From Ferrimicrobium sp. (GTDB lineage: Bacteria > Actinomycetota > Acidimicrobiia > Acidimicrobiales > Acidimicrobiaceae): a stretch of 64,000 nucleotides of DNA. The position numbers and the translations under genes are program-made. Position 1 is the first letter of the stretch, and every line of letters starts with the position of its first letter. The DNA is taken from positions 1 to 64,000 of the forward strand of contig NZ_DAHXOI010000003.1 in assembly GCF_027364955.1 (NCBI RefSeq). Reading direction: 5' to 3'. Below are positions 1 through 64,000 of this stretch, piece by piece. The notes under the pieces were generated by a model. It worked only from the letters and a program-made list of their open reading frames with translations. It did no database searches and was not told the DNA's origin.

Positions 1-56
1 GACACTTGACCGATTAGCGATACACTACAACCAGTCCCTCTCGCACCCTCCTAGGG

Positions 57-127
57 GGTGGCATATTTCAGCGATAACAGGTGGCAAGTTTCAGCAAGAA
101 TGGGTGGCAAAGTTAGCGAGAATACAC
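57..127. mobile_element. Terminus of an IS21-family-like element (three 23-bp direct repeats)
   Basis: Three head-to-tail imperfect 23-bp repeats occupy 57-79, 80-102 and 103-125. Each begins GGTGGCA and continues with a TTcAGCgA-like core. On the minus strand the outer end reads TGTGTATTCTCGCTAAC, beginning with TGT. Multiple subterminal direct repeats of this style are typical of IS21-family ends. No istA or istB is in the window, so the element body lies to the left or has been lost. Seen directly: the repeats. Inferred: the family. Confidence 0.6.
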
Positions 128-1287
128 AGTCCGGAACCGAGCACCCACTCGCAGCCCTCGGGTGGTCCGATCGAGTCCTCGCGCTCTGGCACGAGGTCGC
201 CGGTCACGATGATCTGCGGCCCGGGCGTGTCGTGCGCGTGGAACGCTCGGCCGCCGTGGTCGCCTGCGACGACGGGACGGACCACGTCGTCCAGCTCAGG
301 CCCGGGCCCGGATCCAAACCTGGGGTCGGGTCGCCGCAGGGTGCTCTGCCGGGCGAGGCACTCCAAGGGCAGGGTGTCGCGGCCGGTGACTGGGTCGGCA
401 TATCGGGATCGTCGATCCGCGTGGTGCTGGATCGCTGGTCCGCTCTGACGCGCCGGGATCCTTCCGGGTCGGGAGTCCAGGTTCTCGCGGCGAACGTCGA
501 CCTGGTTCTCGTCACCACCCCGGCGGACCGCTCGAGCGCGGCGCGCGTGGAGCGCGAGTTGACCGCGGCCTGGGACGCGGGCGCACGCCCTGTTGTGGTG
601 CTGACCAAGGTCGATCTCGAGGCCGCTTTGGAGGCCGGGGGCGACCTGGAAGGCGACGGAGCTGGAGGAGGTGGGGGCCGGCTGGTTGCAGAGCTCTCTT
701 CCCGTCTCGTCGGAGCCGACGTGATCGGCACCAGCGCGCACTCAGGGGCCGGCATCGAGCAGGTGCGGGCGCTCCTGCGCCCGTGCCGAACCGCCGTGCT
801 GCTCGGACCGTCGGGCGCGGGGAAGTCCACGTTCGCCAACGCGCTCTTGGGTAGCGACGTCCAGGCGACCGGGGTGGTGAGGGACGCCGACAGCCGCGGG
901 CGCCACACGACGACGGCGCGCCAGCTCCTGTGCGTCCCGGGAGGCGGGGTCCTGATCGACACCCCGGGTTTGCGCAGTTTCGGGCTCGCGGGGCCCGCCG
1001 AGCTCGGGGACGTCTTTCCCGAGATCGACGAACTTGCCCGCGAGTGCAGGTTCTCGGACTGCGCGCACGAGAGTGAGCCGTCGTGCGCCGTGCTCGACGC
1101 CGTCGCACGGGGGACTATCGACGTCGCGAGGCTCACGAGCTACAAGAAGCTGCGACGGGAGGTCGAGGTGGAGCGCTGGCGAGTGGATCCTGTGGCTCGC
1201 CAGGCCCAGCGCCAGATGTTGAAGCAGCGGGGGCGGGAGGGACGTGCTCGCGGGCAGGAGAAGCGCCGCGGGCAGGACGCGCCGTAG
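58..1287 (+). CDS. rsgA: Ribosome small-subunit-dependent GTPase RsgA, 5' end fused to an IS terminus
   Basis: RsgA (YjeQ) is a circularly permuted GTPase that acts in late 30S subunit maturation. From the GTG at 58 the protein is 409 aa. An OB-type N-terminal part is followed by G4 LTKVDL near residue 182, the P-loop GPSGAGKST near 250, G3 DTPG near 301 and a zinc knuckle (Cys330, Cys335, His337, Cys343). Family homology appears to begin only at about residue 29 (HPLAALGW). The upstream codons, including both candidate starts (GTG 58 and ATG 100), lie inside the IS-like terminal repeats. The native start was therefore probably removed by an insertion. The gene is visibly more GC-rich than the rest of the window, which suggests a foreign origin. 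It stands alone on the plus strand. The function call is secure; whether it is expressed is unknown. Confidence 0.85.
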   Translation: MAYFSDNRWQVSARMGGKVSENTQSGTEHPLAALGWSDRVLALWHEVAGHDDLRPGRVVRVERSAAVVACDDGTDHVVQLRPGPGSKPGVGSPQGALPGEALQGQGVAAGDWVGISGSSIRVVLDRWSALTRRDPSGSGVQVLAANVDLVLVTTPADRSSAARVERELTAAWDAGARPVVVLTKVDLEAALEAGGDLEGDGAGGGGGRLVAELSSRLVGADVIGTSAHSGAGIEQVRALLRPCRTAVLLGPSGAGKSTFANALLGSDVQATGVVRDADSRGRHTTTARQLLCVPGGGVLIDTPGLRSFGLAGPAELGDVFPEIDELARECRFSDCAHESEPSCAVLDAVARGTIDVARLTSYKKLRREVEVERWRVDPVARQAQRQMLKQRGREGRARGQEKRRGQDAP

Positions 1288-1400
1288 TGTTGGTGGGATG
1301 AAGCGCGGGTGTCTGGGGATGACAGCTCGACTGCAGCGATGCGTGGCGCGGCAATGACGAGTGACGTTCGCGTCGTCGCGCTCGACCATGTCCAGCTTGC

Positions 1401-2105
1401 AGTAGGGTGGCGGGAGGGATCTTCCCCCTCCCCCTCCCGCTCCCGTCAAACCGGACGTGAACCTCTCGATTCATCCGGCTTCCTGCTCGCAGCTGCTCTG
1501 TGTTGGCTCATCCCCATTGCTAGGTTGGCTAGTTCATCACAGCCCGTTCGCCTGGGGCCATTGCTCGACTCTCATTACAAGAGCTTCATCACTACTGCAC
1601 CCCAGTCCGCCCCAGTGTAACGCATCCGGTACTCTTACCTTCGGTTTATGGCCTCGGCGTACTCCCGTTCCCTCTGTCATGAGAGGGGCCACGCTACGAC
1701 TGGTTCCCGTGTTCCGTACAAAAGCCCACACCACGTTCTTGCCCCCTTTACGCCGGACACCGCCTGGCCAAGAGCGAGATTATCTCGCCAGGCTCATCCC
1801 AGAGGAGGGCATCACCCCTGGTTCTGATGTCATCTTTACACCTGTCGACGCGTCATCGGAAGGTTCGCTTTCGCTCAACTCCGTAGTGCATACCTGACAG
1901 GGGTTTCCCTGCCTTTTCCTGCAACGCTCAAGACCCCTGCTCTTAACAGACGCCCCTTGCAGTGGTTTGGTACCCCTCCCTCGCAGAGTTGGCACCGGAG
2001 GGCCAGGGAGCATACCATCCGCTCCTTCCTCCATCTTCTGTACAGCATTGCTTCGTTGGTTACGACGTTCGCACGTCGTCACCTCCCTTCGCATTCACGG
2101 CACAC
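1401..2105 (-). ncRNA. ORF-less group II intron (5' boundary approximate)
   Basis: Read on the minus strand, this stretch ends with a canonical group II domain V (1448-1481). That is followed by a G-rich hairpin suited to domain VI (about 1408-1440) and a CCACCCTACT terminus at about 1401. Upstream is a roughly 600-nt structured, coding-poor region that resembles domains I-III of bacterial introns. No reverse transcriptase frame is present, and the segment where domain IV would carry one is short. Two candidate 5' ends fit GUGYG: GTGTG at 2105 and GTGCG at about 2077. Excision would need a maturase supplied in trans. Domain V is seen directly; the full boundaries are inferred. Confidence 0.6.
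1448..1481 (-). ncRNA. Group II intron domain V
   Basis: This is a 34-nt minus-strand hairpin. The lower stem pairs AAGCCGGA with TCCGGTTT and contains the catalytic AGC triad. There is a two-nucleotide CG bulge, an upper stem TGAATC/GGTTCA and a GAGA (GNRA-like) tetraloop. Length, triad, bulge position and loop all match the group II intron catalytic domain. Confidence 0.85.
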
Positions 2106-2218
2106 ATGCCCGCAGGGTGCGAACCGCAAGCCGAGGAGTTCTACTGCTATACCCAACGCCGCAAACTGCCCTGACCTGCTTGTTTCCAGGGAAGTCAGCG
2201 CCAGAAACCGGCGCGGCG

Positions 2219-2461
2219 CTAGAAAACTTGGGTAGGTTCAAGCCAGTGTCGAATCACAAAACGCCTCGTTGCCTTGTGGTCTTTATGAACTAGCGGACGT
2301 AGCACGCGTGACGTGATCTCTCTCGGATGGTACACCGCTAACTCATGTAAAAATGTGACGAACCCCCTTCGGTAAAAGTGCTGGCAGAGACGGGTTGCGT
2401 AGAATACATAACTGCGACCATCTGGCCGATCAGTAGTGACTGCACCGTGCTGCTGACACAA
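2219..2461 (-). CDS. Small hypothetical protein or gene remnant
   Basis: An 80-aa minus-strand frame with a TTG start; the frame stays open upstream to about 2543 without a better start. Its composition is protein-like, with regularly placed aromatic and charged residues around RLCQHFYRRGFVTFLHEL. I recognise no domain. It lies just upstream (in its own reading direction) of the group II intron, so it may be the 3' part of a damaged gene. It could also be chance. Confidence 0.25.
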   Translation of the reverse strand: MCQQHGAVTTDRPDGRSYVFYATRLCQHFYRRGFVTFLHELAVYHPREITSRVLRPLVHKDHKATRRFVIRHWLEPTQVF

Positions 2462-2605
2462 CCCAGCTATTGCCCGTAGAATCTTCAGAGGCGCGAGTAT
2501 GACCTCGAGATCGGACTTACCACAGCCGTCAGATTCGATTTAGGTCTGAGAAGTGGGTGATAGTGGGCTCCTCATCGGCTTCGTCCCCGTGGGTTGGGAT
2601 TCGGT

Positions 2606-2880
2606 TCATCGTGAGCGCGGGCACAGTCGGCGACCGAGTCGCTCGGGGTTGACGATGGTGTCCAACCAGTACAGATACGAAAGGAAGGCAATGTCGCTGG
2701 GGATGTCGCCATCGTGGGCGAAGAGGAGTATCTGGTCTCGCCGCTGGTTCGCGTCCTGCTCTGGAGCGAAGCCGTGGTTGGCATTGCGCAGGAGCTGAAG
2801 GTAGAGGGCCACCGCCTCCGCGATCTGCCAATCACGGTCGTTGCCTTGCCAGTCGGGCAGTCGGACCGTCGAACCGGTAG
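2606..2880 (-). pseudogene. 3' remnant of a hypothetical gene cut by repeat R1
   Basis: A minus-strand frame ends at 2606 and carries the protein-like segments LPDWQGNDRDWQIAEAVALY and LRNANHGF, then FAHDGDIPSD and YLYWLDTIVNPERL. These resemble the C-terminal part of a widespread actinobacterial hypothetical protein that I cannot name. Reading upstream, the frame runs into a stop exactly where the 128-bp repeat R1 begins (about 2881). The gene body is therefore missing and the gene looks truncated by the repeat. The nearest internal start is GTG at 2812. Confidence 0.45.
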
Positions 2881-3009
2881 TTCGAAAGTTAACCCCTCAT
2901 ACATAGTCATGGATTAGCATCAGTGCAGCTCAGAACGGGTATGTTGATCATACATTGTCATGAATGGGCAGGGTTAATCAGGATTTCGTGACACAAAATG
3001 TGACACGGA
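2881..3009 (+). repeat. 128-bp direct repeat, copy R1 (upstream of beta-helix gene A)
   Basis: First of five same-orientation copies (R1-R5). Each starts at TTCGAA followed by TTAACCCCTCATA. It continues through a conserved GCATCAGTGCAG segment and ends with two direct GTGACAC motifs and CGG. R1 is 129 bp, the others 128 bp. R1 is the most diverged at its edges (TTCGAAAGTTAACC). Confidence 0.85.
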
Positions 3010-3140
3010 TCAAGCCCTGCTGACGATGGTGTTTTGAGAACCCACGCCTCTCTCTTCAGGCTACCGGTTGCTTGAGTGAGAACTCCGAGAGACGGGAGAA
3101 TCTTCACTCTGGGTGAGTGCATCACTTCATGGTGTGCTAG

Positions 3141-3169
3141 TTGACACCAAAGCGTCAAGAAATCTATTG
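3141..3169 (+). promoter_or_regulatory. Candidate promoter of beta-helix gene A with an internal inverted repeat
   Basis: A perfect -35 TTGACA at 3141-3146 is followed 17 bp later by a weak -10 (CTATTG, 3164-3169). The -35 lies inside TTGACACCAAAGCGTCAA (3141-3158), a TTGAC-N8-GTCAA palindrome that could be an operator. The same block is conserved upstream of paralogues B and C. The whole leader between R1 and the gene start (3010-3272) is shared. Confidence 0.5.
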
Positions 3170-3272
3170 GTGCACCTCACTTGCTGGTCTTTCCCCTGGT
3201 ATCGTGGAGATCGGTGGACACTTGGTCCCCACTGTGTCGCAGGGTTGATCCTCATGATCTTGAGGGTAGGGA

Positions 3273-5636
3273 GTGAAGAAGACAATGACTACCTCTCGAT
3301 CACGAGGGCGAAAGCTCTTTGGGTACTTGGGTCGTATTGGCGGAGGGCTTGGGTTAGCCCTTGGTCTGATGGTCGGGACTGTTACGGTTTCTCAGAGTGC
3401 CTTTGCTACCACTACGAGCACCCTGTATGCCGCGGTCACACCACAGGGAACCGGCAACTGTTCAACCACCACTGATGCTTGTTCTCTCAGTAACGCGATC
3501 AGTCAAGCTGCCTCTGGCGATACCATCGAACTCGTCACACCTGGGACTAGTGGGACCTATGGTGCCCAGATCATACCCGGCTCCTTGACCGTTACCATCG
3601 AAGCCGCGCCCGGAGTACTGGATCCAACGTTTGATGGGAATGGAACCTCAAGCATCACGGTAGATGGCTCTCTTACCCTCATTGGGGTGACGATCTCGGG
3701 CAACACCGTGAGCGCGAGCGGGACAGACGCGCCCTTAGGTGGGGGGATTGCCAACGGCGGCACTCTCACTATCAACGACTCGACGATCTCGGGCAATAGC
3801 GTGAGCGCGAGCGGGACAGGCGCGGTCGCCGAAGGCGGGGGGATTGCCAACGTCGGCACCCTCACCATCAACGACTCGACGATCTCGGGCAACACCGTGA
3901 GCGCGAGCGGGACAGCCGCGATCGCCGCAGGCGGGGGGATTGCGAACATCTTCACTGGCACTCTCACCATCAACGACTCGACGATCTCGGGCAATAGCGT
4001 GAGCGCGAGCGGGACAGGCGCGATCGCCGGAGGCGGGGGGATTGCGAACATCTCCGCTGGCACCCTCACCATCAACGACTCGACGATCTCGGGCAATAGC
4101 GTCAGCGGTCAAGGCGCGAGCGCCGGCGAGGGTGGGGGGATTGCCAACGTCGGCACCCTCACCATCAACGACTCGACGATCTCGGGCAATAGCGTGAGCG
4201 CGAGCGGGACAGCCGCGGTCGCCGAAGGCGGGGGGATTCTCAACGCTGGCACAGCCTACCTAGCCGCTGACCTACTTGCCACCCCGGGAGGAGCCCCAAG
4301 CGGCGGTGAATGTGCGGGAGGGGGTACCTTCACCGACGAAGGCTACAACGTCTCCGATGACTCAACCTGTGGGTTTAACACCTCCTCCACATCCACCAGT
4401 GTCAGTGACTCAAAGGATGCCGAAGACCTCACCTCCCTTGGTAATTACGGTGGAACCACCAAAACCATTCTCCCGACATTAGATAACCCTGCCATTGGTC
4501 TCATCCCAGCTGATAAGTCAGTCATGGTGGATGGTCAATCCGTGCAGTTGTGCCCCACCACCGATCAGAGAGGTTTCGAAATTCCTAACGGAGTGCGCTG
4601 TGATGCTGGATCCACCCAGGTTCTCACCCAGACGATCACCGGTTTTGAGGGTCCGTCACCTGCGGTCTATGGATCATCTGGGACCCTCGGGGCAAGTGGT
4701 GGAGGATCGGGTCAACCGCTCGTCTTCAGTGTCGCTTCTACAAGTGGCACCGGGGTGTGCAATGTTTCTGGTACGAATGGCTCCACGGTCACCTTTACGG
4801 GTGTCGGTAACTGCATCATCGACATCAACCAAGCGGGTGAGAATTATTATCTCCCAGCTCCTGAGGTCTCCGAGACACTGAACGTCACCCCAGCTACCCC
4901 AAGCACTCCAACGATCACCAACCTGCCAACTGGAGGAATCGTCGGGGGAGGCTTCACCGCTTCGGTGACCACCTCCGGAGACGGGACCACGTCAGTAACT
5001 GCTGGCCCAGCAAGTGTTTGTAGCGCTTCAGGCCTGGTAGTGAGCTACGTCGGAGCGGGCCAATGTCAGCTCATCGCTCATGTTTCACAAGGAGCTGGCT
5101 ACACCAGCCTCAATGGAGAAACCCAGAGCATCAACATCTCCCAGGCAACCCAAACCATCAACTTCTCCTCAACCGCTCCTACCAATGCCCAAGTGAGACA
5201 GACCTATGCCCTAGCTGCGACGAGTAGTTCGGGGTTGGTAGTAAGCTTTGCCGTCTCCCCTTCGAGTGTCTGTAGTATCTCGAGCGGAGTGGTTTCCTTC
5301 ACGGGAGCTGGTACCTGTATCGTAACCGCTAGTCAGGGAGGCAATAGCGAGTACGCCCCTGCGAGCACAACCCAGAGCGTGAATGTGGTCGCGGTTCCGG
5401 TTACGTCAACCTCCGCAACTACACCATCTTCAACCACACCATCGACCCCAGCTCCAAAGACCTCATCATCGACAACTAGTGCCCCAACCACCAAGCCTCA
5501 GTCGGTCACCATCAAGACCGGACCTCCCGTTGCACCCAGCACTACGAATCCTTTGGTCCCCATTGGTCTCGGACTCGGTGCCAGTGGGTTCCTTGGTCTC
5601 TTCGGTCTTAACCGAAAGAGGAGACGAGCGAGTTAG
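3273..5636 (+). CDS. Secreted beta-helix surface protein A with Ig-like repeats and C-terminal membrane anchor
   Basis: A predicted cell-surface protein of 787 aa, perhaps an adhesin; its ligand is unknown. GTG start with GAGG 7 nt upstream. Residues 1-45 form a signal peptide (basic N-region, hydrophobic LGLALGLMVGTVTV, cleavage after AFA). Next comes a CSLSNAISQA...GDTIEL motif typical of right-handed parallel beta-helix proteins. About six tandem rungs built on TLTINDSTISGN and GGGIAN follow (roughly residues 125-330). Then come about three 75-85 aa Ig-like modules (TINFSSTAPTNAQ..., VSFTGAGTC) and a Ser/Thr/Pro-rich stalk. The end is PLVPIGLGLGASG, a hydrophobic stretch and NRKRRRAS. No LPXTG motif is visible. 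Paralogues B and C share leader, signal peptide and C-terminus. Architecture is seen directly; an adhesin role is inferred. Confidence 0.75.
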   Translation: MKKTMTTSRSRGRKLFGYLGRIGGGLGLALGLMVGTVTVSQSAFATTTSTLYAAVTPQGTGNCSTTTDACSLSNAISQAASGDTIELVTPGTSGTYGAQIIPGSLTVTIEAAPGVLDPTFDGNGTSSITVDGSLTLIGVTISGNTVSASGTDAPLGGGIANGGTLTINDSTISGNSVSASGTGAVAEGGGIANVGTLTINDSTISGNTVSASGTAAIAAGGGIANIFTGTLTINDSTISGNSVSASGTGAIAGGGGIANISAGTLTINDSTISGNSVSGQGASAGEGGGIANVGTLTINDSTISGNSVSASGTAAVAEGGGILNAGTAYLAADLLATPGGAPSGGECAGGGTFTDEGYNVSDDSTCGFNTSSTSTSVSDSKDAEDLTSLGNYGGTTKTILPTLDNPAIGLIPADKSVMVDGQSVQLCPTTDQRGFEIPNGVRCDAGSTQVLTQTITGFEGPSPAVYGSSGTLGASGGGSGQPLVFSVASTSGTGVCNVSGTNGSTVTFTGVGNCIIDINQAGENYYLPAPEVSETLNVTPATPSTPTITNLPTGGIVGGGFTASVTTSGDGTTSVTAGPASVCSASGLVVSYVGAGQCQLIAHVSQGAGYTSLNGETQSINISQATQTINFSSTAPTNAQVRQTYALAATSSSGLVVSFAVSPSSVCSISSGVVSFTGAGTCIVTASQGGNSEYAPASTTQSVNVVAVPVTSTSATTPSSTTPSTPAPKTSSSTTSAPTTKPQSVTIKTGPPVAPSTTNPLVPIGLGLGASGFLGLFGLNRKRRRAS

Positions 5637-5678
5637 GGACTACGAGAGGCGGTTCAGATTCGAACCACTGATCCGAAG

Positions 5679-5806
5679 TTCGAATCTTAACCCCTCATAT
5701 GTAGTCATGGATTAGCATCAGTGCAGCTCAGAACGGGTATGTTCATCATACGTTATCATGAATATGCAGGCTTAGTCACAATTTCGTGACACAAAACGTG
5801 ACACGG
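5679..5806 (+). repeat. 128-bp direct repeat, copy R2 (between genes A and B)
   Basis: This copy is nearly identical to R3. It is preceded by GATTCGAAC-N12-GTTCGAATC (5658-5687), a 9-bp inverted repeat whose right arm overlaps the repeat start. That hairpin could end transcription of gene A, although no T-run follows. The final part holds CGTGACAC twice, 12 bp apart. Confidence 0.9.
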
Positions 5807-5938
5807 ATCAAGCCCTGTTGCCGATTGTGTTTTGAGAACCTACGCCTCTCTCTTCAGGCTACCGGTTGCTTGGGTGAGAACTCCAAGAGACGGGAGAATC
5901 GTCACTCTGGGTGGGCGCATGACGCGATGGTGTGTTAC

Positions 5939-5967
5939 TTGACACCAAAGCGTCAAGAAACTTATTG
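5939..5967 (+). promoter_or_regulatory. Candidate promoter of beta-helix gene B
   Basis: TTGACA at 5939-5944 is followed after 17 bp by TTATTG (5962-5967). The TTGAC-N8-GTCAA palindrome is conserved. The whole stretch 5807-6070 is a copy of the leader upstream of gene A. Confidence 0.5.
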
Positions 5968-6070
5968 GTGTAGCCCACTTGGTGGTCTTTTCCCTGGTAG
6001 CTTAGAGATCGGTGGACAATTGGTCCTCACTGTGTCGCAGGGTTGATCCTCATGATCTTGAGGGTAGGGA

Positions 6071-8452
6071 GTGAAGAAGACAATGACTACCTCTCGATCA
6101 CGAGGGCGAAAGCTCTTTGGGTACTTGGGCCGTATTGGTGGAGGACTTGGGTTAGCCCTTGGCCTCATGGTTGGGACCGTTACGGTTTCACAACATGCCT
6201 TTGCTACCACCACGAGTACCTTGTATGCCTCTCTCACACAGGGAACCGGCAACTGTTCAACCATCACTGATGCTTGTTCTCTGAGCACTGCGATCAGTCA
6301 AGCTGCCTCTGGCGACACCATCGAACTCGTCACACCTGGGACTAGTGGGACCTATGGCGCCCAGACCATACGGAAATCTTTGACCGTTACCATCGAGGCC
6401 GCGCCCGGAGTTGTGGATCCCACGATTGATGGGCAGGGAATCTCAAGTATCACAGTTGATACCTCTGCAAAGCTTACCCTCATTGGGGTGACGATCTCGG
6501 GCAATAGCTGGACCGCGCAATCCGGCAAGAGTGCCGCCGGTGGGGGGATTTTCAACGGCGGCACCGTCACCATCTATGACTCGACGATCTCGGGCAATAG
6601 CGTGAACACGACCGGGGGAGGTGTGGTCGCCGACGGCGGGGGGATTTACAACTACGACGGCACCGTCACCATCAGTGACTCGACGATCTCGGGCAATAGC
6701 GTGAGCGCGAAATTCGGCGGGGATGCCGACGGTGGGGGGATTTACAACAACGACGGCACCGTCAACATCAGTGACTCGACGATCTCGGGCAATAGCGTGA
6801 GCGCGAAATCCGGCGGGGATGCCGACGGTGGGGGGATTTACAACAGCGACACACTCAGCCTCACCGCTGATCTACTCGCAAATCCCTCTGGCGCTTGTGC
6901 TCTTGGAAAGGTCCGCACCGATCAGTACGTGTTTACGAGCAACAGCTCATGCGATCCCAAGGGATCTACTGATTACCAATCACCGAGTGTTGGAACTGAC
7001 CTTCGCAACATCAAGGTTAACGGTGTGCTCGAGATGGTGAAACCTATCGCTGATAACCCCGCCATCGGTGCCATCAAAACCTCGACGGGCCTCTGCCCCC
7101 CAGCCGATCAGCGTGGTTATGTTCCGGTCTCGGGTGCAAAAACTTGTGATGTAGGTGCCTATCAAACGAGTTATGTTGCCCCAGCAATCACGTTCTCACC
7201 ACCCTCGACTGCGGTGGCCGGCACCTCTGATAGCCTCAGTGCGACTTCGACGTCTCCCCTTCCCGTCACGTTCTTAGTACGTGGGACTTCGGCAAGTGTG
7301 TGCTCGATCACGGGCACGACGGTGTCCTTTCACACCAACGGCACCTGTACGATCGAGGCGAGCCAAGCTGGAGGGATGGATCAGGGTTATCATTACGCTC
7401 CCGCGAGCTCAACCCAGAGCATCAGTGTTTCTGAAGCAACCCAGACGTTAACCCAAACCATCACCTTCTCCTCAACCGCTCCTACCAATGCCCAAGTGGG
7501 ACAGACCTACACCCCGGTTGCAAAGAGTAGCTCGGGGTTGGCTGTAAGCTTTGGCGTCTCTCCTGGAAATGTCTGTAGCATCTCAGGCGGAGTAGTCTCC
7601 TTCACGGGAGCTGGTACATGTACCGTAACCGCTAGTCAGGGAGGCAATAGCGAGTATGGTCCCGCGAGCACAACCCAGAACATCAACGTCTCCCAGGCAA
7701 CCCAAACCATCACCTTCTCCTCAACCGCTCCTACCAATGCCCAAGTGGGACAGACCTACACCCCGGTTGCAAGGAGTAGCTCGGGGTTGGCTGTAAGCTT
7801 TGGCGTCTCTCCTGGAAATGTCTGTAGCATCTCGAGCGGAGTAGTCTCCTTCACGGGAGCTGGTACCTGTACCGTAACCGCTAGTCAGGGAGGCAATAGC
7901 GAGTACGCTCCCGCGAGCACAACCCAGAACATCAACGTCTCCCAGGCAACCCAGACCATCACCTTCTCCTCAACCGCTCCTACCAATGCCCAAGTGGGAC
8001 AGACCTACACTCCAGCTGCGACGAGTAGCTCGGGACTAGCTGTAAGCTTTGCTGTCTCCCCTGGAAATGTCTGTAGTATCTCGAGCGGAGTGGTCTCCTT
8101 CACGGGAGCTGGTACCTGTACCGTAACCGCTAGTCAGGGAGGCAGTGGCGAGTATGGTCCTGCGAGCACAACCCAGAGCGTGAATGTGGTCGCAGTTCCG
8201 GTTACGTCAACTACCTCAACCACGCCATCTTCCACAAAGCCATCTTCAACTACACCATCGACCCCAGCTCCGAAGACCTCATCATCGACAACCAGTGCCC
8301 CAACCACCAAGCCTCAGTCGGTCACGATCAAGACTGGACCTCCCGTTGCTCCCCGTACCACGACACCCTTGGTCCCCATTGGTGTCGGGCTCGGTGCCAG
8401 TGGAGTCCTTGGTATCTTCGGTCTTAACCGAAAGAGGAGACGAGCGAGTTAG
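6071..8452 (+). CDS. Secreted beta-helix surface protein B with tandem Ig-like repeats
   Basis: A 793-aa paralogue of A with the same GTG start, signal peptide (cleavage after AFA), CSL...GDTIEL entry motif and C-terminal PLVPIGVGLGASG-hydrophobic-NRKRRRAS tail. The beta-helix part is shorter, with about four rungs (TISDSTISGNSVSA, GGGIYN). The Ig-like part is longer: one diverged module, then three nearly identical 83-residue modules (TITFSSTAPTNAQVGQTYTP...). At DNA level these are 249-bp tandem repeats starting near 7457, 7706 and 7955. A Thr/Ser/Pro-rich stalk precedes the anchor. The near identity of the repeats points to recent expansion or gene conversion. Likely an exported, membrane- or wall-attached protein; function unknown. 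Confidence 0.75.
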   Translation: MKKTMTTSRSRGRKLFGYLGRIGGGLGLALGLMVGTVTVSQHAFATTTSTLYASLTQGTGNCSTITDACSLSTAISQAASGDTIELVTPGTSGTYGAQTIRKSLTVTIEAAPGVVDPTIDGQGISSITVDTSAKLTLIGVTISGNSWTAQSGKSAAGGGIFNGGTVTIYDSTISGNSVNTTGGGVVADGGGIYNYDGTVTISDSTISGNSVSAKFGGDADGGGIYNNDGTVNISDSTISGNSVSAKSGGDADGGGIYNSDTLSLTADLLANPSGACALGKVRTDQYVFTSNSSCDPKGSTDYQSPSVGTDLRNIKVNGVLEMVKPIADNPAIGAIKTSTGLCPPADQRGYVPVSGAKTCDVGAYQTSYVAPAITFSPPSTAVAGTSDSLSATSTSPLPVTFLVRGTSASVCSITGTTVSFHTNGTCTIEASQAGGMDQGYHYAPASSTQSISVSEATQTLTQTITFSSTAPTNAQVGQTYTPVAKSSSGLAVSFGVSPGNVCSISGGVVSFTGAGTCTVTASQGGNSEYGPASTTQNINVSQATQTITFSSTAPTNAQVGQTYTPVARSSSGLAVSFGVSPGNVCSISSGVVSFTGAGTCTVTASQGGNSEYAPASTTQNINVSQATQTITFSSTAPTNAQVGQTYTPAATSSSGLAVSFAVSPGNVCSISSGVVSFTGAGTCTVTASQGGSGEYGPASTTQSVNVVAVPVTSTTSTTPSSTKPSSTTPSTPAPKTSSSTTSAPTTKPQSVTIKTGPPVAPRTTTPLVPIGVGLGASGVLGIFGLNRKRRRAS

Positions 8453-8494
8453 GGGCTACGAGAGGTAGTTCAGATCCGAACCGCTGATCCGAAG

Positions 8495-8622
8495 TTCGAA
8501 TCTTAACCCCTCATTTGTAGTCATGGATTATCATCAGTGCAGGTCAGAACGGGTATGTTCATCATACGTTATCATGAATAAGCAGGCTTAGTCACAATTT
8601 CGTGACACAAAACGTGACACGG
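8495..8622 (+). repeat. 128-bp direct repeat, copy R3 (after gene B)
   Basis: Same orientation and length as R2, again overlapping the right arm of a TCCGAAC/GTTCGAA-type inverted repeat. After R3 the sequence does not continue into the shared leader. It continues into DNA that is related only to the sequence after R5. Confidence 0.9.
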
Positions 8623-9110
8623 TTCTCGCCGTTGTAACCTATAAACCGCTGGCGCATCCATGACTCTAGCTGGTCCACAGACTCGGATCCAGTCGCTACC
8701 CTGTGGCTGAGTCATGTTTGGGATGAACAGTTAGCCAAAGCTACCATTAGGCACCTGTCAACGAGATTGCGACCGACTCAATCTTCTTCAACTTCGAAGG
8801 AAGCACTATTCTTAATTGGAACTAGAGGCATCGTCGGAAACGCCGCAAGCCAAGCATCGAGGATCTATTCCCGATTTGCGTCCGAGCAGTCAGCTGCGCG
8901 ACCGGCTGAATGGGTAAGCGGGTTTCAGTGTCTCATTTGGTGAGTAAGTTCATGCAGCCGCAAGCGTCGTACGGCCATCACCTTGCGGCACTTGATGGGC
9001 ACCCCTTCATGGGTCATCCGGATGGGATATTGGGGCGGCCCGTCCAACCTCTGATAAAGCTGGCGGTCCCAGCCGGTCAGCGCAGTCTGGATGACTGCAG
9101 CGGCAGGGCT
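8623..9110. other. Gene-poor stretch with blocks shared with the region after R5
   Basis: I see no convincing gene. The first 65 bp (GCCGTTG...CATGACTCTAG) match the DNA right after R5 (16992-17057). A second block, GTAAGCGggTTtCAGTGTC...TTTGGTGAG (about 8911-8952), matches 17431-17471. The material between these blocks differs. Confidence 0.5.
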
Positions 9111-9374
9111 TCAGTAGTACTGGACCAAGCAAAACTCGTGGCCTTCGGGATCGGCCATCACGACGACGTCTAAATGAATACGGACCTTGCCCCTCTTCGG
9201 CTCGGGTACAGGCTGGAACACCAGACGCGGCGGGGGGTCGCCCCGCTCCCCCAAGTACACCCAGCCGCTTTGAGAAGGCCTAGGTTGACGTTGGAGCAGG
9301 GCACTCCAAAACTTCGCCACCCGCCCCTCGGGGTCAAGACAGTCGATGGTCACGCCGGACCAGATGTTCGGCAC
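9111..9374 (-). pseudogene. VOC/glyoxalase-like protein with internal deletion
   Basis: An 87-aa frame opens like a glyoxalase-like (VOC) domain protein: IWSGVTIDCLDPEGRVAKFW, GWVYLGERGDPPPRLVFQPV and KVRIHLDV. It then jumps directly to VVMADPEGHEFCLVQ, the usual C-terminal strand with the metal-ligand Glu. In the family about 30-35 residues normally lie between these two parts. The gene therefore carries an in-frame internal deletion that removes part of the second beta-alpha-beta unit. The fold is probably broken, so I call it a pseudogene, although the frame is intact. It is GC-rich like the divergent neighbour at 9521. Confidence 0.65.
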
Positions 9375-9520
9375 TGACGTTCAGCCTATGACGAGAACTC
9401 GCCCGGGCCCGCCCCGCCCCTAACGACGGCAGCCCCCAGGTATCGCCAATCGCCGGCCGAAGGTCACTTATCGGGTAGTCTGACTTGGGCAAGTACGGTC
9501 TTGCACCGTGGAGGGATCCT

Positions 9521-10135
9521 GTGGCTGATCGTGACCGCCGAAGCTCGTTGGTCGATTCGTATGAGAACGCTGCAGTGATCATCTCGGCGATAAATGCTGA
9601 GCAACTCGGCCATCCGACGCCGTGCCCCGAATACGACGTGGCCAGACTGATCGACCACCTCGTCGACGCCGGCTACCGGGCAGCTGCTCTCGGTCGGGGA
9701 CAGACACCACCATCGGGAGACGAGTCGCCTCACATCGAGCTCAGCGACGCTCCGGGCCAGATGCGGCGCGCCGCCAAAGAGGCGACAAAGGCATGGGCCG
9801 ACGACTCTGCCATGTCATCCAAGTTCACCATGCCCTGGGGCGAGGAGTACAGCGGGGCGACCCTGGTGGACATGTACCTGGCCGAGTTAGCCGCACACAC
9901 ATGGGATCTAGCCCGAGCGACCGGACAGCTCGACAGGTTGGATCCTTCCCTCGCCCGGCCGGCACTCGGCGGTGCGCAAGCCATGATCAAACCCCACTAC
10001 CGCAACATGGTCGCGCCAGGGGCTCCCTTCGGGTCGGAAGTGGCGCCACCTCCCGACGCCGACGATTGGGAGCGCCTTGCTGCCTTCATGGGTCGCGACC
10101 CCCGAGCACAGCTCGACAAGGATCCGTCCACTTGA
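9521..10135 (+). CDS. DinB/mycothiol-dependent maleylpyruvate isomerase-like protein (TIGR03086 type)
   Basis: A 204-aa protein of the DinB/MDMPI-N superfamily. These are four-helix bundles that bind a metal and often use or modify thiols such as mycothiol in Actinobacteria. The N-terminal motif HPTPCPEYDVARLIDHLVDAG is diagnostic. A second conserved helix reads MYLAELAAHTWDLARATGQ and contains the metal-binding His. I prefer the GTG at 9521 because GGAGG lies 6 nt upstream; an in-frame ATG at 9485 has no ribosome binding site. The gene is more GC-rich than the GntR operon that follows. Substrate unknown. Confidence 0.75.
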   Translation: MADRDRRSSLVDSYENAAVIISAINAEQLGHPTPCPEYDVARLIDHLVDAGYRAAALGRGQTPPSGDESPHIELSDAPGQMRRAAKEATKAWADDSAMSSKFTMPWGEEYSGATLVDMYLAELAAHTWDLARATGQLDRLDPSLARPALGGAQAMIKPHYRNMVAPGAPFGSEVAPPPDADDWERLAAFMGRDPRAQLDKDPST

Positions 10136-10423
10136 TCGACGGATCCCGTAACGCCGGTAGTTGGGGCCAGGTAGCTTCAAGGCTACGCCCACTATCGCAA
10201 GGCGTTCGTGTCCCGTATCGTGAGTAGTTGCAGAACGACCCTACATGTGTTTAAGGTGAGCCCTGCTCTTGCTCTCATTGGAATCAGTGTACATGGATCG
10301 GGAGCGCCGACTTCGAAGGCACTCTCGGCGTCACGAAGCGATGCGTTTTGCGGTCGTGAACTCGTCGAACGAGTCACACGAGAACTGCGCAGAGATATTC
10401 CTTGGTTAAATTACAGCCCTGCA
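10136..10423. other. Intergenic region without a recognisable gene
   Basis: The stretch between the DinB-like gene and the GntR promoter contains only short frames without family features. I see no RNA gene or repeat. Confidence 0.4.
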
Positions 10424-10473
10424 TTGACAGATGCGCGCCGCTAGTGCTATAGTTACCTACGTTACTAGATAAC
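10424..10473 (+). promoter_or_regulatory. Promoter and palindromic operator of the GntR-ABC operon
   Basis: TTGACA (10424-10429) and TATAGT (10448-10453) are separated by 18 bp. Overlapping and following the -10 is an imperfect palindrome (10452-10473): GTTACCTACG then TTACTAGATAAC, with symmetric GTTA/TAAC ends and CTA/TAG inner arms. The position fits autorepression by the downstream YtrA-type GntR regulator. Confidence 0.65.
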
Positions 10474-10487
10474 CATGGAGATGTACT

Positions 10488-10880
10488 GTGATAGAGTTCC
10501 ACCTCGATAAACGCTCGGCCGTCCCACCATACCAACAAGTCGTTCAACAGGTTCGCCATGCTCTGCGACTCGGTCTGCTAGAAGTCGGTGACCAACTACC
10601 TACCCTGAAAGAAGTCGTCGCGAGTCTCGCGATCAATCCAAACACGGTGCTCAAGGCCTATAAGGAGCTAGAAAACCTTGGACTCGTTGCCGCCCGGCCT
10701 GGGATTGGTGTGTTCGTGACAAAGACACTCGGCGAGGAGTCCCTCGTTGCTCTCGGTCCACTACGTCAGAGTCTCCAACGGTGGATGATCGAGGCTCGGC
10801 AGGCAGGTCTTGACGACGAAAGCATCGATGCGCTCTACCAGGAGTGCCTTCGCTCTCTCTCCGCGAGGGACGTAGCGTGA
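10488..10880 (+). CDS. GntR-family (YtrA subfamily) transcriptional regulator
   Basis: A 130-aa repressor with an N-terminal winged helix (PPYQQVVQQVRHALRLGLLEVGDQLPTLKEV, then LAINPNTVLKAYKELENLGLV) and only a short C-terminal dimerisation helix. This is the pattern of the YtrA subfamily, which usually controls an adjacent ABC transporter. GTG start with GGAG 9 nt upstream. The stop overlaps the start of the ABC ATPase gene by 4 bp (GTGA), so the genes are translationally coupled. The palindrome at 10452-10473 is the likely operator. Confidence 0.9.
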   Translation: MIEFHLDKRSAVPPYQQVVQQVRHALRLGLLEVGDQLPTLKEVVASLAINPNTVLKAYKELENLGLVAARPGIGVFVTKTLGEESLVALGPLRQSLQRWMIEARQAGLDDESIDALYQECLRSLSARDVA

Positions 10881-11767
10881 CTGCTGTCTTGGAGGCACGG
10901 GACCTCGGCAAGCGATACGGCAACAAGTGCGCGCTCTCGGAGTGCACGGTGGACATCCCTGCTGGCAAAGTTGTAGGTCTTGTTGGTCCGAACGGCGCTG
11001 GCAAGAGTACGCTGCTTCAGTTGTGTGTCGGTCTCTTGCAGCCGGACTCTGGATCCATTAGCGTCCTCGGTGGTCGCCCTGGAACAACACCTGAGCAACT
11101 CTCGCGCGTGGGATTCGTCGCCCAGGACACCCCGACTTACGCCGGACTGTCGATCCGAGATCACCTCCGACTCGGCGCATGGATGAACCGTAACTGGGAC
11201 TTGATCCTTGCTCAAGAGCGAATCGAAGCACTGGGACTTGACCCTCGGCAAAGAGTGGGCAGGCTCTCAGGGGGCCAGCGTGCACAACTCGCTCTCACTC
11301 TTGCCGTCGCCAAGCGCCCAGAGCTGCTTGTGCTCGACGAACCCGTCGCAAATCTTGATCCTCTCGCGCGGCGCGAGTTCCTCCAAGGACTGATGGAGGT
11401 CGTCGCTGACAACGGGACAAGTGTCATTCTCTCCTCACACCTCGTGGCCGATTTGGAGCGAGTCTGTGACTACCTTGTTGTGCTCGTTGACTCGCGTGTT
11501 CAAGTTGCGGGAGATATTGACGAACTGTTGAACACCCATTTTCGACTGACGGGTCCTCGTCATGACAGCGACAAGTTGCCCCAAGACCAGCGACTCATCA
11601 GCGAGAGTCACACCGACAAGCAGAGCACTCTGGTCGTGCGGACCAGCGAGCCTGTTCTTGATCCGTCATGGTCGGTTGAACAGCTAGACCTTGAAGACCT
11701 TGTGCTCACCTACATGGCCCATGCGAGTGCACAACGCCGTCGACCGAAGCTCGAGGTCCGCTCGTGA
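10877..11767 (+). CDS. ABC transporter ATP-binding protein
   Basis: A 296-aa ABC ATPase with Walker A GPNGAGKST, signature LSGGQ, Walker B LLVLDEP and switch His (SSHLV). The C-terminal 80 residues are diverged. I chose the GTG at 10877, which overlaps the GntR stop. A longer reading from 10844 would run inside the regulator gene. The order regulator-ATPase-permease matches YtrA-type operons for exporting or sensing peptides and antibiotics. The substrate cannot be read from the sequence. Confidence 0.9.
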   Translation: MTAVLEARDLGKRYGNKCALSECTVDIPAGKVVGLVGPNGAGKSTLLQLCVGLLQPDSGSISVLGGRPGTTPEQLSRVGFVAQDTPTYAGLSIRDHLRLGAWMNRNWDLILAQERIEALGLDPRQRVGRLSGGQRAQLALTLAVAKRPELLVLDEPVANLDPLARREFLQGLMEVVADNGTSVILSSHLVADLERVCDYLVVLVDSRVQVAGDIDELLNTHFRLTGPRHDSDKLPQDQRLISESHTDKQSTLVVRTSEPVLDPSWSVEQLDLEDLVLTYMAHASAQRRRPKLEVRS

Positions 11768-12843
11768 TCCGGGTAGCGCTCCGTCAATTTCGCACCGAAG
11801 GGATTGTCGGCGCGGTACTGCTGGTCTTGTTTGCGATCGTGCTTGCTATCACGGGTCCTCACCTCGTGCACGTCTATGACGCCTTTGAGAAATCTTGTAG
11901 AGCTGCCAGAGACTGTGCCACGACTCCGAACCCGGTCATTGGTGTCGATAGCTCGCTACAGAGTGCATTACCACTCATCGTGACCGCTGTACCGGCGCTT
12001 CTCGGCATCTTCTTTGGTGCGCCACTCATTGCTCGAGAACTTGAGACCGGGACTTATCGACTCGCTTGGACCCAGAGCATAACGCGAAAGCATTGGCTCA
12101 TAACAAAGCTCGGGATTGTCGGCGTGGCTTCCATGGTGTTTGCCGGACTGCTCACATGGATGACCAACTGGTGGGCGAGCCCGGTCAATGCCGTGACCCA
12201 AAATCGATTTGGCGTTGCCAACTTTGGCACCAACGGCATCGTGCCGATCGGATACGCGGCATTCGCCTTCGCACTCGGGGTAACGGCGGGTGTGCTTTTG
12301 CGAAGGACGGTACCGGCAATGGCAGTAACGGTCGCGGGGTTCATAGCGGCACGCCTCGCCGTTACCTTCTGGATTCGTCCCTACCTCGCATCGCCCGTAC
12401 ACAAATCCTTCCATCTTGATGCCGGGTCCGGTCCTGGCTTTGCCTTAGGCACCTCTCAAGGAACTCTTAACTTCAATGCTGTTATCCACAACGGTGTCAC
12501 ACCAAAGGTGGGTGCGGTCGTTCTCACGCCTCCCCAGGTAACGATCCCGAACGCGTGGGTTTACTCAACGTCGGTCGCAGATAAGGCGGGGCATGCCCCA
12601 TCGAGCCAGTACCTCTTTAAAGCCTGCCCCGTGCTCAAACAGCTGTCAAACCCAGGAACAGCTACCCCTACCCGGCTTCAGGACTGCCTCAACAAGCTCT
12701 CTTTGACCTTCCACGCTGTTGCCGCCTACCAGCCGGCGAGTCGATTCTGGCCGTTCCAGTGGGCCGAAATGGGGATCTACCTTGTGGCTGCGGTAGCACT
12801 ATGCGGAGTCACCTACTGGTGGCTGCGACGTAAGTACGCGTGA
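11764..12843 (+). CDS. ABC-2-type transporter permease
   Basis: A 359-aa integral membrane protein. It starts with a hydrophobic segment (IVGAVLLVLFAIVLAI), then an extracytoplasmic loop with two Cys (SCRAARDC). A PLIARELETGTYRLAWTQS segment, characteristic of ABC-2 permeases, is followed by further membrane spans and a final span before LRRKYA. GTG start overlapping the ATPase stop by 4 bp. A long external domain with a second Cys pair precedes the last span. Works with the ATPase encoded just upstream. Confidence 0.85.
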   Translation: MIRVALRQFRTEGIVGAVLLVLFAIVLAITGPHLVHVYDAFEKSCRAARDCATTPNPVIGVDSSLQSALPLIVTAVPALLGIFFGAPLIARELETGTYRLAWTQSITRKHWLITKLGIVGVASMVFAGLLTWMTNWWASPVNAVTQNRFGVANFGTNGIVPIGYAAFAFALGVTAGVLLRRTVPAMAVTVAGFIAARLAVTFWIRPYLASPVHKSFHLDAGSGPGFALGTSQGTLNFNAVIHNGVTPKVGAVVLTPPQVTIPNAWVYSTSVADKAGHAPSSQYLFKACPVLKQLSNPGTATPTRLQDCLNKLSLTFHAVAAYQPASRFWPFQWAEMGIYLVAAVALCGVTYWWLRRKYA

Positions 12844-13369
12844 TTGAGAGTTCTCTGTGGCAGCACTTGGTTGACGCACGCTAACCCTGTATTCGCACTT
12901 CAGAGTGCTATGGTGCTCGAAGGGTAGTGTAGGGTTTACATCGCTCAGGGTCAGAAAATGTCGGTCAAAATGTCGGTCAGATCCCGTGGAACTTAGGGTC
13001 GTTGCGGCGACGGGCGAGGCCCTGTGACCTTCGAAAACTTCCCAGAGGTTTGGTACTCCTCTCCCTTCGTGAAGCGTACCCCTTCTCTCAACCACTGCGC
13101 GAACCACTTCCCATCGACTACATGGGTCGCAAAGGCAATCATGGCGGCCTCGGCCCCGTCACCGCTTGGGGGATCTCGGTCAAACTACCTGCCTCGTAGC
13201 GCAACAGACATGAAACTTGCCATTCGGGCTCTCGCGAACCAAGTTGGTGTCAACTTGAATCCGCCCATAGAACCCAAGTAACGCGTGGAAACCTATGGTT
13301 CACAATACACAGCGAATCGATTTCGGCCCAACGTTGGCACACTCCCGTGGGGCCACTTGCATCTTCGGT
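12844..13369. other. Intergenic stretch with a tandem AAAATGTCGGTC repeat
   Basis: A 12-bp unit AAAATGTCGGTC is repeated exactly twice (12955-12966, 12967-12978) in an arrangement reminiscent of insertion-sequence ends. A small plus frame (13024-13281, 85 aa) shows no family features, and I do not call it a gene. Nothing else is recognisable. Confidence 0.4.
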
Positions 13370-13795
13370 TTAGTCAATGCCTACCAGACGAGACTGACAA
13401 CCCTGGCATCGCAATGCCACACAACCGTCGTTTCGATGGTTAGCCGGGATATTTGTCCAGTTCAGAGTGGGCGGAATAGGAGAGATGGCTCGCAACTGGA
13501 CGAGCAACCCGTCGACTAGTTTGCGGGCGTGCTTTAGACGGCGAATCGCAGCCTTGATGGCGACTTGGACTCGCGTCTCCTGGTTGAGTGTCTTCGCGTC
13601 CAAATCGTAAGGAGCGTCTTGCTCATAACCCGATTCCACAAACACGGTGGTGAACGCATTATGCGACAGGCAACTTCCTCCGACGAAAGATTTGCCCATT
13701 GCGGTGCCGATTTCATCACTGACGGGATACTGTGACACCGAACCAGTGTATCGCAGGAGACGTGGTTCGAATCTTAACCTCTCATATGTAGTCAT
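13370..13795 (-). CDS. Hypothetical protein whose start lies in repeat R4
   Basis: A 141-aa minus-strand frame with a protein-like central part (FTTVFVESGYEQDAPYDL, then ETRVQVAIKAAIRRLKHARK and LVDGLLVQLRAI) that could form helices. Its ATG and first ten codons (MTTYERLRFE) come from the edge of the 128-bp repeat R4. The native N-terminus may therefore have been replaced when the repeat arrived. No family recognised. It may be a remnant rather than a functional gene. Confidence 0.35.
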   Translation of the reverse strand: MTTYERLRFEPRLLRYTGSVSQYPVSDEIGTAMGKSFVGGSCLSHNAFTTVFVESGYEQDAPYDLDAKTLNQETRVQVAIKAAIRRLKHARKLVDGLLVQLRAISPIPPTLNWTNIPANHRNDGCVALRCQGCQSRLVGID

Positions 13796-13893
13796 GCGTT
13801 AGCATCAGTGCAGGTCAGAGAGGGTGAGTTTATCATAGGTTGTCATGAATATGCATGGTTACTCATAATTTCGTGACACAAAACGTGACACGG
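13766..13893 (+). repeat. 128-bp direct repeat, copy R4 (upstream of gene C)
   Basis: Same orientation as R1-R3. It is followed by the shared leader (13894-14149) and gene C. The copy reads CTCTCATATG and GCGTTAGCATCAG where R2 has CCCTCATATG and GGATTAGCATCAG. Confidence 0.9.
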
Positions 13894-14025
13894 ATCGAGC
13901 CGTGTTGACGATTGTGTTTTGAGAACCTACGCCTCGCTCTTCAGGCTAACGGGTAGGTGGAGAAGAACCCTCAGAGACGGGAGAATCTTCACTCTGGGTG
14001 GGCGCATGACATGATGGTGTGCTAG

Positions 14026-14049
14026 TTGACAGCAAAGCGTCAAGAAATC
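14026..14049 (+). promoter_or_regulatory. Candidate promoter/operator of beta-helix gene C
   Basis: TTGACA at 14026-14031 lies inside the conserved TTGACAGCAAAGCGTCAA palindrome. The -10 position is weaker than in A and B (near CTGTCG), so this copy may be poorly transcribed. Confidence 0.4.
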
Positions 14050-14149
14050 TGTCGGTGGGACTCACTTGGTGGTCTTTTCCCTGGTAGCGTAGGGATAGTT
14101 GGTCCGCACTGTGTCGCAGGGATGATCCTCATGATCTTGAGGGTAGGGA

Positions 14150-16834
14150 GTGAAGAAGACAATGACTACCTCTCGATCACGAGGGCGAAAGCTCTTTAGG
14201 TACTTGGGTCGTATTGGTGGAGGACTTGGGTTAGCCCTTGGCCTCATGGTTGGGACCGTTACGGTTTCTCAAAGTGCCTTTGCTACTACGAGTACCTTGT
14301 ATGCTGCGCTCACACCACAGGGAACGGGGAACTGTTCAGCAACCACTGATGCTTGTTCCCTCAGTACCGCGATCAACAAAGCTGCCTCTGGCGATACCAT
14401 CGAACTCGTCACACCTGGGACTAGTGGCACCTATGGTGCCCAGACCATACGGAAATCCTTGACCGTTACCATCGAGGCCGCGCCGGGTGTAGCGGATCCA
14501 ACGATTGATGGGCAGGGAACTTCAAGCATCAAAGTTCATGGTTCTGCCAACCTTACCCTCATTGGGGTGACGATCTCGGGCAATAGCGTGACAGTGAGCG
14601 CACTAGGAGGAACTGCCGACGGTGGGGGGATTCTCAACGCTGGCACCCTCACTATCGACGACTCAACGATCTCGGGCAATACGGCGAGCTTGACGGGCGG
14701 AGGAGGATACGCCTACGGTGGGGGGATTTACAACTCCGGGAACGTTACTATCGATGACTCAACAATCTCGAGCAATACCGCGAGTGTGAGCGAAGGATAC
14801 GCCTACGGTGGGGGGATTTACAACTCCGGGAACGTTACTATCCATGACTCAACGATCTCGGGCAATAAAGCGACAGCTAGCGATTTGTACGCCTACGGTG
14901 GGGGGATTTACAACAAGTCCGGGACCGTTACTATCCATGACTCAACGATCTCGGGTAATACGGCGACAGTGAGCGCACTAGGAGGCACCGCAGGAGAAGT
15001 CTTCGGTGGGGGGATTTACAACAAGTCCGGGACTGTTGCTATCGACGACTCAACGATCTCGGGTAATACGGCGACAGTGAGCGGACTAGGAGGCGCCGCA
15101 GGTGGGGGGATTTACAACAACTCTGGGACCGTTACTATCGATGACTCAACGATCTCGAGCAATAGCGCGAGTGAGCTAGGTGGGGGGATTTACAACAACT
15201 CTGGGACCGTTACTATCGATGACTCAACGATCTCGAGCAATGCGGCGACAGCGAGCGAAGGATTCCCCGGTGGTGGGGGGATTTACAACAACTCTGGGAC
15301 CGTTACTATCGATGACTCAACGATCTCGAACAACACTGCCACAACGAGCGGACAAGGAATCGCCCAGGGTGGGGGGATTTACAACAACTCTGGGACCGTT
15401 ACTATCGATGACTCAACGATCTCGGGCAATACGGCGAGTGCGAGCGAAGGAGTCGCTCTAGGTGCGGAGATATACAACTCCGATACCCTTGACCTCACCG
15501 GGGATCTCATCGCAACTCCGAACAACCCAGGAGGTGCCTGCTCCCTAGGAACTGACGTGGCTGAGTATTATATAGTGACCGGTAACAACTCCTGTGATTC
15601 ACGGGCCTCTAGTACTGTACTTTCTGCGAGTGCCGGCAGTGACCTGGAAGACGTTGGGTTACTAATTGAACCCACTGCTAACAGTCCAGCTATCGGAGCC
15701 ATACCGGTGTCGACGCACCTGTGTCCTCCATCTGATCAGCGTGGCTATGTTATGGACTCTGGTGCTGCTAGTTGTGATGCTGGTTCCTTTCAGGCAAGCT
15801 ATGTTCAGCCCACAATCACGTTCTCGTTGTCCTCGTCAGCGCTAGTAGGTGGTACTGCTGACACCTCGGCTACTTCAACCTCTCCTGTTCCGGTAACCTT
15901 TTCTATCACTCAGGGTTCAATAAGTGTATGCTCCATCACTGGCACTACGGTATCTTTCAATGGGGCTGGCACCTGTACCGTCACGGCTAGTGACCGAGGG
16001 GGGATGCATCAGGATTACTACTACGCCCCTGCTCCTTCCGTGACTCAGAGCATCAGTGTTTCTCAAGCAACCCAGACGTTAACCCAAACCATCACCTTCT
16101 CCTCTACCGCTCCTACCAATGCCCAAGTGGGACAGACCTACACCCCAGCTGCGACGAGTAGTTCGGGCCTAACTGTAAGCTTTGCCGTCTCCCCAGCGAG
16201 TGTCTGTAGCATCTCAAGCGGAGTAGTCTCCTTCACGGGAGCTGGTACCTGCAGTGTGACCGCTAGTCAGGGAGGCAATAGCAAGTACGCCCCTGCTCCT
16301 TCCGTGACTCAGAGCATCAGTGTTTCTCAAGCAACCCAGACGTTAACCCAAACCATCACCTTCTCCTCTACCGCTCCTACCAATGCCCAAGTGGGACAGA
16401 CCTACACCCCAGCTGCGGCGAGTAGTTCGGGGTTGGTAGTAAGCTTTGCCGTCTCCCCAGCGAGTGTCTGTAGCATCTCAAGCGGAGTGGTCTCCTTCAC
16501 GGGAGTTGGCACCTGTACCGTAACCGCTAGTCAGGGAGGCAATAGCAAGTACGCCCCTGCGAGCACCACCCAGAGCGTGAACGTAGTCGCGGTTCCGGTT
16601 ACGTCAACCTCCTCAACTACACCATCTTCAACCACATCATCGACCCCAGCTCCAAAGACCTCATCATCGACAACTAGTACTCCAACCACCAAGCCTCAGT
16701 CGGTCACCATCAAGACGGGACCTCCTTCTGCACCCAGTACGACGACTCCTTTGGTCCCTATTGGTCTTGGACTCGGTGCCAGTGGAGTCCTAGGCCTCTT
16801 TGGTCTCAACCGAAAGAGGAGACGGGCGAGTTAG
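14150..16834 (+). CDS. Secreted beta-helix surface protein C, longest paralogue
   Basis: An 894-aa paralogue of A and B. Signal peptide with cleavage after AFA, then STLYAALTPQGTGNC and CSLSTAINKA...GDTIEL. About eleven beta-helix rungs of variable length follow (GTVTIDDSTISSN, GGGIYNNSG), encoded by near-identical DNA units between about 14560 and 15470. Three Ig-like modules come next, two of them close copies (TITFSSTAPTNAQVGQTYTP), then a Ser/Thr/Pro-rich stalk and the invariant PLVPIGLGLGASG...NRKRRRAS tail. Same GTG start context as A and B. The varying rung number between paralogues is what slippage or recombination between repeats would produce. An exported surface role is inferred. 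Confidence 0.75.
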   Translation: MKKTMTTSRSRGRKLFRYLGRIGGGLGLALGLMVGTVTVSQSAFATTSTLYAALTPQGTGNCSATTDACSLSTAINKAASGDTIELVTPGTSGTYGAQTIRKSLTVTIEAAPGVADPTIDGQGTSSIKVHGSANLTLIGVTISGNSVTVSALGGTADGGGILNAGTLTIDDSTISGNTASLTGGGGYAYGGGIYNSGNVTIDDSTISSNTASVSEGYAYGGGIYNSGNVTIHDSTISGNKATASDLYAYGGGIYNKSGTVTIHDSTISGNTATVSALGGTAGEVFGGGIYNKSGTVAIDDSTISGNTATVSGLGGAAGGGIYNNSGTVTIDDSTISSNSASELGGGIYNNSGTVTIDDSTISSNAATASEGFPGGGGIYNNSGTVTIDDSTISNNTATTSGQGIAQGGGIYNNSGTVTIDDSTISGNTASASEGVALGAEIYNSDTLDLTGDLIATPNNPGGACSLGTDVAEYYIVTGNNSCDSRASSTVLSASAGSDLEDVGLLIEPTANSPAIGAIPVSTHLCPPSDQRGYVMDSGAASCDAGSFQASYVQPTITFSLSSSALVGGTADTSATSTSPVPVTFSITQGSISVCSITGTTVSFNGAGTCTVTASDRGGMHQDYYYAPAPSVTQSISVSQATQTLTQTITFSSTAPTNAQVGQTYTPAATSSSGLTVSFAVSPASVCSISSGVVSFTGAGTCSVTASQGGNSKYAPAPSVTQSISVSQATQTLTQTITFSSTAPTNAQVGQTYTPAAASSSGLVVSFAVSPASVCSISSGVVSFTGVGTCTVTASQGGNSKYAPASTTQSVNVVAVPVTSTSSTTPSSTTSSTPAPKTSSSTTSTPTTKPQSVTIKTGPPSAPSTTTPLVPIGLGLGASGVLGLFGLNRKRRRAS

Positions 16835-16863
16835 GGGCCACGAGAGGTAGTTCAGATCCGAAG

Positions 16864-16991
16864 TTCGAATCCTAACCCATCATACATACTCATGCGTTAG
16901 CATCAGTGCAGGTCAAAGAGGGTGTGTTCATCATACGTTGTCATGAATATGCAGGCTTAGTCACGATTTCGTGACACAAAATGTGACACGG
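16864..16991 (+). repeat. 128-bp direct repeat, copy R5 (after gene C)
   Basis: Last copy of the series. It shares GCGTTAGCATCAGTGCAGGTC with R4, so R4 and R5 look like a pair. It is not followed by the leader but by DNA related to that after R3. Confidence 0.9.
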
Positions 16992-17091
16992 ATTGTGCCG
17001 TTGGGACCCATGAAACACTGGTGTGTCCATGACTCTAGTTGGTCCGTTGGGGTTGGTCGCAAGTGCGATTGTCCTCTGAAATACGCAGTAG

Positions 17092-17418
17092 ATGGGGGCG
17101 GTAGTCGATTCCTTGGGTGCGGACAGCCTGACCATCGACGAGGCGGGCCTGAGTTCGCTGTCTCCCCTTGGCCATCACCACATCGGCATGTTGGTCCGCT
17201 ATTCGTTTAACGTACCCGAATCCGTAGCGCAGGAGCGCCTGCGACTGCTCGCTGACGCGACCCACGCGCCGGCAACTCTTACTGCCTTTTTCGTTCCGTT
17301 ACTACCCGAACCCCAAAAACTGCAAGCCTTGACCGGATCTAGGGGTACAACCGGAGACGTCGTCAGTCGAGCATCGACTACTTGTCGCTCATTTGCGCTC
17401 GAACACGCCGCTACGTAA
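17092..17418 (+). pseudogene. C-terminal remnant of a Tn3-family transposase
   Basis: The frame contains AGLSSLSPLGHHHIGMLVR followed by YSFNVPESV and RLRLLAD. This resembles the extreme C-terminus of actinobacterial Tn3-family TnpA (LSPL..HHIN.LGRYSF). Only about 60 residues of similarity remain and the rest of the frame is unrelated. Together with the IS3 element downstream it shows repeated transposon activity here. Confidence 0.45.
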
Positions 17419-17629
17419 CAGCCTGCATAGGTAAGCGAGGTCCAGTGTCCCATTTGGTGAGCAAGTCCAGAATCTTCTGTCCATGACATCGGTGAAATGT
17501 CCATTGCTGGTATTGTCGCCGACTCCAGGGCCTTTCGTTTCATTTTGGCATCAGCCCGGGCATAGATCTCGGTGGGGCCAGATTGGTCAAGCGTTTCCAG
17601 AGCCGGGTGGCTTGTTCTCATTGTGAGGC

Positions 17630-17697
17630 GTTATGGTGAGTAATGCACGTCAGAGAGCATCGATGGACAGGGATAATAGGTTACAACTCACCATAAC
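17630..17697. repeat. 12-bp perfect inverted repeats 44 bp apart
   Basis: GTTATGGTGAGT (17630-17641) and its exact complement ACTCACCATAAC (17686-17697) bracket a 44-bp segment. This could be the ends of a very small non-autonomous element, or paired recombinase or regulator sites. Confidence 0.6.
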
Positions 17698-17701
17698 CCC
17701 C

Positions 17702-17731
17702 AGCTCCACATAATTGCCATTATGTGGAGCT
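17702..17731. repeat. Perfect 13-bp-arm palindrome
   Basis: AGCTCCACATAAT, a TGCC spacer, then ATTATGTGGAGCT. The 13-bp arms match perfectly. Such short-spacer sites suit a tyrosine recombinase or a dimeric regulator. A second small palindrome, AAGGTAA-GAG-TTACCTT, follows at 17739-17755. Confidence 0.65.
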
Positions 17732-17870
17732 CTACATAAAGGTAAGAGTTACCTTGCGTGTGCACTGGCCTTTGCCGGGATTCGATCGGGTCATAGCCCT
17801 AGGTCTCAGTATCAGTGTGTGCGCGGCTAAAAAAATAAATCAATGAGGGCGAGAAGGCAGAGATGTTGGC

Positions 17871-18302
17871 ATGGCTACCTACGATGAAACGGTGCAAGAC
17901 AAGACAACCCAAGAGGTGACGGTCCCACCCAAGGCAACAAGACGGGTACTCTCCCCGAGCTACAAGGCGAGGATTTTGAAGGAGTACGATGCTTGTCCTC
18001 AGGGAGGAAAGGGTGAGCTGTTGCGACGAGAGGGACTCTTCTCGTCCCAGATTACCGAATGGCGTCGGGTGATTGACCAACAGAGTGCAGAGGCGCTCTC
18101 TAGAAAGCGTGGACCAAAGGCCAATCCCTTGCGAGCTCGGGTCAGAGAGCTCGAACACGAGAATGAGAGACTTCGTTCTGAGCTGGAGAAGTCTCGGAGG
18201 GTCATTGAAGTTCAGGGAAAATTATCGGTGCTTCTAGAAGAGCTCTCACGGGGAAGCGCCGAGGATCAAAGAGAGCAAACGCAGCCATTGTCGAGGGAGT
18301 AG
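17871..18302 (+). CDS. IS3-family transposase OrfA
   Basis: A 143-aa IS3-family helix-turn-helix subunit. An N-terminal extension is followed by SPSYKARILKEYDACPQGGKGELLRREGLFSSQITEWR. The leucine-zipper-like coiled coil is RARVRELEHENERLRSELEK. It binds the IS ends and, as a frameshift fusion with OrfB, forms the transposase. OrfB is open in the -1 frame relative to OrfA, and a G_GGA_AAA heptamer lies at 18215-18221. The IS ends could not be defined from this copy alone. Confidence 0.85.
   Translation: MATYDETVQDKTTQEVTVPPKATRRVLSPSYKARILKEYDACPQGGKGELLRREGLFSSQITEWRRVIDQQSAEALSRKRGPKANPLRARVRELEHENERLRSELEKSRRVIEVQGKLSVLLEELSRGSAEDQREQTQPLSRE
18215..18221 (+). promoter_or_regulatory. Programmed -1 frameshift heptamer between OrfA and OrfB
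   Basis: The sequence GGGAAAA is framed as G_GGA_AAA in the OrfA reading frame, i.e. the canonical X_XXY_YYZ slippery form. The OrfB frame is blocked by a TGA at 18206-18208 but open from 18209 onward, so slippage here gives a fusion of about 473 aa. Confidence 0.6.
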
Positions 18303-19291
18303 GAGAACTGACGGAGATCATCGGTCTCGTCGCTGCCTGTGAGTGTCTTGGGATCGCCCGCTCAAGCTATTACTACCTGGTCGATCCCCCGGTCAGGGAA
18401 CCAAAGCCGAAGAGGCCCAGTCCCAGGCGGCTAAGCGATGCCGAACGAGAACACATCTTGGAGGTCTGTCACTCGGAGCGCTTCTGTGATGTATCGGTCA
18501 GAGAGATCTATGCCACCCTCCTTGATGAGGGGATCTATCTCGCCTCAGTACCCACGATCTATCGGATCCTGGCAGAGGCTGGTGAAACACGAGAGAGGAG
18601 GCGACAGGCAACCCATCCCGCCAGGGTAAAACCTGAGCTCTTAGCCACGGGACCAGGGCAAGTATGGTCGTGGGACATCAGCAAACTCAAAGGTCCAACC
18701 AAGGGGATCTACTACCAGCTCTACGTGATCATAGACATCTACTCGAGATCGATCGTAGGCTGGAGAATCGAGGATCATGAGAGTAGCGATCTAGCACAAG
18801 AGCTCATGGGTGAGGCAATTGCAAGAGAGGAAGTCGATCCCAACCAGTTGACGATCCATGCTGATAATGGAGCCTCTATGGCCTCTCATAGCGTCGCAGA
18901 GTTCCTCGCCAACCTCGGGGTACAAAAGAGTCACTCTCGTCCCCATACCTCCAATGACAACCCCTTCTCCGAAGCCCAGTTCAAGACGCTCAAGTACCGA
19001 GGAGACTTCCCGGAGCGCTTTGGGAGCCTTGAGGAGGCGAGGAGTTTCTTCCAACGCTTCTTCACCTGGTACCAGTACGAACATCACCACGCAGGCCTTG
19101 GACTTATGACGCCCGCTGACGTCCATGAGGGCTACGCAGAGGTGATCACCGAACGAAGAGCCGAGGTCTTACGTGACGCCTATGAAGTCCACCCTGAGCG
19201 CTTTGTGAGAAAGATCCCAACCCCACCCACCCTCAACAACGAGGTCTGGATCAACCGACCAAGTGAAGAGGAGATGAAAGAGGGTCCTTAG
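18221..19291 (+). CDS. IS3-family transposase OrfB (DDE integrase part)
   Basis: Catalytic half of the IS3-family transposase, read in the -1 frame from the slippery site; internal starts such as TTG 18458 would give shorter products. An HTH_21-type region (FCDVSVREIYATLLDEGIYL, PTIYRILAEAGETRERRR) precedes an rve integrase core. The first Asp is in WSWDISKLKGP, the second in IHADNGASM and the Glu in FSEAQFKTLKYR. The C-terminus is intact and ends at 19291, so the copy may be functional. Confidence 0.85.
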   Translation: MIGASRRALTGKRRGSKRANAAIVEGVGELTEIIGLVAACECLGIARSSYYYLVDPPVREPKPKRPSPRRLSDAEREHILEVCHSERFCDVSVREIYATLLDEGIYLASVPTIYRILAEAGETRERRRQATHPARVKPELLATGPGQVWSWDISKLKGPTKGIYYQLYVIIDIYSRSIVGWRIEDHESSDLAQELMGEAIAREEVDPNQLTIHADNGASMASHSVAEFLANLGVQKSHSRPHTSNDNPFSEAQFKTLKYRGDFPERFGSLEEARSFFQRFFTWYQYEHHHAGLGLMTPADVHEGYAEVITERRAEVLRDAYEVHPERFVRKIPTPPTLNNEVWINRPSEEEMKEGP

Positions 19292-19622
19292 GCGGCCGGA
19301 AGTTAACGTTTTGAATACTAAACTGATGAGTACCTCGTACATTTTTTGTAGAGACCTTCCGTTGAGGCAGAGCATGTCGGTGTCTTTGATCGCCAGGCAA
19401 TCGTTCCTCGTTCCTCGTGATCAGCAAACTACTCGCGAAAGGAATCAATGCTCAGATGGTCGGGGAATCCTCACTGTAATCGCTCACGGTGGTTGAATGT
19501 CACACAGACCCAGCGCCTCGTCCATACATCAGCACCCCACCGATGGCTCTACGCACCACCACATTGTCGAATCCATAGTCGCCAAGGGCCTTCCGAGCCG
19601 TGCGAAGGCCTCAAATAACAGC
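19292..19622. other. Intergenic region with a hairpin downstream of the minus-strand oxidoreductase
   Basis: No gene is recognisable. GGCCTTC and GAAGGCC (19587-19610) form a 7-bp hairpin just past the stop of the minus-strand gene at 19623. It could terminate that transcript, though no T-run follows. Confidence 0.4.
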
Positions 19623-20993
19623 TCAGACCAGAGTACGGGCCGCCCTGGAGATCGCCTCATGGGCCAACGGATGTTGATCAGCAACCGAGGCCACGTCTGC
19701 GATAGTCGCCCCTAGCGCGATCGCTGTCGCTAGTTCACCGATGAGCTGGCCTGCCTCTTTTCCTACCACCCAGGCCCCGAGCAGGCGACCTGAACGGGCT
19801 TCCCCAAAGAGTCGTACCTCACCATAGGGCTCATTCAAGATCTGCGTGCGTGCCTCATGATCGAAGGGTGCCGCCACCTCTACTGTTTCGATGCCTCTGG
19901 TGGCTAGGTCGGCTCGAGTCGACCCTACCCAGGCTGCCTCCGGGAAGGTAAAGATCGTAGCAGGTATCGTCTGGGGATCGACACGATCTACCGTTCGACC
20001 CGCCAGGATATTGTGGGCGACGGCTAACGATTCACGCGTGGCAGCGTGGAAAAGCATCTGGGTTCCAGTGATATCCCCTGCCGCAAAGATTGATCGCTCC
20101 TTCGTCGTCCCTCCAGGTCCAACAACGAGCCGACCCCGTTCGTCGAGAAGGCCAAGGGCTTCGGCACCGAGTGGGAGCACTGGATGTCGCCCTGTGGCCA
20201 ATAAAACCAGGTCTGCTTCAAAGAGCAAAGACTTTCCGAGCTTGGAGTATTTCACACGATGACGGTCGTCGATCTCCGTCACTTCGGCGCCAAGCTCGAC
20301 ACCAATTCCCTGCGCTAGTCCCTCGGCAACCAGCTTTGCGAAGCCGGGGTCCATACCTGGCAGCAGCTGATTGGCAACCTCGAACACCGTGACATCGACA
20401 CCGAGGGCATGCCACATCGTCGCCACCTCCAACCCGATGTATCCGCCTCCAATGACAGCGAGCTTGGCAGGCAACTCGGTGACAGTTGGTGAGACTGCGA
20501 ACAAATCTCTACTCGTGACGCAGTGCTCGATTCCCGTGATCGGTGGTATCGAGATATCCGACCCAGAAGCGAGGAGAATGTACTTTGCGGTCACCGTCCT
20601 GACCTCAGACTTAGTCTCGAATGCCACGGTATGGGGGTCTAGGAGAGTGGCAATGCCATCAATCAGGCGGATGCGATCTCCGAGACTGGCGAGCTCTTGA
20701 TCATGTTGCTGATAACGCACTTGCTGCACCGAATCCTTGAATGCAACCATTGACCGATAATCAGGCGGAGCCTCTGTCCGAAAATATGGCATCCTACGGA
20801 CGCCACGATATAACTCAGCTCCTTCACGAATTGCCTTTGAAGGGACACAGCCCTCAGCCAGGCAGTTACCGCTCATCACTCCCTTTGGATCAAGCATGAG
20901 AACCCGCTGGCCAGTACGTGCGAGTTGAAAGGCAGCGGGATAAGCACCGCCGCCAGCTCCAATGGTGATGAGATCGTATTCATAATCGTTCAC
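19623..20993 (-). CDS. Pyridine nucleotide-disulfide oxidoreductase (dihydrolipoamide dehydrogenase-like)
   Basis: A 456-aa FAD-dependent oxidoreductase. FAD-binding YDLITIGAGGGAYPAAFQLA is at the N-terminus. The redox-active disulfide is in GNCLAEGCVPSK. A second Rossmann motif, LAVIGGGYIGLEVATMW, binds NAD(P)H. FAD motif IFAAGDITGTQMLFHAA follows, and the C-terminal dimerisation domain ends with catalytic HPLAHE (His-x4-Glu). I prefer the GTG at 20993 (GGAG 9 nt upstream). The open frame extends to 21263, but the extra residues are low in family character. The gene stands alone with no 2-oxoacid dehydrogenase subunits nearby, so the substrate disulfide is uncertain. Mercuric reductase is less likely because no merR or merT is seen. 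Confidence 0.85.
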   Translation of the reverse strand: MNDYEYDLITIGAGGGAYPAAFQLARTGQRVLMLDPKGVMSGNCLAEGCVPSKAIREGAELYRGVRRMPYFRTEAPPDYRSMVAFKDSVQQVRYQQHDQELASLGDRIRLIDGIATLLDPHTVAFETKSEVRTVTAKYILLASGSDISIPPITGIEHCVTSRDLFAVSPTVTELPAKLAVIGGGYIGLEVATMWHALGVDVTVFEVANQLLPGMDPGFAKLVAEGLAQGIGVELGAEVTEIDDRHRVKYSKLGKSLLFEADLVLLATGRHPVLPLGAEALGLLDERGRLVVGPGGTTKERSIFAAGDITGTQMLFHAATRESLAVAHNILAGRTVDRVDPQTIPATIFTFPEAAWVGSTRADLATRGIETVEVAAPFDHEARTQILNEPYGEVRLFGEARSGRLLGAWVVGKEAGQLIGELATAIALGATIADVASVADQHPLAHEAISRAARTLV

Positions 20994-21891
20994 AGCAACT
21001 GACTCCAATCCGATAGCTCTACCACTGAAGCTAGACGGCGACGGTCGTGCTGCAGATGGCGACACATTCATTAGGGACCTTTGGCTAACAGAAAGGGAAA
21101 CTGGACCAATCAGCGTGCAACCTTGTCTCGGGCAACCCACACGCGCTGATACGGAGCGATAATGAGACGTTGGCATGTCGTCCACCGCTCGGGCATCACC
21201 CAGGTTCAAACCCTGCTTGCCCTTTTTGGAGAAGAGCGGCACTAGATCGAGGATTCTCCACAAGATCGAAACCCCCGAGGTTGCGCGAAACCGTGGTCCA
21301 GGGTATGAGAATAGCTACACAGTGTTAAGAGGGCACCCATTTCGCTGACCCCATAGTCACTTTGGGGGCTCCGTTGCGTTTTCCTGCAAGTCCATAGGGT
21401 TGACACATGCCTTCCAGTGTTCACAAAGTGTTCGAGCTTGCCATTGGAAGATCCGTTGAAGCCTTTTGGCAAGGATGGTGAGGTACCCTCGGTCGCAAAT
21501 CTAGGGGGCCGTCCATGCTCTTGAGCAACTGCAAGGTAGGCGCGCGATAACACGATCGAACCGACAGTCATTTGCAATCTGGTGTCTTCCCTGACGCTAC
21601 CGGAAATGCCCCGTTGCTTGTGCGCGCCTCTACTTGCATTCAGAACTAAAGGCGTGTCAACAATTCGGTGGAGTGAAGATACGTTGGCAAGTCACGCCAC
21701 CTACAGTGCGCCCCCGAATTCTAACGGGACTTCGGACCAAACGGTGGAACTTCGTCTACTACATCAAGCGTATTGAGAGGCCCATCGTGATCTAAGCGCA
21801 TTCCGACTCGCCTAGTTCGAGTGATCAAGTGGAAGTAACAAATACTCAGTCCGCAACTGTCGCCACCAGAATGAACTGCTTACTCACGTTG
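20994..21891. other. Long intergenic region, no gene recognised
   Basis: About 900 bp upstream of the oxidoreductase and downstream of the minus-strand gene at 21892. A 111-aa minus frame (21242-21577) lacks a family signature. I see no RNA gene. It may include the extended 5' leader of the oxidoreductase. Confidence 0.35.
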
Positions 21892-22884
21892 CTACCATGA
21901 CTCCTCGTACAGCGTCGCTATGTGAACCAGCCCATGACCTGCCTTCCAAAAGTATGACCGCCTACCAATGCTCAACACTGCTTCGTTGCCGGATGGTGAG
22001 ACGGCCAGATAGGTCTGGAAACTCGGAGCGACGACAGAGGCGACCTGGATCGCCTTGTGCTGATGCATACGCACGAGTATGAACCTCTGTGTTGCACATC
22101 CACCATAAAAACAGTTTGCGTCATGGGGTCCGATAGATGCGATATAGAAGAGCTCGCCATTCTGGGTAAAGGCAGGTGATGTCTGAGCGCATTCTGAGTC
22201 GCCCTTGGGACATGGCAAGACGTTCGCTGGACTCGCCTCCGGTGTGGCGCTCGCCCATTCATAGAGGTAGATCTTCTCACGTGATTGACTCAAAGGGACT
22301 GCTATCGCTCCCTGTTGGAGTGCAAGCTCCGATCCGTTGGCCGCTACGGCCATGGATTCGACGAAAGTACGGTAGTTCTTCACTTGCGTCTGGCCGGTCT
22401 TCACATTCATCTTGTGCAGCGCATACGGAGGTCTGCCGTCATAACCCACGCTTGAAGAGAGCCAGAGTGCCCAGTGTCGGTTCCGGGTCATGGTGAACGA
22501 GTTAATGTTGATCAGTTGGCCCTGGACAATCGGATGGCTCTTGCCATCGATCAGCTTCTTCTCTATGTCAGATTCGCAGCTCCCGTTACCTGGTGTTGAA
22601 GTGGTGAAGTATACCGAACTGCCGTTGGGGCTGAGAAAAGGGAAATGTCCAAACGGGGGTGCGGTAAGTTCCTTTAGCGGTCGCCCTGATTGGGGACTAT
22701 AGATAGATATTCCACCTAGTGATGGTCCAACCCCGACAAGTAATCCACCACCTACGGCATTCGGAGCTGTTGCGCTAGGTCTGGTCGTGTGACCATTGAT
22801 CCTACCGAAGATGACTGCTCCCATGACGAGAACAACTACCAGCACAGCAGCTGATACTACCGACACTTTAGCCTTTCTCATCAT
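21892..22884 (-). CDS. Membrane-anchored exported protein with probable beta-propeller domain
   Basis: A 330-aa protein. Residues 7-27 (VSVVSAAVLVVVLVMGAVIF) form an uncleaved signal anchor, with the rest outside the membrane. The outer part contains repeated blade-like segments (GGISIYSPQSGRPLKELTAP, FPFLSPNGSSVYFTTS, YLAVSPSGNEAVLSIG) like TolB/WD40-type propellers. Two Cys pairs (around CPKGDSEC and CFYGGC) suggest disulfides. No enzyme motif is visible and neighbours give no functional hint. Function unknown. Confidence 0.6.
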   Translation of the reverse strand: MMRKAKVSVVSAAVLVVVLVMGAVIFGRINGHTTRPSATAPNAVGGGLLVGVGPSLGGISIYSPQSGRPLKELTAPPFGHFPFLSPNGSSVYFTTSTPGNGSCESDIEKKLIDGKSHPIVQGQLININSFTMTRNRHWALWLSSSVGYDGRPPYALHKMNVKTGQTQVKNYRTFVESMAVAANGSELALQQGAIAVPLSQSREKIYLYEWASATPEASPANVLPCPKGDSECAQTSPAFTQNGELFYIASIGPHDANCFYGGCATQRFILVRMHQHKAIQVASVVAPSFQTYLAVSPSGNEAVLSIGRRSYFWKAGHGLVHIATLYEESW

Positions 22885-23692
22885 CCCCAGGAGACCTCCA
22901 CGACCATAATTCTGACCAAAACATGCTCCATACTGACCTACATGACGAGACTACAAACAAATCTATAAGGCAACGTGAACCACCAGAAGCTCACTAATTT
23001 ACGACTTGGGCCAGTTGCCGTTCCGCTTTAATGCAGCAGTTCACGGTTCCCTTCTGGTTCCCCTGTTGAGCATCAAGCACGAACAGCATCCTACTCAAAC
23101 AATACCGCCATCCAGTCGACATATTGCGTCACAAGCCACCCACCCAGCCTTGGCAGTCCAGATCTTGGCCGTGCATCGCACCTCGTCAGGGAACTGTGCG
23201 AGCACGTCTCAAGTACAACTTAGGGGCTCAACCTCCGCTTTCTGGAAATTGATCGCCGTGTTCATCGCCGCCAGCAGCTTGCACCAACGCAGCGGAACCT
23301 CATTTCCCCAGGATAACAGGTCCTATGTGCCTACCAATGGCGAAGTAGTCGCAAGCACCGCCTTCACCGCTCGCGATTCGGGAACCACTGACTTGGTCAT
23401 AGTCAGCTGACCCCGAAATCCACTGCCACGCCACAGCACATACAGAATTCTGGTTATCACCTGCGTAGAAGTCCGCAATATAGCCAAGGGGTGAATCCCA
23501 GCCGTTCGCACTTACCGCAAGCGAGTTTGGGCGAGAAGGCACACGGTGGTGAAGGTAGTTACTAGTGAGGCTGTGAATGCGATCATTCACGGTAATGAAA
23601 GGCGCAAGTGACTCGTCTCAGCAGTCAATCGAAATCGGCTCCGCCCCAAGAGCATCGGCACGATGCCATCATCGTACCGGATTGGCTGTGAC
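22885..23692. other. Long intergenic region, no gene recognised
   Basis: Several medium frames exist, for example a 96-aa minus frame 23300-23590 with SANGWDSPLGYIADFYAG, but none shows a family motif or clear ribosome binding site. They may be decayed coding sequence. Confidence 0.3.
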
Positions 23693-23782
23693 ACCTTGGT
23701 TGTGACCAAGGCTGCCCCCTCCGAGAACGTCCGTGCCAAGGGAAAATCCCTCATCGTGACGACGTCCCTTTGGGGGCAGCCT
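23693..23782. ncRNA. Candidate structured RNA or terminator downstream of nrdJ
   Basis: A small perfect hairpin (CCTTGGT-TGTG-ACCAAGG, about 23695-23711) abuts GGCTGCCCCC (23711-23720). The latter pairs with GGGGGCAGCC (23773-23782). A nested CCAAGGGA/TCCCTTTGG pairing lies inside. The element starts about 75 nt past the nrdJ stop on the minus strand and could be a terminator, a small RNA or a mobile-element end. Either strand can fold. No known family is recognised. Confidence 0.4.
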
Positions 23783-23854
23783 ATCTGGTTAGATTAACAC
23801 TCCAGCACCCCCTGGCAACAACTTAATTAGGGGACACCTTGATTGTGGTCAGAC

Positions 23855-26605
23855 TTACGAGCATCCTGAGGTTGTCCCACAGCTCGAGCACACGAAGCAT
23901 GAACCAGATCGCTGCATCACGTTACCGCATGAGTAGCAGTAAGGAGCATCCGACTGGGTGAATGATACAGTGTCGTCAAGGGGTGGCAGGGGTGTTTCGG
24001 AAGCCCCGTAACTCTCGTCAATCTCCCGTGTCGAGGTCAGCACCTGCTCATCGGCAGGGAACAGCAGACTACGGGTACGTTCTGTCGTTGTATGGATCCC
24101 CAAGTCTTCGCGAGTCTCGGTGTCAAGATAGTCGATAGCGAGACGACGGAAGATGTAGTCGACAAGGCTCGAGGCGATACGGATGTCCTGATCATCAGTG
24201 ATACCTGCCGGCTCGAATCGCATATTGACGTATTTGCGGACAAACGTCTCCATAGGGACCCCATGCTGGAGGCCCAAGCTCACCGCAATTGAAAACGCGT
24301 CCATGACGCCAGCAAGCGTCGATCCTTGTTTGGAGACCTTGATAAACACCTCACCAGGTCGTCCGTCAGGATATTCACCAACCGTAGCGTAACCCTCTGC
24401 ATCGGCTACCTGAAATGCGTACGTCCTCGACTGTCGATGTCGTGGCAATCTCTCGCGTTTGGACTGTGACCCCAACGCAGCCAGTTCACGTCGCAGCTCG
24501 TCAACCTCAGCCGTTACGATGGGTTTCTCTTCTTTACGCATTGTCTGGAGAGGTTGACCAACCTTGCAGTTATCGCGATAGATCGCAACGGCCTTCAGAC
24601 CCAACCTCCAGCTTTCGATATACGCCTCTTCAATATCCTCAACCGTCGCCGATTCTGGCAGATTGACGGTCTTCGAGATCGCTCCGGACAAGAATGGCTG
24701 GACGGCGGACATCATTGCGATGTGACCACGGTAACTGATGACGTTATCCCCCATCGCACAGGCGAAGACCGGCAGATGTTCCTGGCGGAGTTGTGGTGCT
24801 CCGAGAATCGTCTTGTGTTCATCGATGTAGGCGACGATCGAGTCGATCGCTACCTGGTCGTAGCCGAGCGATCGCAAGGCCCGAGGGACGGTTTGGTTGA
24901 CAAAGGTCATCGTTCCACCCCCGACCAATGTCTTAAACTTCACAAGACCGAGATCCGGCTCGATACCAGTGGTATCGCAGTCCATTAGCAGACCGATGGT
25001 GCCAGTTGGTGCGAGCAAGGAGACCTGCGCGTTCCGTACCCCCTGCTCTTGGGCGAGGGTTTCAGTCTCCTGCCATATCTCCTGAGCCGCTGAGAACAAC
25101 TCCGGTGGGACAAAGTAGGAGTTGATCTTTGACACATGCTCGTGATGCATCGCGATAACCCTGAGCATGCCTTCGCGGTCAGCGGCGTAACCATCAAAAG
25201 CACCGACTCTTGCGGCAAGACGTGCTGAAGTGTCATAGGCCACACCGGTCATGATGGCGGTGATGGTTGCGCCGTAGGCGCGCCCTGGCTCCGAGTCGTA
25301 GGGCAATCCAAGCGCCATCAACAACGCTCCGAGGTTGGCGTAACCGATGCCAAGCTGTCGATAGGCCCTCGATGTTTGGGCAATCTTCTCGGTCGGATAA
25401 TCTGCGTTGCCCACAAGAATGTCCTGAGCAACAATCAACAGCGAGACGGCATGGCTAAACCCATCGACATCGAAGGTTCCATCCTCGTTGAGATACTTCA
25501 AAAGATTGATCGAGGCGAGATTACATGATGAGTTATCAAGATGCATGTACTCGCTGCACGGATTGGATCCGTTAATAGGGCCAGCATTCGGCGTCGTATG
25601 CCAACGGTTAATGGTGGAGTCGTACTGAACACCGGGATCGGCACACTCCCATGCGGCCTGAGCGATTTGGCGCATGAGGTCCCGTGCTGGTAGGCGCTTA
25701 AGCACTTCTCCGGTGGTCACCGCTCGCAACTCCCAGTCACGACCCTCGAGCACGGCCTGCATGAATTCGTCACTCACTCGGACCGAGTTGTTGGCGTTCT
25801 GGTACTGCACCGAGAAGGCGTCTTTTCCATCAACCCCCATATCGAAGCCAGCAGCCTCAAGCGTGCGGGCCTTGCGCTCCTCGATCGCCTTTGTCCAGAT
25901 GAACTCCTCGACATCCGGGTGGTCAACATCTAAAATGACCATCTTGGCTGCACGGCGCGTCTTGCCGCCAGACTTGATGGTTCCGGCGGAGGCATCCGCA
26001 CCACGCATGAACGATACCGGTCCTGACGCGGTTCCGCCACCGTTGAGATGCTCAAGTGAGGATCGAATCCGTGAGAGATTCACGCCTGAGCCAGATCCGC
26101 CCTTAAAGATCACGCCCTCTTCGCGATACCAATTCAAGATGGCATCCATCGTGTCATCTACTGAGAGGATGAAACAAGCCGACCCTTGCTGTGGTACCCC
26201 TTGAACGCCAATGTTGAACCATACTGGCGAATTGAAGGCTGCCCTCTGATGGATCAAAAGGTACTTGAGTTCATCGGCGAACGTCGATGCCTCTTCAGCA
26301 TCAGCGAAGTAGCCGTCTTTCTCTCCCCACCGTGCCAAAGTATCCACGATCCGATTGGCAACCGTCTTCAAGGACCCCTCTCGATCGGCTGAATCAAGGG
26401 CACCACGAAAATACTTCTGGGAGAGAATATTGGTGGCATTCATGCTCCACGTGCTCGGCACTTCGACTCCTCGCTGTTCGAAGGCCACCTCGCCCGTGCG
26501 GTAATTCGAGATTTTGGCGTCTCGTCGATCCCACACCACCGAGTCAAACGGACTCATCCCCTGAGTTGTGAAATGCCGTTCCAAACCCTTTAACTGCCTT
26601 TTCAT
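23855..26605 (-). CDS. nrdJ: Adenosylcobalamin-dependent ribonucleoside-diphosphate reductase (class II)
   Basis: A 916-aa class II ribonucleotide reductase, which makes deoxyribonucleotides with a B12-derived thiyl radical and works with or without oxygen. N-terminal substrate region (QRAAFNSPVWFNIG, GSACFIL). Next are the loop with GGSGSGVNLSRIRS and the NPCSEYMHLDNSSCNLASIN block. The barrel continues to LLAPTGTIGLLMDCDTTGIE. The C-terminal Cys-rich tail (CYSCGNV, CFVCSSCG) resembles a zinc ribbon that may double as the redox shuttle. The ATG at 26605 has a strong AAGGAG site; the frame continues 22 codons further but without one. The leader holds candidate NrdR boxes. It is divergent from the glycosyltransferase operon. 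Confidence 0.93.
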   Translation of the reverse strand: MKRQLKGLERHFTTQGMSPFDSVVWDRRDAKISNYRTGEVAFEQRGVEVPSTWSMNATNILSQKYFRGALDSADREGSLKTVANRIVDTLARWGEKDGYFADAEEASTFADELKYLLIHQRAAFNSPVWFNIGVQGVPQQGSACFILSVDDTMDAILNWYREEGVIFKGGSGSGVNLSRIRSSLEHLNGGGTASGPVSFMRGADASAGTIKSGGKTRRAAKMVILDVDHPDVEEFIWTKAIEERKARTLEAAGFDMGVDGKDAFSVQYQNANNSVRVSDEFMQAVLEGRDWELRAVTTGEVLKRLPARDLMRQIAQAAWECADPGVQYDSTINRWHTTPNAGPINGSNPCSEYMHLDNSSCNLASINLLKYLNEDGTFDVDGFSHAVSLLIVAQDILVGNADYPTEKIAQTSRAYRQLGIGYANLGALLMALGLPYDSEPGRAYGATITAIMTGVAYDTSARLAARVGAFDGYAADREGMLRVIAMHHEHVSKINSYFVPPELFSAAQEIWQETETLAQEQGVRNAQVSLLAPTGTIGLLMDCDTTGIEPDLGLVKFKTLVGGGTMTFVNQTVPRALRSLGYDQVAIDSIVAYIDEHKTILGAPQLRQEHLPVFACAMGDNVISYRGHIAMMSAVQPFLSGAISKTVNLPESATVEDIEEAYIESWRLGLKAVAIYRDNCKVGQPLQTMRKEEKPIVTAEVDELRRELAALGSQSKRERLPRHRQSRTYAFQVADAEGYATVGEYPDGRPGEVFIKVSKQGSTLAGVMDAFSIAVSLGLQHGVPMETFVRKYVNMRFEPAGITDDQDIRIASSLVDYIFRRLAIDYLDTETREDLGIHTTTERTRSLLFPADEQVLTSTREIDESYGASETPLPPLDDTVSFTQSDAPYCYSCGNVMQRSGSCFVCSSCGTTSGCS

Positions 26606-26683
26606 ATTTTCTCCTTCCAGCGCAGAGACACTCTGCAGCCACCACAGGTAGCCCCCACAAGTAGCGTCCACAACAAACCAACA

Positions 26684-26719
26684 ACACTACATCTAGCGCA
26701 CCACCCACTATACCAGTTG
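26684..26719 (-). promoter_or_regulatory. Candidate paired NrdR boxes and -10 element of nrdJ
   Basis: ACACTACATCTAGCGC (26684-26699) is close to the NrdR consensus (ACACTATATCTAGTGT-like). A weaker box, CCCACTATACCAGTTG (26704-26719), lies about two helical turns away. On the minus strand the weaker box contains TATAGT, a good -10 hexamer. This would place repression directly at the nrdJ promoter. Inference from consensus similarity. Confidence 0.4.
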
Positions 26720-26952
26720 ACTTGGCCACTGTGAGAGAAATCAAGAAATTCTCAATTTTCAGGGAAGTAATTGCTTCTCGGCTACAGGAACTCCAACGTT
26801 GACGCTAGGCCGAGCCTGTGACAGAGGAGCAATCTCTTAGATGACCACTAAAGTGAGCGTTCGGTGACCCTGCCGCTATTGGTAGCATGGGCGTGCCGGT
26901 AACAGTGATCGTTGTGCTACGGCCAACACGATCGACCTACGTTAGTATCGCC

Positions 26953-27000
26953 GTACGGTACTATGGCTGTACGGTACTATGGCTGTACGGTACTACGGCC
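26953..27000. repeat. Three tandem 16-bp repeats upstream of the glycosyltransferase
   Basis: GTACGGTACTATGGCT occurs at 26953-26968 and 26969-26984. A variant ending ACGGCC is at 26985-27000. Each unit carries the near-palindrome GTACGGTAC, giving three sites at one-and-a-half-turn spacing just 5' of the gene at 27031. Could be operator sites or a slippage-prone array. Confidence 0.8.
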
Positions 27001-27030
27001 CTACGATGAGGTAAGGAGTTCGAAACCACG

Positions 27031-27834
27031 ATGCGCGTGACTCGACCGCTCGCGATCGACGCTCGCGATCCCCTTGACCCGATCGACCGCCGCACACTGA
27101 CGGCATTCCTGTCTGATGTTGACATTGACGACGTTCATGTGGTGGTGGTGATCCCCGCCTATAACGAGGCAGAGGCCCTCCCAGCAGTCCTTGCAGCGAT
27201 GCCAGATCGGCTCGATGGCGTCGCCCCAACTGTCATCGTCGTTTCAGATGGTTCGACTGATCAAACCCGCGCAGTAGCCCTTGCCAATGGAGCGCTTTGT
27301 TGCGAAACTCCCATCAATAGAGGCCAAGGAGCCGCACTCCGCCTTGGCTACCTTGCCGCACTCCGCCTCGGTGCGACCTACATCTGTGTGATCGATGCTG
27401 ACGGGCAGTGGTCACCCGAGGGGCTCGTGTCTGGCCTCGACTACCTCACCTCAGGTCGGGCCGATTTCGTCCAAGGATCGCGTGTCCTTGGCTCCACCAT
27501 CGTCGGGGATCCCGTGCGAGACTTAGGGGTCAAGGTCTTCGCCACGCTGATATCGCGTATGGCCCGCGTGTCGGTGACCGACACCTCCTCCGGCTTGCGC
27601 CTCTTCACCGCAACCCTGGCCGGCAAACTCCGCCTGGATCAACCACAGTATCAATCATCGGAGCTTCTCATCTCGGCAGCCTTTGCTGGAGCTCGTATCC
27701 AGGAATTTCCAGTCGACATGGTGAAAAGGCTGGCAGGTCAGTCCAAGAAGGCGACAAATCTGCTCTATGGTTGGTATTACGGCCGAGCAGCACTGCGCAC
27801 CTACCTTCGTGAGCGCTGGATAGCGCCATCGTGA
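27031..27834 (+). CDS. Family 2 glycosyltransferase (dolichol-phosphate-mannose synthase-like)
   Basis: A 267-aa cytoplasmic GT-A enzyme. VVVVIPAYNEAEALPAVLAA starts the nucleotide-sugar fold, VSDGSTDQT carries the donor-binding Asp, and VIDADGQW is the DxD-type metal site. FVQGSRVLG and SSGLRLF are typical of polyprenyl-phosphate mannose/glucose synthases, and a YQSSELLISAAFAGARIQEF acceptor loop is present. There is no C-terminal membrane domain. Its stop overlaps the start of a GT-C/YfhO-type membrane gene (GTGA). The pair probably makes a lipid-linked sugar and transfers it outside the membrane. AAGGAG lies 13 nt upstream of the ATG. Confidence 0.85.
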   Translation: MRVTRPLAIDARDPLDPIDRRTLTAFLSDVDIDDVHVVVVIPAYNEAEALPAVLAAMPDRLDGVAPTVIVVSDGSTDQTRAVALANGALCCETPINRGQGAALRLGYLAALRLGATYICVIDADGQWSPEGLVSGLDYLTSGRADFVQGSRVLGSTIVGDPVRDLGVKVFATLISRMARVSVTDTSSGLRLFTATLAGKLRLDQPQYQSSELLISAAFAGARIQEFPVDMVKRLAGQSKKATNLLYGWYYGRAALRTYLRERWIAPS

Positions 27835-30464
27835 CATCATCAGAGGCGAGCCGAGGGAACCGCCTCACTTACCGGAATTGGATGGCGCTTGCACTCCTCC
27901 CCATTCTGGTGATTGTGATTCCAGCCCTGCTCGGCCACCCCCCCATCCTCGGCGATAATGCCACCCAGAACATCTCTTTTCGATGGCTGGTCGGTCAGGA
28001 CTACCGCGCTGGACACCTTCCAACTTGGGATCCATTCAATTGGGACGGTACTCCACTGCTCGCTGGCTTCAATGCAGGCGCCCTCTACCCATTGATGATC
28101 TTGTTCGTGCTGCTTCCTGCCACCGTCGCCATGACCTTGACCCTGGCGTTGTGCTGGTTCCTCGCCGAAATCGTCACCGTCAAGATCGCCGAAACCATCG
28201 GGATCAGTCGCTGGTTTGCAGTCGCCGCCGGAATCGTCTTTGTCGGCACAGGTGCCTTCACGGCGCAGGTGGTTCACATCGACATGATCGAGGGTGACCT
28301 TGCCTCTCTTGTCGCCCTCCTGTTTCTCGTGCGCCTACTCGATGCGCCAACACGCTCGGGGCAGATCGCCAATGCCACGGGCCTCGCCTTCGCCTTTGCG
28401 TGTGCCGTCTTTGCCGGCGCGCCCGAGGCGATGCTTGCGAGTGTCGTGGCACTCGGTGTGCTCTTTGTGGTAAGACTCGCCTACCGCAGCCTGAGAGTCA
28501 GCGCCGTCGGACTCACCGCTGTTGCCGCTGTGCTCGCTCTCGGTCTATCGGCCCCTCAGTGGTACACCGGATTGGCCTACACCGCCCTCTCAAATCGGGC
28601 GCATCTCCCGGCCCAATACGCTGGCTTTGGTCCCTTTGCCTATCGCTTTCTGCCACTTATCCTCTTTCCCTTTGCCTATGGTGGCTATAGCGGCGGCTAC
28701 CTTCCCAACTATTTTGGGAACTACAACCCCTCAGAAATCACCATTGCGATCACTGCGGTCGGTCTTGTTTTCACCATTATCGGTATCGCGTCCCGTCGTC
28801 TACCCACCATCAAACCCTGGGCAAAGTCCTTCCTCATCACCCTGATGATCGTCGCAGCGTTACTAGCCCTTGGTTCCGAGACACCCGTTGCGACCATTAT
28901 CTATCATCTACCGCTCTTCAATCTCCAGCGCCTTGCATCCCGTTACATCATCGATATCGATCTCGCCGCGGTTCTTATCGCCGCTGCTGGTGCCCAGTAC
29001 TACTGGAACGACGGTGAGCCGCGGCCGTTGTCACGTTCAGTTACTTATCTTCTCTCGTTGCTCGGCCTGATCACCGTAGCTGTCGGCGCCGATATCGTAC
29101 TGGCACCCTCATCCTTCTTCAAACTCGTTGATGCCGCCTCTGTACCAACCCACCTCGCCCTCTTGGAGATCCGGATCTATGTGCTCCTCGAGGTCGCCAT
29201 CATGTTGGCGATCCTTGGGACACTCCTCGCGCGAAGACCACCTCGGCAACCCTCGCCTCCCGATGACAACACCACGCCTCGCTCGACTCGCCGAATCCGA
29301 CAGATCCTCATCGGCGCACTCACCTTCGAGATGCTCGGCATGTCGATCCAATTCGTGGTATTGCCAGCCTTCTATGAGCCCCTGGGAAACCCCGCCGCCC
29401 CAACGGCAAGCCAACTACTTCATGGATCAGAACGTTATGGACTCTACGATCCGAATCTTTACCTCTACGATCGGACGATCGTTGCCAATGAACAACTCGA
29501 CCGTAATGTCTTTACCCACACAAACTCGATTCAGGGTTACGCCTCACTCTCGCTCGCTACCTACAACAATCTCACCCACACCAAGACCCAGTCCACCCTC
29601 GATCCGGCTTTGATACCCCTCTACCACCAGGACCTCAATATGGATCTACTGATCACCGCTCGGCGCTATTTTCATGTACCGATTCGCACGCTAGCTCCTG
29701 GCACGCTTCGCAAGCATGGTGCCCGCCCCTTGCTCCAGGCCGACAAGTCGAGCGCCTTCTTTGTTGGAAATATTCGGACAGCTCGCTCTGTCTTGCTTCG
29801 GCTGGGACCCGGTGTATCCTCGCTAGCGGTGAGAGCAACCACCGTCAACGGTCAAACCTATGTCGATCCGAACGCGATCGTCGGCGCAAATGGGTGGGTT
29901 ACCGTTGACCTACCGACTTCCTTCTCCTCTGGTCTACTCGCCTCCCTTGTGGTCACGCCTCACCCTCATCTGACACGAACGCAACCCTTCGACGTCGTCA
30001 TCACAACGGCCTCGACGGACCTTGAGGTGGCCGGACCACTGGTCAATCATCTCGATCCGTCTCGATGGCGCACCTTCCAAGGAAAATACAGCTCGATCGA
30101 CTTTGTCAGCAGGTACCCCACGAGCGGCTACCTTCGATCAACTGCTGCGGTGAACATCGAGTCCCAAACGCAGCACGCCGATGGCACCCTCACCGCTCGT
30201 CTTGCGGCCCGCGTTCCAAGTGTGGTGCGTTCAACATTGGCCTATGCACCTGGCTGGCAAGCGAGTACCAGCACCGGCACTACGGTCGCCGTGCAGAACG
30301 ACCATGGTCTGATCGCACTTGACCTACCAGCGGGGACCACGCGGCTGACGTTGCGCTATCACGCACCTAGAATGCTTGCGGCGCTCGCGATTGGTGCGCT
30401 CTCCGCGCTAGGGCTCGTCGCACTCTTGAGTGTTGCTTGGTTCGATCGGCGACGGACGATATAA
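27831..30464 (+). CDS. YfhO-type/GT-C-like multi-spanning membrane protein
   Basis: An 877-aa protein. The N-terminal 500 residues hold about a dozen hydrophobic helices. The first external loop reads GDNATQNISFRWLVGQDYRA and HLPTWDPFNWDGTPLLAGFN, with acidic residues where GT-C glycosyltransferases and YfhO proteins carry catalytic or sugar-binding residues. A large C-terminal extracytoplasmic domain (about 510-850) follows, and a final membrane helix ends with WFDRRRTI. Coupled by a 4-bp overlap to the upstream GT2 gene, which supports use of a polyprenyl-phosphate sugar donor for surface glycan or protein modification. The acceptor is unknown. Confidence 0.75.
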   Translation: MTSSEASRGNRLTYRNWMALALLPILVIVIPALLGHPPILGDNATQNISFRWLVGQDYRAGHLPTWDPFNWDGTPLLAGFNAGALYPLMILFVLLPATVAMTLTLALCWFLAEIVTVKIAETIGISRWFAVAAGIVFVGTGAFTAQVVHIDMIEGDLASLVALLFLVRLLDAPTRSGQIANATGLAFAFACAVFAGAPEAMLASVVALGVLFVVRLAYRSLRVSAVGLTAVAAVLALGLSAPQWYTGLAYTALSNRAHLPAQYAGFGPFAYRFLPLILFPFAYGGYSGGYLPNYFGNYNPSEITIAITAVGLVFTIIGIASRRLPTIKPWAKSFLITLMIVAALLALGSETPVATIIYHLPLFNLQRLASRYIIDIDLAAVLIAAAGAQYYWNDGEPRPLSRSVTYLLSLLGLITVAVGADIVLAPSSFFKLVDAASVPTHLALLEIRIYVLLEVAIMLAILGTLLARRPPRQPSPPDDNTTPRSTRRIRQILIGALTFEMLGMSIQFVVLPAFYEPLGNPAAPTASQLLHGSERYGLYDPNLYLYDRTIVANEQLDRNVFTHTNSIQGYASLSLATYNNLTHTKTQSTLDPALIPLYHQDLNMDLLITARRYFHVPIRTLAPGTLRKHGARPLLQADKSSAFFVGNIRTARSVLLRLGPGVSSLAVRATTVNGQTYVDPNAIVGANGWVTVDLPTSFSSGLLASLVVTPHPHLTRTQPFDVVITTASTDLEVAGPLVNHLDPSRWRTFQGKYSSIDFVSRYPTSGYLRSTAAVNIESQTQHADGTLTARLAARVPSVVRSTLAYAPGWQASTSTGTTVAVQNDHGLIALDLPAGTTRLTLRYHAPRMLAALAIGALSALGLVALLSVAWFDRRRTI

Positions 30465-30699
30465 GTTTGCAAATACTCTGAATTGCCGATACTGACATAA
30501 ACCTAAGGGTAACCTACCAGCGATCAATGGCTGCTTCGTAGTCATTACCTGCCGTTTTACCAGTTCACAAGCTGCTTGGGCAACCAACGGTAACTTCTCT
30601 AACGCCTAAAGCCTGCTAACGGCAACGACCCGGTAGCGGGTCTCGACAGGAATAGGATAGCAACATGCCAGTCGGGCATCACTGTGCAAAGGGGAACAG

Positions 30700-32235
30700 T
30701 TGCTAACAGACGCTTCAAAACGAACCGAGACATGGGTCAAGGTGCTCGATCAGAGCAAATGCATCGGCTGCCATGCCTGTACCACGGCGTGTAAGTCTGA
30801 AAACGAGGTGCCACTTGGGGTCACGAGAACCTATGTGAAAGCTGTTGACGTCGGGGTCTTTCCCCATGTCCGCCGAAACTTTCAGGTCACACGGTGCAAC
30901 CAGTGTGACAATCCACCCTGCGTAGCCGCCTGTCCGACCGGTGCTATGTACCAGCGCCCGGACGGTATCGTCGATTTCGATAAGTCAATCTGCATCGGCT
31001 GTAAGGCGTGCATGGCCGCATGTCCCTATGATGCTATCTTCATCAATCCTGATGATCATTCAGCCGAGAAGTGCAACTTTTGTGCTCACCGGCTTGAGGT
31101 GGGCCTTGAACCGGCTTGTGTCGTCGTCTGCCCCACAGAGGCGATTCTGATCGGACGTCTCGATGACCCCAGCTCCCCCGTGACAAAGATCATTCATCGC
31201 CAAAGCGTGGCGGTCCGCTCTCCTGACAAGGGCACCCGCCCCAAGGTCTATTACAAAGGAGCCCACCAAGCAACGCTCGACCCGATCGCTGCCACCCGTC
31301 CTGGCGGGGATACCTTCATGTGGTCCGAGATACAGCGCGGACCGAATACGACCGTGTCTGGCCACCCAGCTGAGTTTCATGACTCCAACCTCTCTGCAGA
31401 GGCCAAGCTTGCCTATGACGTGGCTCACTCGGCGCCCTGGGGATGGAAGGTGAGCCTCTACACATGGACGAAAGGAATCTCGGCCGGGGCCTACCTCGTT
31501 CCGATTCTGCTGGTACTGCTCCATCGGCTACCCTGGTCCTCACCAGTGGTACGATTTGTGGGACCGATCACTTCACTTGTGTTCCTCGGTATCACCGGCG
31601 TGCTACTCATCATCGACCTCAAACATCCCGAACGCTTTCACCTGATTTTCCTCAAGGGCCGAATCCAGAGTTGGCTTGTGCGGGGGGCTTGGGGGCTCAT
31701 GTTGTTTGGAGGTGTCGTCACGCTCGACCTCGTGGCCGCCATCTTTCACGCGAGAACCTTGGAGGAACTACTGGCAATTCCAGGAATTCCACTCGCCTGT
31801 CTCGCCGCTCTGTACACCGCCTTCCTCTTCGCGCAGGCAAAGGCACGTGATCTCTGGCAGAATCCACTCCTGCCACCCCACTTGGTGGTTCAAGCCCTTC
31901 TGGTCGGTGCTGCTATCACGTTGTTTGGCGTAGCAGCGGCCAATCCTCTGCACGTTGCCTATCTTGATCGGATTGTGAGCGCCCTGGCGGTCATTAACCT
32001 TGCAATGGTGATCGGTGAGGCCACCATCACCCATCCAACCGCTAAAGCCCACCTCGCCTCGTATGAAATGACCCGCGGCCGTTTCCGATGGTTCTTTCTT
32101 GTCGGCATTCTTTTGAATCTGCTCGCGATCGCCACCCCGGTCGTAGGCATGGATCTCGGCGTTGCTGCCCTCCTGTGCATCTTGCCACTCGAACATGCCT
32201 TCGTGCAGGCCGGACAAGCGGTGCCACTTGCCTGA
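30700..32235 (+). CDS. Four-cluster ferredoxin fused to an NrfD-type membrane subunit
   Basis: A 511-aa fusion of the electron-transfer and quinone-facing subunits of a molybdopterin oxidoreductase complex. Residues 15-150 contain 16 cysteines in the DmsB/PsrB pattern (C21, C24, C27, C31; C66, C69, C74, C78; C98, C101, C104, C108; C125, C128, C140, C144) for four [4Fe-4S] clusters. After a linker, about eight hydrophobic helices from residue 255 on form an NrfD/PsrC-like domain. The two parts are usually separate genes. No Tat or Sec signal is seen, so the Fe-S part should face the cytoplasm. TTG start at 30700 after an AAAGGGGAA site. The catalytic subunit follows 60 bp downstream. Confidence 0.85.
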   Translation: MLTDASKRTETWVKVLDQSKCIGCHACTTACKSENEVPLGVTRTYVKAVDVGVFPHVRRNFQVTRCNQCDNPPCVAACPTGAMYQRPDGIVDFDKSICIGCKACMAACPYDAIFINPDDHSAEKCNFCAHRLEVGLEPACVVVCPTEAILIGRLDDPSSPVTKIIHRQSVAVRSPDKGTRPKVYYKGAHQATLDPIAATRPGGDTFMWSEIQRGPNTTVSGHPAEFHDSNLSAEAKLAYDVAHSAPWGWKVSLYTWTKGISAGAYLVPILLVLLHRLPWSSPVVRFVGPITSLVFLGITGVLLIIDLKHPERFHLIFLKGRIQSWLVRGAWGLMLFGGVVTLDLVAAIFHARTLEELLAIPGIPLACLAALYTAFLFAQAKARDLWQNPLLPPHLVVQALLVGAAITLFGVAAANPLHVAYLDRIVSALAVINLAMVIGEATITHPTAKAHLASYEMTRGRFRWFFLVGILLNLLAIATPVVGMDLGVAALLCILPLEHAFVQAGQAVPLA

Positions 32236-32295
32236 TGCGATGAAAGAACTCTACGGTGCCGATGACCACACCCTCCACGATTTTAAGGAGTAGCA

Positions 32296-35199
32296 ATGAG
32301 TGAACTCAACAAGCTAAGCGATCGCCTGCGAGCCAAACGCGAGGCGATCGATGCCGCTGGCGAGACCTTCTACCAGGGACCCTCTCGAACCGACCTCGCG
32401 AGCTTCCCCCCCAAGGAGCGCTGGGATGATTGGGTCGAATTAGATTCCCGCCAGTGGCCAAAACGTGTCGAGCGCCACTCGATGTTGATCCCTACGACCT
32501 GCTTCAATTGCGAGTCTGCCTGTGGTCTACTGGCCTATGTCGACCGGAGCACCTTGCAGGTTCGCAAGTTTGAGGGTAATCCCGAGCACCCAGGATCACG
32601 AGGCCGTAACTGTGCCAAGGGACCGGCCACCATCAATCAAGTAACCGACCCTGATCGGATTCTCTATCCGTTGAAGCGAGTTGGACCTCGGGGTCAGGGG
32701 CGCTTCGAGCGCGTTACCTGGGATGAAGCGTTGCGTGATATCGCCAATCGCTTGCGCACTGCCATCCTCGAGGAACGGCAAAACGAGATCATGATCCATC
32801 TTGGACGTCCAGGTGAGGATGGTTACACCGAACGTGTTCTAGCTGCTTGGGGGGTCGATGGTCACAACTCGCACACCAACGTCTGTTCTTCGGGAGGGCG
32901 TGCCGGTTACCACTACTGGAGCGGCATCGATCGCCCCAGTGCGGACTTTGCCAACGCAAAGGTCATCTATCTGATCAGCTCGCACCTCGAGACGGGTCAT
33001 TATTTTAACCCACATGCGCAACGCATCACCGAGGCACGCCAGCGCGGTGCAAAGCTGATCGTGGTGGATACCCGACTCTCCAATACCGCCACCCATGCTG
33101 ATCTCTGGATCTCTCCCTGGCCAGGCACGGAGGCGGCGATGAACCTCGCGTTTGCGAACTATCTCATTCAAAATGATCTCTATCACCGGGACTTCGTGCG
33201 GTCATGGTGGAACTGGCAAGAGTATCTCGCGATTGAGGCACCAGCCGAACCGCAGACCTTTGAAAACTTCGAGACACATCTCAAGGCACTCTACGCCGAT
33301 TATACGCTGGAGTTTGCCGCTGCCGAGACCCATGTCGATATCGAAACCCTTCGAGAGGCAGCCGAGATCATTGGCACCTCAGGGACAGCACTCTCGAGTC
33401 ACAACTGGCGTTCCGCTGCGGCTGGGAATCTTGGTGGCTGGCAAGTTTCGCGTACCACCTTTCTCCTCAATGCCCTGCTCGGGGCAGTGGCAACCCCAGG
33501 AGGCACCAATCTAAACGCCTGGAACAAGTATGTCCCGCGCCCCATCCATACGCCGGGCCATCCCAACGTTTGGAATGAGCTCTCATGGCCATTGGACTTC
33601 CCCTTGGCGATGAATGAACTCTCCTACCTCTTACCACACCTCATGGAGCGGACCGGTCGACGACTTGAGGTGTACATGACCCGCGTCTACAACCCCGTGT
33701 GGACTAATCCTGACGGATTCTCTTGGATCGAGATGCTCCTTGACGAGCGCAAAATCGGTTGTTATGTGGCGCTGACGCCAACGTGGAACGAGACGTCGTT
33801 CTTCGCCGACTATATTCTGCCGATGGGGCATGCTTCGGAGCGCCATGACACCTTCTCGTATGAACAATACGATGGACAGTGGATCGGGTTCCGGCAACCG
33901 GTGCTGAAAGTCGCACGAGAGCGCCTCGGTGGACGCGTCTACGATACCCGCGAAGTGAATCCAGGCGAGGTCTGGGAGGAGAACGAATTCTACATCGAAC
34001 TCTCTTGGCGCATCGACCCCGATGGAACTCTCGGCATACGCCAGTACTTTGAGTCACGGCGTCATCCGGGAGCAAAGCTCACCGTGGAGGAGTACTACAG
34101 CTGGATGTTCGAGAACTCTGTGCCCGGCCTACCCGAGAAGGCAGCGGCCGAGGAGTTGAGCCCACTGGGCTATATGCAGCGCTACGGTGCGTTCGAGATC
34201 CGCAATGGAGTGGGTCAGGTCTTTGCCGAAGAGGTGCCAGCACAAGAGCTTGAAGATCTAGCGGTGACAGCATTTGGTCGTGTCTACACAAAGACTCCCA
34301 AACCGATCAGCGCGAATGTGGTCCCAACAGGAGATCCCGCCCCCGATGACGATGGTCGGCGCCCCGTTGGGGTCGTCGTTGATGGCGTCGTCCGTCGGGG
34401 CTTCCCGACCCCTTCAGGTCGCCTCGAGTTCTACTCGACCACGTTGGCGGACTGGGGTTGGCAAGAGTATGCGACTCCCACGTATATCAAGAGTCACGTC
34501 CATCCGGATCGCCTCACTCAAGATCAGTTTCCGCTGATCTCGACGTTCCGGCTGCCAGTGCAGATCCATACACGCTCTGCAAACTCAAAATGGCTCGATG
34601 AAATTGCACACACTAATCCAGTTTGGATCAATCCAATCGACGCCTCACGCCTCTCTATCCACGATGGTGACCTGGTTCGAGTGAACACCGACCTCGGCTA
34701 TTTTGTGGCAAAGGCCTGGGTCACCGAAGGGATCCGACCCGGCGTGGTTGCCTGTTCGCACCACATGGGTCGTTGGCGCATTGGCGATCTCGGTTCCTCT
34801 GCCATGATGCGCTCGGTGAGCCTCTCCAAGGAAGGGACCCAGTGGGGCATGCACCCGCACGGAGGCGCGGAGCCCTATGAGTCGAGCGATCCTGATACGG
34901 CTCGGATCTGGTGGACCGATATTGGTGTTCATCAGAACCTCACCTTTGGCGTGCATCCTGATCCGATATCTGGCATGCACTGCTGGCATCAGGTGGTAAC
35001 GGTCACAAAGGCTGAACCGAACGACCTTCACGGTGAAGTGCATGTTGATACCTCGCGTTCACGAGCGATCTTTGATCGCTGGATGCAACTCACGCAATCG
35101 GCACGCGACGTCTCGCCCGATGGGACTCGGCGACCTCGTTGGCTTTTACGCCCACTGAAACCAAGCGTGCAAGCCTTCGAGCTTCCCACACCGGTCTGA
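32296..35199 (+). CDS. Molybdopterin-dependent oxidoreductase catalytic subunit (CISM family)
   Basis: A 967-aa Mo/W-bisMGD enzyme of the DMSO reductase superfamily. The N-terminal [4Fe-4S] motif is C69-x2-C72-x3-C76...C106 (TTCFNCESACGLLAY, GRNCAKGPA). A cysteine in HTNVCSSGGRAGYHYW (C197) is at the position expected for the metal ligand, as in polysulfide/thiosulfate reductases and formate dehydrogenases. Cofactor-binding segments follow (IYLISSHLETGHYFNPHAQR, LIVVDTRLSNTATHAD). The C-terminal MopB domain contains HTRSANSKWLDEIAH and VRVNTDLGYFVAKAW. There is no twin-arginine signal, so it acts inside the cell. AAGGAG precedes the ATG by 5 nt. The substrate is unresolved; sulfur compounds or formate are plausible. 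Confidence 0.88.
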   Translation: MSELNKLSDRLRAKREAIDAAGETFYQGPSRTDLASFPPKERWDDWVELDSRQWPKRVERHSMLIPTTCFNCESACGLLAYVDRSTLQVRKFEGNPEHPGSRGRNCAKGPATINQVTDPDRILYPLKRVGPRGQGRFERVTWDEALRDIANRLRTAILEERQNEIMIHLGRPGEDGYTERVLAAWGVDGHNSHTNVCSSGGRAGYHYWSGIDRPSADFANAKVIYLISSHLETGHYFNPHAQRITEARQRGAKLIVVDTRLSNTATHADLWISPWPGTEAAMNLAFANYLIQNDLYHRDFVRSWWNWQEYLAIEAPAEPQTFENFETHLKALYADYTLEFAAAETHVDIETLREAAEIIGTSGTALSSHNWRSAAAGNLGGWQVSRTTFLLNALLGAVATPGGTNLNAWNKYVPRPIHTPGHPNVWNELSWPLDFPLAMNELSYLLPHLMERTGRRLEVYMTRVYNPVWTNPDGFSWIEMLLDERKIGCYVALTPTWNETSFFADYILPMGHASERHDTFSYEQYDGQWIGFRQPVLKVARERLGGRVYDTREVNPGEVWEENEFYIELSWRIDPDGTLGIRQYFESRRHPGAKLTVEEYYSWMFENSVPGLPEKAAAEELSPLGYMQRYGAFEIRNGVGQVFAEEVPAQELEDLAVTAFGRVYTKTPKPISANVVPTGDPAPDDDGRRPVGVVVDGVVRRGFPTPSGRLEFYSTTLADWGWQEYATPTYIKSHVHPDRLTQDQFPLISTFRLPVQIHTRSANSKWLDEIAHTNPVWINPIDASRLSIHDGDLVRVNTDLGYFVAKAWVTEGIRPGVVACSHHMGRWRIGDLGSSAMMRSVSLSKEGTQWGMHPHGGAEPYESSDPDTARIWWTDIGVHQNLTFGVHPDPISGMHCWHQVVTVTKAEPNDLHGEVHVDTSRSRAIFDRWMQLTQSARDVSPDGTRRPRWLLRPLKPSVQAFELPTPV

Positions 35200-35210
35200 G
35201 CACCACTAAC

Positions 35211-36056
35211 GTGACCATGACACCACGGAGAAGCGGGGAGATTCTTGAGGCACTCGCTGAGGTGATCGAGAATCCTGACCCTCACCCCGCGATCCTGGAG
35301 ATCCTTGGTTTAGAGTGGACGAGGGACGGCTTCACTGAGCTCTTCGACTTCGATCTGCCTCCCTTTGCCAGCTACTACCTGACGATTGGCCCTGTCCTTG
35401 GTGGTGCACCCGTGGATTTCTTACGGGGTCTCCTCACGGCGTATCTGCGACCTGAGCAACAGCCTGCCCAGCCTGACTCGCTCGCGTTTCTGCTGCGACT
35501 GCTTGCACTACTCGTCCATGAAGAGAGCTGGGAGCGTGCCAACGCGATCTTCTATGAGGCGATGGCACCTTGGCTCGGTACCTATGCGCGAGCCGTAGCG
35601 ACCTTCGCACCTCCCGGCTTAGGCCGAATTGGTTCATTGCTCAGTGAACTTCACCAGAACTGGCAGGATGAGTCTCCACCCGCTCGTGCCCTACCATATC
35701 TCCTACGACATGCCCCACCCCCACCAGCGACTGATGAACGCAAGGATTTGGTTGATTTCTTGTTGTCACCAGTGGCCTCTGGATTGCTCCTTCCGAGATC
35801 GCAACTCATCAGGATCACCCATCAACGTGAACTAGGAATGCGTCCTGGCGGCCGACGCTTTAGCTTCGAGTCATTGCTCGATGCCTCCCCCGAGGCGACG
35901 TTAGCCGCGGTGCTTGAGACGGTTGAGGCTCAGTTACTCTGGTACAGTGTGCGGAGTTCCTCTGTTGATCAGTGGTGGGGAGATCGCCTCACTCATACCC
36001 ACGCCGTGGTGAACGCCTTGCTCAAGCAGGTCGTTCAGGCCGAAGCTCCCCGCTGA
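35211..36056 (+). CDS. TorD/DmsD-like chaperone for the molybdoenzyme
   Basis: A 281-aa all-helical protein. The segment FDFDLPPFASYYLTIGPVLGG, followed by VDFLRGLLTAYL, matches the PPYxSxY...GG motif of TorD-family maturation factors. LLRLLALLVHEESWE and WLGTYARAVA correspond to later helices of the fold. These chaperones guard cofactor insertion into the partner catalytic subunit. Its place 11 bp after the molybdoenzyme gene makes that subunit the likely client. GTG 35211 or ATG 35217 are equally possible starts. A longer reading from 35139 would overlap the upstream gene. Confidence 0.75.
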   Translation: MTMTPRRSGEILEALAEVIENPDPHPAILEILGLEWTRDGFTELFDFDLPPFASYYLTIGPVLGGAPVDFLRGLLTAYLRPEQQPAQPDSLAFLLRLLALLVHEESWERANAIFYEAMAPWLGTYARAVATFAPPGLGRIGSLLSELHQNWQDESPPARALPYLLRHAPPPPATDERKDLVDFLLSPVASGLLLPRSQLIRITHQRELGMRPGGRRFSFESLLDASPEATLAAVLETVEAQLLWYSVRSSSVDQWWGDRLTHTHAVVNALLKQVVQAEAPR

Positions 36057-36117
36057 CTCGACCTCGCTCACATGACCGCCGATCGGCACGCACTGTAGCC
36101 CTATCTTCTGGAGCATT

Positions 36118-36197
36118 GATGGTGTGATGCCGATGGTGTGATGCCGATGGTGTGATGCCGATGGTGTGATGCCGATGGTGTGATGCCGATGGTGTGC
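36118..36197. repeat. 14-bp tandem repeat, more than five units
   Basis: The unit GATGGTGTGATGCC is repeated perfectly five times (36118-36187) plus a 9-bp partial copy. It lies between the TorD-like gene and the convergent epimerase, in DNA with no gene. A likely slippage-prone locus. The region 36057-36376 holds nothing else recognisable. Confidence 0.9.
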
Positions 36198-36376
36198 TAC
36201 AAAGGGTTGCACCTGGCTATGAGCGGAGAACCTCTGGTATCGCTAACCCGACGGTACCGGCACCTCTGCACCTGCCTGACGGGAGCGACGAACGTTTGTG
36301 ATCAACTGCTGGTTACATCGGCATACCGTCGTGGTCACGAGGTCGCAGCGATCGTTCGGTCTTGGCCTGAGCCCCT

Positions 36377-37309
36377 CTACTGACTACTCGCAAGAAAGTC
36401 ACGCCACGCTCGTCCTAGACCCTCACCTAGATTCACATCGGCCTTGAGTCCAGCGGTATGCGCACGCTCCAGCGATACTCGCACGCCCGGCATCTCGCCC
36501 GTTTTTGCCGGCACACGATCGGGGTGCAACTCTTTTCCTACCACTTGGCCGACGAGTGAGACGAGTTCATTGACCGAGACACTCTCCCCTGATCCGAAGG
36601 AGACCGGCCCAGCGAATGCACTATCGGCTAACGACAAGAAGGCTCGCACCACGTCTTCAACATAGACAAAGTCTCGAAACTGTGTGCCATCGCCATAGAC
36701 AGCAAAATCTCCCTTACCCTGGGCGTAACGGAAGAGTCGAGGAACGATACTATCCTTACGCCACATATCCGGTCCGTAAACGTTCGTCAGCCGCACCGCC
36801 GCAACTCGCACACCGTAGCATTCGCTATAGGCAGAGCCAAGCATCTCATCAGCCGCCTTGCTCGCACCATACGGGGTGAGCGGTGCAAGCGGTGAGAGTT
36901 CGGTGATCAGATCCGTCCCGCCACTCATCCCCACCACCGCATTCGTGGAGGCGAGGATTACCCGCGGCACCCCGTGCAGTCGACAAAACTCGAGCGCATG
37001 ATGGAAGCCAACGAGATTAGAGGCAAACACATCGGCTGGGTCCTTGATCGATTCGAGGACAGAGGTCCTTGCAGCCAAGTGGACCAACGTATCAGCGCCA
37101 TCGGGTAGCGCTCGCGCCAACGCGACCCATGTCGAAGGATCTTCGATCGCTCCACGGACAAAGTGATCGACCCCATCCACACGCGGCTGATTACGATCGA
37201 CGATAGCAACCCGGGAGTTCTCACGCTGCAAAGTCTTCACGAGATGCGTACCGATAAATCCGGAACCCCCAGTGACCACCACGTGACGCCTAGCGCTATT
37301 CTGTTCCAA
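36377..37309 (-). CDS. NAD-dependent epimerase/dehydratase (UDP-sugar epimerase-like)
   Basis: A 310-aa extended short-chain dehydrogenase. VVVTGGSGFIGTHLV binds NAD, TLVHLAARTSV follows strand 4, ILASTNAV carries the Ser/Thr position, YGASKAADE is the catalytic YxxxK and VRLTNVYGPDMW the substrate loop. Length and motifs fit UDP-glucose/GlcNAc 4-epimerases, but the sugar cannot be fixed. I suggest the TTG at 37309 because an AGG lies 7 nt upstream. The frame stays open to a GTG at 37360, where the extra residues look non-homologous. Near a GtrA-type gene on the opposite strand, it may serve surface glycan synthesis. Confidence 0.85.
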   Translation of the reverse strand: MEQNSARRHVVVTGGSGFIGTHLVKTLQRENSRVAIVDRNQPRVDGVDHFVRGAIEDPSTWVALARALPDGADTLVHLAARTSVLESIKDPADVFASNLVGFHHALEFCRLHGVPRVILASTNAVVGMSGGTDLITELSPLAPLTPYGASKAADEMLGSAYSECYGVRVAAVRLTNVYGPDMWRKDSIVPRLFRYAQGKGDFAVYGDGTQFRDFVYVEDVVRAFLSLADSAFAGPVSFGSGESVSVNELVSLVGQVVGKELHPDRVPAKTGEMPGVRVSLERAHTAGLKADVNLGEGLGRAWRDFLASSQ

Positions 37310-37603
37310 CGATACACCTATCCCATTTCTGACGGCACCACAAAAGAAGGCCTGAGGCACAACTTGCCACGATTACTCGCTCCTCGGCGAGTTCCCGGCA
37401 GTCACTCAGACCCAACACTCGCTCAAGACAATCAACTATATATTCGCTAATCAATATATCAATCCTACCCGATCGCGGGCAACGCAAGGACCATGCAATA
37501 GGTCGTCCCTAACCAAATGGTAACATTTGACCAGGGCTTTCGGGTCGCGACCCGTCTACGTTTTGGACGCAACGGGCTCCCAGCGCTGCTATGCTAGGGG
37601 CAA

Positions 37604-38116
37604 GTGGATACCATAGAAATCGTTGCACAGCGGCTCGCTACTCTCGTCATCAGCGAGGAACAATACCATAGGATCCGGGCTCTTTGGTCTCGTTTTTGGC
37701 GATATGCGACTGGCTCGGTCATTACTGCAGTCTTCTCGCAGCTTGTGCTGTTTTTCGTCTTCTCGGTACTGCGTCTCGAGAACGCTCGTGACTCGGCGAT
37801 CACAGCGACGCTTATTGGGGCGATACCATCGTATTTCATCAACCGTTACTGGGCGTGGGGCAAAAAAAGTCCAACCTCTTTTCGGCGCGAGGTACTGCCC
37901 TATATTCTGATGGCCGTGACGGGCCTCGTATTCTCTACCTGGTTCGTCGACTTTTCTCACTCACATGCCGGCTTCCTGGGGACTTCACGACTGACCACTG
38001 ACATCGTCGTGCAAGGCTCCTATCTTCTCTCCTTTGTGCTCTTATGGTTTGGCAAGTTCACATTCATGCACAAGTGGCTCTTTCGTAGCGCCCCTTTAGC
38101 GGAGTCCACCCCTTAG
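37604..38116 (+). CDS. GtrA-family membrane protein
   Basis: A 170-aa protein with four hydrophobic helices. The first comes after RFWRYATGSVITAVFSQLVL, and the loop IPSYFINRYWAWG contains the typical NR.W of GtrA proteins. The last helix is followed by KFTFMHKWLF. GtrA proteins are thought to move polyprenyl-phosphate-linked sugars across the membrane or to help glycosyltransferases. GTG start with AGGGGC 4-8 nt upstream, and a TATGCT -10-like hexamer close by. The divergent epimerase suggests a shared role in surface polysaccharide. Confidence 0.8.
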   Translation: MDTIEIVAQRLATLVISEEQYHRIRALWSRFWRYATGSVITAVFSQLVLFFVFSVLRLENARDSAITATLIGAIPSYFINRYWAWGKKSPTSFRREVLPYILMAVTGLVFSTWFVDFSHSHAGFLGTSRLTTDIVVQGSYLLSFVLLWFGKFTFMHKWLFRSAPLAESTP

Positions 38117-38303
38117 TCAAACTCCTCGGGTGTCCCGTATGCTAGGACCAGTCAGGGGCGCGCTGTTTTGCGCAACGGGACTCGGTGGAACGCTAACGAG
38201 CGACACGCGGCAACCCGCCTGACATATGCGTTCTCCTCTTGCAGTGATCGTGGTTGATCTCCCTAGTCCTTCTTGAGGCTTCATCGTCTCAACAATTGCG
38301 GTT

Positions 38304-39197
38304 CTACCTCGATTCGGTCGATTCGCGAAGCCGCGCGCCTAGTTTCACCCAGTCCGCATAGGTCCTCCGCAACAGGCGCAGTGGACCCACTGGGCTCATC
38401 ACCTCCTCGCCCCAGTCCAGGTCCAGCGGCAATCCTCCACGCGAAAGTACCGAAGCCGGCTCAACGAAGAGGACAGAATCACCGCAAAGAACCGCGAGGT
38501 CTGCAGCGATAGCGCGCGTTACGGGCGCCCAACCGGTCACCACATACCTTGTCGTATTACCTGCATGAAAAATTGTGGCTGCGCAGTCAAAAATTGCTGC
38601 CGCTAGGAGCACCTGCGTGTCGGTGGTCGCCGACACTCCCACCAACACCCGCTGCCTGGCCGAGACCGCACTCAAACATCCGTCGAGCGGGTGCACCGAG
38701 GCTCCGGCGATCGCAGTCGCTGATCCCAACAGCGATTCCAAGGCCCAAAGAGTAGCACTCCCCCAACCGTGGACCACACCCCTCGCCGGTGTCGCGTCCC
38801 CGTTAGACACACCCACCACCAATGCATCCTCGCCGATGACAACCCCTACATGGTTCGGATACTGGGCTGCAAGCATCGACGCCATGTCCATGGCATAGCC
38901 CTGATTCCCTTCATACCAAAAGTGGTAAAGGTCTGGAGCGGCCAATGTGATGCCGATGACGGGGCTACCTATTTTTGACTGAAGCGTTTGGCCAGGATCG
39001 CGAGTGGGTCCGCCAGGGGATACATCAAGGGCGATAGCCAAAATGGCATCTGGGTGTAGGCCGAAGAACAGCCCCCACTCTTCCGAGCTCGATGGCCGAC
39101 GCAAGGCCAGAGTTGCGTCCCCCAAATGAAGAGGAAGCTGATAAAGGTTATATTTGTCGACGATATAGGGATGCCGAACATGGTTCGCTGATGCCAT
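38304..39197 (-). CDS. Hypothetical protein, possibly cytoplasmic
   Basis: A 297-aa protein without signal peptide or clear membrane helix. It has alternating hydrophobic strands (VGVVIGEDALVVGVSNG, RVLVGVSATTDTQVLLAAAI) and a YHFWYEGNQGYAMDM segment. I do not recognise the family. Codon use is like the neighbouring chromosomal genes, which supports a real gene. The start at ATG 39197 is the first in the frame and lacks a strong ribosome binding site. It borders the IS607-family element. Confidence 0.55.
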   Translation of the reverse strand: MASANHVRHPYIVDKYNLYQLPLHLGDATLALRRPSSSEEWGLFFGLHPDAILAIALDVSPGGPTRDPGQTLQSKIGSPVIGITLAAPDLYHFWYEGNQGYAMDMASMLAAQYPNHVGVVIGEDALVVGVSNGDATPARGVVHGWGSATLWALESLLGSATAIAGASVHPLDGCLSAVSARQRVLVGVSATTDTQVLLAAAIFDCAATIFHAGNTTRYVVTGWAPVTRAIAADLAVLCGDSVLFVEPASVLSRGGLPLDLDWGEEVMSPVGPLRLLRRTYADWVKLGARLRESTESR

Positions 39198-39442
39198 TCG
39201 TATGACTCTAGCCCTGTCGCAGAGTGAACCATCTCTGTGCTCTGGATCCCCCAGATACCGAGTTAGATAGTTTTTCTATTGTTCGCGCATCCGTGTCACC
39301 AAGGCAGTCTCACTCCTTAGGAAGCCGAACGCAGGGTCCACATCAACCTTTCCCGCTGCCCACCGCTGTCACCGGGGAGACTCGCTCCGAAGGACATCAG
39401 GAACGCCAACCGTTGCATCTGAGTGATTAATAGTGAGTCCGC
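39198..39442 (-). other. Right flank of the IS607-family element, possible omega-RNA region
   Basis: This is the DNA just past the TnpB stop on the minus strand. In IS200/IS605 and IS607 elements the end of tnpB and the following 100-250 nt encode the guide (omega) RNA. The stretch contains no gene. A segment reading GACCCTGCGTTCGGCTTCC on the minus strand could be part of such a structured RNA, but the exact right end is not visible. Confidence 0.3.
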
Positions 39443-41047
39443 TCATAATGACGCACCTTTCACAAGGTTCTCGTCTCGGACCTTGATCTCACTTGTCCGA
39501 GAGTTGTTCTTGCCTCTCTGAGTACGGCCAGTATTGCTACTGGTCTTACATCCTCTCTCCAGGTGATAAGTCATCCCATCATCTGAACTGCCGCCTGTAC
39601 CCGATAAGGGCCTGGGAACGGACAGGGCACTGGCCTCAACTAGACCAGGACTGGTGACCGACCAGTCGCGGATATTGAGCGCAGCATTGTCATCTCGATC
39701 CACCTCAACGTGACATACCTCACAAGTGAGTCTCTTGGCGAGCTTTGCGCCTGTGAGTCTGCCCGTACAGTTGTGATGTATTTGCGATGACGGGAAGAAG
39801 CGATCCACAACGACCATCTTAACTCCGGCTCGTTCAGCCTTGTAGGTGAGCGTTGGTCGAAAGCTCCCGAGCCCGGCATCTGATACCGAACGTCGAAAGG
39901 CTCGTCTTCTCATGCTCTGCCTCATGGCGGCGAGATTCAGATCTTCGATCTGTACCTGGCTGTAATGATCCACCAAGTAACGAGTCAGCTGGTGGATGCT
40001 TTCACGACGGATATATACGCACTTACGGTCTAACTTGGCGAGCTTGGCTTTCGCTCGCCTGTATCCGTTTGAACCGGGTATCCGTCGTGAAAGGTTGCGC
40101 CCAACCCTACGGCGCTCTGTGAGCGTCGTGCGCAGTGGTGCTGGGTTGGGAAAGACCTTGATGTTGCCATCGCCATCCGCTATCGTGGCTAACGCTCGCA
40201 GTCCGAGATCGGCACCTACTCGGGCATTTGGCTTTGATGGAGACCGGTTGGAAACGATACTGGTCCTCACTGCGAGTTGACAAGAGACAAACAACCTGCC
40301 CCATCTCTCGGAGAGCGTGCAGTTGAGCAGACGGGCATTGTTCTTGGCTAGGTGGCGCTGTATTCTGCGAGTGTTCTCCCTAGATTGTAGAGCCCCTATG
40401 GTCGGCAACACAATGGTACGACGGTCATCCTCAAGACGCATAGCTCCGGTAGTAAAACGCACCCTGTTTTGGTCTTTTCTCTTTGACTTGAACTTTGGGA
40501 AGCCGACCTTTCTGCCTCGTCGTCTACCGTTCTTGGAGTGAGACCAGCCAGAGAGCGCCTGTACTAGGTCGGCTATACCAGAGGCATAGGCTTCTTTGGA
40601 GTTCTCTCCCCACCAAGGGGCTATTTCGTTCTTCTCGATATTCCATTGTTTGCGTAGTGCCTCGAGCGTCCACGGCGTAGAGAGGTGGTCTTCGTTCTGC
40701 TGTTTGGCCTCCATGTCGGACTTGACCTTGGCTAGCGCCCAGTTGTAGGCGGCCCTTCTGGCGCCGAAGTGGGAGTGTATGAGTGATGCTTTGTGTTGGT
40801 CTTTGGGCCACTCGACCTCAAAGGATGCCCCAGTGACAGTCCAGCCGCTCGGGACTTGTTCACCCGCGTCATCGCAGAGCCGGAATAGCACGCTGACCGA
40901 CTCCACCGCAGCTCGATGCTGTTCGAAGTCGCCTTGCAACTGCACCTTTGGTGTTGGTTTGCCATTTTTGACAACGATCACACCACCGGTGATGTCAGCT
41001 ACCCTCTGAGCCTGTGCCTTGGTTCGCATCGTTACAATCATGAGCAC
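39443..41047 (-). CDS. tnpB: IS607-family TnpB RNA-guided nuclease
   Basis: A 534-aa TnpB, the ancestor-type of Cas12. RuvC residues: Asp in ARVGADLGLRALATI, Glu in VQIEDLNLAAMRQ and Asp in VEVDRDDNAALNIRDW. The OrfB zinc-binding part has an intact second pair (TCEVCHVEVD), but the first pair reads IHHNCTGR, with His where Cys is usual. The central region carries the WSHSKNGRRRGRKVGFPKFK motif. It starts at ATG 41047, overlapping tnpA by 10 bp. The C-terminal 70 residues after the RuvC part are a polar tail that overlaps the region expected to encode the omega RNA. Probably intact. Confidence 0.88.
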   Translation of the reverse strand: MLMIVTMRTKAQAQRVADITGGVIVVKNGKPTPKVQLQGDFEQHRAAVESVSVLFRLCDDAGEQVPSGWTVTGASFEVEWPKDQHKASLIHSHFGARRAAYNWALAKVKSDMEAKQQNEDHLSTPWTLEALRKQWNIEKNEIAPWWGENSKEAYASGIADLVQALSGWSHSKNGRRRGRKVGFPKFKSKRKDQNRVRFTTGAMRLEDDRRTIVLPTIGALQSRENTRRIQRHLAKNNARLLNCTLSERWGRLFVSCQLAVRTSIVSNRSPSKPNARVGADLGLRALATIADGDGNIKVFPNPAPLRTTLTERRRVGRNLSRRIPGSNGYRRAKAKLAKLDRKCVYIRRESIHQLTRYLVDHYSQVQIEDLNLAAMRQSMRRRAFRRSVSDAGLGSFRPTLTYKAERAGVKMVVVDRFFPSSQIHHNCTGRLTGAKLAKRLTCEVCHVEVDRDDNAALNIRDWSVTSPGLVEASALSVPRPLSGTGGSSDDGMTYHLERGCKTSSNTGRTQRGKNNSRTSEIKVRDENLVKGASL

Positions 41048-41604
41048 GCCGCTTCAATAGCTTTTTGTGCTCTGTTGACAGCCGACCTAGGTCCATGTAG
41101 TCGGGCACACAACGATGTGAGTGACTCTGTGACGTCGTTGACAAGATCATCATCTACCTCAGCGGTGTCAACCACGACCAACCTTCTCGATTGCGCATTT
41201 AGCGCAGCTTCTGCGTATTCGGCTCTCAACCGACAGAGGCGGTCTCGGTGCTCAACCAGAATGGTCTCGGCTTCGGGGTCGCTCAAGAGTGACAGAAACT
41301 TGCGTCTATGTCCATTGAGAGCGGAACCGACTTCGGTCACTACGCGCTCTAGCGAATATCGGTGTTCGGCAGCGAAAGCCAGTACTCTTGCCACCTGCCT
41401 ATCTAGATCTGGTTTTTGGTCAGAGGAGGATACTCGCGCGTAGATAACCGACGATCCATGTTTTGGATCTTCCGATTCTAAATCTCCAACCAGCATGAGC
41501 TGGCCAACTTTGGGTGCTGGGACGGGCATCTTCGATGTCCGATACCATCTATATGCTGTTTGAGGGTGTATACCTTGGGACAGCGCCCAATCGGCCGAGT
41601 TCAT
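41038..41604 (-). CDS. tnpA: IS607-type serine recombinase TnpA
   Basis: A 188-aa transposase of the IS607 family. An N-terminal MerR-like helix-turn-helix (WALSQGIHPQTAYRWYRTSKMP) is followed by a small serine-recombinase catalytic domain. VIYARVSSSDQKPDLDRQ carries the nucleophile Ser. LVEHRDRLCRL and EYAEAALNAQSRRLVVVDT are the later conserved parts. The arrangement tnpA-tnpB with overlapping frames is typical. IS607 elements have no terminal inverted repeats and make no target duplication, so the ends were not placed. Confidence 0.88.
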   Translation of the reverse strand: MNSADWALSQGIHPQTAYRWYRTSKMPVPAPKVGQLMLVGDLESEDPKHGSSVIYARVSSSDQKPDLDRQVARVLAFAAEHRYSLERVVTEVGSALNGHRRKFLSLLSDPEAETILVEHRDRLCRLRAEYAEAALNAQSRRLVVVDTAEVDDDLVNDVTESLTSLCARLHGPRSAVNRAQKAIEAACS

Positions 41605-41885
41605 TACTAATCATTATGGTGCGTCGCTACGACAACTGTTGTAACCCCCAGACGTTCGCGGTGATAAGCGCGGCCGAACTGTCGGCCATGGAGAACTCCA
41701 TGAATCTGCTCGGTCATGCACTATACCGCTGCGCAACCGGACCACCAAGTGAATACGAAAAGTGTGGAGCCACCGGGAACACCCAATGCAGCGTGGCTGA
41801 CCCCGCCCCCTACCCTGAGCCACCACGCCTCAAAACACCATGCCACGCTGATCAGCGATGTCGTCGACCGACCTAGATGAATTGC

Positions 41886-43226
41886 TTAGACGAGCGACAA
41901 GCCATTTGCTAAGTCATCGTCGATGACTATGACCTCGAAACCCTTTGCTGCCAACATGGAACCGGCTGCGGAGGCACGATAACCGGCGGCACAGTGAACG
42001 ACCACCGTCGTGTTCGGGTCGATCTCATCAATCCGGTCCAGCACTTCGTAGATCGGGATCTGCTTCGCACCTGGCAGACGGTTCTGCCGATGCTCCGATG
42101 GATTGCGAACATCGAGGAGCTGATGAGGCATGGACCTCGTAGTGGAAAAATACTCTGCAAAATCGATGGCAGGGATTGAGTGTTCACCCACTACCGCACT
42201 GAACTCCTTCGCCTCCACCTGCCCAAGAATGTTCTCGATTCCGATAAAACCTAAGGAGGTAACAGCGGCGAGTGGATCAGATGACCCATCAGTGACCAAG
42301 ATGATCTTGGAGTCACTGGGGATCGTCCATCCGAGGTACGTAGAGAATAGGGTGCCATACTCCATGAGCTGTGCTCCAGTGGGATGGTTGTCGAAATGAT
42401 CACGTCGAGGCCGGATATCGACCGCGATGGCGCCCTCATCACGTAATTTCGCCGCCTCGGCACCCGTAAGCATGCGGGGCGTCTTCGGCCGAAGTGCCGA
42501 TGCGCCGGCAAGATTTGCTGGCCCCATGTGTCGGTAATAGGCGGGATATGGGTCATAGCTCCCAACCAGCATGGCAACAAACTCGTCTTCGGATGGATAC
42601 TGGAAGACGATATTGACGCGCCGCTCCCCACCGACAGTGCCGTCGGAGACCTCCTGGACACAGACGGCTGAGCAGAAGGACCCGAAACCATGGGTAGGCA
42701 TCAACTGTGTCGCACTCGGCAACTCGTCGGCGAGCCGGTGCACGCTCTGGTACTGTGCATGCGTCAGGGGCTCCGTCAACTCTTCTGAGATCAAATCGGT
42801 TCGGCCAACGCTGCCATAGAGCATGGACCCCCCACTCATCACCGCGCCGACAGGATCTTGCGTCGAGGTGATGCGGAAAGAGATATGGGTGGGGGTGTGA
42901 CCAGGGGTATGCAGCACGCTGACCGTCAATGGGCCAAACTCGAAAATATCCCCATCTCGCACAGCCACGCGATCAAAGGCAACTGGGTCATCCGCGTGAA
43001 CAAGATACGGGACCCCCAGTTCACTCGCGAGCGCAAAGCCACCGCTCACGTAGTCGTTGTGCATGTGGGTGTCACCGATTCCTGCGATGATAAGTCCCTT
43101 TTGGGCACAGGAGCTGATGATGCGATCGATATCACGCTGTGGGTCAACGACAAACGCAGTTGTCCCCTCTGAGACCACGTATGACCGATCACCAAGTTCA
43201 GGTGTAGCAACGACAGTAATGTCCAT
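41886..43226 (-). CDS. Metallo-beta-lactamase-fold/rhodanese protein (persulfide dioxygenase-like)
   Basis: A 446-aa protein of the ETHE1/BlhA/CstB-like group, which handles glutathione or other low-molecular-weight persulfides in sulfide detoxification. The N-terminal domain has the metal motif DTHMHNDYVSGG, where Tyr replaces the usual second-site His, then HTPGHTPTHISF and LMPTHGFGSFC. Two rhodanese domains follow. The first (about 250-340) lacks an active Cys (VTDGSSDP); the second has the loop VVHCAAGYRA. The ATG at 43226 follows GAGGGG; the longer frame to 43292 is less likely. A CsoR/CstR-like palindrome overlaps its promoter. Divergent from an MFS exporter. Confidence 0.85.
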   Translation of the reverse strand: MDITVVATPELGDRSYVVSEGTTAFVVDPQRDIDRIISSCAQKGLIIAGIGDTHMHNDYVSGGFALASELGVPYLVHADDPVAFDRVAVRDGDIFEFGPLTVSVLHTPGHTPTHISFRITSTQDPVGAVMSGGSMLYGSVGRTDLISEELTEPLTHAQYQSVHRLADELPSATQLMPTHGFGSFCSAVCVQEVSDGTVGGERRVNIVFQYPSEDEFVAMLVGSYDPYPAYYRHMGPANLAGASALRPKTPRMLTGAEAAKLRDEGAIAVDIRPRRDHFDNHPTGAQLMEYGTLFSTYLGWTIPSDSKIILVTDGSSDPLAAVTSLGFIGIENILGQVEAKEFSAVVGEHSIPAIDFAEYFSTTRSMPHQLLDVRNPSEHRQNRLPGAKQIPIYEVLDRIDEIDPNTTVVVHCAAGYRASAAGSMLAAKGFEVIVIDDDLANGLSLV

Positions 43227-43260
43227 AGGAACGCTTCCCCTCTCAACACACACCCGCATA

Positions 43261-43291
43261 GATACCCTACACGGTATCGTCCATTCTATCA
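43261..43291 (-). promoter_or_regulatory. Extended -10 promoter and CsoR/CstR-type operator of the persulfide gene
   Basis: The palindrome GATACCCTACACGGTATC (43261-43278) has GATACC/GGTATC arms around a CTACAC centre, close to the ATACCCCTACGGGTAT style of CsoR/CstR-family operators. On the minus strand an extended -10 (TGATAGAAT; hexamer at 43283-43288) lies 4 bp upstream of it, so the operator covers the start of transcription. CstR-type repressors sense persulfides and control such genes. The regulator itself is not in the window. Confidence 0.5.
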
Positions 43292-43423
43292 CGATTCGAA
43301 ACTGCGTGCAGTACGTATGAAATCTGATTCACGACATGCTTGGTTCGATACCGAAGGACATGCTCGTTCTTATAGGGATAGTACGAAGATGATACCGCTA
43401 TGCAGACCTAGAATGGTCAGACG

Positions 43424-44695
43424 ATGCCAGATTCCCATGACCACCAGCGCTCCAAGACAGGTGAGATACTACGCGATCCGGTCATCCAGCGACTCACCGT
43501 TGCGCGCAGCTTCGTGTCGATGGCCAACGGAATGCTGCCGGTTGCCTTGAGTTTCACCATTCTTAAGCTCCTCCACTCAGCCACCGACCTTGGCTTGATC
43601 CTTGGTGTGGAGACGCTGACCATGGTCATCGCGATTCTCTTTGCTGGTGTACTCGCCGACCGCGTTCCCCGCAAATCGCTATTGGTGCTCTCAGATATCT
43701 TTTTTGGCCTCAGCATGCTTGCCTCGGGTATCCTCGCGATCTTCTCCGTCCGGCAGCTACCCTACTATCTTCTAGCCGCCGTGCTCATTGGTTTCGCCGA
43801 CGCCCTCTTTGTCCCTGCCTTCGAGGGCTGGGCACAGCAGGTCATCCCGGCCCAACAGCGGCAACAGGCGAGTGCAGTTCGCAGTATCTACCGGAACATC
43901 GGTGCGATTGCTGGTCCCTTCCTCGCCGCGGTCTTGGTAGCAGCGATCTCTGCTCCTTGGGCGTTGGTCGTGGCCGGCATCCTCCCGCTCATCGGTGCTG
44001 CGATCTTTATCAAACTACCCACTGGGGCAAACACGGTCGAGCCCCAGGCTTCATTGCTCAGCGAGCTGCGCAGTGGTTGGGGGGCTTTTCGCTCTCGGAG
44101 CTGGATCTGGTCAGTGGATTTACAGTTCGCTCTCTGGCATGTGGTGATTTGGGCCCCCTTGATGGTCCTTGGTCCGGTGTTGGCAGAGCATTACTACCAC
44201 GGTGCCACCAGTTGGGCGCTGATCTGGGCTGGCATGGGCGTAGGCGGCGTGATCGGTGGACTGGTCGCCTTTCGCTACCATCCACGATTTCCCGTTCGAA
44301 CAGGTACCATCGCCATGGTTGGACTCACGCCAGTGATGGTTCTCCTCGCGCTTCACGCGAATGTTTGGTTGACGAGCGCGGCTGCTGTCCTCGGGGGTGC
44401 TGGCCTCGAACTCTTTGGCGCACTCTGGTCATATAGCTTCCAGACACATGTGCCAGCGGACGTGATCTCGAAGGTCACCAGCTTCGATTTTCTCGCTTCG
44501 GTGGCATTCCTGCCGCTTGGACTCGCTATTGTCGTTCCACTCTCCAGGCTCATCTCCGTTGAGGGTGTATTCCTCCTTGGTGCTGGTTATCTTGTCCTCT
44601 CCGCCGTCCTAGTGCTCTTAGTTCCATCAGTGCGTCGACTAGGGCGTGAACCGTCCGCACCACTATCCGCTGACTACAACGGCCACACCACATAA
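43424..44695 (+). CDS. Major facilitator superfamily transporter
   Basis: A 423-aa transporter with about twelve hydrophobic helices. Loop 2-3 has the MFS motif GVLADRVPRKSLLVLSDI. RQQASAVRSIYRNIGAIAGP in the middle of the N-half is typical of the MdfA/macrolide-efflux (MefA/enterobactin exporter) branch. The substrate is unknown; drug or siderophore export is most often found in this branch. Ends 33 bp before the convergent pilC gene, with a shared terminator between them. Confidence 0.85.
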   Translation: MPDSHDHQRSKTGEILRDPVIQRLTVARSFVSMANGMLPVALSFTILKLLHSATDLGLILGVETLTMVIAILFAGVLADRVPRKSLLVLSDIFFGLSMLASGILAIFSVRQLPYYLLAAVLIGFADALFVPAFEGWAQQVIPAQQRQQASAVRSIYRNIGAIAGPFLAAVLVAAISAPWALVVAGILPLIGAAIFIKLPTGANTVEPQASLLSELRSGWGAFRSRSWIWSVDLQFALWHVVIWAPLMVLGPVLAEHYYHGATSWALIWAGMGVGGVIGGLVAFRYHPRFPVRTGTIAMVGLTPVMVLLALHANVWLTSAAAVLGGAGLELFGALWSYSFQTHVPADVISKVTSFDFLASVAFLPLGLAIVVPLSRLISVEGVFLLGAGYLVLSAVLVLLVPSVRRLGREPSAPLSADYNGHTT

Positions 44696-44717
44696 GGCGC
44701 TTTCGAAAAGACGCCTT
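44694..44717. terminator. Bidirectional terminator between the MFS gene and pilC
   Basis: AAGGCG (44694-44699) pairs with CGCCTT (44712-44717), and the loop contains a further TTTCGAAA self-complementary core. It starts inside the MFS stop codon and sits 10 bp from the convergent pilC stop, a good place for a shared terminator. Confidence 0.6.
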
Positions 44718-44727
44718 CGGACGAGCT

Positions 44728-45945
44728 TTATTTGAGCAATTTGATGATATCAAGCATCGGCAGATAGAGGGCGATGACCATTCCCCCGACCACGGTTCCA
44801 AGCACAACGATGAGAAGAGGTTCGAGCAGCGACGAGAGGGATTCGGTCATCGCCGATACCTCTTGGGAGTAGAATCGAGCGATCTTTTCGAGCATGGTGT
44901 CGAGCGAACCCGACTCCTCCCCCACTGCAATCATCTGTGCCACCATGGGAGGGAAAATCGGGTGGGTCCCGAGTCGTTCAGCGATGCCCTCCCCCTGGGA
45001 AACCCCTCGCTTGGTGTCAAGCGCCGCAGCAGAAACGAGGGAGTTGTTAGCGACCCCACTCGCGATCTCTAGCGAAGGAACGAGCGTCACCCCGCTGCGA
45101 ATCAGCGTTGACAGCGTCGAGGCGAACCGTGCGACGGCATACTTTTGAATCAACACACCAAAGACCGGAAGTTTGAGCACCAACCTGTCCATCATGGCCT
45201 TGCCACGCTTGGTCCGACGCAATCGAACAAATCCGACGACAATTCCTATGTAAAAGATGATCAGCAGCGGGAAAAAGGTGACCGCCAGATGCGAAACGAA
45301 CATCAAGATCCGGGTGGGTAGGGGCAGTTGACTCCCAAGAGAGGTGAAGATGCTCTGGAACGTTGGTACCACGTAGACCAGCATCGCGGTGAGGATCACC
45401 ACGACCAGCACCACAACTGCCGCGGGATAGGTCAATGCGGACTTGATCTTACGCTGAAGCTCCACTCGAGTCTCGAGTGTCTCGGCAGCCCTTGAGAGGA
45501 CTTGATCGAGGGTTCCAGAGACCTCACCGGCCCGGATCATCGCAACAAACAGGGTATCAAACACCTTTGGGAACCCCTCAACCGCCTCAGAGAACGACTT
45601 TCCTGCGGTGATCTCCTGACGAATCGCCGTCACTGCATCGCGCAAGGTGGGGTTGTCCGTCTGCGCTTGGAGAATCGATAGGGCCCGAACAATCGTGATA
45701 CCTGACTCAATCATGGTGGCAAACTGGCGCGCAAAGACCGCGACCTCTGCAAGTTTGACCCGATGCGAGAAGCCAAGATTGACATCGCGTTTGAGCACTG
45801 GCACCCGTTTTGCGTTGACCGAGACCGGCAGCAATCCGAGATCGCGAAGATGCCGGAGCACCGCCTCACGGCTATCAGCATCGATGGCCCCCTGTTTGAC
45901 GTTGCCCTGCGTATCGCGGGCACGATATTCATAGGTTTCGAGCAC
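44728..45945 (-). CDS. pilC: Type IV pilus inner-membrane platform protein PilC
   Basis: A 405-aa type II/IV system F-family protein. An N-terminal YEYRARDTQGNVKQGAIDAD segment leads into two T2SSF domains (VFARQFATMIESGITIVRAL and ARFASTLSTLIRSGVTLVPSL). These are separated by hydrophobic helices, and a final helix LLIVVLGTVVGGMVIALYLP closes the protein. It anchors the assembly ATPases at the membrane. The GTG at 45945 lies inside the pilT 3' end (overlap 17 bp). The longer open frame reads through pilT sequence and is rejected. Last gene of pilB-pilT-pilC. Confidence 0.92.
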   Translation of the reverse strand: MLETYEYRARDTQGNVKQGAIDADSREAVLRHLRDLGLLPVSVNAKRVPVLKRDVNLGFSHRVKLAEVAVFARQFATMIESGITIVRALSILQAQTDNPTLRDAVTAIRQEITAGKSFSEAVEGFPKVFDTLFVAMIRAGEVSGTLDQVLSRAAETLETRVELQRKIKSALTYPAAVVVLVVVILTAMLVYVVPTFQSIFTSLGSQLPLPTRILMFVSHLAVTFFPLLIIFYIGIVVGFVRLRRTKRGKAMMDRLVLKLPVFGVLIQKYAVARFASTLSTLIRSGVTLVPSLEIASGVANNSLVSAAALDTKRGVSQGEGIAERLGTHPIFPPMVAQMIAVGEESGSLDTMLEKIARFYSQEVSAMTESLSSLLEPLLIVVLGTVVGGMVIALYLPMLDIIKLLK

Positions 45946-47026
45946 CGAGTCCCCCCATCGCTTCATAGAGTTCCCGCTGATTCGTCGTGGCGAGCAGTGC
46001 TGCCTCTCGTGAAATGTGACCAAGCTTGACCAATCGAATGAGCGCGGAGTCCATCGTCTGCATACCCATCTGTGCGCTCGACTGCATGATCGAATAGAGT
46101 TGGTGGCTCTTGGCCTCGCGCACGACGTTTCGAACCGCTGAGGTTGCAATAAGTACCTCAACTGCGACCGCACGACCAGGCTGGTCGCAGCGTGGGATCA
46201 GTTGTTGCGTCAGGATCGCTTGCAGTGATGCAGCGAGTTGCACACGAATCTGTGCTTGCTGGAAGGAGGGGAAGACGTCGATCATGCGATCGATCGCCTG
46301 GGGTGCATCCTGGGTGTGTAGCGTGGCAAAGACAAGGTGGCCCGTCTCGGCCGCGGTAATGGCCGCAGCAATGGTCTCAAAGTCCCGCATCTCACCCACC
46401 ATGATGACATCAGGATCCTGTCGCAATACCTGCCGGAGCGCCGTGGCGAAGGCTTTGGTGTCGGTGCCAACCTCACGTTGATTGACGATGGAGCTCCGGT
46501 GGGCGTGCAGGAATTCAATTGGATCTTCAATCGTGACGATATGACGTCGCTGAGTCCGGTTGATAAGGTCAACGATAGCAGCAAGTGTCGTCGACTTACC
46601 CGAACCAGTAGGGCCGGTGACCAAGACCAAGCCTTTAGGAATCTCCGCGAACGTTTTGACGACCGGTGGCAGCTCAAGCGTCTCAAGGGGAGGTATCTGA
46701 TGCGGGATCACTCGAAAAACCGCTCCGATACTAGAGCGTTGTCGGAAGAGGTTGAGGCGGAACCGACCCAGGCCCCGCAACGAGTAAGCGAGATCAAGCT
46801 CCCACGATTCCTCAAAGCGCTCACGCTGTGCTTGGGTGAGGATTGCATAGACGCCATCACGGATCGTCTCAGGGTCAAGTTCAGGTGTACCCTCAATCTC
46901 GCGTAGCGCACCGTAGACACGGATCAGAGGACGTGCCCCGACCGAGAGGTGAAGATCGCTCCCCCGGGCGGCGACTAACTCCCTGAGGAGAGCGTCGATG
47001 GATAATTTATCTTGGGTCTCTAACAC
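45929..47026 (-). CDS. pilT: Twitching motility/pilus retraction ATPase PilT
   Basis: A 365-aa hexameric ATPase that depolymerises type IV pili. An N-terminal PAS-like part has GSDLHLSVGARPLIRVYG. The Walker A is VTGPTGSGKSTTLAAIVD, the Asp box IVTIEDPIEFLH, Walker B PDVIMVGEMRD and the His box TGHLVFATLHTQDA. AIRNLIRE-type C-terminal signal reads AVRNVVREAKSHQLYSIMQS. Full length for the family. Lies 31 bp after pilB and overlaps pilC. Confidence 0.93.
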   Translation of the reverse strand: MLETQDKLSIDALLRELVAARGSDLHLSVGARPLIRVYGALREIEGTPELDPETIRDGVYAILTQAQRERFEESWELDLAYSLRGLGRFRLNLFRQRSSIGAVFRVIPHQIPPLETLELPPVVKTFAEIPKGLVLVTGPTGSGKSTTLAAIVDLINRTQRRHIVTIEDPIEFLHAHRSSIVNQREVGTDTKAFATALRQVLRQDPDVIMVGEMRDFETIAAAITAAETGHLVFATLHTQDAPQAIDRMIDVFPSFQQAQIRVQLAASLQAILTQQLIPRCDQPGRAVAVEVLIATSAVRNVVREAKSHQLYSIMQSSAQMGMQTMDSALIRLVKLGHISREAALLATTNQRELYEAMGGLGARNL

Positions 47027-47057
47027 CTGGAGGCACCCTTTCTTGCATTGGCATTCA

Positions 47058-48764
47058 TCAAATCAGGACTCTCAATATCTCTTCTATCGAAGTAACTCCT
47101 TGTAATACTTGAACCAAACCAGCTTGGCGCAGGGTGATGAACCCCTGTGCCGCAGCCAGCCGGTGAAGCTCCTCCATTGGTGCGCGTGCGGCGATCGCTC
47201 TCCCTAGCGGCTCTGTGATCTCAAGCAATTCATGCAAGGCGACACGACCGAAATAACCGGTCCGTGAACAGCGCTCGCACCCCTTGGTATCGGCTCGATA
47301 GAGTGCGAAGGCCTCCTCCTTCGCCGGAGCGCCAAAGCCGAGTTCTTGCAGACCTTCGCGGGTGATCGAGGAGGGAATGCGGCAGTTGAGACAGAGCCGT
47401 CGGGCAAGACGCTGCCCCACAACCGCGGTAAGGGCAGATGCGACAAGATAGGGTTCCACCCCCATCTCAAAGAGCCTGGTCGGTGTGGAGAGTGCATCGT
47501 TGGTGTGGAGTGAGGTGAGAACAAGGTGACCAGTGAGCGCCGACTCGATCGCGATCTCCGCCGTCTCGCGGTCACGCACCTCTCCCACCAAGATGATGTC
47601 CGGGTCTGCACGGAGGATCGATCGAAGGGCTGACGAAAAGGTGACGCCTGCAGCAGGGTTTACCTGCATTTGCGCGATGCCACTCAACTGGTACTCCACC
47701 GGATCCTCGACCGTGATGATATTGGTCTCCACCCGGTTCAGCCGGTTGAGGGTTGCGTACAACGTCGTTGACTTACCCGAACCAGTGGGACCAGTGATGA
47801 GAATCGTACCCCAAGGCTGATCGGTCAGCCGATCATAGAGACGACGAACATCAGGCAGGAATCCGAGATCCTCCAGATCGAGCCGAGCGGTACCAGTGTC
47901 GAGTACCCGGATGACGACCTTTTCACCGAGATAGGTCGGGAGGGTCGCCACCCGGAGATCCACCTTCTGGCCTTCGATGCCCACACTGAAGCGTCCATCC
48001 TGGGGTCGTCGTCGCTCCGATATATCGAGGCCAGCGAGAATCTTGATGCGGGTCATGAGTTTTGCATGAACATTGACATTCAGCCGACCCACTTCGTGCA
48101 ACACCCCATCGATGCGGAAGCGAATCCGAATGGCCCCATTGATGGGTTCGACGTGGATGTCCGATGCTCTATCGAGCACAGCTTGGGAGATCATCTGATT
48201 GACGAGCGAGACGATGGGGCCATCCTCGACAACGTCCGCGATATCAGGCTTCGCGACCTCTTTTCTTTCCTCGGCTTGCTCGGAGAGATCAAATTGCTCT
48301 TTAAGATTCAGCTGTGAACGCTCAATGGTGGCAAGCAGCTGCGAATAGGTCACCACCACCAGATGGAGATCACGTCGCAAGACTGTTTTGAGATCATCCT
48401 TGGCAACGACATCGGTCGGATCTACCATTGCTACCATAATGGAGCTGGACTCCTCACGAATCGGGAGGGCAAGATAGCGGCGTGCAGCCCGCGAGGGCAA
48501 AAGAGCGACGACATCTGGATCGAAGGTGAGGCCGTTCAGGTCAAGCTCCTCGACGCCATAACGTTCGGAGAGAAAGTGACATAGCGCTCCTTCATCGACC
48601 AGCCGGCCCTCCACTAAGGCCCTGATCAACGATCGCTGCTCGTCTTTGGTTAGTAAGAGCTGTCGAAGTGTATCCTCCGCTACAAGACCTGCGTTCACCA
48701 GCCCGCGAGCAAGGGAAGAGAGCTCAGGGATCGTGAAGGTACGCTGTGCCTCGGGCTCGCTCAT
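47058..48764 (-). CDS. pilB: Type IV pilus assembly ATPase PilB
   Basis: A 568-aa GspE/PilB ATPase powering pilus extension. The N-terminal MshEN/T2SSE_N region (about 10-160) precedes LVNQMISQAVLDRASDIHVE. Walker A is ITGPTGSGKSTTLYATLN, then VEDPVEYQLSGIAQ, Walker B PDIILVGEVRD and LTSLHTNDA. A four-Cys zinc knuckle (CLNC...CERCSRTGYFGR) follows. ATG 48764 or 48770 are both possible; the open frame continues to a GTG at 48827 without family similarity. First gene of pilB-pilT-pilC. No pilin, peptidase or pilMNO gene is in the window. Confidence 0.92.
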   Translation of the reverse strand: MSEPEAQRTFTIPELSSLARGLVNAGLVAEDTLRQLLLTKDEQRSLIRALVEGRLVDEGALCHFLSERYGVEELDLNGLTFDPDVVALLPSRAARRYLALPIREESSSIMVAMVDPTDVVAKDDLKTVLRRDLHLVVVTYSQLLATIERSQLNLKEQFDLSEQAEERKEVAKPDIADVVEDGPIVSLVNQMISQAVLDRASDIHVEPINGAIRIRFRIDGVLHEVGRLNVNVHAKLMTRIKILAGLDISERRRPQDGRFSVGIEGQKVDLRVATLPTYLGEKVVIRVLDTGTARLDLEDLGFLPDVRRLYDRLTDQPWGTILITGPTGSGKSTTLYATLNRLNRVETNIITVEDPVEYQLSGIAQMQVNPAAGVTFSSALRSILRADPDIILVGEVRDRETAEIAIESALTGHLVLTSLHTNDALSTPTRLFEMGVEPYLVASALTAVVGQRLARRLCLNCRIPSSITREGLQELGFGAPAKEEAFALYRADTKGCERCSRTGYFGRVALHELLEITEPLGRAIAARAPMEELHRLAAAQGFITLRQAGLVQVLQGVTSIEEILRVLI

Positions 48765-48827
48765 ATCCATGGCATCGGCTGAAAACCTGCTCAACCCAAG
48801 TTTCAGCTGCTGCGGCCAATAGGTCAC

Positions 48828-49267
48828 CCTCTGAACACATGCTGCCCTATCTCGATCGAATCAGAGGCACCAACCAGTGCGCAACCAAGACACTCCTACA
48901 TGCTGCACGCCGCCATGAGCATGCCGTTGGAAGTGGAACTACTCACGATACTTGACACGGGTCTCTCTTAGAACAACGAGACTAGAGGTATGCAGAAACG
49001 TCAAGAAGACAAAACCAGGAGAGAGAGGATTCGTCGACGCTTTTGACGACGAATGCACAAAGACTCGTTGAGAGCGGAAACTTGCTCTTGAGGCAAGTGG
49101 GGAGGATCTTGGTATCTCAAAGGCCACGCTTTCGAAGAAGGATAGGCAAAGCTCGCAAGGAGCGGAGAAAGGGGGGTGGGGCACTCCGCAATTTTGATCG
49201 TCCGATGGTTGACTAACGGTCATGGTCGCCGGTTGAGCTCGACGTCGAGCCAGGTAGATCCGAATCC
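48828..49267. other. Intergenic region with several hairpins, downstream of aroE and upstream of pilB
   Basis: No gene recognised. Structures seen: ATTCGTCG/CGACGAAT around 49031-49056, ACTTGC/GCAAGT near 49080, and the perfect palindrome GCTCGACGTCGAGC (49237-49250) about 18 bp past the aroE stop. The last could end the long minus-strand operon. The rest may hold the pilB promoter. Confidence 0.4.
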
Positions 49268-50113
49268 CTATGCTGGTACCCCAGAGTGGAGTGCGTCCAT
49301 CAACACCGTGAGGTCAGGTAGCACACCATAGAAGAGTTCAAAGGCAATCCTCGCTTGAGCGGCCAACATCGAGCGACCATCAAAAGCGTGCATACCCAGG
49401 CGTCGGGCCGCTTGCATGAGGGGTGTCGTCGTTGGCTCATAGACCATGTCATAGACGACCGGAGACCCTTTGAGACCCGCGAGGTCGATCGGAACATGGC
49501 CCTCCACACCAGCACCCTTCATACCAACAACCGTTCCGTTGATGACCAGGTCGACCGACAGGTCACGTGTATCTTCACAGATTCTTATTGGACCCGCGAA
49601 GGATTGGACCAACACCTGTGCCCGCACAGTACTTCGATTAGCAAGCCAGACCTCACCCGCTCCAGCGGTGAGCATCGCAAAGACGGCGGCCCGTGCAGCG
49701 CCGCCAGCTCCCAGGATGAGCACCCGCTGGCCAGATGGCTCAAAACCTACGACTGTCCGTAACGCCTCCAGGAGACCGCGGGCGTCGGTGTTGTAACCGA
49801 CCATAGAACCCTGAGAAAAGAGTACGGTATTGGCTGCCCCGATACTCTGGACCTCTTCGGTTACCCGATCAAGGAGGGGAAGCACCTCTACCTTCAGTGG
49901 AGCCGTGAGGTTTGCACCTTTGAACCCAAGTATCTGTAACGCTCGCAGGACGTCTGCAAGTTGTGGAGATGAGGTCCGAAACGCAAGGTAGTCACCAGCA
50001 AGTCCGCTCCCGGCAAGAGCAGCGAGGTGGAGTCGGGGTGACAAGCTCTGGGCGATCGGATCACCGAGCACGCAGGCCAATGGCACACTCGGTTGGCTGA
50101 CCGTACTGCTCAC
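49268..50113 (-). CDS. aroE: Shikimate dehydrogenase
   Basis: A 281-aa enzyme that reduces 3-dehydroshikimate to shikimate with NADPH in aromatic amino acid synthesis. LGDPIAQSLSPRLHLAAL contains the shikimate-binding S-x-S region. NLTAPLKVEVLP holds the catalytic Lys, VGYNTDARG the partner Asp and VLILGAGGAARAAVFAM the nucleotide fold. ANRSTVRAQ comes in place of NRT. The GTG at 50113 overlaps the mltG stop (GTGA), so I prefer it to the longer frame starting at 50212. Last gene of the mltG-aroE end of the operon. Confidence 0.9.
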   Translation of the reverse strand: MSSTVSQPSVPLACVLGDPIAQSLSPRLHLAALAGSGLAGDYLAFRTSSPQLADVLRALQILGFKGANLTAPLKVEVLPLLDRVTEEVQSIGAANTVLFSQGSMVGYNTDARGLLEALRTVVGFEPSGQRVLILGAGGAARAAVFAMLTAGAGEVWLANRSTVRAQVLVQSFAGPIRICEDTRDLSVDLVINGTVVGMKGAGVEGHVPIDLAGLKGSPVVYDMVYEPTTTPLMQAARRLGMHAFDGRSMLAAQARIAFELFYGVLPDLTVLMDALHSGVPA

Positions 50114-51117
50114 GACTGCTCTCCGTAACGCGCGATCGCCGCCTGCTGCTGAGCAAAGGTATCGTAAAACGACAGATGTCGATGCCCTCGAAGGGCAACG
50201 AAGTATAGCCACGACCCGCGCGCCGGATGGAGAACGTTTGAGATGCCCGCAGCATCGACTGCTCCGATTGGTCCAGGAGGCAGACCCACGTGGGTATAGG
50301 TGTTGTAAGCCGACGCATCCTGCAGCTGCGCACCGGTGATAGGGTTCGAATAGTTAGCGGTCGCAAAGCGAACTGTCGAGTCCATCTCGAGTGGCATGCC
50401 TGCGGCAAGCCGGTTGAAAATAACCCGGGCAACCTTTGCATACCCCACCGGTGTGTTGGCCTCCCGCTCTGCAATCGAGGCCGCCACGATCACCTGATTC
50501 GCCGTGAGTGAGTGGTATCTTCCTGTGGGCGAGAGTCCGACCGTCTCAAACTCCTGGGTCGAGCGATCCAACATCTGTTGGATAAGCTCCTTGGGTGTTC
50601 CAAGTGGGTCGACAAAGTAGGTATCGGGATAGAGCAGTCCCTCCAAGCTCGAGGCTGTCGCAAGGAACGGAGAATGAAAGGCACGCAAATCGCTGGCTTG
50701 ACGCAGGAAACTTGCTCCTGAGAGGCCTTCTCCCGGTAAGCCCTTTAATTCCGCCGCTATAGCGTTGACAGTCATGCCGGGCAATACGGTGATCTTCAAC
50801 GAGGAAGGACCACCGGTAAGGATGCCTAGCGTTTTGGCGTACCCCTCATTGGTGCGTAAGAAGTAGACACCAGCGTCAATCACGCCGACACCTTTAATCT
50901 CTGCATACGTCTTGAAGAGGAGTGGGGAACGCACTACCCTTGCATCCCCGAGCTGATCAAAGATAGCATTCACAGACTCTCCCGGAGCCACTACCACCGC
51001 CACTGAATGCCCGTGTGGGCTCGGTCGCGACTCAAGGTAATAACTGATTCCCACCACGCTAACTGCGATCAAGACGACGGCGACGCCCGCCCAAAGTACC
51101 TGACGGAACCTATGCAT
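50110..51117 (-). CDS. mltG: Endolytic murein transglycosylase MltG (YceG)
   Basis: A 335-aa membrane-anchored enzyme that cuts nascent peptidoglycan strands. A single N-terminal helix (VLWAGVAVVLIAVSVVGI) is followed by a LysM-like part (VVVAPGESVNAIFDQL) and the YceG domain. The catalytic Glu217 is in VAASIAEREANTP. LYPDTYFV and YNTYTHVGLPPGPI are further family motifs. The start codon ATG (51115-51117) and its upstream region lie within a 16-bp tandem repeat, and the ribosome binding site is weak. It overlaps aroE by 4 bp and follows ruvX. Confidence 0.92.
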   Translation of the reverse strand: MHRFRQVLWAGVAVVLIAVSVVGISYYLESRPSPHGHSVAVVVAPGESVNAIFDQLGDARVVRSPLLFKTYAEIKGVGVIDAGVYFLRTNEGYAKTLGILTGGPSSLKITVLPGMTVNAIAAELKGLPGEGLSGASFLRQASDLRAFHSPFLATASSLEGLLYPDTYFVDPLGTPKELIQQMLDRSTQEFETVGLSPTGRYHSLTANQVIVAASIAEREANTPVGYAKVARVIFNRLAAGMPLEMDSTVRFATANYSNPITGAQLQDASAYNTYTHVGLPPGPIGAVDAAGISNVLHPARGSWLYFVALRGHRHLSFYDTFAQQQAAIARYGEQS

Positions 51118-51166
51118 GGCCCAACTTATGCATGGCCCAACCTATGCATGGCCCAACCTATGCATG
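51110..51166. repeat. 16-bp tandem repeat spanning the mltG start codon
   Basis: CTATGCATGGCCCAAC occurs at 51110-51125 and 51142-51157, with TTATGCATGGCCCAAC at 51126-51141 and a 9-bp partial unit to 51166. On the minus strand each unit offers an ATG. The array runs from the ruvX stop codon to the first codons of mltG. Confidence 0.95.
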
Positions 51167-51562
51167 ATTGGACCCATCAAGATAGCGCTGGAGGATATCA
51201 GCGGCAGCGAGATCGTCGACTCGACCGCGCTGGTCGCGGGTCGAGACCCCAGCCTCTCCCAACGCGCGCTCCACCCCGCGGCTCGAGAAGCGCTCGTCCA
51301 CCTCGACAATAGGCGTTTTGAACAACGGCTGTAGTTGCTCGATGAAACGTCGGGCCATGCGGGTGCTCTCGGTCTCTGCACCTGCGAGGGAGAGCGGTAC
51401 GCCGACGACAGCCATCTCCACATTGTACTCAGCAACAATCTGTCGGACATGATCTTGCCAACCGGCGGCGCGAGGAATCACTGCTAGTGGGAAACCAGCT
51501 CCGTCGACACTCAGTGCAATCCCGATCCGACGAAGACCAGGATCAAATCCAGCGATCCTCAT
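51158..51562 (-). CDS. ruvX: Putative pre-16S rRNA nuclease / Holliday junction resolvase-like YqgF
   Basis: A 134-aa RNase H-fold protein. MRIAGFDPGLRRIGIALS carries the first catalytic Asp, VVGVPLSLAG is the central strand and VEVDERFSSRGVERAL contains the conserved DER. VDDLAAADILQRYL carries the last Asp. The family matures the 16S rRNA 5' end. Its start overlaps the alaS stop by 4 bp, the usual alaS-ruvX-mltG-aroE order in Actinobacteria. Confidence 0.9.
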   Translation of the reverse strand: MRIAGFDPGLRRIGIALSVDGAGFPLAVIPRAAGWQDHVRQIVAEYNVEMAVVGVPLSLAGAETESTRMARRFIEQLQPLFKTPIVEVDERFSSRGVERALGEAGVSTRDQRGRVDDLAAADILQRYLDGSNHA

Positions 51563-54126
51563 TGTTGGGAATCAAACCCGTTACGGAGCTCCTCGAGTGC
51601 TCGATCCAACTGATCGACCAGACGGCCACCCGAAAGTGCAAGTTCACGCTGAGGACCGACGCGGCCACCGACGGCCTGAGCAAGCGGCGCAAGCACCTCG
51701 CTCGCATTGAGCACAGTAGAATCTGCTACCGTCGCCACTAAGGCCACCTTTGCCTCCCGCACGCTCGCCAAGACAACGACCTCGGCATCGGTACGATTGC
51801 GCAACTCAAGGGCAACAAAGCGCAACTCCTGCGCGGACAGACCATCAAGTCGTTCAATCAGCACCCGGGAAGGGTGTTGTGCTGCGACGGTGCGAGCGAG
51901 TGCGCGTAGCTCTTCTTGACGCATGGCTGCGATCTGTGTCTCAAGCTCTCTACTCTTCACAACTAAGGATTCGATACGTTCAGCAAGCGCTTCACGCCCT
52001 CCGGGTAGGATACTCTTGATCGTATCGAGTTGACGTTCCAGCGCATGCACTGCATCGAGGGCTGCTAGCTGGGTGACCGCCTCAATCCTTCGGGTGTTCG
52101 CACCAATGGAACCCTCTGATAGAACCTTGAAAAGCCCAATCTCACCGAGCGAACCAACGTGGGTGCCACCACAGAGTTCCACCGAGTGCGCGCCCGCGTG
52201 GACCACGCGAACAACGTCTTGATATTGATCGCCAAAAAAGGCGATGGCGCCTTCGTTGACGGCAGTTGTTTTATCTTTGATCTCCGTTACCACCGTGTCG
52301 GCAGTCACCACCTGCTCCATAATGAGCTGTTCAATTCGCTCTATCTCCTCGGCAGTGAGCGATGACCAGTGGGTGAAGTCAAAGCGCAGCCGCTCTGGTG
52401 CAACCAATGACCCCTGTTGCGCTACGTGCTCGCCAAGCACCTCGCGGAGCGCCCACTGCAACAGATGAGTAGCGGTATGATTTGCTCGGATTTGAGCGCG
52501 CCTCGCTCGATCGACCACGAGCTCGAGCGAGGTACCCACCACGGGCTCGCCCTCCACGAGCTCAATCCAGTGACGAACGACGCCCTGTACTGGCTGATCA
52601 GTATTCACAACCTTGGCACGGAAACCTGCGGTGCCGATCCAACCCGTGTCGCCCACCTGTCCACCACCCTCAGGATAGAAGGGGGTGCGATCCAAATACA
52701 GTGCGAGTCCCGTTGCCTCTTGCTCCACAAACTGGATTTCGCCAACCGCCTCTTCGACCTCGTAACCAAGGAACTCAGTCTTGCCGTGTGTTTCGAGGAC
52801 CCATAGCGCGCCCGTTACCTGTTCGCTCATGGCTTCATCACCAAGGCCAGCCTGGCGCGAGCGATGTCGCTGTTGGGCCATGGCAGCGTGGAAGCCATCG
52901 AGATCAACCTCGACACCGCGGTCAGCCGCTATCTCGGTCGTTAGTTCGATCGGCACTCCGAAGGTATCATGAAGACGAAAGGCAACGTCTCCGGCGACCT
53001 TGCCACCACTGATTGCCGTCTCGAGAATAGGTGCACCAATCGTTAGCGTCTGCTCAAACCTCGCCTCCTCTCGGGTGCCGAGCTCGAGAATCCGTTCCCG
53101 CCGCTCGATCAGCTCAGGGTAGGCCTCCCCCATGGCTTCAATGACTCCGTTGACGAGACGCGCAACTACCTCGTGGCGTGCACCAAGGAGCTGCGAACGC
53201 AGGACCAGGCGACGAATAATTCGTCGCAGTACATATCCTCTACCTTCATTGGTGGGTACCACCCCATCGGCGAGAAGAAAGGTCATCGCGCGCGAGTGGT
53301 CTGCAATAATGCGGAGTCCAACATCCTGTCGGTGCTCGACGCCATAGGTCCGACCCGTCAACGACTCCGCCTCTTGGAGAATAGGGTACACAAGATCAGT
53401 CTCAAAGACCGAAGGTCGGCCCTGGAGGATAGGGACGATGCGCTCAAGGCCAGCCCCCGTATCGATGCAGGGCTTGGGTAGCGGCACAAGGCCACCATCT
53501 GCTTGCTGCTCAAACTGCATAAAGACGAGATTCCAGATCTCTAGGAACCGCTCATCCGATCCATATGCTGGCCCACCATCGGCACCGTACTCGCTTCCCT
53601 TGTCATAGTAGATCTCAGAGCACGGGCCACAGGGACCAGTGTCCCCCATCTGCCACCAGTTGTCCTCCTCCAACCTCTGAATGCGAATCGGGTCAACCCC
53701 AATGACATCACGCCAGATCTCAGCGGCCTCATCATCACTGGTATGTACCGTTACCCACAGCCGATCGGGTTCTAAACCCAGGACATTGGTCACGAGCTCC
53801 CAGGCGTAGGGAATGGCCTGTTCTTTGAAATAATCACCAAACGAGAAGTTCCCCAGCATCTCAAAGAAGGTGAGGTGACGAAGTGTCTGGCCGATCTGAT
53901 CGAGATCGTTGTGCTTTCCGCCGGCACGCATACATTTTTGGATACTTGTCGCTCGCGGATACGGAGCTGGCTCCTCGCCCAAGAAATATCGCTTAAACGG
54001 GACCATCCCTGCCACGGTAAACAACACCGTCCGATCAAAGGGGATCAGGCTGGCCGATGGCACCGGGGTGTGGCCACGCTCGACAAAGAAGTCGCGAAAC
54101 GCGCGTCGCAGTTCATTAGAGTCCAT
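51559..54126 (-). CDS. alaS: Alanyl-tRNA synthetase
   Basis: An 855-aa class II synthetase. Motif 1 region TVAGMVPFKRYFLGEEP, the motif 2 region with THLRHLTFFEMLGNFSFGDYF-like sequence, and motif 3 GAGLERI are present. The editing domain has HTATHLLQWALREVLG (HxxxH) and CGGTHVGSLGEIG (CxxxH). A C-terminal DHHA1 part ends with GGRVGPQRELALSGG. Length is normal. It overlaps the start of ruvX and follows a small protein gene whose 3' end it overlaps by 11 bp. Confidence 0.95.
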   Translation of the reverse strand: MDSNELRRAFRDFFVERGHTPVPSASLIPFDRTVLFTVAGMVPFKRYFLGEEPAPYPRATSIQKCMRAGGKHNDLDQIGQTLRHLTFFEMLGNFSFGDYFKEQAIPYAWELVTNVLGLEPDRLWVTVHTSDDEAAEIWRDVIGVDPIRIQRLEEDNWWQMGDTGPCGPCSEIYYDKGSEYGADGGPAYGSDERFLEIWNLVFMQFEQQADGGLVPLPKPCIDTGAGLERIVPILQGRPSVFETDLVYPILQEAESLTGRTYGVEHRQDVGLRIIADHSRAMTFLLADGVVPTNEGRGYVLRRIIRRLVLRSQLLGARHEVVARLVNGVIEAMGEAYPELIERRERILELGTREEARFEQTLTIGAPILETAISGGKVAGDVAFRLHDTFGVPIELTTEIAADRGVEVDLDGFHAAMAQQRHRSRQAGLGDEAMSEQVTGALWVLETHGKTEFLGYEVEEAVGEIQFVEQEATGLALYLDRTPFYPEGGGQVGDTGWIGTAGFRAKVVNTDQPVQGVVRHWIELVEGEPVVGTSLELVVDRARRAQIRANHTATHLLQWALREVLGEHVAQQGSLVAPERLRFDFTHWSSLTAEEIERIEQLIMEQVVTADTVVTEIKDKTTAVNEGAIAFFGDQYQDVVRVVHAGAHSVELCGGTHVGSLGEIGLFKVLSEGSIGANTRRIEAVTQLAALDAVHALERQLDTIKSILPGGREALAERIESLVVKSRELETQIAAMRQEELRALARTVAAQHPSRVLIERLDGLSAQELRFVALELRNRTDAEVVVLASVREAKVALVATVADSTVLNASEVLAPLAQAVGGRVGPQRELALSGGRLVDQLDRALEELRNGFDSQQ

Positions 54127-54367
54127 GAATCTCCCTTACCTCTCCTTCGAGTACACGAGTCTTGCGATCCCGACTGGGCTCATCACGATAGGCCGCAATC
54201 GCTTCTCGAAGTGCCACACGCAAGTCACCCCGCATACGCGCCACCGCATGGCGCGCTGTCCGCTCGAGGGAACGCTCCAGCATCGGATGCGCCAGGGCCC
54301 GCAAGCGGCGCGTACCCATAACTCCCACACCAATCCCTAGTAAGAACCAACGGCCTCGTCGCATCAA
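54116..54367 (-). CDS. Small hypothetical membrane-associated protein in the alaS operon
   Basis: An 83-aa protein with a basic start (MMRRGR), one hydrophobic stretch (WFLLGIGVGVMGTRRL) and a polar helix RMRGDLRVALREAIAAYRDE. Small proteins of this shape are common between a DUF948 gene and alaS in Actinobacteria. It overlaps alaS by 11 bp and the upstream gene by 4 bp. Function unknown. Confidence 0.65.
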   Translation of the reverse strand: MMRRGRWFLLGIGVGVMGTRRLRALAHPMLERSLERTARHAVARMRGDLRVALREAIAAYRDEPSRDRKTRVLEGEVREIHGL

Positions 54368-54717
54368 CTGTAGCCCTCCCTTCGGTCTCGAAACACATTG
54401 CGACCACGTCGAACGGCAAGGCGAAGTCGTCCTATCGAGATAAACGGATAACCGATGGTATGCACGACGGTTTTCGTCATGCGATCGAGGGCTTGCACAT
54501 CACTCGCACGCTCCTCGAGGAGTTCCTTCGTTTCACTCGCTGTTGTCGTGGCGTCGTGAGCCAGCGTACTGGCATACCGAATAAGGTCGATCATCTCCTG
54601 GCGCCATTCGCTGGCAAAGGTGTCCATCTGGGAGCGCAAGGTACGGACCTGTGCCACAAGGATCAGACAGATGACCAGCAAGACGATCGATGCGATCGAT
54701 GCTATCAAAGAAACCAA
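54364..54717 (-). CDS. DUF948-like small membrane protein
   Basis: A 117-aa protein. N-terminal helix IASIASIVLLVICLILVAQV is followed by a long amphipathic helix with few hydrophobic breaks (LRSQMDTFASEWRQEM, ATTTASETKELLEERASD), as in DUF948 proteins. GTG/ATG-type start at 54717. Overlaps the 83-aa gene by 4 bp. Probably tethered to the membrane with the coiled-coil part inside the cell; role unknown. Confidence 0.65.
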   Translation of the reverse strand: MVSLIASIASIVLLVICLILVAQVRTLRSQMDTFASEWRQEMIDLIRYASTLAHDATTTASETKELLEERASDVQALDRMTKTVVHTIGYPFISIGRLRLAVRRGRNVFRDRREGYS

Positions 54718-54833
54718 CGCGCGACCTCCAGGGCTGGGTTTGCGCTCAGTCTATCGAGCATCATGAACCAGAGAACCGCCTTTGGGCACCGTGCGGATAA
54801 CTCCAGACAGGCCATCTTGGTATTGGAACTTAC

Positions 54834-57029
54834 TCATGAACGCGAACCATCCTGAACAGTATCGGCTGCCTGGCGTGAACCACCGGGCAGCATGCGATAC
54901 GCATTGAAAACCCCATCGAGTTGGCGGATGGCACCAAGTACCGACGAGAGATGGCCTGGGTCAACCAACTCAAATTCGAAGCGCATGCGAGAGACATGGT
55001 CGCCACCCGTCCGTGATGAGCTCATGGTGATATTGACGTGGTGCTCACTTAGCACCTTCGAAACGTCAGCGAGCAATCGTGCTCGATCCAAGGCCAAAAC
55101 TTCGATCGCCATCTGATAGCTCGCACCGCTTTCATGTGCCCACTCAACGTCGACACGACGCTCACCAGCTCGTTTAAGAAGGTCGAGAACGTTTGGACAG
55201 TCAGCACGGTGAATCCCCACCCCACGTCCCTGCGTGATGAAACCTACAATTTCGTCACCGGGAATTGGGTTGCAACAGCGGGATATGCGAACGAGCACAT
55301 CCTCCATCCCCTCGACGAAGACCATGGGACCCTTTGACAGATGGCGAGGGCGCTGGTGCGACACCGTGGGAGCGTAGCCGTCGGTCTCAAGCTCATTGCG
55401 TTGGACGCGCTGCGCAACTGCTCGTGCCGAGACGTGTCCTTCACCAATGGCTACCAGTAGTCCCTCACCATCATGGAGACCGTTCATCTTGGCTAACTTG
55501 GCGAGACCAGCCTGCGAAAGATGGGTGTTGACTGCCAGATTCTCCCGACGAAAAGCCTTGGTCAGTTCGTCACGGCCGATCTCAACGGACTCCTCGCGCC
55601 GCTCCCTGGAAAACCACTGTCGAATCTTCGCCTTCGCCCTCGGGGTAACCACAATGGAGAGCCAGTCACGCGAAGGCGCTGCGGAACTCGACCGAGAGCT
55701 CACAATCTCCACCGTATCCCCAGAGCGCAATGTCGACTCTAGCGGGACCAGTCGACCGTTTACCTTCGCACCGATGCAACGATGCCCAACCTCGGTGTGA
55801 ATCGAGTAGGCAAAGTCGAGAGGGGTTGCACCGACCGGGAGGGTGACAACCTTACCCTTGGGTGTAAACACATAGACCTCATCCATCTCAAGATCCGACT
55901 TGAGGTGTTCAAGAAACTCCAGCGGGTCAGGTAGCTCCTCTTGAAGTTCCATAATGCGATCTACCCAGGCAGCATTCGTGGAGTTCGAACCCTCCTTGTA
56001 ACCCCAGTGCGCAGCGATGCCGAACTCGGCCCGCCGGTGCATCTCGCGCGTCCTGACCTGCACCTCGAGCGGATTCCCCTTGTCGAGCAGCACGGTGGTA
56101 TGAAGGGATTGGTAGAGGTTGAACTTCGGCGCGTTGATGTAATCCTTGAAGCGGCCAGGGATAGGTGCCCACAATGAATGCACGACGCCGAGCGCAGCCC
56201 AACAGTCTCGATCGTTATCTGTGACAATTCTGACCCCGATGATATCGTAAATCGAATCGAAGTCCTTATCCTTGATGATCATCTTCTCATAGATTGACCA
56301 GAGGTGTTTTGGCCGACCCGTCACCTCTGCATCGATGCCTACCACCTGAAGTCGCTTCCCCAACTCCTCGATAACCTGGGCCAGATAGCGCTCCCGTTCG
56401 GGCGCCCTCGTCTCGATCATGTGATCGATCTCGGCGTAACGTCGTGGATGCAAGGTGGCGAACGCAAGATCCTCAAGCTGCCACTTCATATCCTCGATAC
56501 CGAGGCGGTTCGCAAGCGGCGCATAGATGTCCATCGTCTCCTGCGCGATGCGGCGTTGTTTCTCCACTGGCAGTGCAGCAATGGTGCGCATGTTATGGAG
56601 CCGATCAGCGAGTTTGATGACCAAGACCCGTGCATCTTTCGCCATAGCGATCAGCATTTTGCGCATCGTCGCCGCCTGCTGGGCCTCGCGTGAGTCGAAG
56701 CTGATGCGATCGAGCTTGGTGAGGCCGTCGACAACCTCTGCAACCGCGGGTGAGAACTCCGCACTGATCTGGGCTAACGTCACCGAAGTATCCTCGACCG
56801 TATCGTGGAGCAGCGCGGCCACCACCGCGGTCATGTCGCCTCCAAGTGCAGCCGTGATCGTCGCCACCCCGATGGGATGAGTCACATAGGGTTCACCAGA
56901 TCGTCGCCGCTGGGAACCATGGGCCACGCGCGCAAACTCCAACGCCCGTTCGATGGTCGCACCCGCCTCACTTGATGGGTCAAGTGCCATCGCATCGATG
57001 AGTGATTGCAGATCACGATCGGCCACCAT
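54834..57029 (-). CDS. rel: Bifunctional (p)ppGpp synthetase/hydrolase Rel
   Basis: A 731-aa stringent-response enzyme. HD hydrolase: HGSQRRRSGEPYVTHPIGVA, LLHDTVEDT and KLADRLHNMRT. Synthetase: KMIIKDKDFDSIYDIIGVRI and the YQSLHTTV motif. TGS: VYVFTPKGKVVTLPVGATPLDFAY. A zinc-finger/helical part has RISRCCNPIPGDEIVGFIT and a C-terminal ACT domain ends in RQLDGVFNAYRM. All key hydrolase and synthetase motifs are intact, so both activities are expected. Starts 5 bp after the secF stop. Confidence 0.93.
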   Translation of the reverse strand: MVADRDLQSLIDAMALDPSSEAGATIERALEFARVAHGSQRRRSGEPYVTHPIGVATITAALGGDMTAVVAALLHDTVEDTSVTLAQISAEFSPAVAEVVDGLTKLDRISFDSREAQQAATMRKMLIAMAKDARVLVIKLADRLHNMRTIAALPVEKQRRIAQETMDIYAPLANRLGIEDMKWQLEDLAFATLHPRRYAEIDHMIETRAPERERYLAQVIEELGKRLQVVGIDAEVTGRPKHLWSIYEKMIIKDKDFDSIYDIIGVRIVTDNDRDCWAALGVVHSLWAPIPGRFKDYINAPKFNLYQSLHTTVLLDKGNPLEVQVRTREMHRRAEFGIAAHWGYKEGSNSTNAAWVDRIMELQEELPDPLEFLEHLKSDLEMDEVYVFTPKGKVVTLPVGATPLDFAYSIHTEVGHRCIGAKVNGRLVPLESTLRSGDTVEIVSSRSSSAAPSRDWLSIVVTPRAKAKIRQWFSRERREESVEIGRDELTKAFRRENLAVNTHLSQAGLAKLAKMNGLHDGEGLLVAIGEGHVSARAVAQRVQRNELETDGYAPTVSHQRPRHLSKGPMVFVEGMEDVLVRISRCCNPIPGDEIVGFITQGRGVGIHRADCPNVLDLLKRAGERRVDVEWAHESGASYQMAIEVLALDRARLLADVSKVLSEHHVNITMSSSRTGGDHVSRMRFEFELVDPGHLSSVLGAIRQLDGVFNAYRMLPGGSRQAADTVQDGSRS

Positions 57030-57034
57030 ATTCG

Positions 57035-58129
57035 CTACGATGCCGGTAAGCCTTCAGCCTCGACGGGAGCGTTGCGACGCTCAAGACGAGCTCTGATCTG
57101 CCGATAGCGCCGCTCACGCTCCTTGAAACGCGCCAACAGTGGTGCGGCGATGAACAGCGAAGAGTAGGCCCCACTCGTGAGACCAACCACCAGTGCGAGA
57201 CCGAAATTCTTTAGTGTGGTGGCCCCAAGCACGTACGCTCCCAAGACCAACACGGACAGGATAGGGATGACGGCAACCAACGACGTGTTCAACGAGCGGG
57301 CCAACGTTTGATTCACGGAAAGATCGACCGCATCCGAGTAATTCATCTTCCCGGGGTCGACGAGTCCACCCACGTTTTCCTTAATACGATCAAAGACCAC
57401 AATGGTATCGTAGAGCGAATAGCCAAGGATCGTGAGTACGGCGATCACCGTCGAAGGAGTGACCTGGAAACCACTCAACGCATAGATCCCAACCGTCACC
57501 AAAAGGTCATGCACCACCGCAATGAAGGCGGCGGCGGCCATCTTCCACTCAAACCGAATGGAGATGTACAGGACGATGCCGACGAAGAACGCGATCAAGG
57601 CCTTGACCGCAGCGTTGGTGATCTGTCCTCCCCAAGTCGGACCCACAAACTCGATCGCGACCGCCGAGGAGGGGAGATGGGCCTTGGCTGCCAGGAGGGC
57701 GGCGACCTGGTTCTCCTTTGCCGTCCTCGCAGCACCCGAGAGTTTGGTGAGACCGGCCTGCACCTCGACGGTACGGGCAGAGTGCGCACCAAGGGTTACC
57801 ACCGTTGCCTGGGTGACACCAGCTCGTGCCACGATCTTGCTGGCTTGGGCTACCGTAAGGGTCGCTGAAGGCACCTGCCAACTCACGCCCCCTTTGAAAC
57901 TGATCCCAAAGTTGAGACCCCTGGCCGACAGAGCTGCCGCCCCAGCGACGATCACAAGAAAGGAGATCACAAAGTAATAGCGGGACCGTTGCACAAATGG
58001 GTAATGGGTGGCACCGGCGCCCAGACGCCGCCACCACGACGCCTCACTCGCGTCAATCGTCTTGGCTTTAAAACCCTCACTCTCAATCGAGTCCGAGGTA
58101 TCCGATCCTTCCCTTACCATCTCGCTCAT
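57035..58129 (-). CDS. secF: Protein translocase subunit SecF
   Basis: A 364-aa RND-type membrane protein that helps pull exported proteins across the membrane with SecD. First helix YYFVISFLVIVAGAAALSARG, then LNFGISFKGGVSWQV, a large periplasmic-side domain and five further helices with VAVLTILGYSLYDTIVVFDRIKEN. The ATG at 58129 overlaps the secD stop (ATGA) and has a GAAGGGAG site. The longer frame to 58282 lies inside secD and is rejected. Confidence 0.93.
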   Translation of the reverse strand: MSEMVREGSDTSDSIESEGFKAKTIDASEASWWRRLGAGATHYPFVQRSRYYFVISFLVIVAGAAALSARGLNFGISFKGGVSWQVPSATLTVAQASKIVARAGVTQATVVTLGAHSARTVEVQAGLTKLSGAARTAKENQVAALLAAKAHLPSSAVAIEFVGPTWGGQITNAAVKALIAFFVGIVLYISIRFEWKMAAAAFIAVVHDLLVTVGIYALSGFQVTPSTVIAVLTILGYSLYDTIVVFDRIKENVGGLVDPGKMNYSDAVDLSVNQTLARSLNTSLVAVIPILSVLVLGAYVLGATTLKNFGLALVVGLTSGAYSSLFIAAPLLARFKERERRYRQIRARLERRNAPVEAEGLPAS

Positions 58130-59625
58130 ACTCCCTTCGCCGCGACACGGCTCGGCTTGATCACTCCGCTGCCGACGGTCGATTCTCGAGTTACCTGGAC
58201 CACCGGGACGCCAAGCCATCGATAGTGCTTCGGCGAGATCGAGTTCCCAATCCATAGCACCAACGGCCGGGTGAAAAACCACGCTGAAGCCACATCGAGG
58301 ATCGTCGATAGCCCCAGGAAGAAGGCAAATCCACGCACATCGCCGATGCTAAAGTAATACAGTAGCGCTGCTCCGATAAAAGAGACGAGGTCGGCGGCGA
58401 TGATCGTGCGGAACGCTTTCGTAAATCCGGTATCCACCGACGCCCGCAAACTCCGACCGTTGCGAGCCTCATCCTTGAGTCGCTCGAAGAAGACGATGTA
58501 GGAGTCCACGATGACGCCAATCGAGACGATAATACCTGTCACTCCAGCCAGATTGAGCGTCAGCTGCACGCTGTGCCCCAGGTAGCCGATAATCGCCCAG
58601 AGTGCGGCGAAAGTGGTAGCGAGCCCACCAACGACTACCAAGCCGAGGAGTCGGTAGTAAAAAATCGTGTAGAGCATGACTAGGACCAGACCAGCGATGC
58701 CAGCAATTAACCCTGCCCGTAGTGAAGCGGCACCCAACGTCGGTGAGATCGTCTGGACTGTCTGCTGGACGAGCTGCACCGGAAGGGCTCCGTAGTGCAA
58801 GATGGTGGCGAGATCGGTCGCAGAGGCCTGAGTATAGTTACCAGTGATCTGGCCTTGTCCGTTGAAGTTGGTGGAGTTGATCTGCGGGGCCGACTGCACA
58901 GTTCCGTCCAACACCACGGCGAGGAGCTGATGGTAGTAGGTCTTGGCAATCTGGTTGAAGAGGGGTGCTCCCTTTGATGTCAAGGTAAAGTTAATCGCCC
59001 ACTGGTTGGAGGCACTCTGGGATACCGGCGCCGCAAAGACACTCTTGATCGCGTTGCCGGTCATCAGTGTTGGTCCAACGACATAGCGCCCAATCACCGT
59101 CTTTGAGTTGCCCTGATACTCCGGCAGTAGAGCTGTCGAGGCACTGGTTGCCTTCAGTGGACTCGTGGAGGGAACATACTGAAGGGTCGAAGCCGTATTG
59201 GTGGTAGATGTTGGACACGTGGGAGTCAGCTGTGACTTTTTGAGATGAAGGCTCGCTGGGGGCTTAGTGTAAAGCGGAGCCGTGCACAAAACCGGACGAA
59301 ACTGCAGAATCGCTGTCTGACCGATGTAACTGAGCGCTGTTTTTGGATCCTTGATTCCAGGCAGGTCCACGACGATGTCACTACCCTGCTGACCAATGGA
59401 TGGCTCCCCCACTCCGAGTGCATTCACCCGGTCCTGGATAATGGAGATCGTCTCATTCAGCGTTGCTGTGTTGACTTTCCTCGCAGGCTTATAGACGACT
59501 GACGCACCACCTTGGAGGTCAAGGCCAAGGACAGGATGATAGTGGGCAGAGATTACCGCCGCAAAAGCGGCGAGCGCCACCACCGTGCTAATCAGGACCG
59601 AACGGATCCATCGCCCTTTACGCAT
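58126..59625 (-). CDS. secD: Protein translocase subunit SecD
   Basis: A 499-aa partner of SecF. N-terminal helix SVLISTVVALAAFAAVISAH leads into LGLDLQGGASVVY. The external P1 domain contains IIQDRVNALGVGEPSIGQQG and DLPGIKDP. C-terminal helices hold GVTGIIVSIGVIVDSYIVFFERLKDE. No yajC gene lies between tgt and secD here; only 59 bp separate them. Part of the queA-tgt-secD-secF-rel run. Confidence 0.93.
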   Translation of the reverse strand: MRKGRWIRSVLISTVVALAAFAAVISAHYHPVLGLDLQGGASVVYKPARKVNTATLNETISIIQDRVNALGVGEPSIGQQGSDIVVDLPGIKDPKTALSYIGQTAILQFRPVLCTAPLYTKPPASLHLKKSQLTPTCPTSTTNTASTLQYVPSTSPLKATSASTALLPEYQGNSKTVIGRYVVGPTLMTGNAIKSVFAAPVSQSASNQWAINFTLTSKGAPLFNQIAKTYYHQLLAVVLDGTVQSAPQINSTNFNGQGQITGNYTQASATDLATILHYGALPVQLVQQTVQTISPTLGAASLRAGLIAGIAGLVLVMLYTIFYYRLLGLVVVGGLATTFAALWAIIGYLGHSVQLTLNLAGVTGIIVSIGVIVDSYIVFFERLKDEARNGRSLRASVDTGFTKAFRTIIAADLVSFIGAALLYYFSIGDVRGFAFFLGLSTILDVASAWFFTRPLVLWIGNSISPKHYRWLGVPVVQVTRESTVGSGVIKPSRVAAKGV

Positions 59626-59684
59626 TCGCCACCTTTATCTTTGCAACCAAACACATGATCATAGCCACCTCTGGCTCTATAAAG

Positions 59685-60809
59685 TTAGTCGGCATGGCCA
59701 CTACTTCTTATGACTGGAGTGCCCCAAACCTTATCGATATCGACAAGTAGTGCTTGCAGCGTGCCCTCCCTAATGGATTGCCGCAACCTCGTGATCAATC
59801 GAAACTGGAAGGCCAGGTTGTGTAGGGATAACAGCGTGCCCGCGCTCTCCGTGTCCACATGGGCCAAGTGGTGCAAAAGGCCACGCGATACTCTCTGACA
59901 TACACGACAGTCGCAGTCTAGTTCAAGCGGTCCATCAACCCCTCGGTTTGCGAGCCCCTTGACGCGTATGGGTCCTTGATTGGTGAGTGCTGTTCCGTGT
60001 CGCGCGATCCGCGTAGGGGCCACACAATCGAACATATCGACTCCGAGCGCCGTCGCGTGGGCCAGTAAGTACGGATCGCCGACGCCCATCAGATAGCGCG
60101 GTCGTTCCGCTGGCAGCCCTTCCACCACCGTACGGACCGCCTCTAGTGTCTTCTCTCTCGACTCTCCAACGGCAAGTCCACCGATCGCGTAACCATCGAA
60201 GCCGATGCCCGTGATCATCTCCGTACTTTGCTTGCGCAGCGCACTATCGACGCCACCTTGGACGATGCCAAAGAGCTGCTGGGTGTCATCGGTATGGGCT
60301 GCTCGGGAGCGCTCCGCCCACTGACCGGTGAGCATAAGATTCTGCCTGAGCACCGCTTCGGGACTAGGGAGTTGCGTGCACACGTCGAGAGCCATCGCGA
60401 TGTCGGCTCCAATACGCTCCTGGGTCACCATGGCCTCCTCGGGCGTCAGAGTCACCCAGGAACCGTCATAGACGTTGCGGAAACGTGCCCCCTCGTCACT
60501 GATCTTTGCCCCGAGTGACATGATCTGAAAACCACCAGAGTCCGTCAGCGACGCGCCGCGAAACCCGGTGAAGGCATTTAAACCCCCCATCTTTGCGATA
60601 AGCTCCGCTCCTGGTCGCAGCATCAGGTGATAGGTATTGGAGAGCAGTACTTGGAAGCCGAGATCGGCGACGAGTTCACTCGGGACGTAACGGACAATTC
60701 CACGTGTCGCAACAGGCATGAAGAAAGGTGTCTCGACGATAGCTGATCGGAGGCGCAAGTGCCCGCTCCGTGCAGACCCATCAGTGTGGGTCACCAAGAG
60801 GTTACTCAT
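59685..60809 (-). CDS. tgt: Queuine tRNA-ribosyltransferase
   Basis: A 374-aa enzyme that exchanges guanine 34 of GUN-anticodon tRNAs for preQ1. TDSGGFQIMSLG carries the catalytic-site Asp, FGIVQGGVD and YAIGGLAVGE line the base pocket, and DMFDCVAPTRIARHGTA holds the nucleophilic Asp. The zinc site is CDCRVCQRVSRGLLHHL. The ATG at 60809 overlaps the queA stop region. The upstream frame to 60830 is less likely. Acts before QueA in the pathway. Confidence 0.92.
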   Translation of the reverse strand: MSNLLVTHTDGSARSGHLRLRSAIVETPFFMPVATRGIVRYVPSELVADLGFQVLLSNTYHLMLRPGAELIAKMGGLNAFTGFRGASLTDSGGFQIMSLGAKISDEGARFRNVYDGSWVTLTPEEAMVTQERIGADIAMALDVCTQLPSPEAVLRQNLMLTGQWAERSRAAHTDDTQQLFGIVQGGVDSALRKQSTEMITGIGFDGYAIGGLAVGESREKTLEAVRTVVEGLPAERPRYLMGVGDPYLLAHATALGVDMFDCVAPTRIARHGTALTNQGPIRVKGLANRGVDGPLELDCDCRVCQRVSRGLLHHLAHVDTESAGTLLSLHNLAFQFRLITRLRQSIREGTLQALLVDIDKVWGTPVIRSSGHAD

Positions 60810-61863
60810 CAATCTGCTGCGGGGAGGCACCGGTTGCCAGAGGGCGCGTCCGGACTTGACGACCAGTAGGAATCAACATAGCGTCCCCAAGAGAGAGAAA
60901 CCGGAAATCGTTGGCAAGCGCGTACTCATAGAGCGTTCGCCAGGACGAACCGACGGCAGCTGCCACCAGTGCCACCAAGGTTGACCGTGGAACGTGAAAG
61001 TTCGTGAGGATGAGATCAACGCTTTGGAACTCAAAGCCTGGGACGATAAACAGCTCAGAGGATCCGCACAACGTTCCGCCGTGCGCGATGGTCTCCAAGG
61101 TTCGTACAACTGTCGTTCCAACCGCAACTACTCTTCGAGCAGCACATATCCGCTCATAGGCATCCGCGGTAACTCGATAGCGTTCGGCGTGCATCTTGTG
61201 GTTGGCGAGCTCACGGTCCTTCACCGGCGCAAAAGTCCCAAGCCCTACCTCGAGCTCCACTCTCACCACCTCAATGCCACGTCTCTTGAGATCCTCAAGC
61301 AGTTGCAGATCGAAGTGCAGCCCAGCGGTCGGGGCCGCCACCGATCCTGGCCGATTTGCATAGACGGTCTGATATCGTTCAGGGTCGATCTCTACACCTG
61401 CAAGGTAAGGGGGAAGGGGAATCTCTCCATGAGAGAAGATCGCATCGCCAAGGACCTCAAGCCGTCGTGTTTGCAGGCCAGACTCCTCCGTCGAACCCTC
61501 AAGGACCCTGAAGACAGGATTCTCTTCGTAGTAGAGAACTTCTCCATCGCGGACTCGCGCATTGGGTCGCACAAGTGCTTCAAACATTGCCCCCTGTGGT
61601 GATAGCAACAATACTTCCACAGCACCGCCAGTCGCGCGCTGTACGTGGAAGCGCGCGGGAATCACCTTGGAGTCATTAACGACGACCACATCACCCTCTG
61701 TGAGGTATGCACCAAGGTCTGCGACCTTTGCCACCTGGAGCGGCCATCCAAGCCCCACAAGCAACTTCGCAGAACTTCGCGGCTCTGCTGGCACCCTCGC
61801 AATGCGTTCTGGAGGGAGGTCGTAATCGTACGCGTCGATAATCGACCAATCCTCGCCTGTCAT
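60802..61863 (-). CDS. queA: S-adenosylmethionine:tRNA ribosyltransferase-isomerase
   Basis: A 353-aa enzyme that turns preQ1 in tRNA into epoxyqueuosine using the ribosyl part of S-adenosylmethionine. YDLPPERIARVPAEPRSSAKLLV, VNDSKVIPARF, SVAAPTAGLHFD and TNFHVPRSTL are family signatures. Full length. It overlaps tgt by 8 bp. Confidence 0.93.
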   Translation of the reverse strand: MTGEDWSIIDAYDYDLPPERIARVPAEPRSSAKLLVGLGWPLQVAKVADLGAYLTEGDVVVVNDSKVIPARFHVQRATGGAVEVLLLSPQGAMFEALVRPNARVRDGEVLYYEENPVFRVLEGSTEESGLQTRRLEVLGDAIFSHGEIPLPPYLAGVEIDPERYQTVYANRPGSVAAPTAGLHFDLQLLEDLKRRGIEVVRVELEVGLGTFAPVKDRELANHKMHAERYRVTADAYERICAARRVVAVGTTVVRTLETIAHGGTLCGSSELFIVPGFEFQSVDLILTNFHVPRSTLVALVAAAVGSSWRTLYEYALANDFRFLSLGDAMLIPTGRQVRTRPLATGASPQQIDE

Positions 61864-61974
61864 GAGCGCAACGACCTCTCTCCACCCACCGATCTCAACT
61901 CGTACGCTCCGAAGAATCCCGCGCGCCGACTCTAGCTAGCTTAGCAAACCAAAGCCCAGGAGCAGTGTCACGCC

Positions 61975-62502
61975 TCACTGGGCGATTGCGAGTGCCTCCG
62001 CGATGATCGGATAGAAGCTCTCCAGCTGCACCCTCGGTCGCGACGGATCCTTCGCCATATCATCGGCCAGCCGAAGTCGGATCGCATCGTCAAAGTAGGG
62101 ACTCGCCTCAAACGATACTACTTCATCAAGCCCGAGCTCGCCCCCCTGCTCGACAAGGGTGGCGCGGGACTCCCGAGAGAGGCGTCCCCAATAGCGCGAA
62201 TCTGTCCTCACGAGATAGCGCTTTGCCGTCACGTGCAATCCGATCAGTTGACCAACACGCTCCGAAAACCCCATTGCACGTGCGAGCCGGGAACCATCGC
62301 TTGCGTGTTGCGCCTCCGTCGACCCAGATGGCCAACCGAGATCGTGCAGCAGACCCGCAACCGCCAGCTCGGCGTCGTCGCTGTCATCCCGGAGCAGCTG
62401 TGCTGTCTGACAGAGATGATCGATCAGGGGGAGCTCTTCACCAAAAGTACCCAATAACCTCGGTTCGTTGAGGAGCTCGAGCACCGAACGCGCGCTCATC
62501 AT
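61975..62502 (-). CDS. HD-domain oxygenase of the PhnZ type (phosphonate catabolism)
   Basis: A 175-aa HD-domain protein like PhnZ/TmpB, di-iron oxygenases that cleave the C-P bond of hydroxylated aminoethylphosphonates. Candidate ligands are His29 (LIDHLCQTA), His53-Asp54 (LLHDLGW), His66 (QHASDGSRLA), His90 (LHVTAKRYL) and Asp147/148 (LADDMA). The 24-residue spacings H29-H53 and H66-H90 and the Lys four residues after His90 match PhnZ as I recall it. Glu22 takes the place of PhnZ Glu27, but the lid Tyr position appears to be Thr19. It sits 6 bp after a phosphonate-type ABC ATPase gene. The exact substrate is not determined. Confidence 0.7.
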   Translation of the reverse strand: MMSARSVLELLNEPRLLGTFGEELPLIDHLCQTAQLLRDDSDDAELAVAGLLHDLGWPSGSTEAQHASDGSRLARAMGFSERVGQLIGLHVTAKRYLVRTDSRYWGRLSRESRATLVEQGGELGLDEVVSFEASPYFDDAIRLRLADDMAKDPSRPRVQLESFYPIIAEALAIAQ

Positions 62503-62508
62503 CGGGTC

Positions 62509-63594
62509 CTAGTCCGACTCGGCGAACTCAGGAACCGGCCCGCCCACCCTGTCTTCCGCTAACACCAACAGGGTTGGCCCACGCTGGAAGACCTCGACCC
62601 GATCGCCAACACTCAGAGCGATTGACTCCTCCGGCGAGACGGCTACTACCACCCTGGATCCGTCGATTCCCTGGACATGGGCGGCGAAACTCGAACCCAG
62701 AAAGGACATCTCCACTAAGTGGCACCCACCATCGGCTGTCACTCGAACCCCCAACTGCTCGGGACGGACCAAGACGGCCACCTGTCCACCAACCGTCAGA
62801 GGTCCCCCAATCGAGAAGGCACCAAACCCTGGGGTGAGCACCGTCGAATCACGCGTAACGGTGCCATGGATCCGATTCACCTTCCCGACGAACTCGGCGA
62901 CGAACTCAGTGGCCGGTGCGGCGTAGATCTCCGCTGGCGTCCCTAATTGCTCAAGTACGCCACGGTTCATGACCCCAATCCGATCCGCGATGGCGAGTGC
63001 CTCTTCTTGATCGTGGGTCACGAAGATGGTAGCGATTCCCACTTCCTTTTGCACTCTGCGGATCTCTTCCCGCAGACTCACCCGCACCTTGGCATCGAGT
63101 GCCGATAGTGGCTCATCGAGCAAGAGGACGGCCGGTTCGATCGCGAGGGCGCGGGCAAGGGCGACCCGCTGCTGTTGTCCACCGGAAAGCTGGTGCGCAA
63201 AGCGCTCGCCGAGATCTCCAAGCCCTACAAGGTCGAGTAGGTCACGGGAGCGCTCCCGCCGTTTGCTTGCTGGGACATGGCGAATCTTGAGGCCGAATTC
63301 GATGTTCTGTGCAGCCGTTAGGTGTGGGAAAAGGCTGTACTGCTGGAAGACGATCCCCATGTTACGCTTCGCGGTCGGCTGGAGCGTGATATCCTGCTCA
63401 TCCACGAATACTCGGCCTCCATCCAAGCGTTCCAGTCCGGCCACCGATCGAAGCGCTGTCGTCTTACCACATCCGGAGGGACCCAGTAGTACGACCAGTT
63501 CACCAGCTTGTATCCGCAAGGAGAAGCCATCGAGCGCATGCATCGTACCGTAGTACTTCTCTAATCCCTCAAGCCGAAGTTCACCCCGTGACAC
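62509..63594 (-). CDS. ABC transporter ATP-binding protein (PhnT/PotA-like)
   Basis: A 361-aa importer ATPase of the polyamine/iron/2-aminoethylphosphonate group. Walker A LLGPSGCGKTTALRS, Q-loop IVFQQYSLFPHLT, signature LSGGQQQRVALARAL, Walker B LLLDEPLSALD and a TOBE-type C-terminal regulatory domain (VAVLVRPEQLGVRV). The GTG at 63594 has AAGGAGG 4 nt upstream and overlaps the permease stop. Its neighbours, a PhnZ-like oxygenase and a permease, favour phosphonate uptake. Confidence 0.85.
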   Translation of the reverse strand: MSRGELRLEGLEKYYGTMHALDGFSLRIQAGELVVLLGPSGCGKTTALRSVAGLERLDGGRVFVDEQDITLQPTAKRNMGIVFQQYSLFPHLTAAQNIEFGLKIRHVPASKRRERSRDLLDLVGLGDLGERFAHQLSGGQQQRVALARALAIEPAVLLLDEPLSALDAKVRVSLREEIRRVQKEVGIATIFVTHDQEEALAIADRIGVMNRGVLEQLGTPAEIYAAPATEFVAEFVGKVNRIHGTVTRDSTVLTPGFGAFSIGGPLTVGGQVAVLVRPEQLGVRVTADGGCHLVEMSFLGSSFAAHVQGIDGSRVVVAVSPEESIALSVGDRVEVFQRGPTLLVLAEDRVGGPVPEFAESD

Positions 63595-64000
63595 GCATCC
63601 TCCTTGTTTTTTTGGTACGACCACCACCGAAGATGGTGACCAACGAGAGCGGTACAAAAGCCACTAACAGTGCGACTAGGGAGACCGCAACCGCCTCAGC
63701 TGCTGCCGTGAGACCGATCTGCACGATATAGACGGGAAAGGTGTTGAAACTGAGGAGAGAAGCCACCACGAACTCGCCTAGCGCATAAGCGCCAGCCAGA
63801 ATAAGGGCTCCCACCATTCCAGCGCGAAGGTTCGGCAACAATACCCCCACCAGCGTGCGAGTCCAGCTTGCACCCAACGACTGCGACGCCTCAACAAGGG
63901 TGTTGACATCTAGCGACCGAACAGCGGTATCGAAGGTTCGATAGCTATAGGGAAGGGCAAGCATCACATAGATCGGTGCCAGAATAAATGGAGAGGTCAG
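63581..64000 (-). CDS. ABC transporter permease, C-terminal part (runs off the window)
   Basis: At least 139 residues of a binding-protein-dependent transport permease. The frame is open to the right edge (LTSPFILAPIYVMLALPY...). The EAA loop reads EASQSLGASWTRTLVGVLLP with the coupling Gly, and three further membrane helices follow. It ends TKKTRRMRVTG, with its stop inside the ATPase gene start. The N-terminus and the partner permease and binding protein should lie to the right. Confidence 0.85.
   Translation of the reverse strand: MTSPFILAPIYVMLALPYSYRTFDTAVRSLDVNTLVEASQSLGASWTRTLVGVLLPNLRAGMVGALILAGAYALGEFVVASLLSFNTFPVYIVQIGLTAAAEAVAVSLVALLVAFVPLSLVTIFGGGRTKKTRRMRVTG

Follow-up and report, generated by a model that had tools for sequence, protein, structure and literature searches.

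Introduction

The window analysed here, a stretch of 64,000 nucleotides from a Ferrimicrobium genome, carries an array of large genes set between direct repeats, which raises the question of what the repeat is and how it came to form the borders of single genes. An earlier note on this DNA had left the repeat unrecognised and had read the locus as an expandable or exchangeable array of surface antigens. Our analysis points elsewhere: the repeat (R) is recognisable as a probable attachment arm of integrative elements, with tRNA gene halves at the left edge of some copies and a pair of GTGACA motifs at the right end. In the sections below, we describe the array, the evidence that ties R to tRNA genes and integrases, and the alternative explanations.

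The Repeat and Its Modules in the Window

As had been claimed, five copies of R, all in the same orientation, bound the genes; they are about 127 bp long and score 108.6–114.1 bits in a search with a sequence model built from these five and 12 other copies. With R2 as the query, the other window copies are recovered at E 5e-40 to 8e-54, which rules out a chance origin. They had been called identical, which they are not: pairwise identity is 82.7–96.1%, with R2 and R3 the closest pair. The features are as follows, all on the + strand.

2883..3009, +, R1, putative attachment-arm repeat (arm pair 2988-3005)
3010..3272, +, leader of module A, 263 bp, after R1
3273..5636, +, gene A, 787 aa
5637..5679, +, tail of A, core CTGATCCGAAGT; resembles a tRNA-Arg(TCG) 3' half (0/2000 shuffles)
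5680..5807, +, R2 (arm pair 5786-5803)
5808..6070, +, leader of module B, 263 bp, after R2
6071..8452, +, gene B, 793 aa, paralogue
8453..8495, +, tail of B, core CTGATCCGAAGT; resembles a tRNA-Arg(TCG) 3' half (0/2000 shuffles)
8496..8623, +, R3 (arm pair 8602-8619)
9485..12843, +, cargo of module R3-R4, by profile matches
9485-10135, +, TIGR03086/MDMPI_N protein in this cargo
10488-10880, +, GntR-like regulator in this cargo (matches below cut-offs)
10844-11767, +, ABC ATPase in this cargo
11764-12843, +, ABC-2 permease in this cargo
13767..13894, +, R4 (arm pair 13873-13890)
13895..14149, +, leader of module C, 255 bp, after R4
14150..16834, +, gene C, 894 aa (Beta_helix E 1e-13, Chlam_PMP E 1.3e-6)
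16835..16864, +, tail of C, core GATCCGAAGT (14/2000 shuffles)
16865..16992, +, R5 (arm pair 16971-16988)
17871..19291, +, IS3-type transposase ORFs, right of R5

The unit of repeat, leader, and gene proposed earlier stands for R1, R2, and R4, with their leaders of 263, 263, and 255 bp, but not for R3 and R5, which lack a leader; the right flank of R3 resembles that of R5 instead. Modules do start with R, as the description of gene cassettes between repeats implied, although that description overlooked R3-R4, a fourth R-bounded module with cargo unlike that of A, B, and C. A further related module, D, lies outside the window; an assembly gap interrupts its gene, and we infer the join of contigs C16 and C54 over this gap. 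The leader of A is 89.7, 85.5, and 87.1% identical to those of B, C, and D, respectively, and the distance from the stop codon to the next R is 30–43 bases in modules A, B, and C (and in D, if the join is right).

The three proteins are indeed paralogous, but the description of all three as beta-helix proteins holds by Pfam cut-off for C only, A and B having no Pfam match at E 0.01. In NCBIfam, protein A scores 29.1 bits for choice_anch_Q (cut-off 25), and it shows by eye a signal-like N-terminus, repeats, Ig-like repeats, and a C-terminal hydrophobic stretch followed by RKRRRAS. Each of the three genes is a complete ORF with its own leader and a similar C-terminal anchor, whereas antigenic variation would call for one expression site and silent, incomplete cassettes. 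Because the genes are complete and have leaders, and because differences among the R copies reach 17%, we see no sign of antigen switching.

tRNA Gene Halves and the Core at the Left Edge of R

The left edge of R directly abuts the 3' half of a tRNA gene, truncated in its anticodon loop, in 8 of 35 copies (35 of the 40 model matches were counted, leaving out C54:3717, G015:C51, G015:C27, C16:5224, and G016:C28); four of the eight halves are tRNA-Arg and four tRNA-Gln(TTG), and intact genes were also identified. Among 20 copies that lie away from tRNAs, seven, including R2, R3, and R5, retain at least 8 of the 9 core bases at this edge, as against none of the control windows, and a clear core is missing in the other 13. 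The left flank of R1 holds no tRNA remnant by shuffle test (227/2000 shuffles).

The GTGACA Pair and the Integrases

At its right end, R carries the pair GTGACA-N6-GTGACA. A search of this genome for the pair with a spacer of five or six bases gave nine matches, against none for the reversed control: R1–R6, a tRNA-Arg/integrase junction (C16:27881-27897), and two others. Across the genus there are 33 matches, sorted by hand, against 5 for the control; the 20 in R share descent, three fall outside R at tRNA-Arg/integrase junctions, and 10 lie elsewhere. These junctions, one in this genome and two in relatives, lie between tRNA-Arg and a tyrosine integrase and have the N5 form; the pair is present at the tRNA/integrase junction of 3/3 full-length integrases of at least 65% identity. 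A truncated integrase of 68% identity (G017:C85) is adjoined by R without the exact pair.

The integrase of this genome, P0004, begins 68 bases past tRNA-Arg(ACG) and has matches to catalytic and SAM-like domains, with an arm-binding match below cut-off; tRNA-Arg adjoins each of its four best-scoring homologues. A broken copy of 66% identity on contig C11 lies 67 bases from a tRNA-Gln half, with no R in the 9.3 kb searched, and at G017:C69, where the integrase is 86% identical, the nearest tRNA half has no R even with filters off. Under strict filters, R was not found in G014 and G005, which have integrase relatives of 51%; G015 and G019 do carry R, but their best P0004 homologues reach only 33% and 42%. 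Of the named records among the integrase relatives, 14 of 17 are titled actinobacterial MAGs.

Integrative Elements at tRNA Genes

Intact tRNA genes paired with a displaced half are found outside the window. In G015:C7, an intact tRNA-Arg(ACG) is followed, after 16 kb, by its half (43/44 bases) abutting R, and two additional R copies accompany unrelated cargo; neither P0004 nor P0005 found a matching integrase gene inside this element. The C16/C54 element, whose genes include a relaxase, a type III restriction system, and Hachiman, appears to end, across the contig gap, in a further R-gene-R unit at a tRNA-Arg(ACG) half.

A second element on C16, with the integrase P0005 beside tRNA-Arg(TCG), has an intact tRNA and a displaced fragment in the same orientation. 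Near the integrase, at 18044/18056, it has the pair GTTGGGTT, which recurs at 12748/12759, 126 and 137 bases inside the far half. This element is an internal control, with the same geometry as that of the R elements in other letters. The window has zero tRNA genes and no integrase in its ORF listing; the pairing of intact tRNA and fragment seen at G015:C7 and at the C16 tRNA-Arg(TCG) element is absent from its array.

R in the Rest of the Genome and in Relatives

The search across this genome and its relatives that had been proposed bears out a dispersed repeat: R recurs elsewhere in the genome and in the genus, with 40 matches to the sequence model spread over 9 of the 42 family genomes; of these, 35 are strong and confined to 8 genomes. 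Certain R positions appear, by eye, to be conserved between species from their common flanks. Copy number, which might have proved fixed across strains, is not so as a whole: synteny to the right of the array begins at 19614 with G017 and at 19622 with G019, and R is absent from the stretches fetched at this edge (in G017, only 5 kb left of it). Cargo between R copies differs from locus to locus, and at the loci scanned in relatives the genes within or next to R units are of metabolic, transport, or defence type, so that R has no special link with surface proteins and the surface-antigen array is left unsupported. Neither of two exact R patterns matched any viral contig. An Rfam search of window positions 1-30000 returned only group II intron pieces, within 1402-2019, and nothing for R, which we therefore dropped as a candidate RNA element.

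A Proposed Origin of the Array

The tRNA halves, the GTGACA pair at the integrase junctions, and the same geometry in a second element lead us to read R as an attachment arm, and the module borders at R are in keeping with this. We consider it probable that R is the distal (P') attachment arm plus core of tRNA-targeting tyrosine-integrase elements and that the array in the window strings together modules from the ends of such elements. Elements of this family would target tRNA-Arg and tRNA-Gln genes in the anticodon loop; crossover would take place in a core at the left edge of R, and the integrase is predicted to bind, as arm sites, the GTGACA pair at the other end. If R is such an arm, the array follows as an accretion or duplication of element-end modules, one kind of which consists of a surface-protein gene and its leader: most likely, integration was repeated at such cores, the integrase-bearing parts of the stacked elements decayed, and modules were duplicated or exchanged from one R to another, whether through the integrase or by homologous recombination. 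The tRNA halves, the motif pair shared with the integrase junctions, and the module borders are seen in the sequence itself, whereas the protein–DNA contacts, the course of events, the capacity for mobilization, and the linkage of C16 to C54 are inferred from it. A second-arm motif pair is missing at the right ends of the window modules, where only a single extra GTGACA, at 13732, lies left of R4. This speaks against the reading, as do the integrase loci that lack R or the exact pair, the genomes that have only R or only an integrase relative, the 13 copies with no clear core, the lack of a tRNA gene or listed integrase in the window, and the gap in the C16-C54 element.

The attachment-arm reading would give the repeat a concrete identity and suggests that the ends of tRNA elements may leave reusable borders that package single genes: large repeat-rich proteins here, and transporters, metabolic operons, or defence-type genes elsewhere. 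Arm-motif pairs like these (GTGACA; GTTGGGTT) could also offer a simple route for matching orphan attachment sites with integrases.

Alternative Explanations

Homologous recombination could have been the sole later process, with an R-gene-R unit amplified by RecA-type exchange after a first insertion, an account that is compatible with R as an attachment arm. It fits the 82.7–93.1% likeness of R, leader, N-terminus, and tail among A, B, C, and D, and exchange within R would likewise set borders at R; alone, it explains neither the contact of R with tRNA halves and the motif on the integrase side nor the unrelated cargo, and we regard it as possible but somewhat doubtful.

A stronger form of the attachment-arm explanation, in which an integrase excises single R-led modules (R, leader, gene, tail) and inserts them at the core of another R, is integron-like but with a tRNA-type arm. 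Modules A, B, and C, and also D should C16 and C54 be linked, start at core and R and meet the next R soon after the stop codon, cargo between R copies varies by locus, and the genome has a full-length integrase gene. Integron cassette arrays, too, hold genes between same-orientation repeats, with one site heading each unit; the R gene modules differ in being about 2.8 kb and more and in having their own leaders. R copies up to 17% different speak against continuing activity, and two attL-like sites are poor recombination partners in known systems. In a TIGR02249 scan of P0004 and P0005 among the integrases of the genome, P0004 falls far under the integron-integrase cut-off (55.3 vs 265 bits; P0005, 29.5 bits). 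DNA folds of three R copies on both strands (z +0.56 to -2.25) are unlike attC: a small hairpin recurs at the GTGACAC pair, the ends stay unpaired, and, with no convincing end-to-end hairpin, R was dropped as an attC site. Active cassettes seem unlikely; if they were real, single-gene modules would circulate and enter the core of any other R, arrays would grow away from tRNA genes, and the whole would be an integron-like capture system evolved from an integrative mobilizable element. Modules still moving would mean that cassette arrays can arise independently of integrons.

A role for R as a conserved promoter or regulatory region of the usual kind, serving the surface-protein genes, would agree with its place upstream of A, B, C, D, and a gene at C16:6631, but is very improbable, given that no such gene directly follows R3 or R5, that R has other neighbours in relatives at the loci scanned, and that no promoter signal exceeded shuffles in the stretch scanned, 2880-6080, which covers only module A and the leader after R2. 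An independent, MITE-like transposable element, suggested by the dispersal, sharp edges, and ~127-bp length of R, was dropped as equally implausible, as no inverted repeats bracket R in the four regions tested (R1, R2, R4, and R5; a 15-base pair spans the left edge of R2, and the R1 region has none), tRNA halves occur at one edge only, and copies in arrays are same-oriented.

Relation to Known Systems

The attachment-arm reading places the R loci near several described systems, each judged from the available part of its source. No paper was found on Ferrimicrobium genomic islands with an integrase, and among the matches listed for accretion, anticodon-loop islands, tycheposons, arm-type sites, and integron-like arrays, as far as their available text goes, the repeat is undescribed. 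Islander tRNA-gene islands and integrative or mobilizable elements, in the portion of PMC4383910 at hand, share with the R loci a tRNA gene with a displaced 3' fragment, a tyrosine integrase beside the intact tRNA, and an anticodon-loop crossover class; the window array differs in having neither tRNA gene nor integrase, and what resembles a tRNA in it is limited to vestiges in the A and B tails. Tandem accretion and CIMEs, as covered in the accessible text of PMC5704250, resemble the array in that degenerate elements, their integrase lost, pile up at attachment sites. CIMEs keep both attL and attR, whereas here one ~127-bp arm recurs at each module border without a second, and the modules that it encloses hold one gene each and lie away from the target tRNA. 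PAISt of Streptomyces turgidiscabies, from the part of PMC4057263 consulted, has modules of 105 and 569 kb and an 8-bp palindrome, unlike the window modules, and its circles have been detected; like the array, it has three direct att copies that delimit modules, together with a tyrosine integrase, and its authors liken the island to cassette capture by integrons (PMC4057263).

Organization of the Array in the Window

The earlier note had described five copies of one repeat, R (about 127 bp), all in the same orientation; these are present in the window as R1–R5, although they are not identical, as had been claimed, but share 82.7–96.1% identity among the five. The proposed repeat–leader–gene unit holds after R1, R2, and R4, where a leader of 255–263 bp precedes the paralogous surface-protein genes A, B, and C, and does not hold after R3 and R5, whose alignment extends over 181 bases, counted from where R begins and reaching some 53 past its end, with a separate 118-base patch. 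The R3–R4 interval encodes a TIGR03086/MDMPI_N protein, a GntR-like regulator whose matches fall below cut-offs, and the two parts of an ABC transporter. Counting this interval, the array consists of four modules with R at their borders, namely A, B, ABC, and C, and ends in R5. To the right of R5 lie IS3-type ORFs, and synteny with two family genomes starts at 19614 for G017, which has a further 39-base match at 19368, and at 19622 for G019; R was not found in the stretches fetched from either genome at this syntenic right edge.

Distribution of the Repeat

By BLASTN, the search for R that had been proposed gave 9 copies in this genome as a whole; of the 42 family genomes, 4 had the repeat. 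A sequence-only model built from 17 copies, which match by construction, gave 40 matches in 9 of the 42 under strict filters. Thirty-five of these have E < 1e-8 and lie in eight genomes, of which six belong to the genus (seven genomes in all) and two, G003 and G024, do not; the remaining five, with E between 1.9e-4 and 0.005, are weak and include the sole match in the seventh genus genome, G016, as well as one (G015:C8) that looks real because it is flush with a tRNA-Gln half, that is, a tRNA 3′ fragment cut at the anticodon loop. Relatives of protein C occur in three of the seven genus genomes (E 1e-12), so R and the gene family are not coextensive. Judged by flanks, three positions of R look conserved between species (C22 with G019:C53, C16:11020 with G019:C82, and G017:C101 with G020:C149), so some of the copies, at least, are old and have stayed in place.

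The Repeat as a Probable Attachment Arm

The best explanation of R, and in our judgment a quite probable one from sequence comparison, is that elements targeting tRNA genes have it as their distal attachment arm, core included; the tRNA-Gln evidence and the added negative results weigh about equally and leave this rating unchanged. The left edge was read for 35 of the 40 matches, and in 8 of the 35 the anticodon-loop end of an opposite-strand half adjoins R, with an alignment slack of 1–2 bases (13 in two G018 copies, whose model match starts late). These are tRNA-Arg halves at C54, G017:C47, G015:C7, and G018:C12 (BLAST) and tRNA-Gln(TTG) halves at G015:C20, G015:C8, G017:C85, and G018:C16; ARAGORN named intact tRNA-Gln(TTG) genes at six places.

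The core, the putative crossover sequence at the left edge of R, was sought in 20 copies (a set of 29 minus 7 tRNA cases and two truncated copies). At the edge, 7 of the 20 keep at least 8 of 9 core bases (R2, R3, and R5, which share descent, are counted among the 7), and no control window taken further left does so; with at least 7 of 9 bases required, the figures are 9 of the 20 copies and 5% of the control windows. A resemblance to the tRNA-Arg(TCG) half is seen in the tails of both A and B (0 of 2000 shuffles each) and a 10-base core in the tail of C (14 of 2000), while the left flanks of R1 and R4 show no tRNA-Arg resemblance (227 and 1334 of 2000).

Elements That Carry the Repeat

Contig C16 of this genome holds the following features:

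C16 27747–27822: intact tRNA-Arg(ACG)
C16 27891–29063: tyrosine integrase P0004 (Phage_integrase, SAM-like; Arm-DNA-bind_4 below cut-off)
L033:639–11054 and L054:11301–19956: cargo beside tRNA-Arg(ACG) (TrwC relaxase, helicase, type III restriction-modification, HamAB)
L032:12563–18194: second element, 5.6 kb, from tRNA-Arg(TCG) (18121–18194) to a half (12563–12622), with tyrosine integrase P0005 and a 956-aa surface-protein relative

Next to tRNA-Arg(ACG) comes the integrase, and after it a TrwC relaxase, an HKD/Snf2-like helicase, a type III restriction-modification pair, an IS110-type transposase, and Hachiman HamB/HamA, followed by a truncated R7 and, at the contig end, the C-terminal part of a further family gene, D. 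Contig C54 starts inside a gene of D's family and continues with the leader, R6, and a tRNA-Arg(ACG) half, where 60 bases, at least 14 of them past the tRNA, match C16 exactly. We infer that the two contigs would form one relaxase-bearing integrative element with R7–D–R6 as its last module and the contig gap in the repeats of D. A further R match lies on C54 beyond the half, with a glycosyltransferase between them.

In G015:C7, a distance of 16 kb separates tRNA-Arg(ACG) from its half, with three R copies and two modules, one carrying alcohol dehydrogenases, an MIP channel, and a two-component system, the other IclR, CoA-transferase, HMGL-like, and transporter genes. No P0004 or P0005 integrase match was found inside this element, the lone P0005 match being the tRNA gene overlapped by the listed frame; transposase-like remnants were seen by eye near the tRNA. 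Elsewhere R stands next to RloB/AAA-type genes, an amidase accompanied by the truncated integrase, and an ornithine cyclodeaminase-like gene. An AAA ATPase and RloB-like pair (PADLOC AbiLi/AbiLii; L042:1911–3886) adjoins a tRNA-Arg half and R in G017.

The order tRNA-Arg(ACG), tRNA-Ser(CGA), tRNA-Arg(TCG) is kept in G000:C16 (this genome), G015:C7, G017:C69, and G018:C35, and each locus has an integrase on the outer side of at least one Arg gene; on this gene order the locus is a putative two-sided insertion hot spot.

Integrases and Putative Arm Motifs

The four best-scoring P0004 homologues (86, 65, 50, and 50%) adjoin tRNA-Arg; among eight more distant ones checked, four are near some tRNA gene and four are not. 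Two partial copies stand beside tRNA-Gln halves, at G017:C85 (68%) and on C11 (66%, broken by two stops). The C11 tRNA-Gln(TTG) half (L231:4989–5049; G000:C11:81988–82048) lies 67 bases from the broken integrase and with it is the remains of a further element; no R was found within the 9.3 kb searched around it.

The putative arm-motif pair GTGACA-N5/6-GTGACA has nine matches in this genome (in R1–R6, at the tRNA-Arg/P0004 junction, and at two further positions; reversed control 0) and 33 in the genus, sorted by hand into 20 in R, 3 at tRNA-Arg/integrase junctions (G000, G017:C69, and G018:C35), and 10 elsewhere (control 5); as the motif was chosen by eye from R and known junction sequences, and the R matches share descent, these counts show rarity elsewhere rather than independent discovery of junctions. 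Measured from where R begins, the pair sits at 106 and 118 bases in the copies of the window, except in R1, where the distances are 105 and 117. At the junctions it overlaps the first codons of the integrase ORF as listed, and a later ATG (MAKG or MPKG), common to the five integrases compared, may be the true start.

The second C16 element provides an internal control. Its motif GTTGGGTT, also chosen by eye, occurs 11 times on both strands of the 51.9-kb contig, and its sole close pairs are at 18044/18056, near P0005 (its ORF as listed runs into the tRNA; the start is assumed to be internal), and at 12748/12759, 126 and 137 bases inside the far half; G015:C57 has a comparable pair inside a half. 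The geometry is the same, with different letters and a different integrase, as expected of attachment arms.

Several results stand against R as an attachment arm, among them the lack of R around the C11 integrase and the positions conserved between species. No tRNA gene adjoins the array in the window, which has neither a listed integrase nor a second-arm pair. In the G017:C69 element (86% integrase), R is absent from the nearest half, which is by eye of the ACG type whereas the intact gene beside the integrase is TCG, so this element may be rearranged. At G017:C85, R is present with no exact GTGACA pair beside the truncated integrase; the model search with strict filters gave no R in G014 and G005, whose integrase is a 51% relative, and G015 and G019 have R and no close P0004 homologue.

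Growth of the Array and Related Systems

How the array would have grown is less certain than the identity of R: borders at R would result if an integrase worked on the cores, if R copies recombined homologously, or if both processes took part. With R read as an arm, the array is a variant of the accretion of integrative elements (PMC5704250) and of modular islands such as PAISt (PMC4057263). The antigen array suggested earlier finds no support beyond the genes being repeat-rich and their products, by eye, probably exported. By two tested features, the integrase type (P0004 and P0005) and the folding of R, the system is not an integron.

Other Features of the Window

An Ig-like repeat occurs in tandem within B at 7450–8177 and within C at 16022–16560, in copies of 249 and 264 bp with 94% matches; such repeats may have caused the assembly break inside D. 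Between R1 and an RsgA-like gene, group II intron pieces lie on the minus strand at 1402–2019 (two models above the gathering score), where no long ORF is listed on that strand, and are probably a remnant. The RsgA-like GTPase gene itself (58–1287) stands at the contig start within a kilobase of 70% G+C, well above the 52–60% of most of the window.
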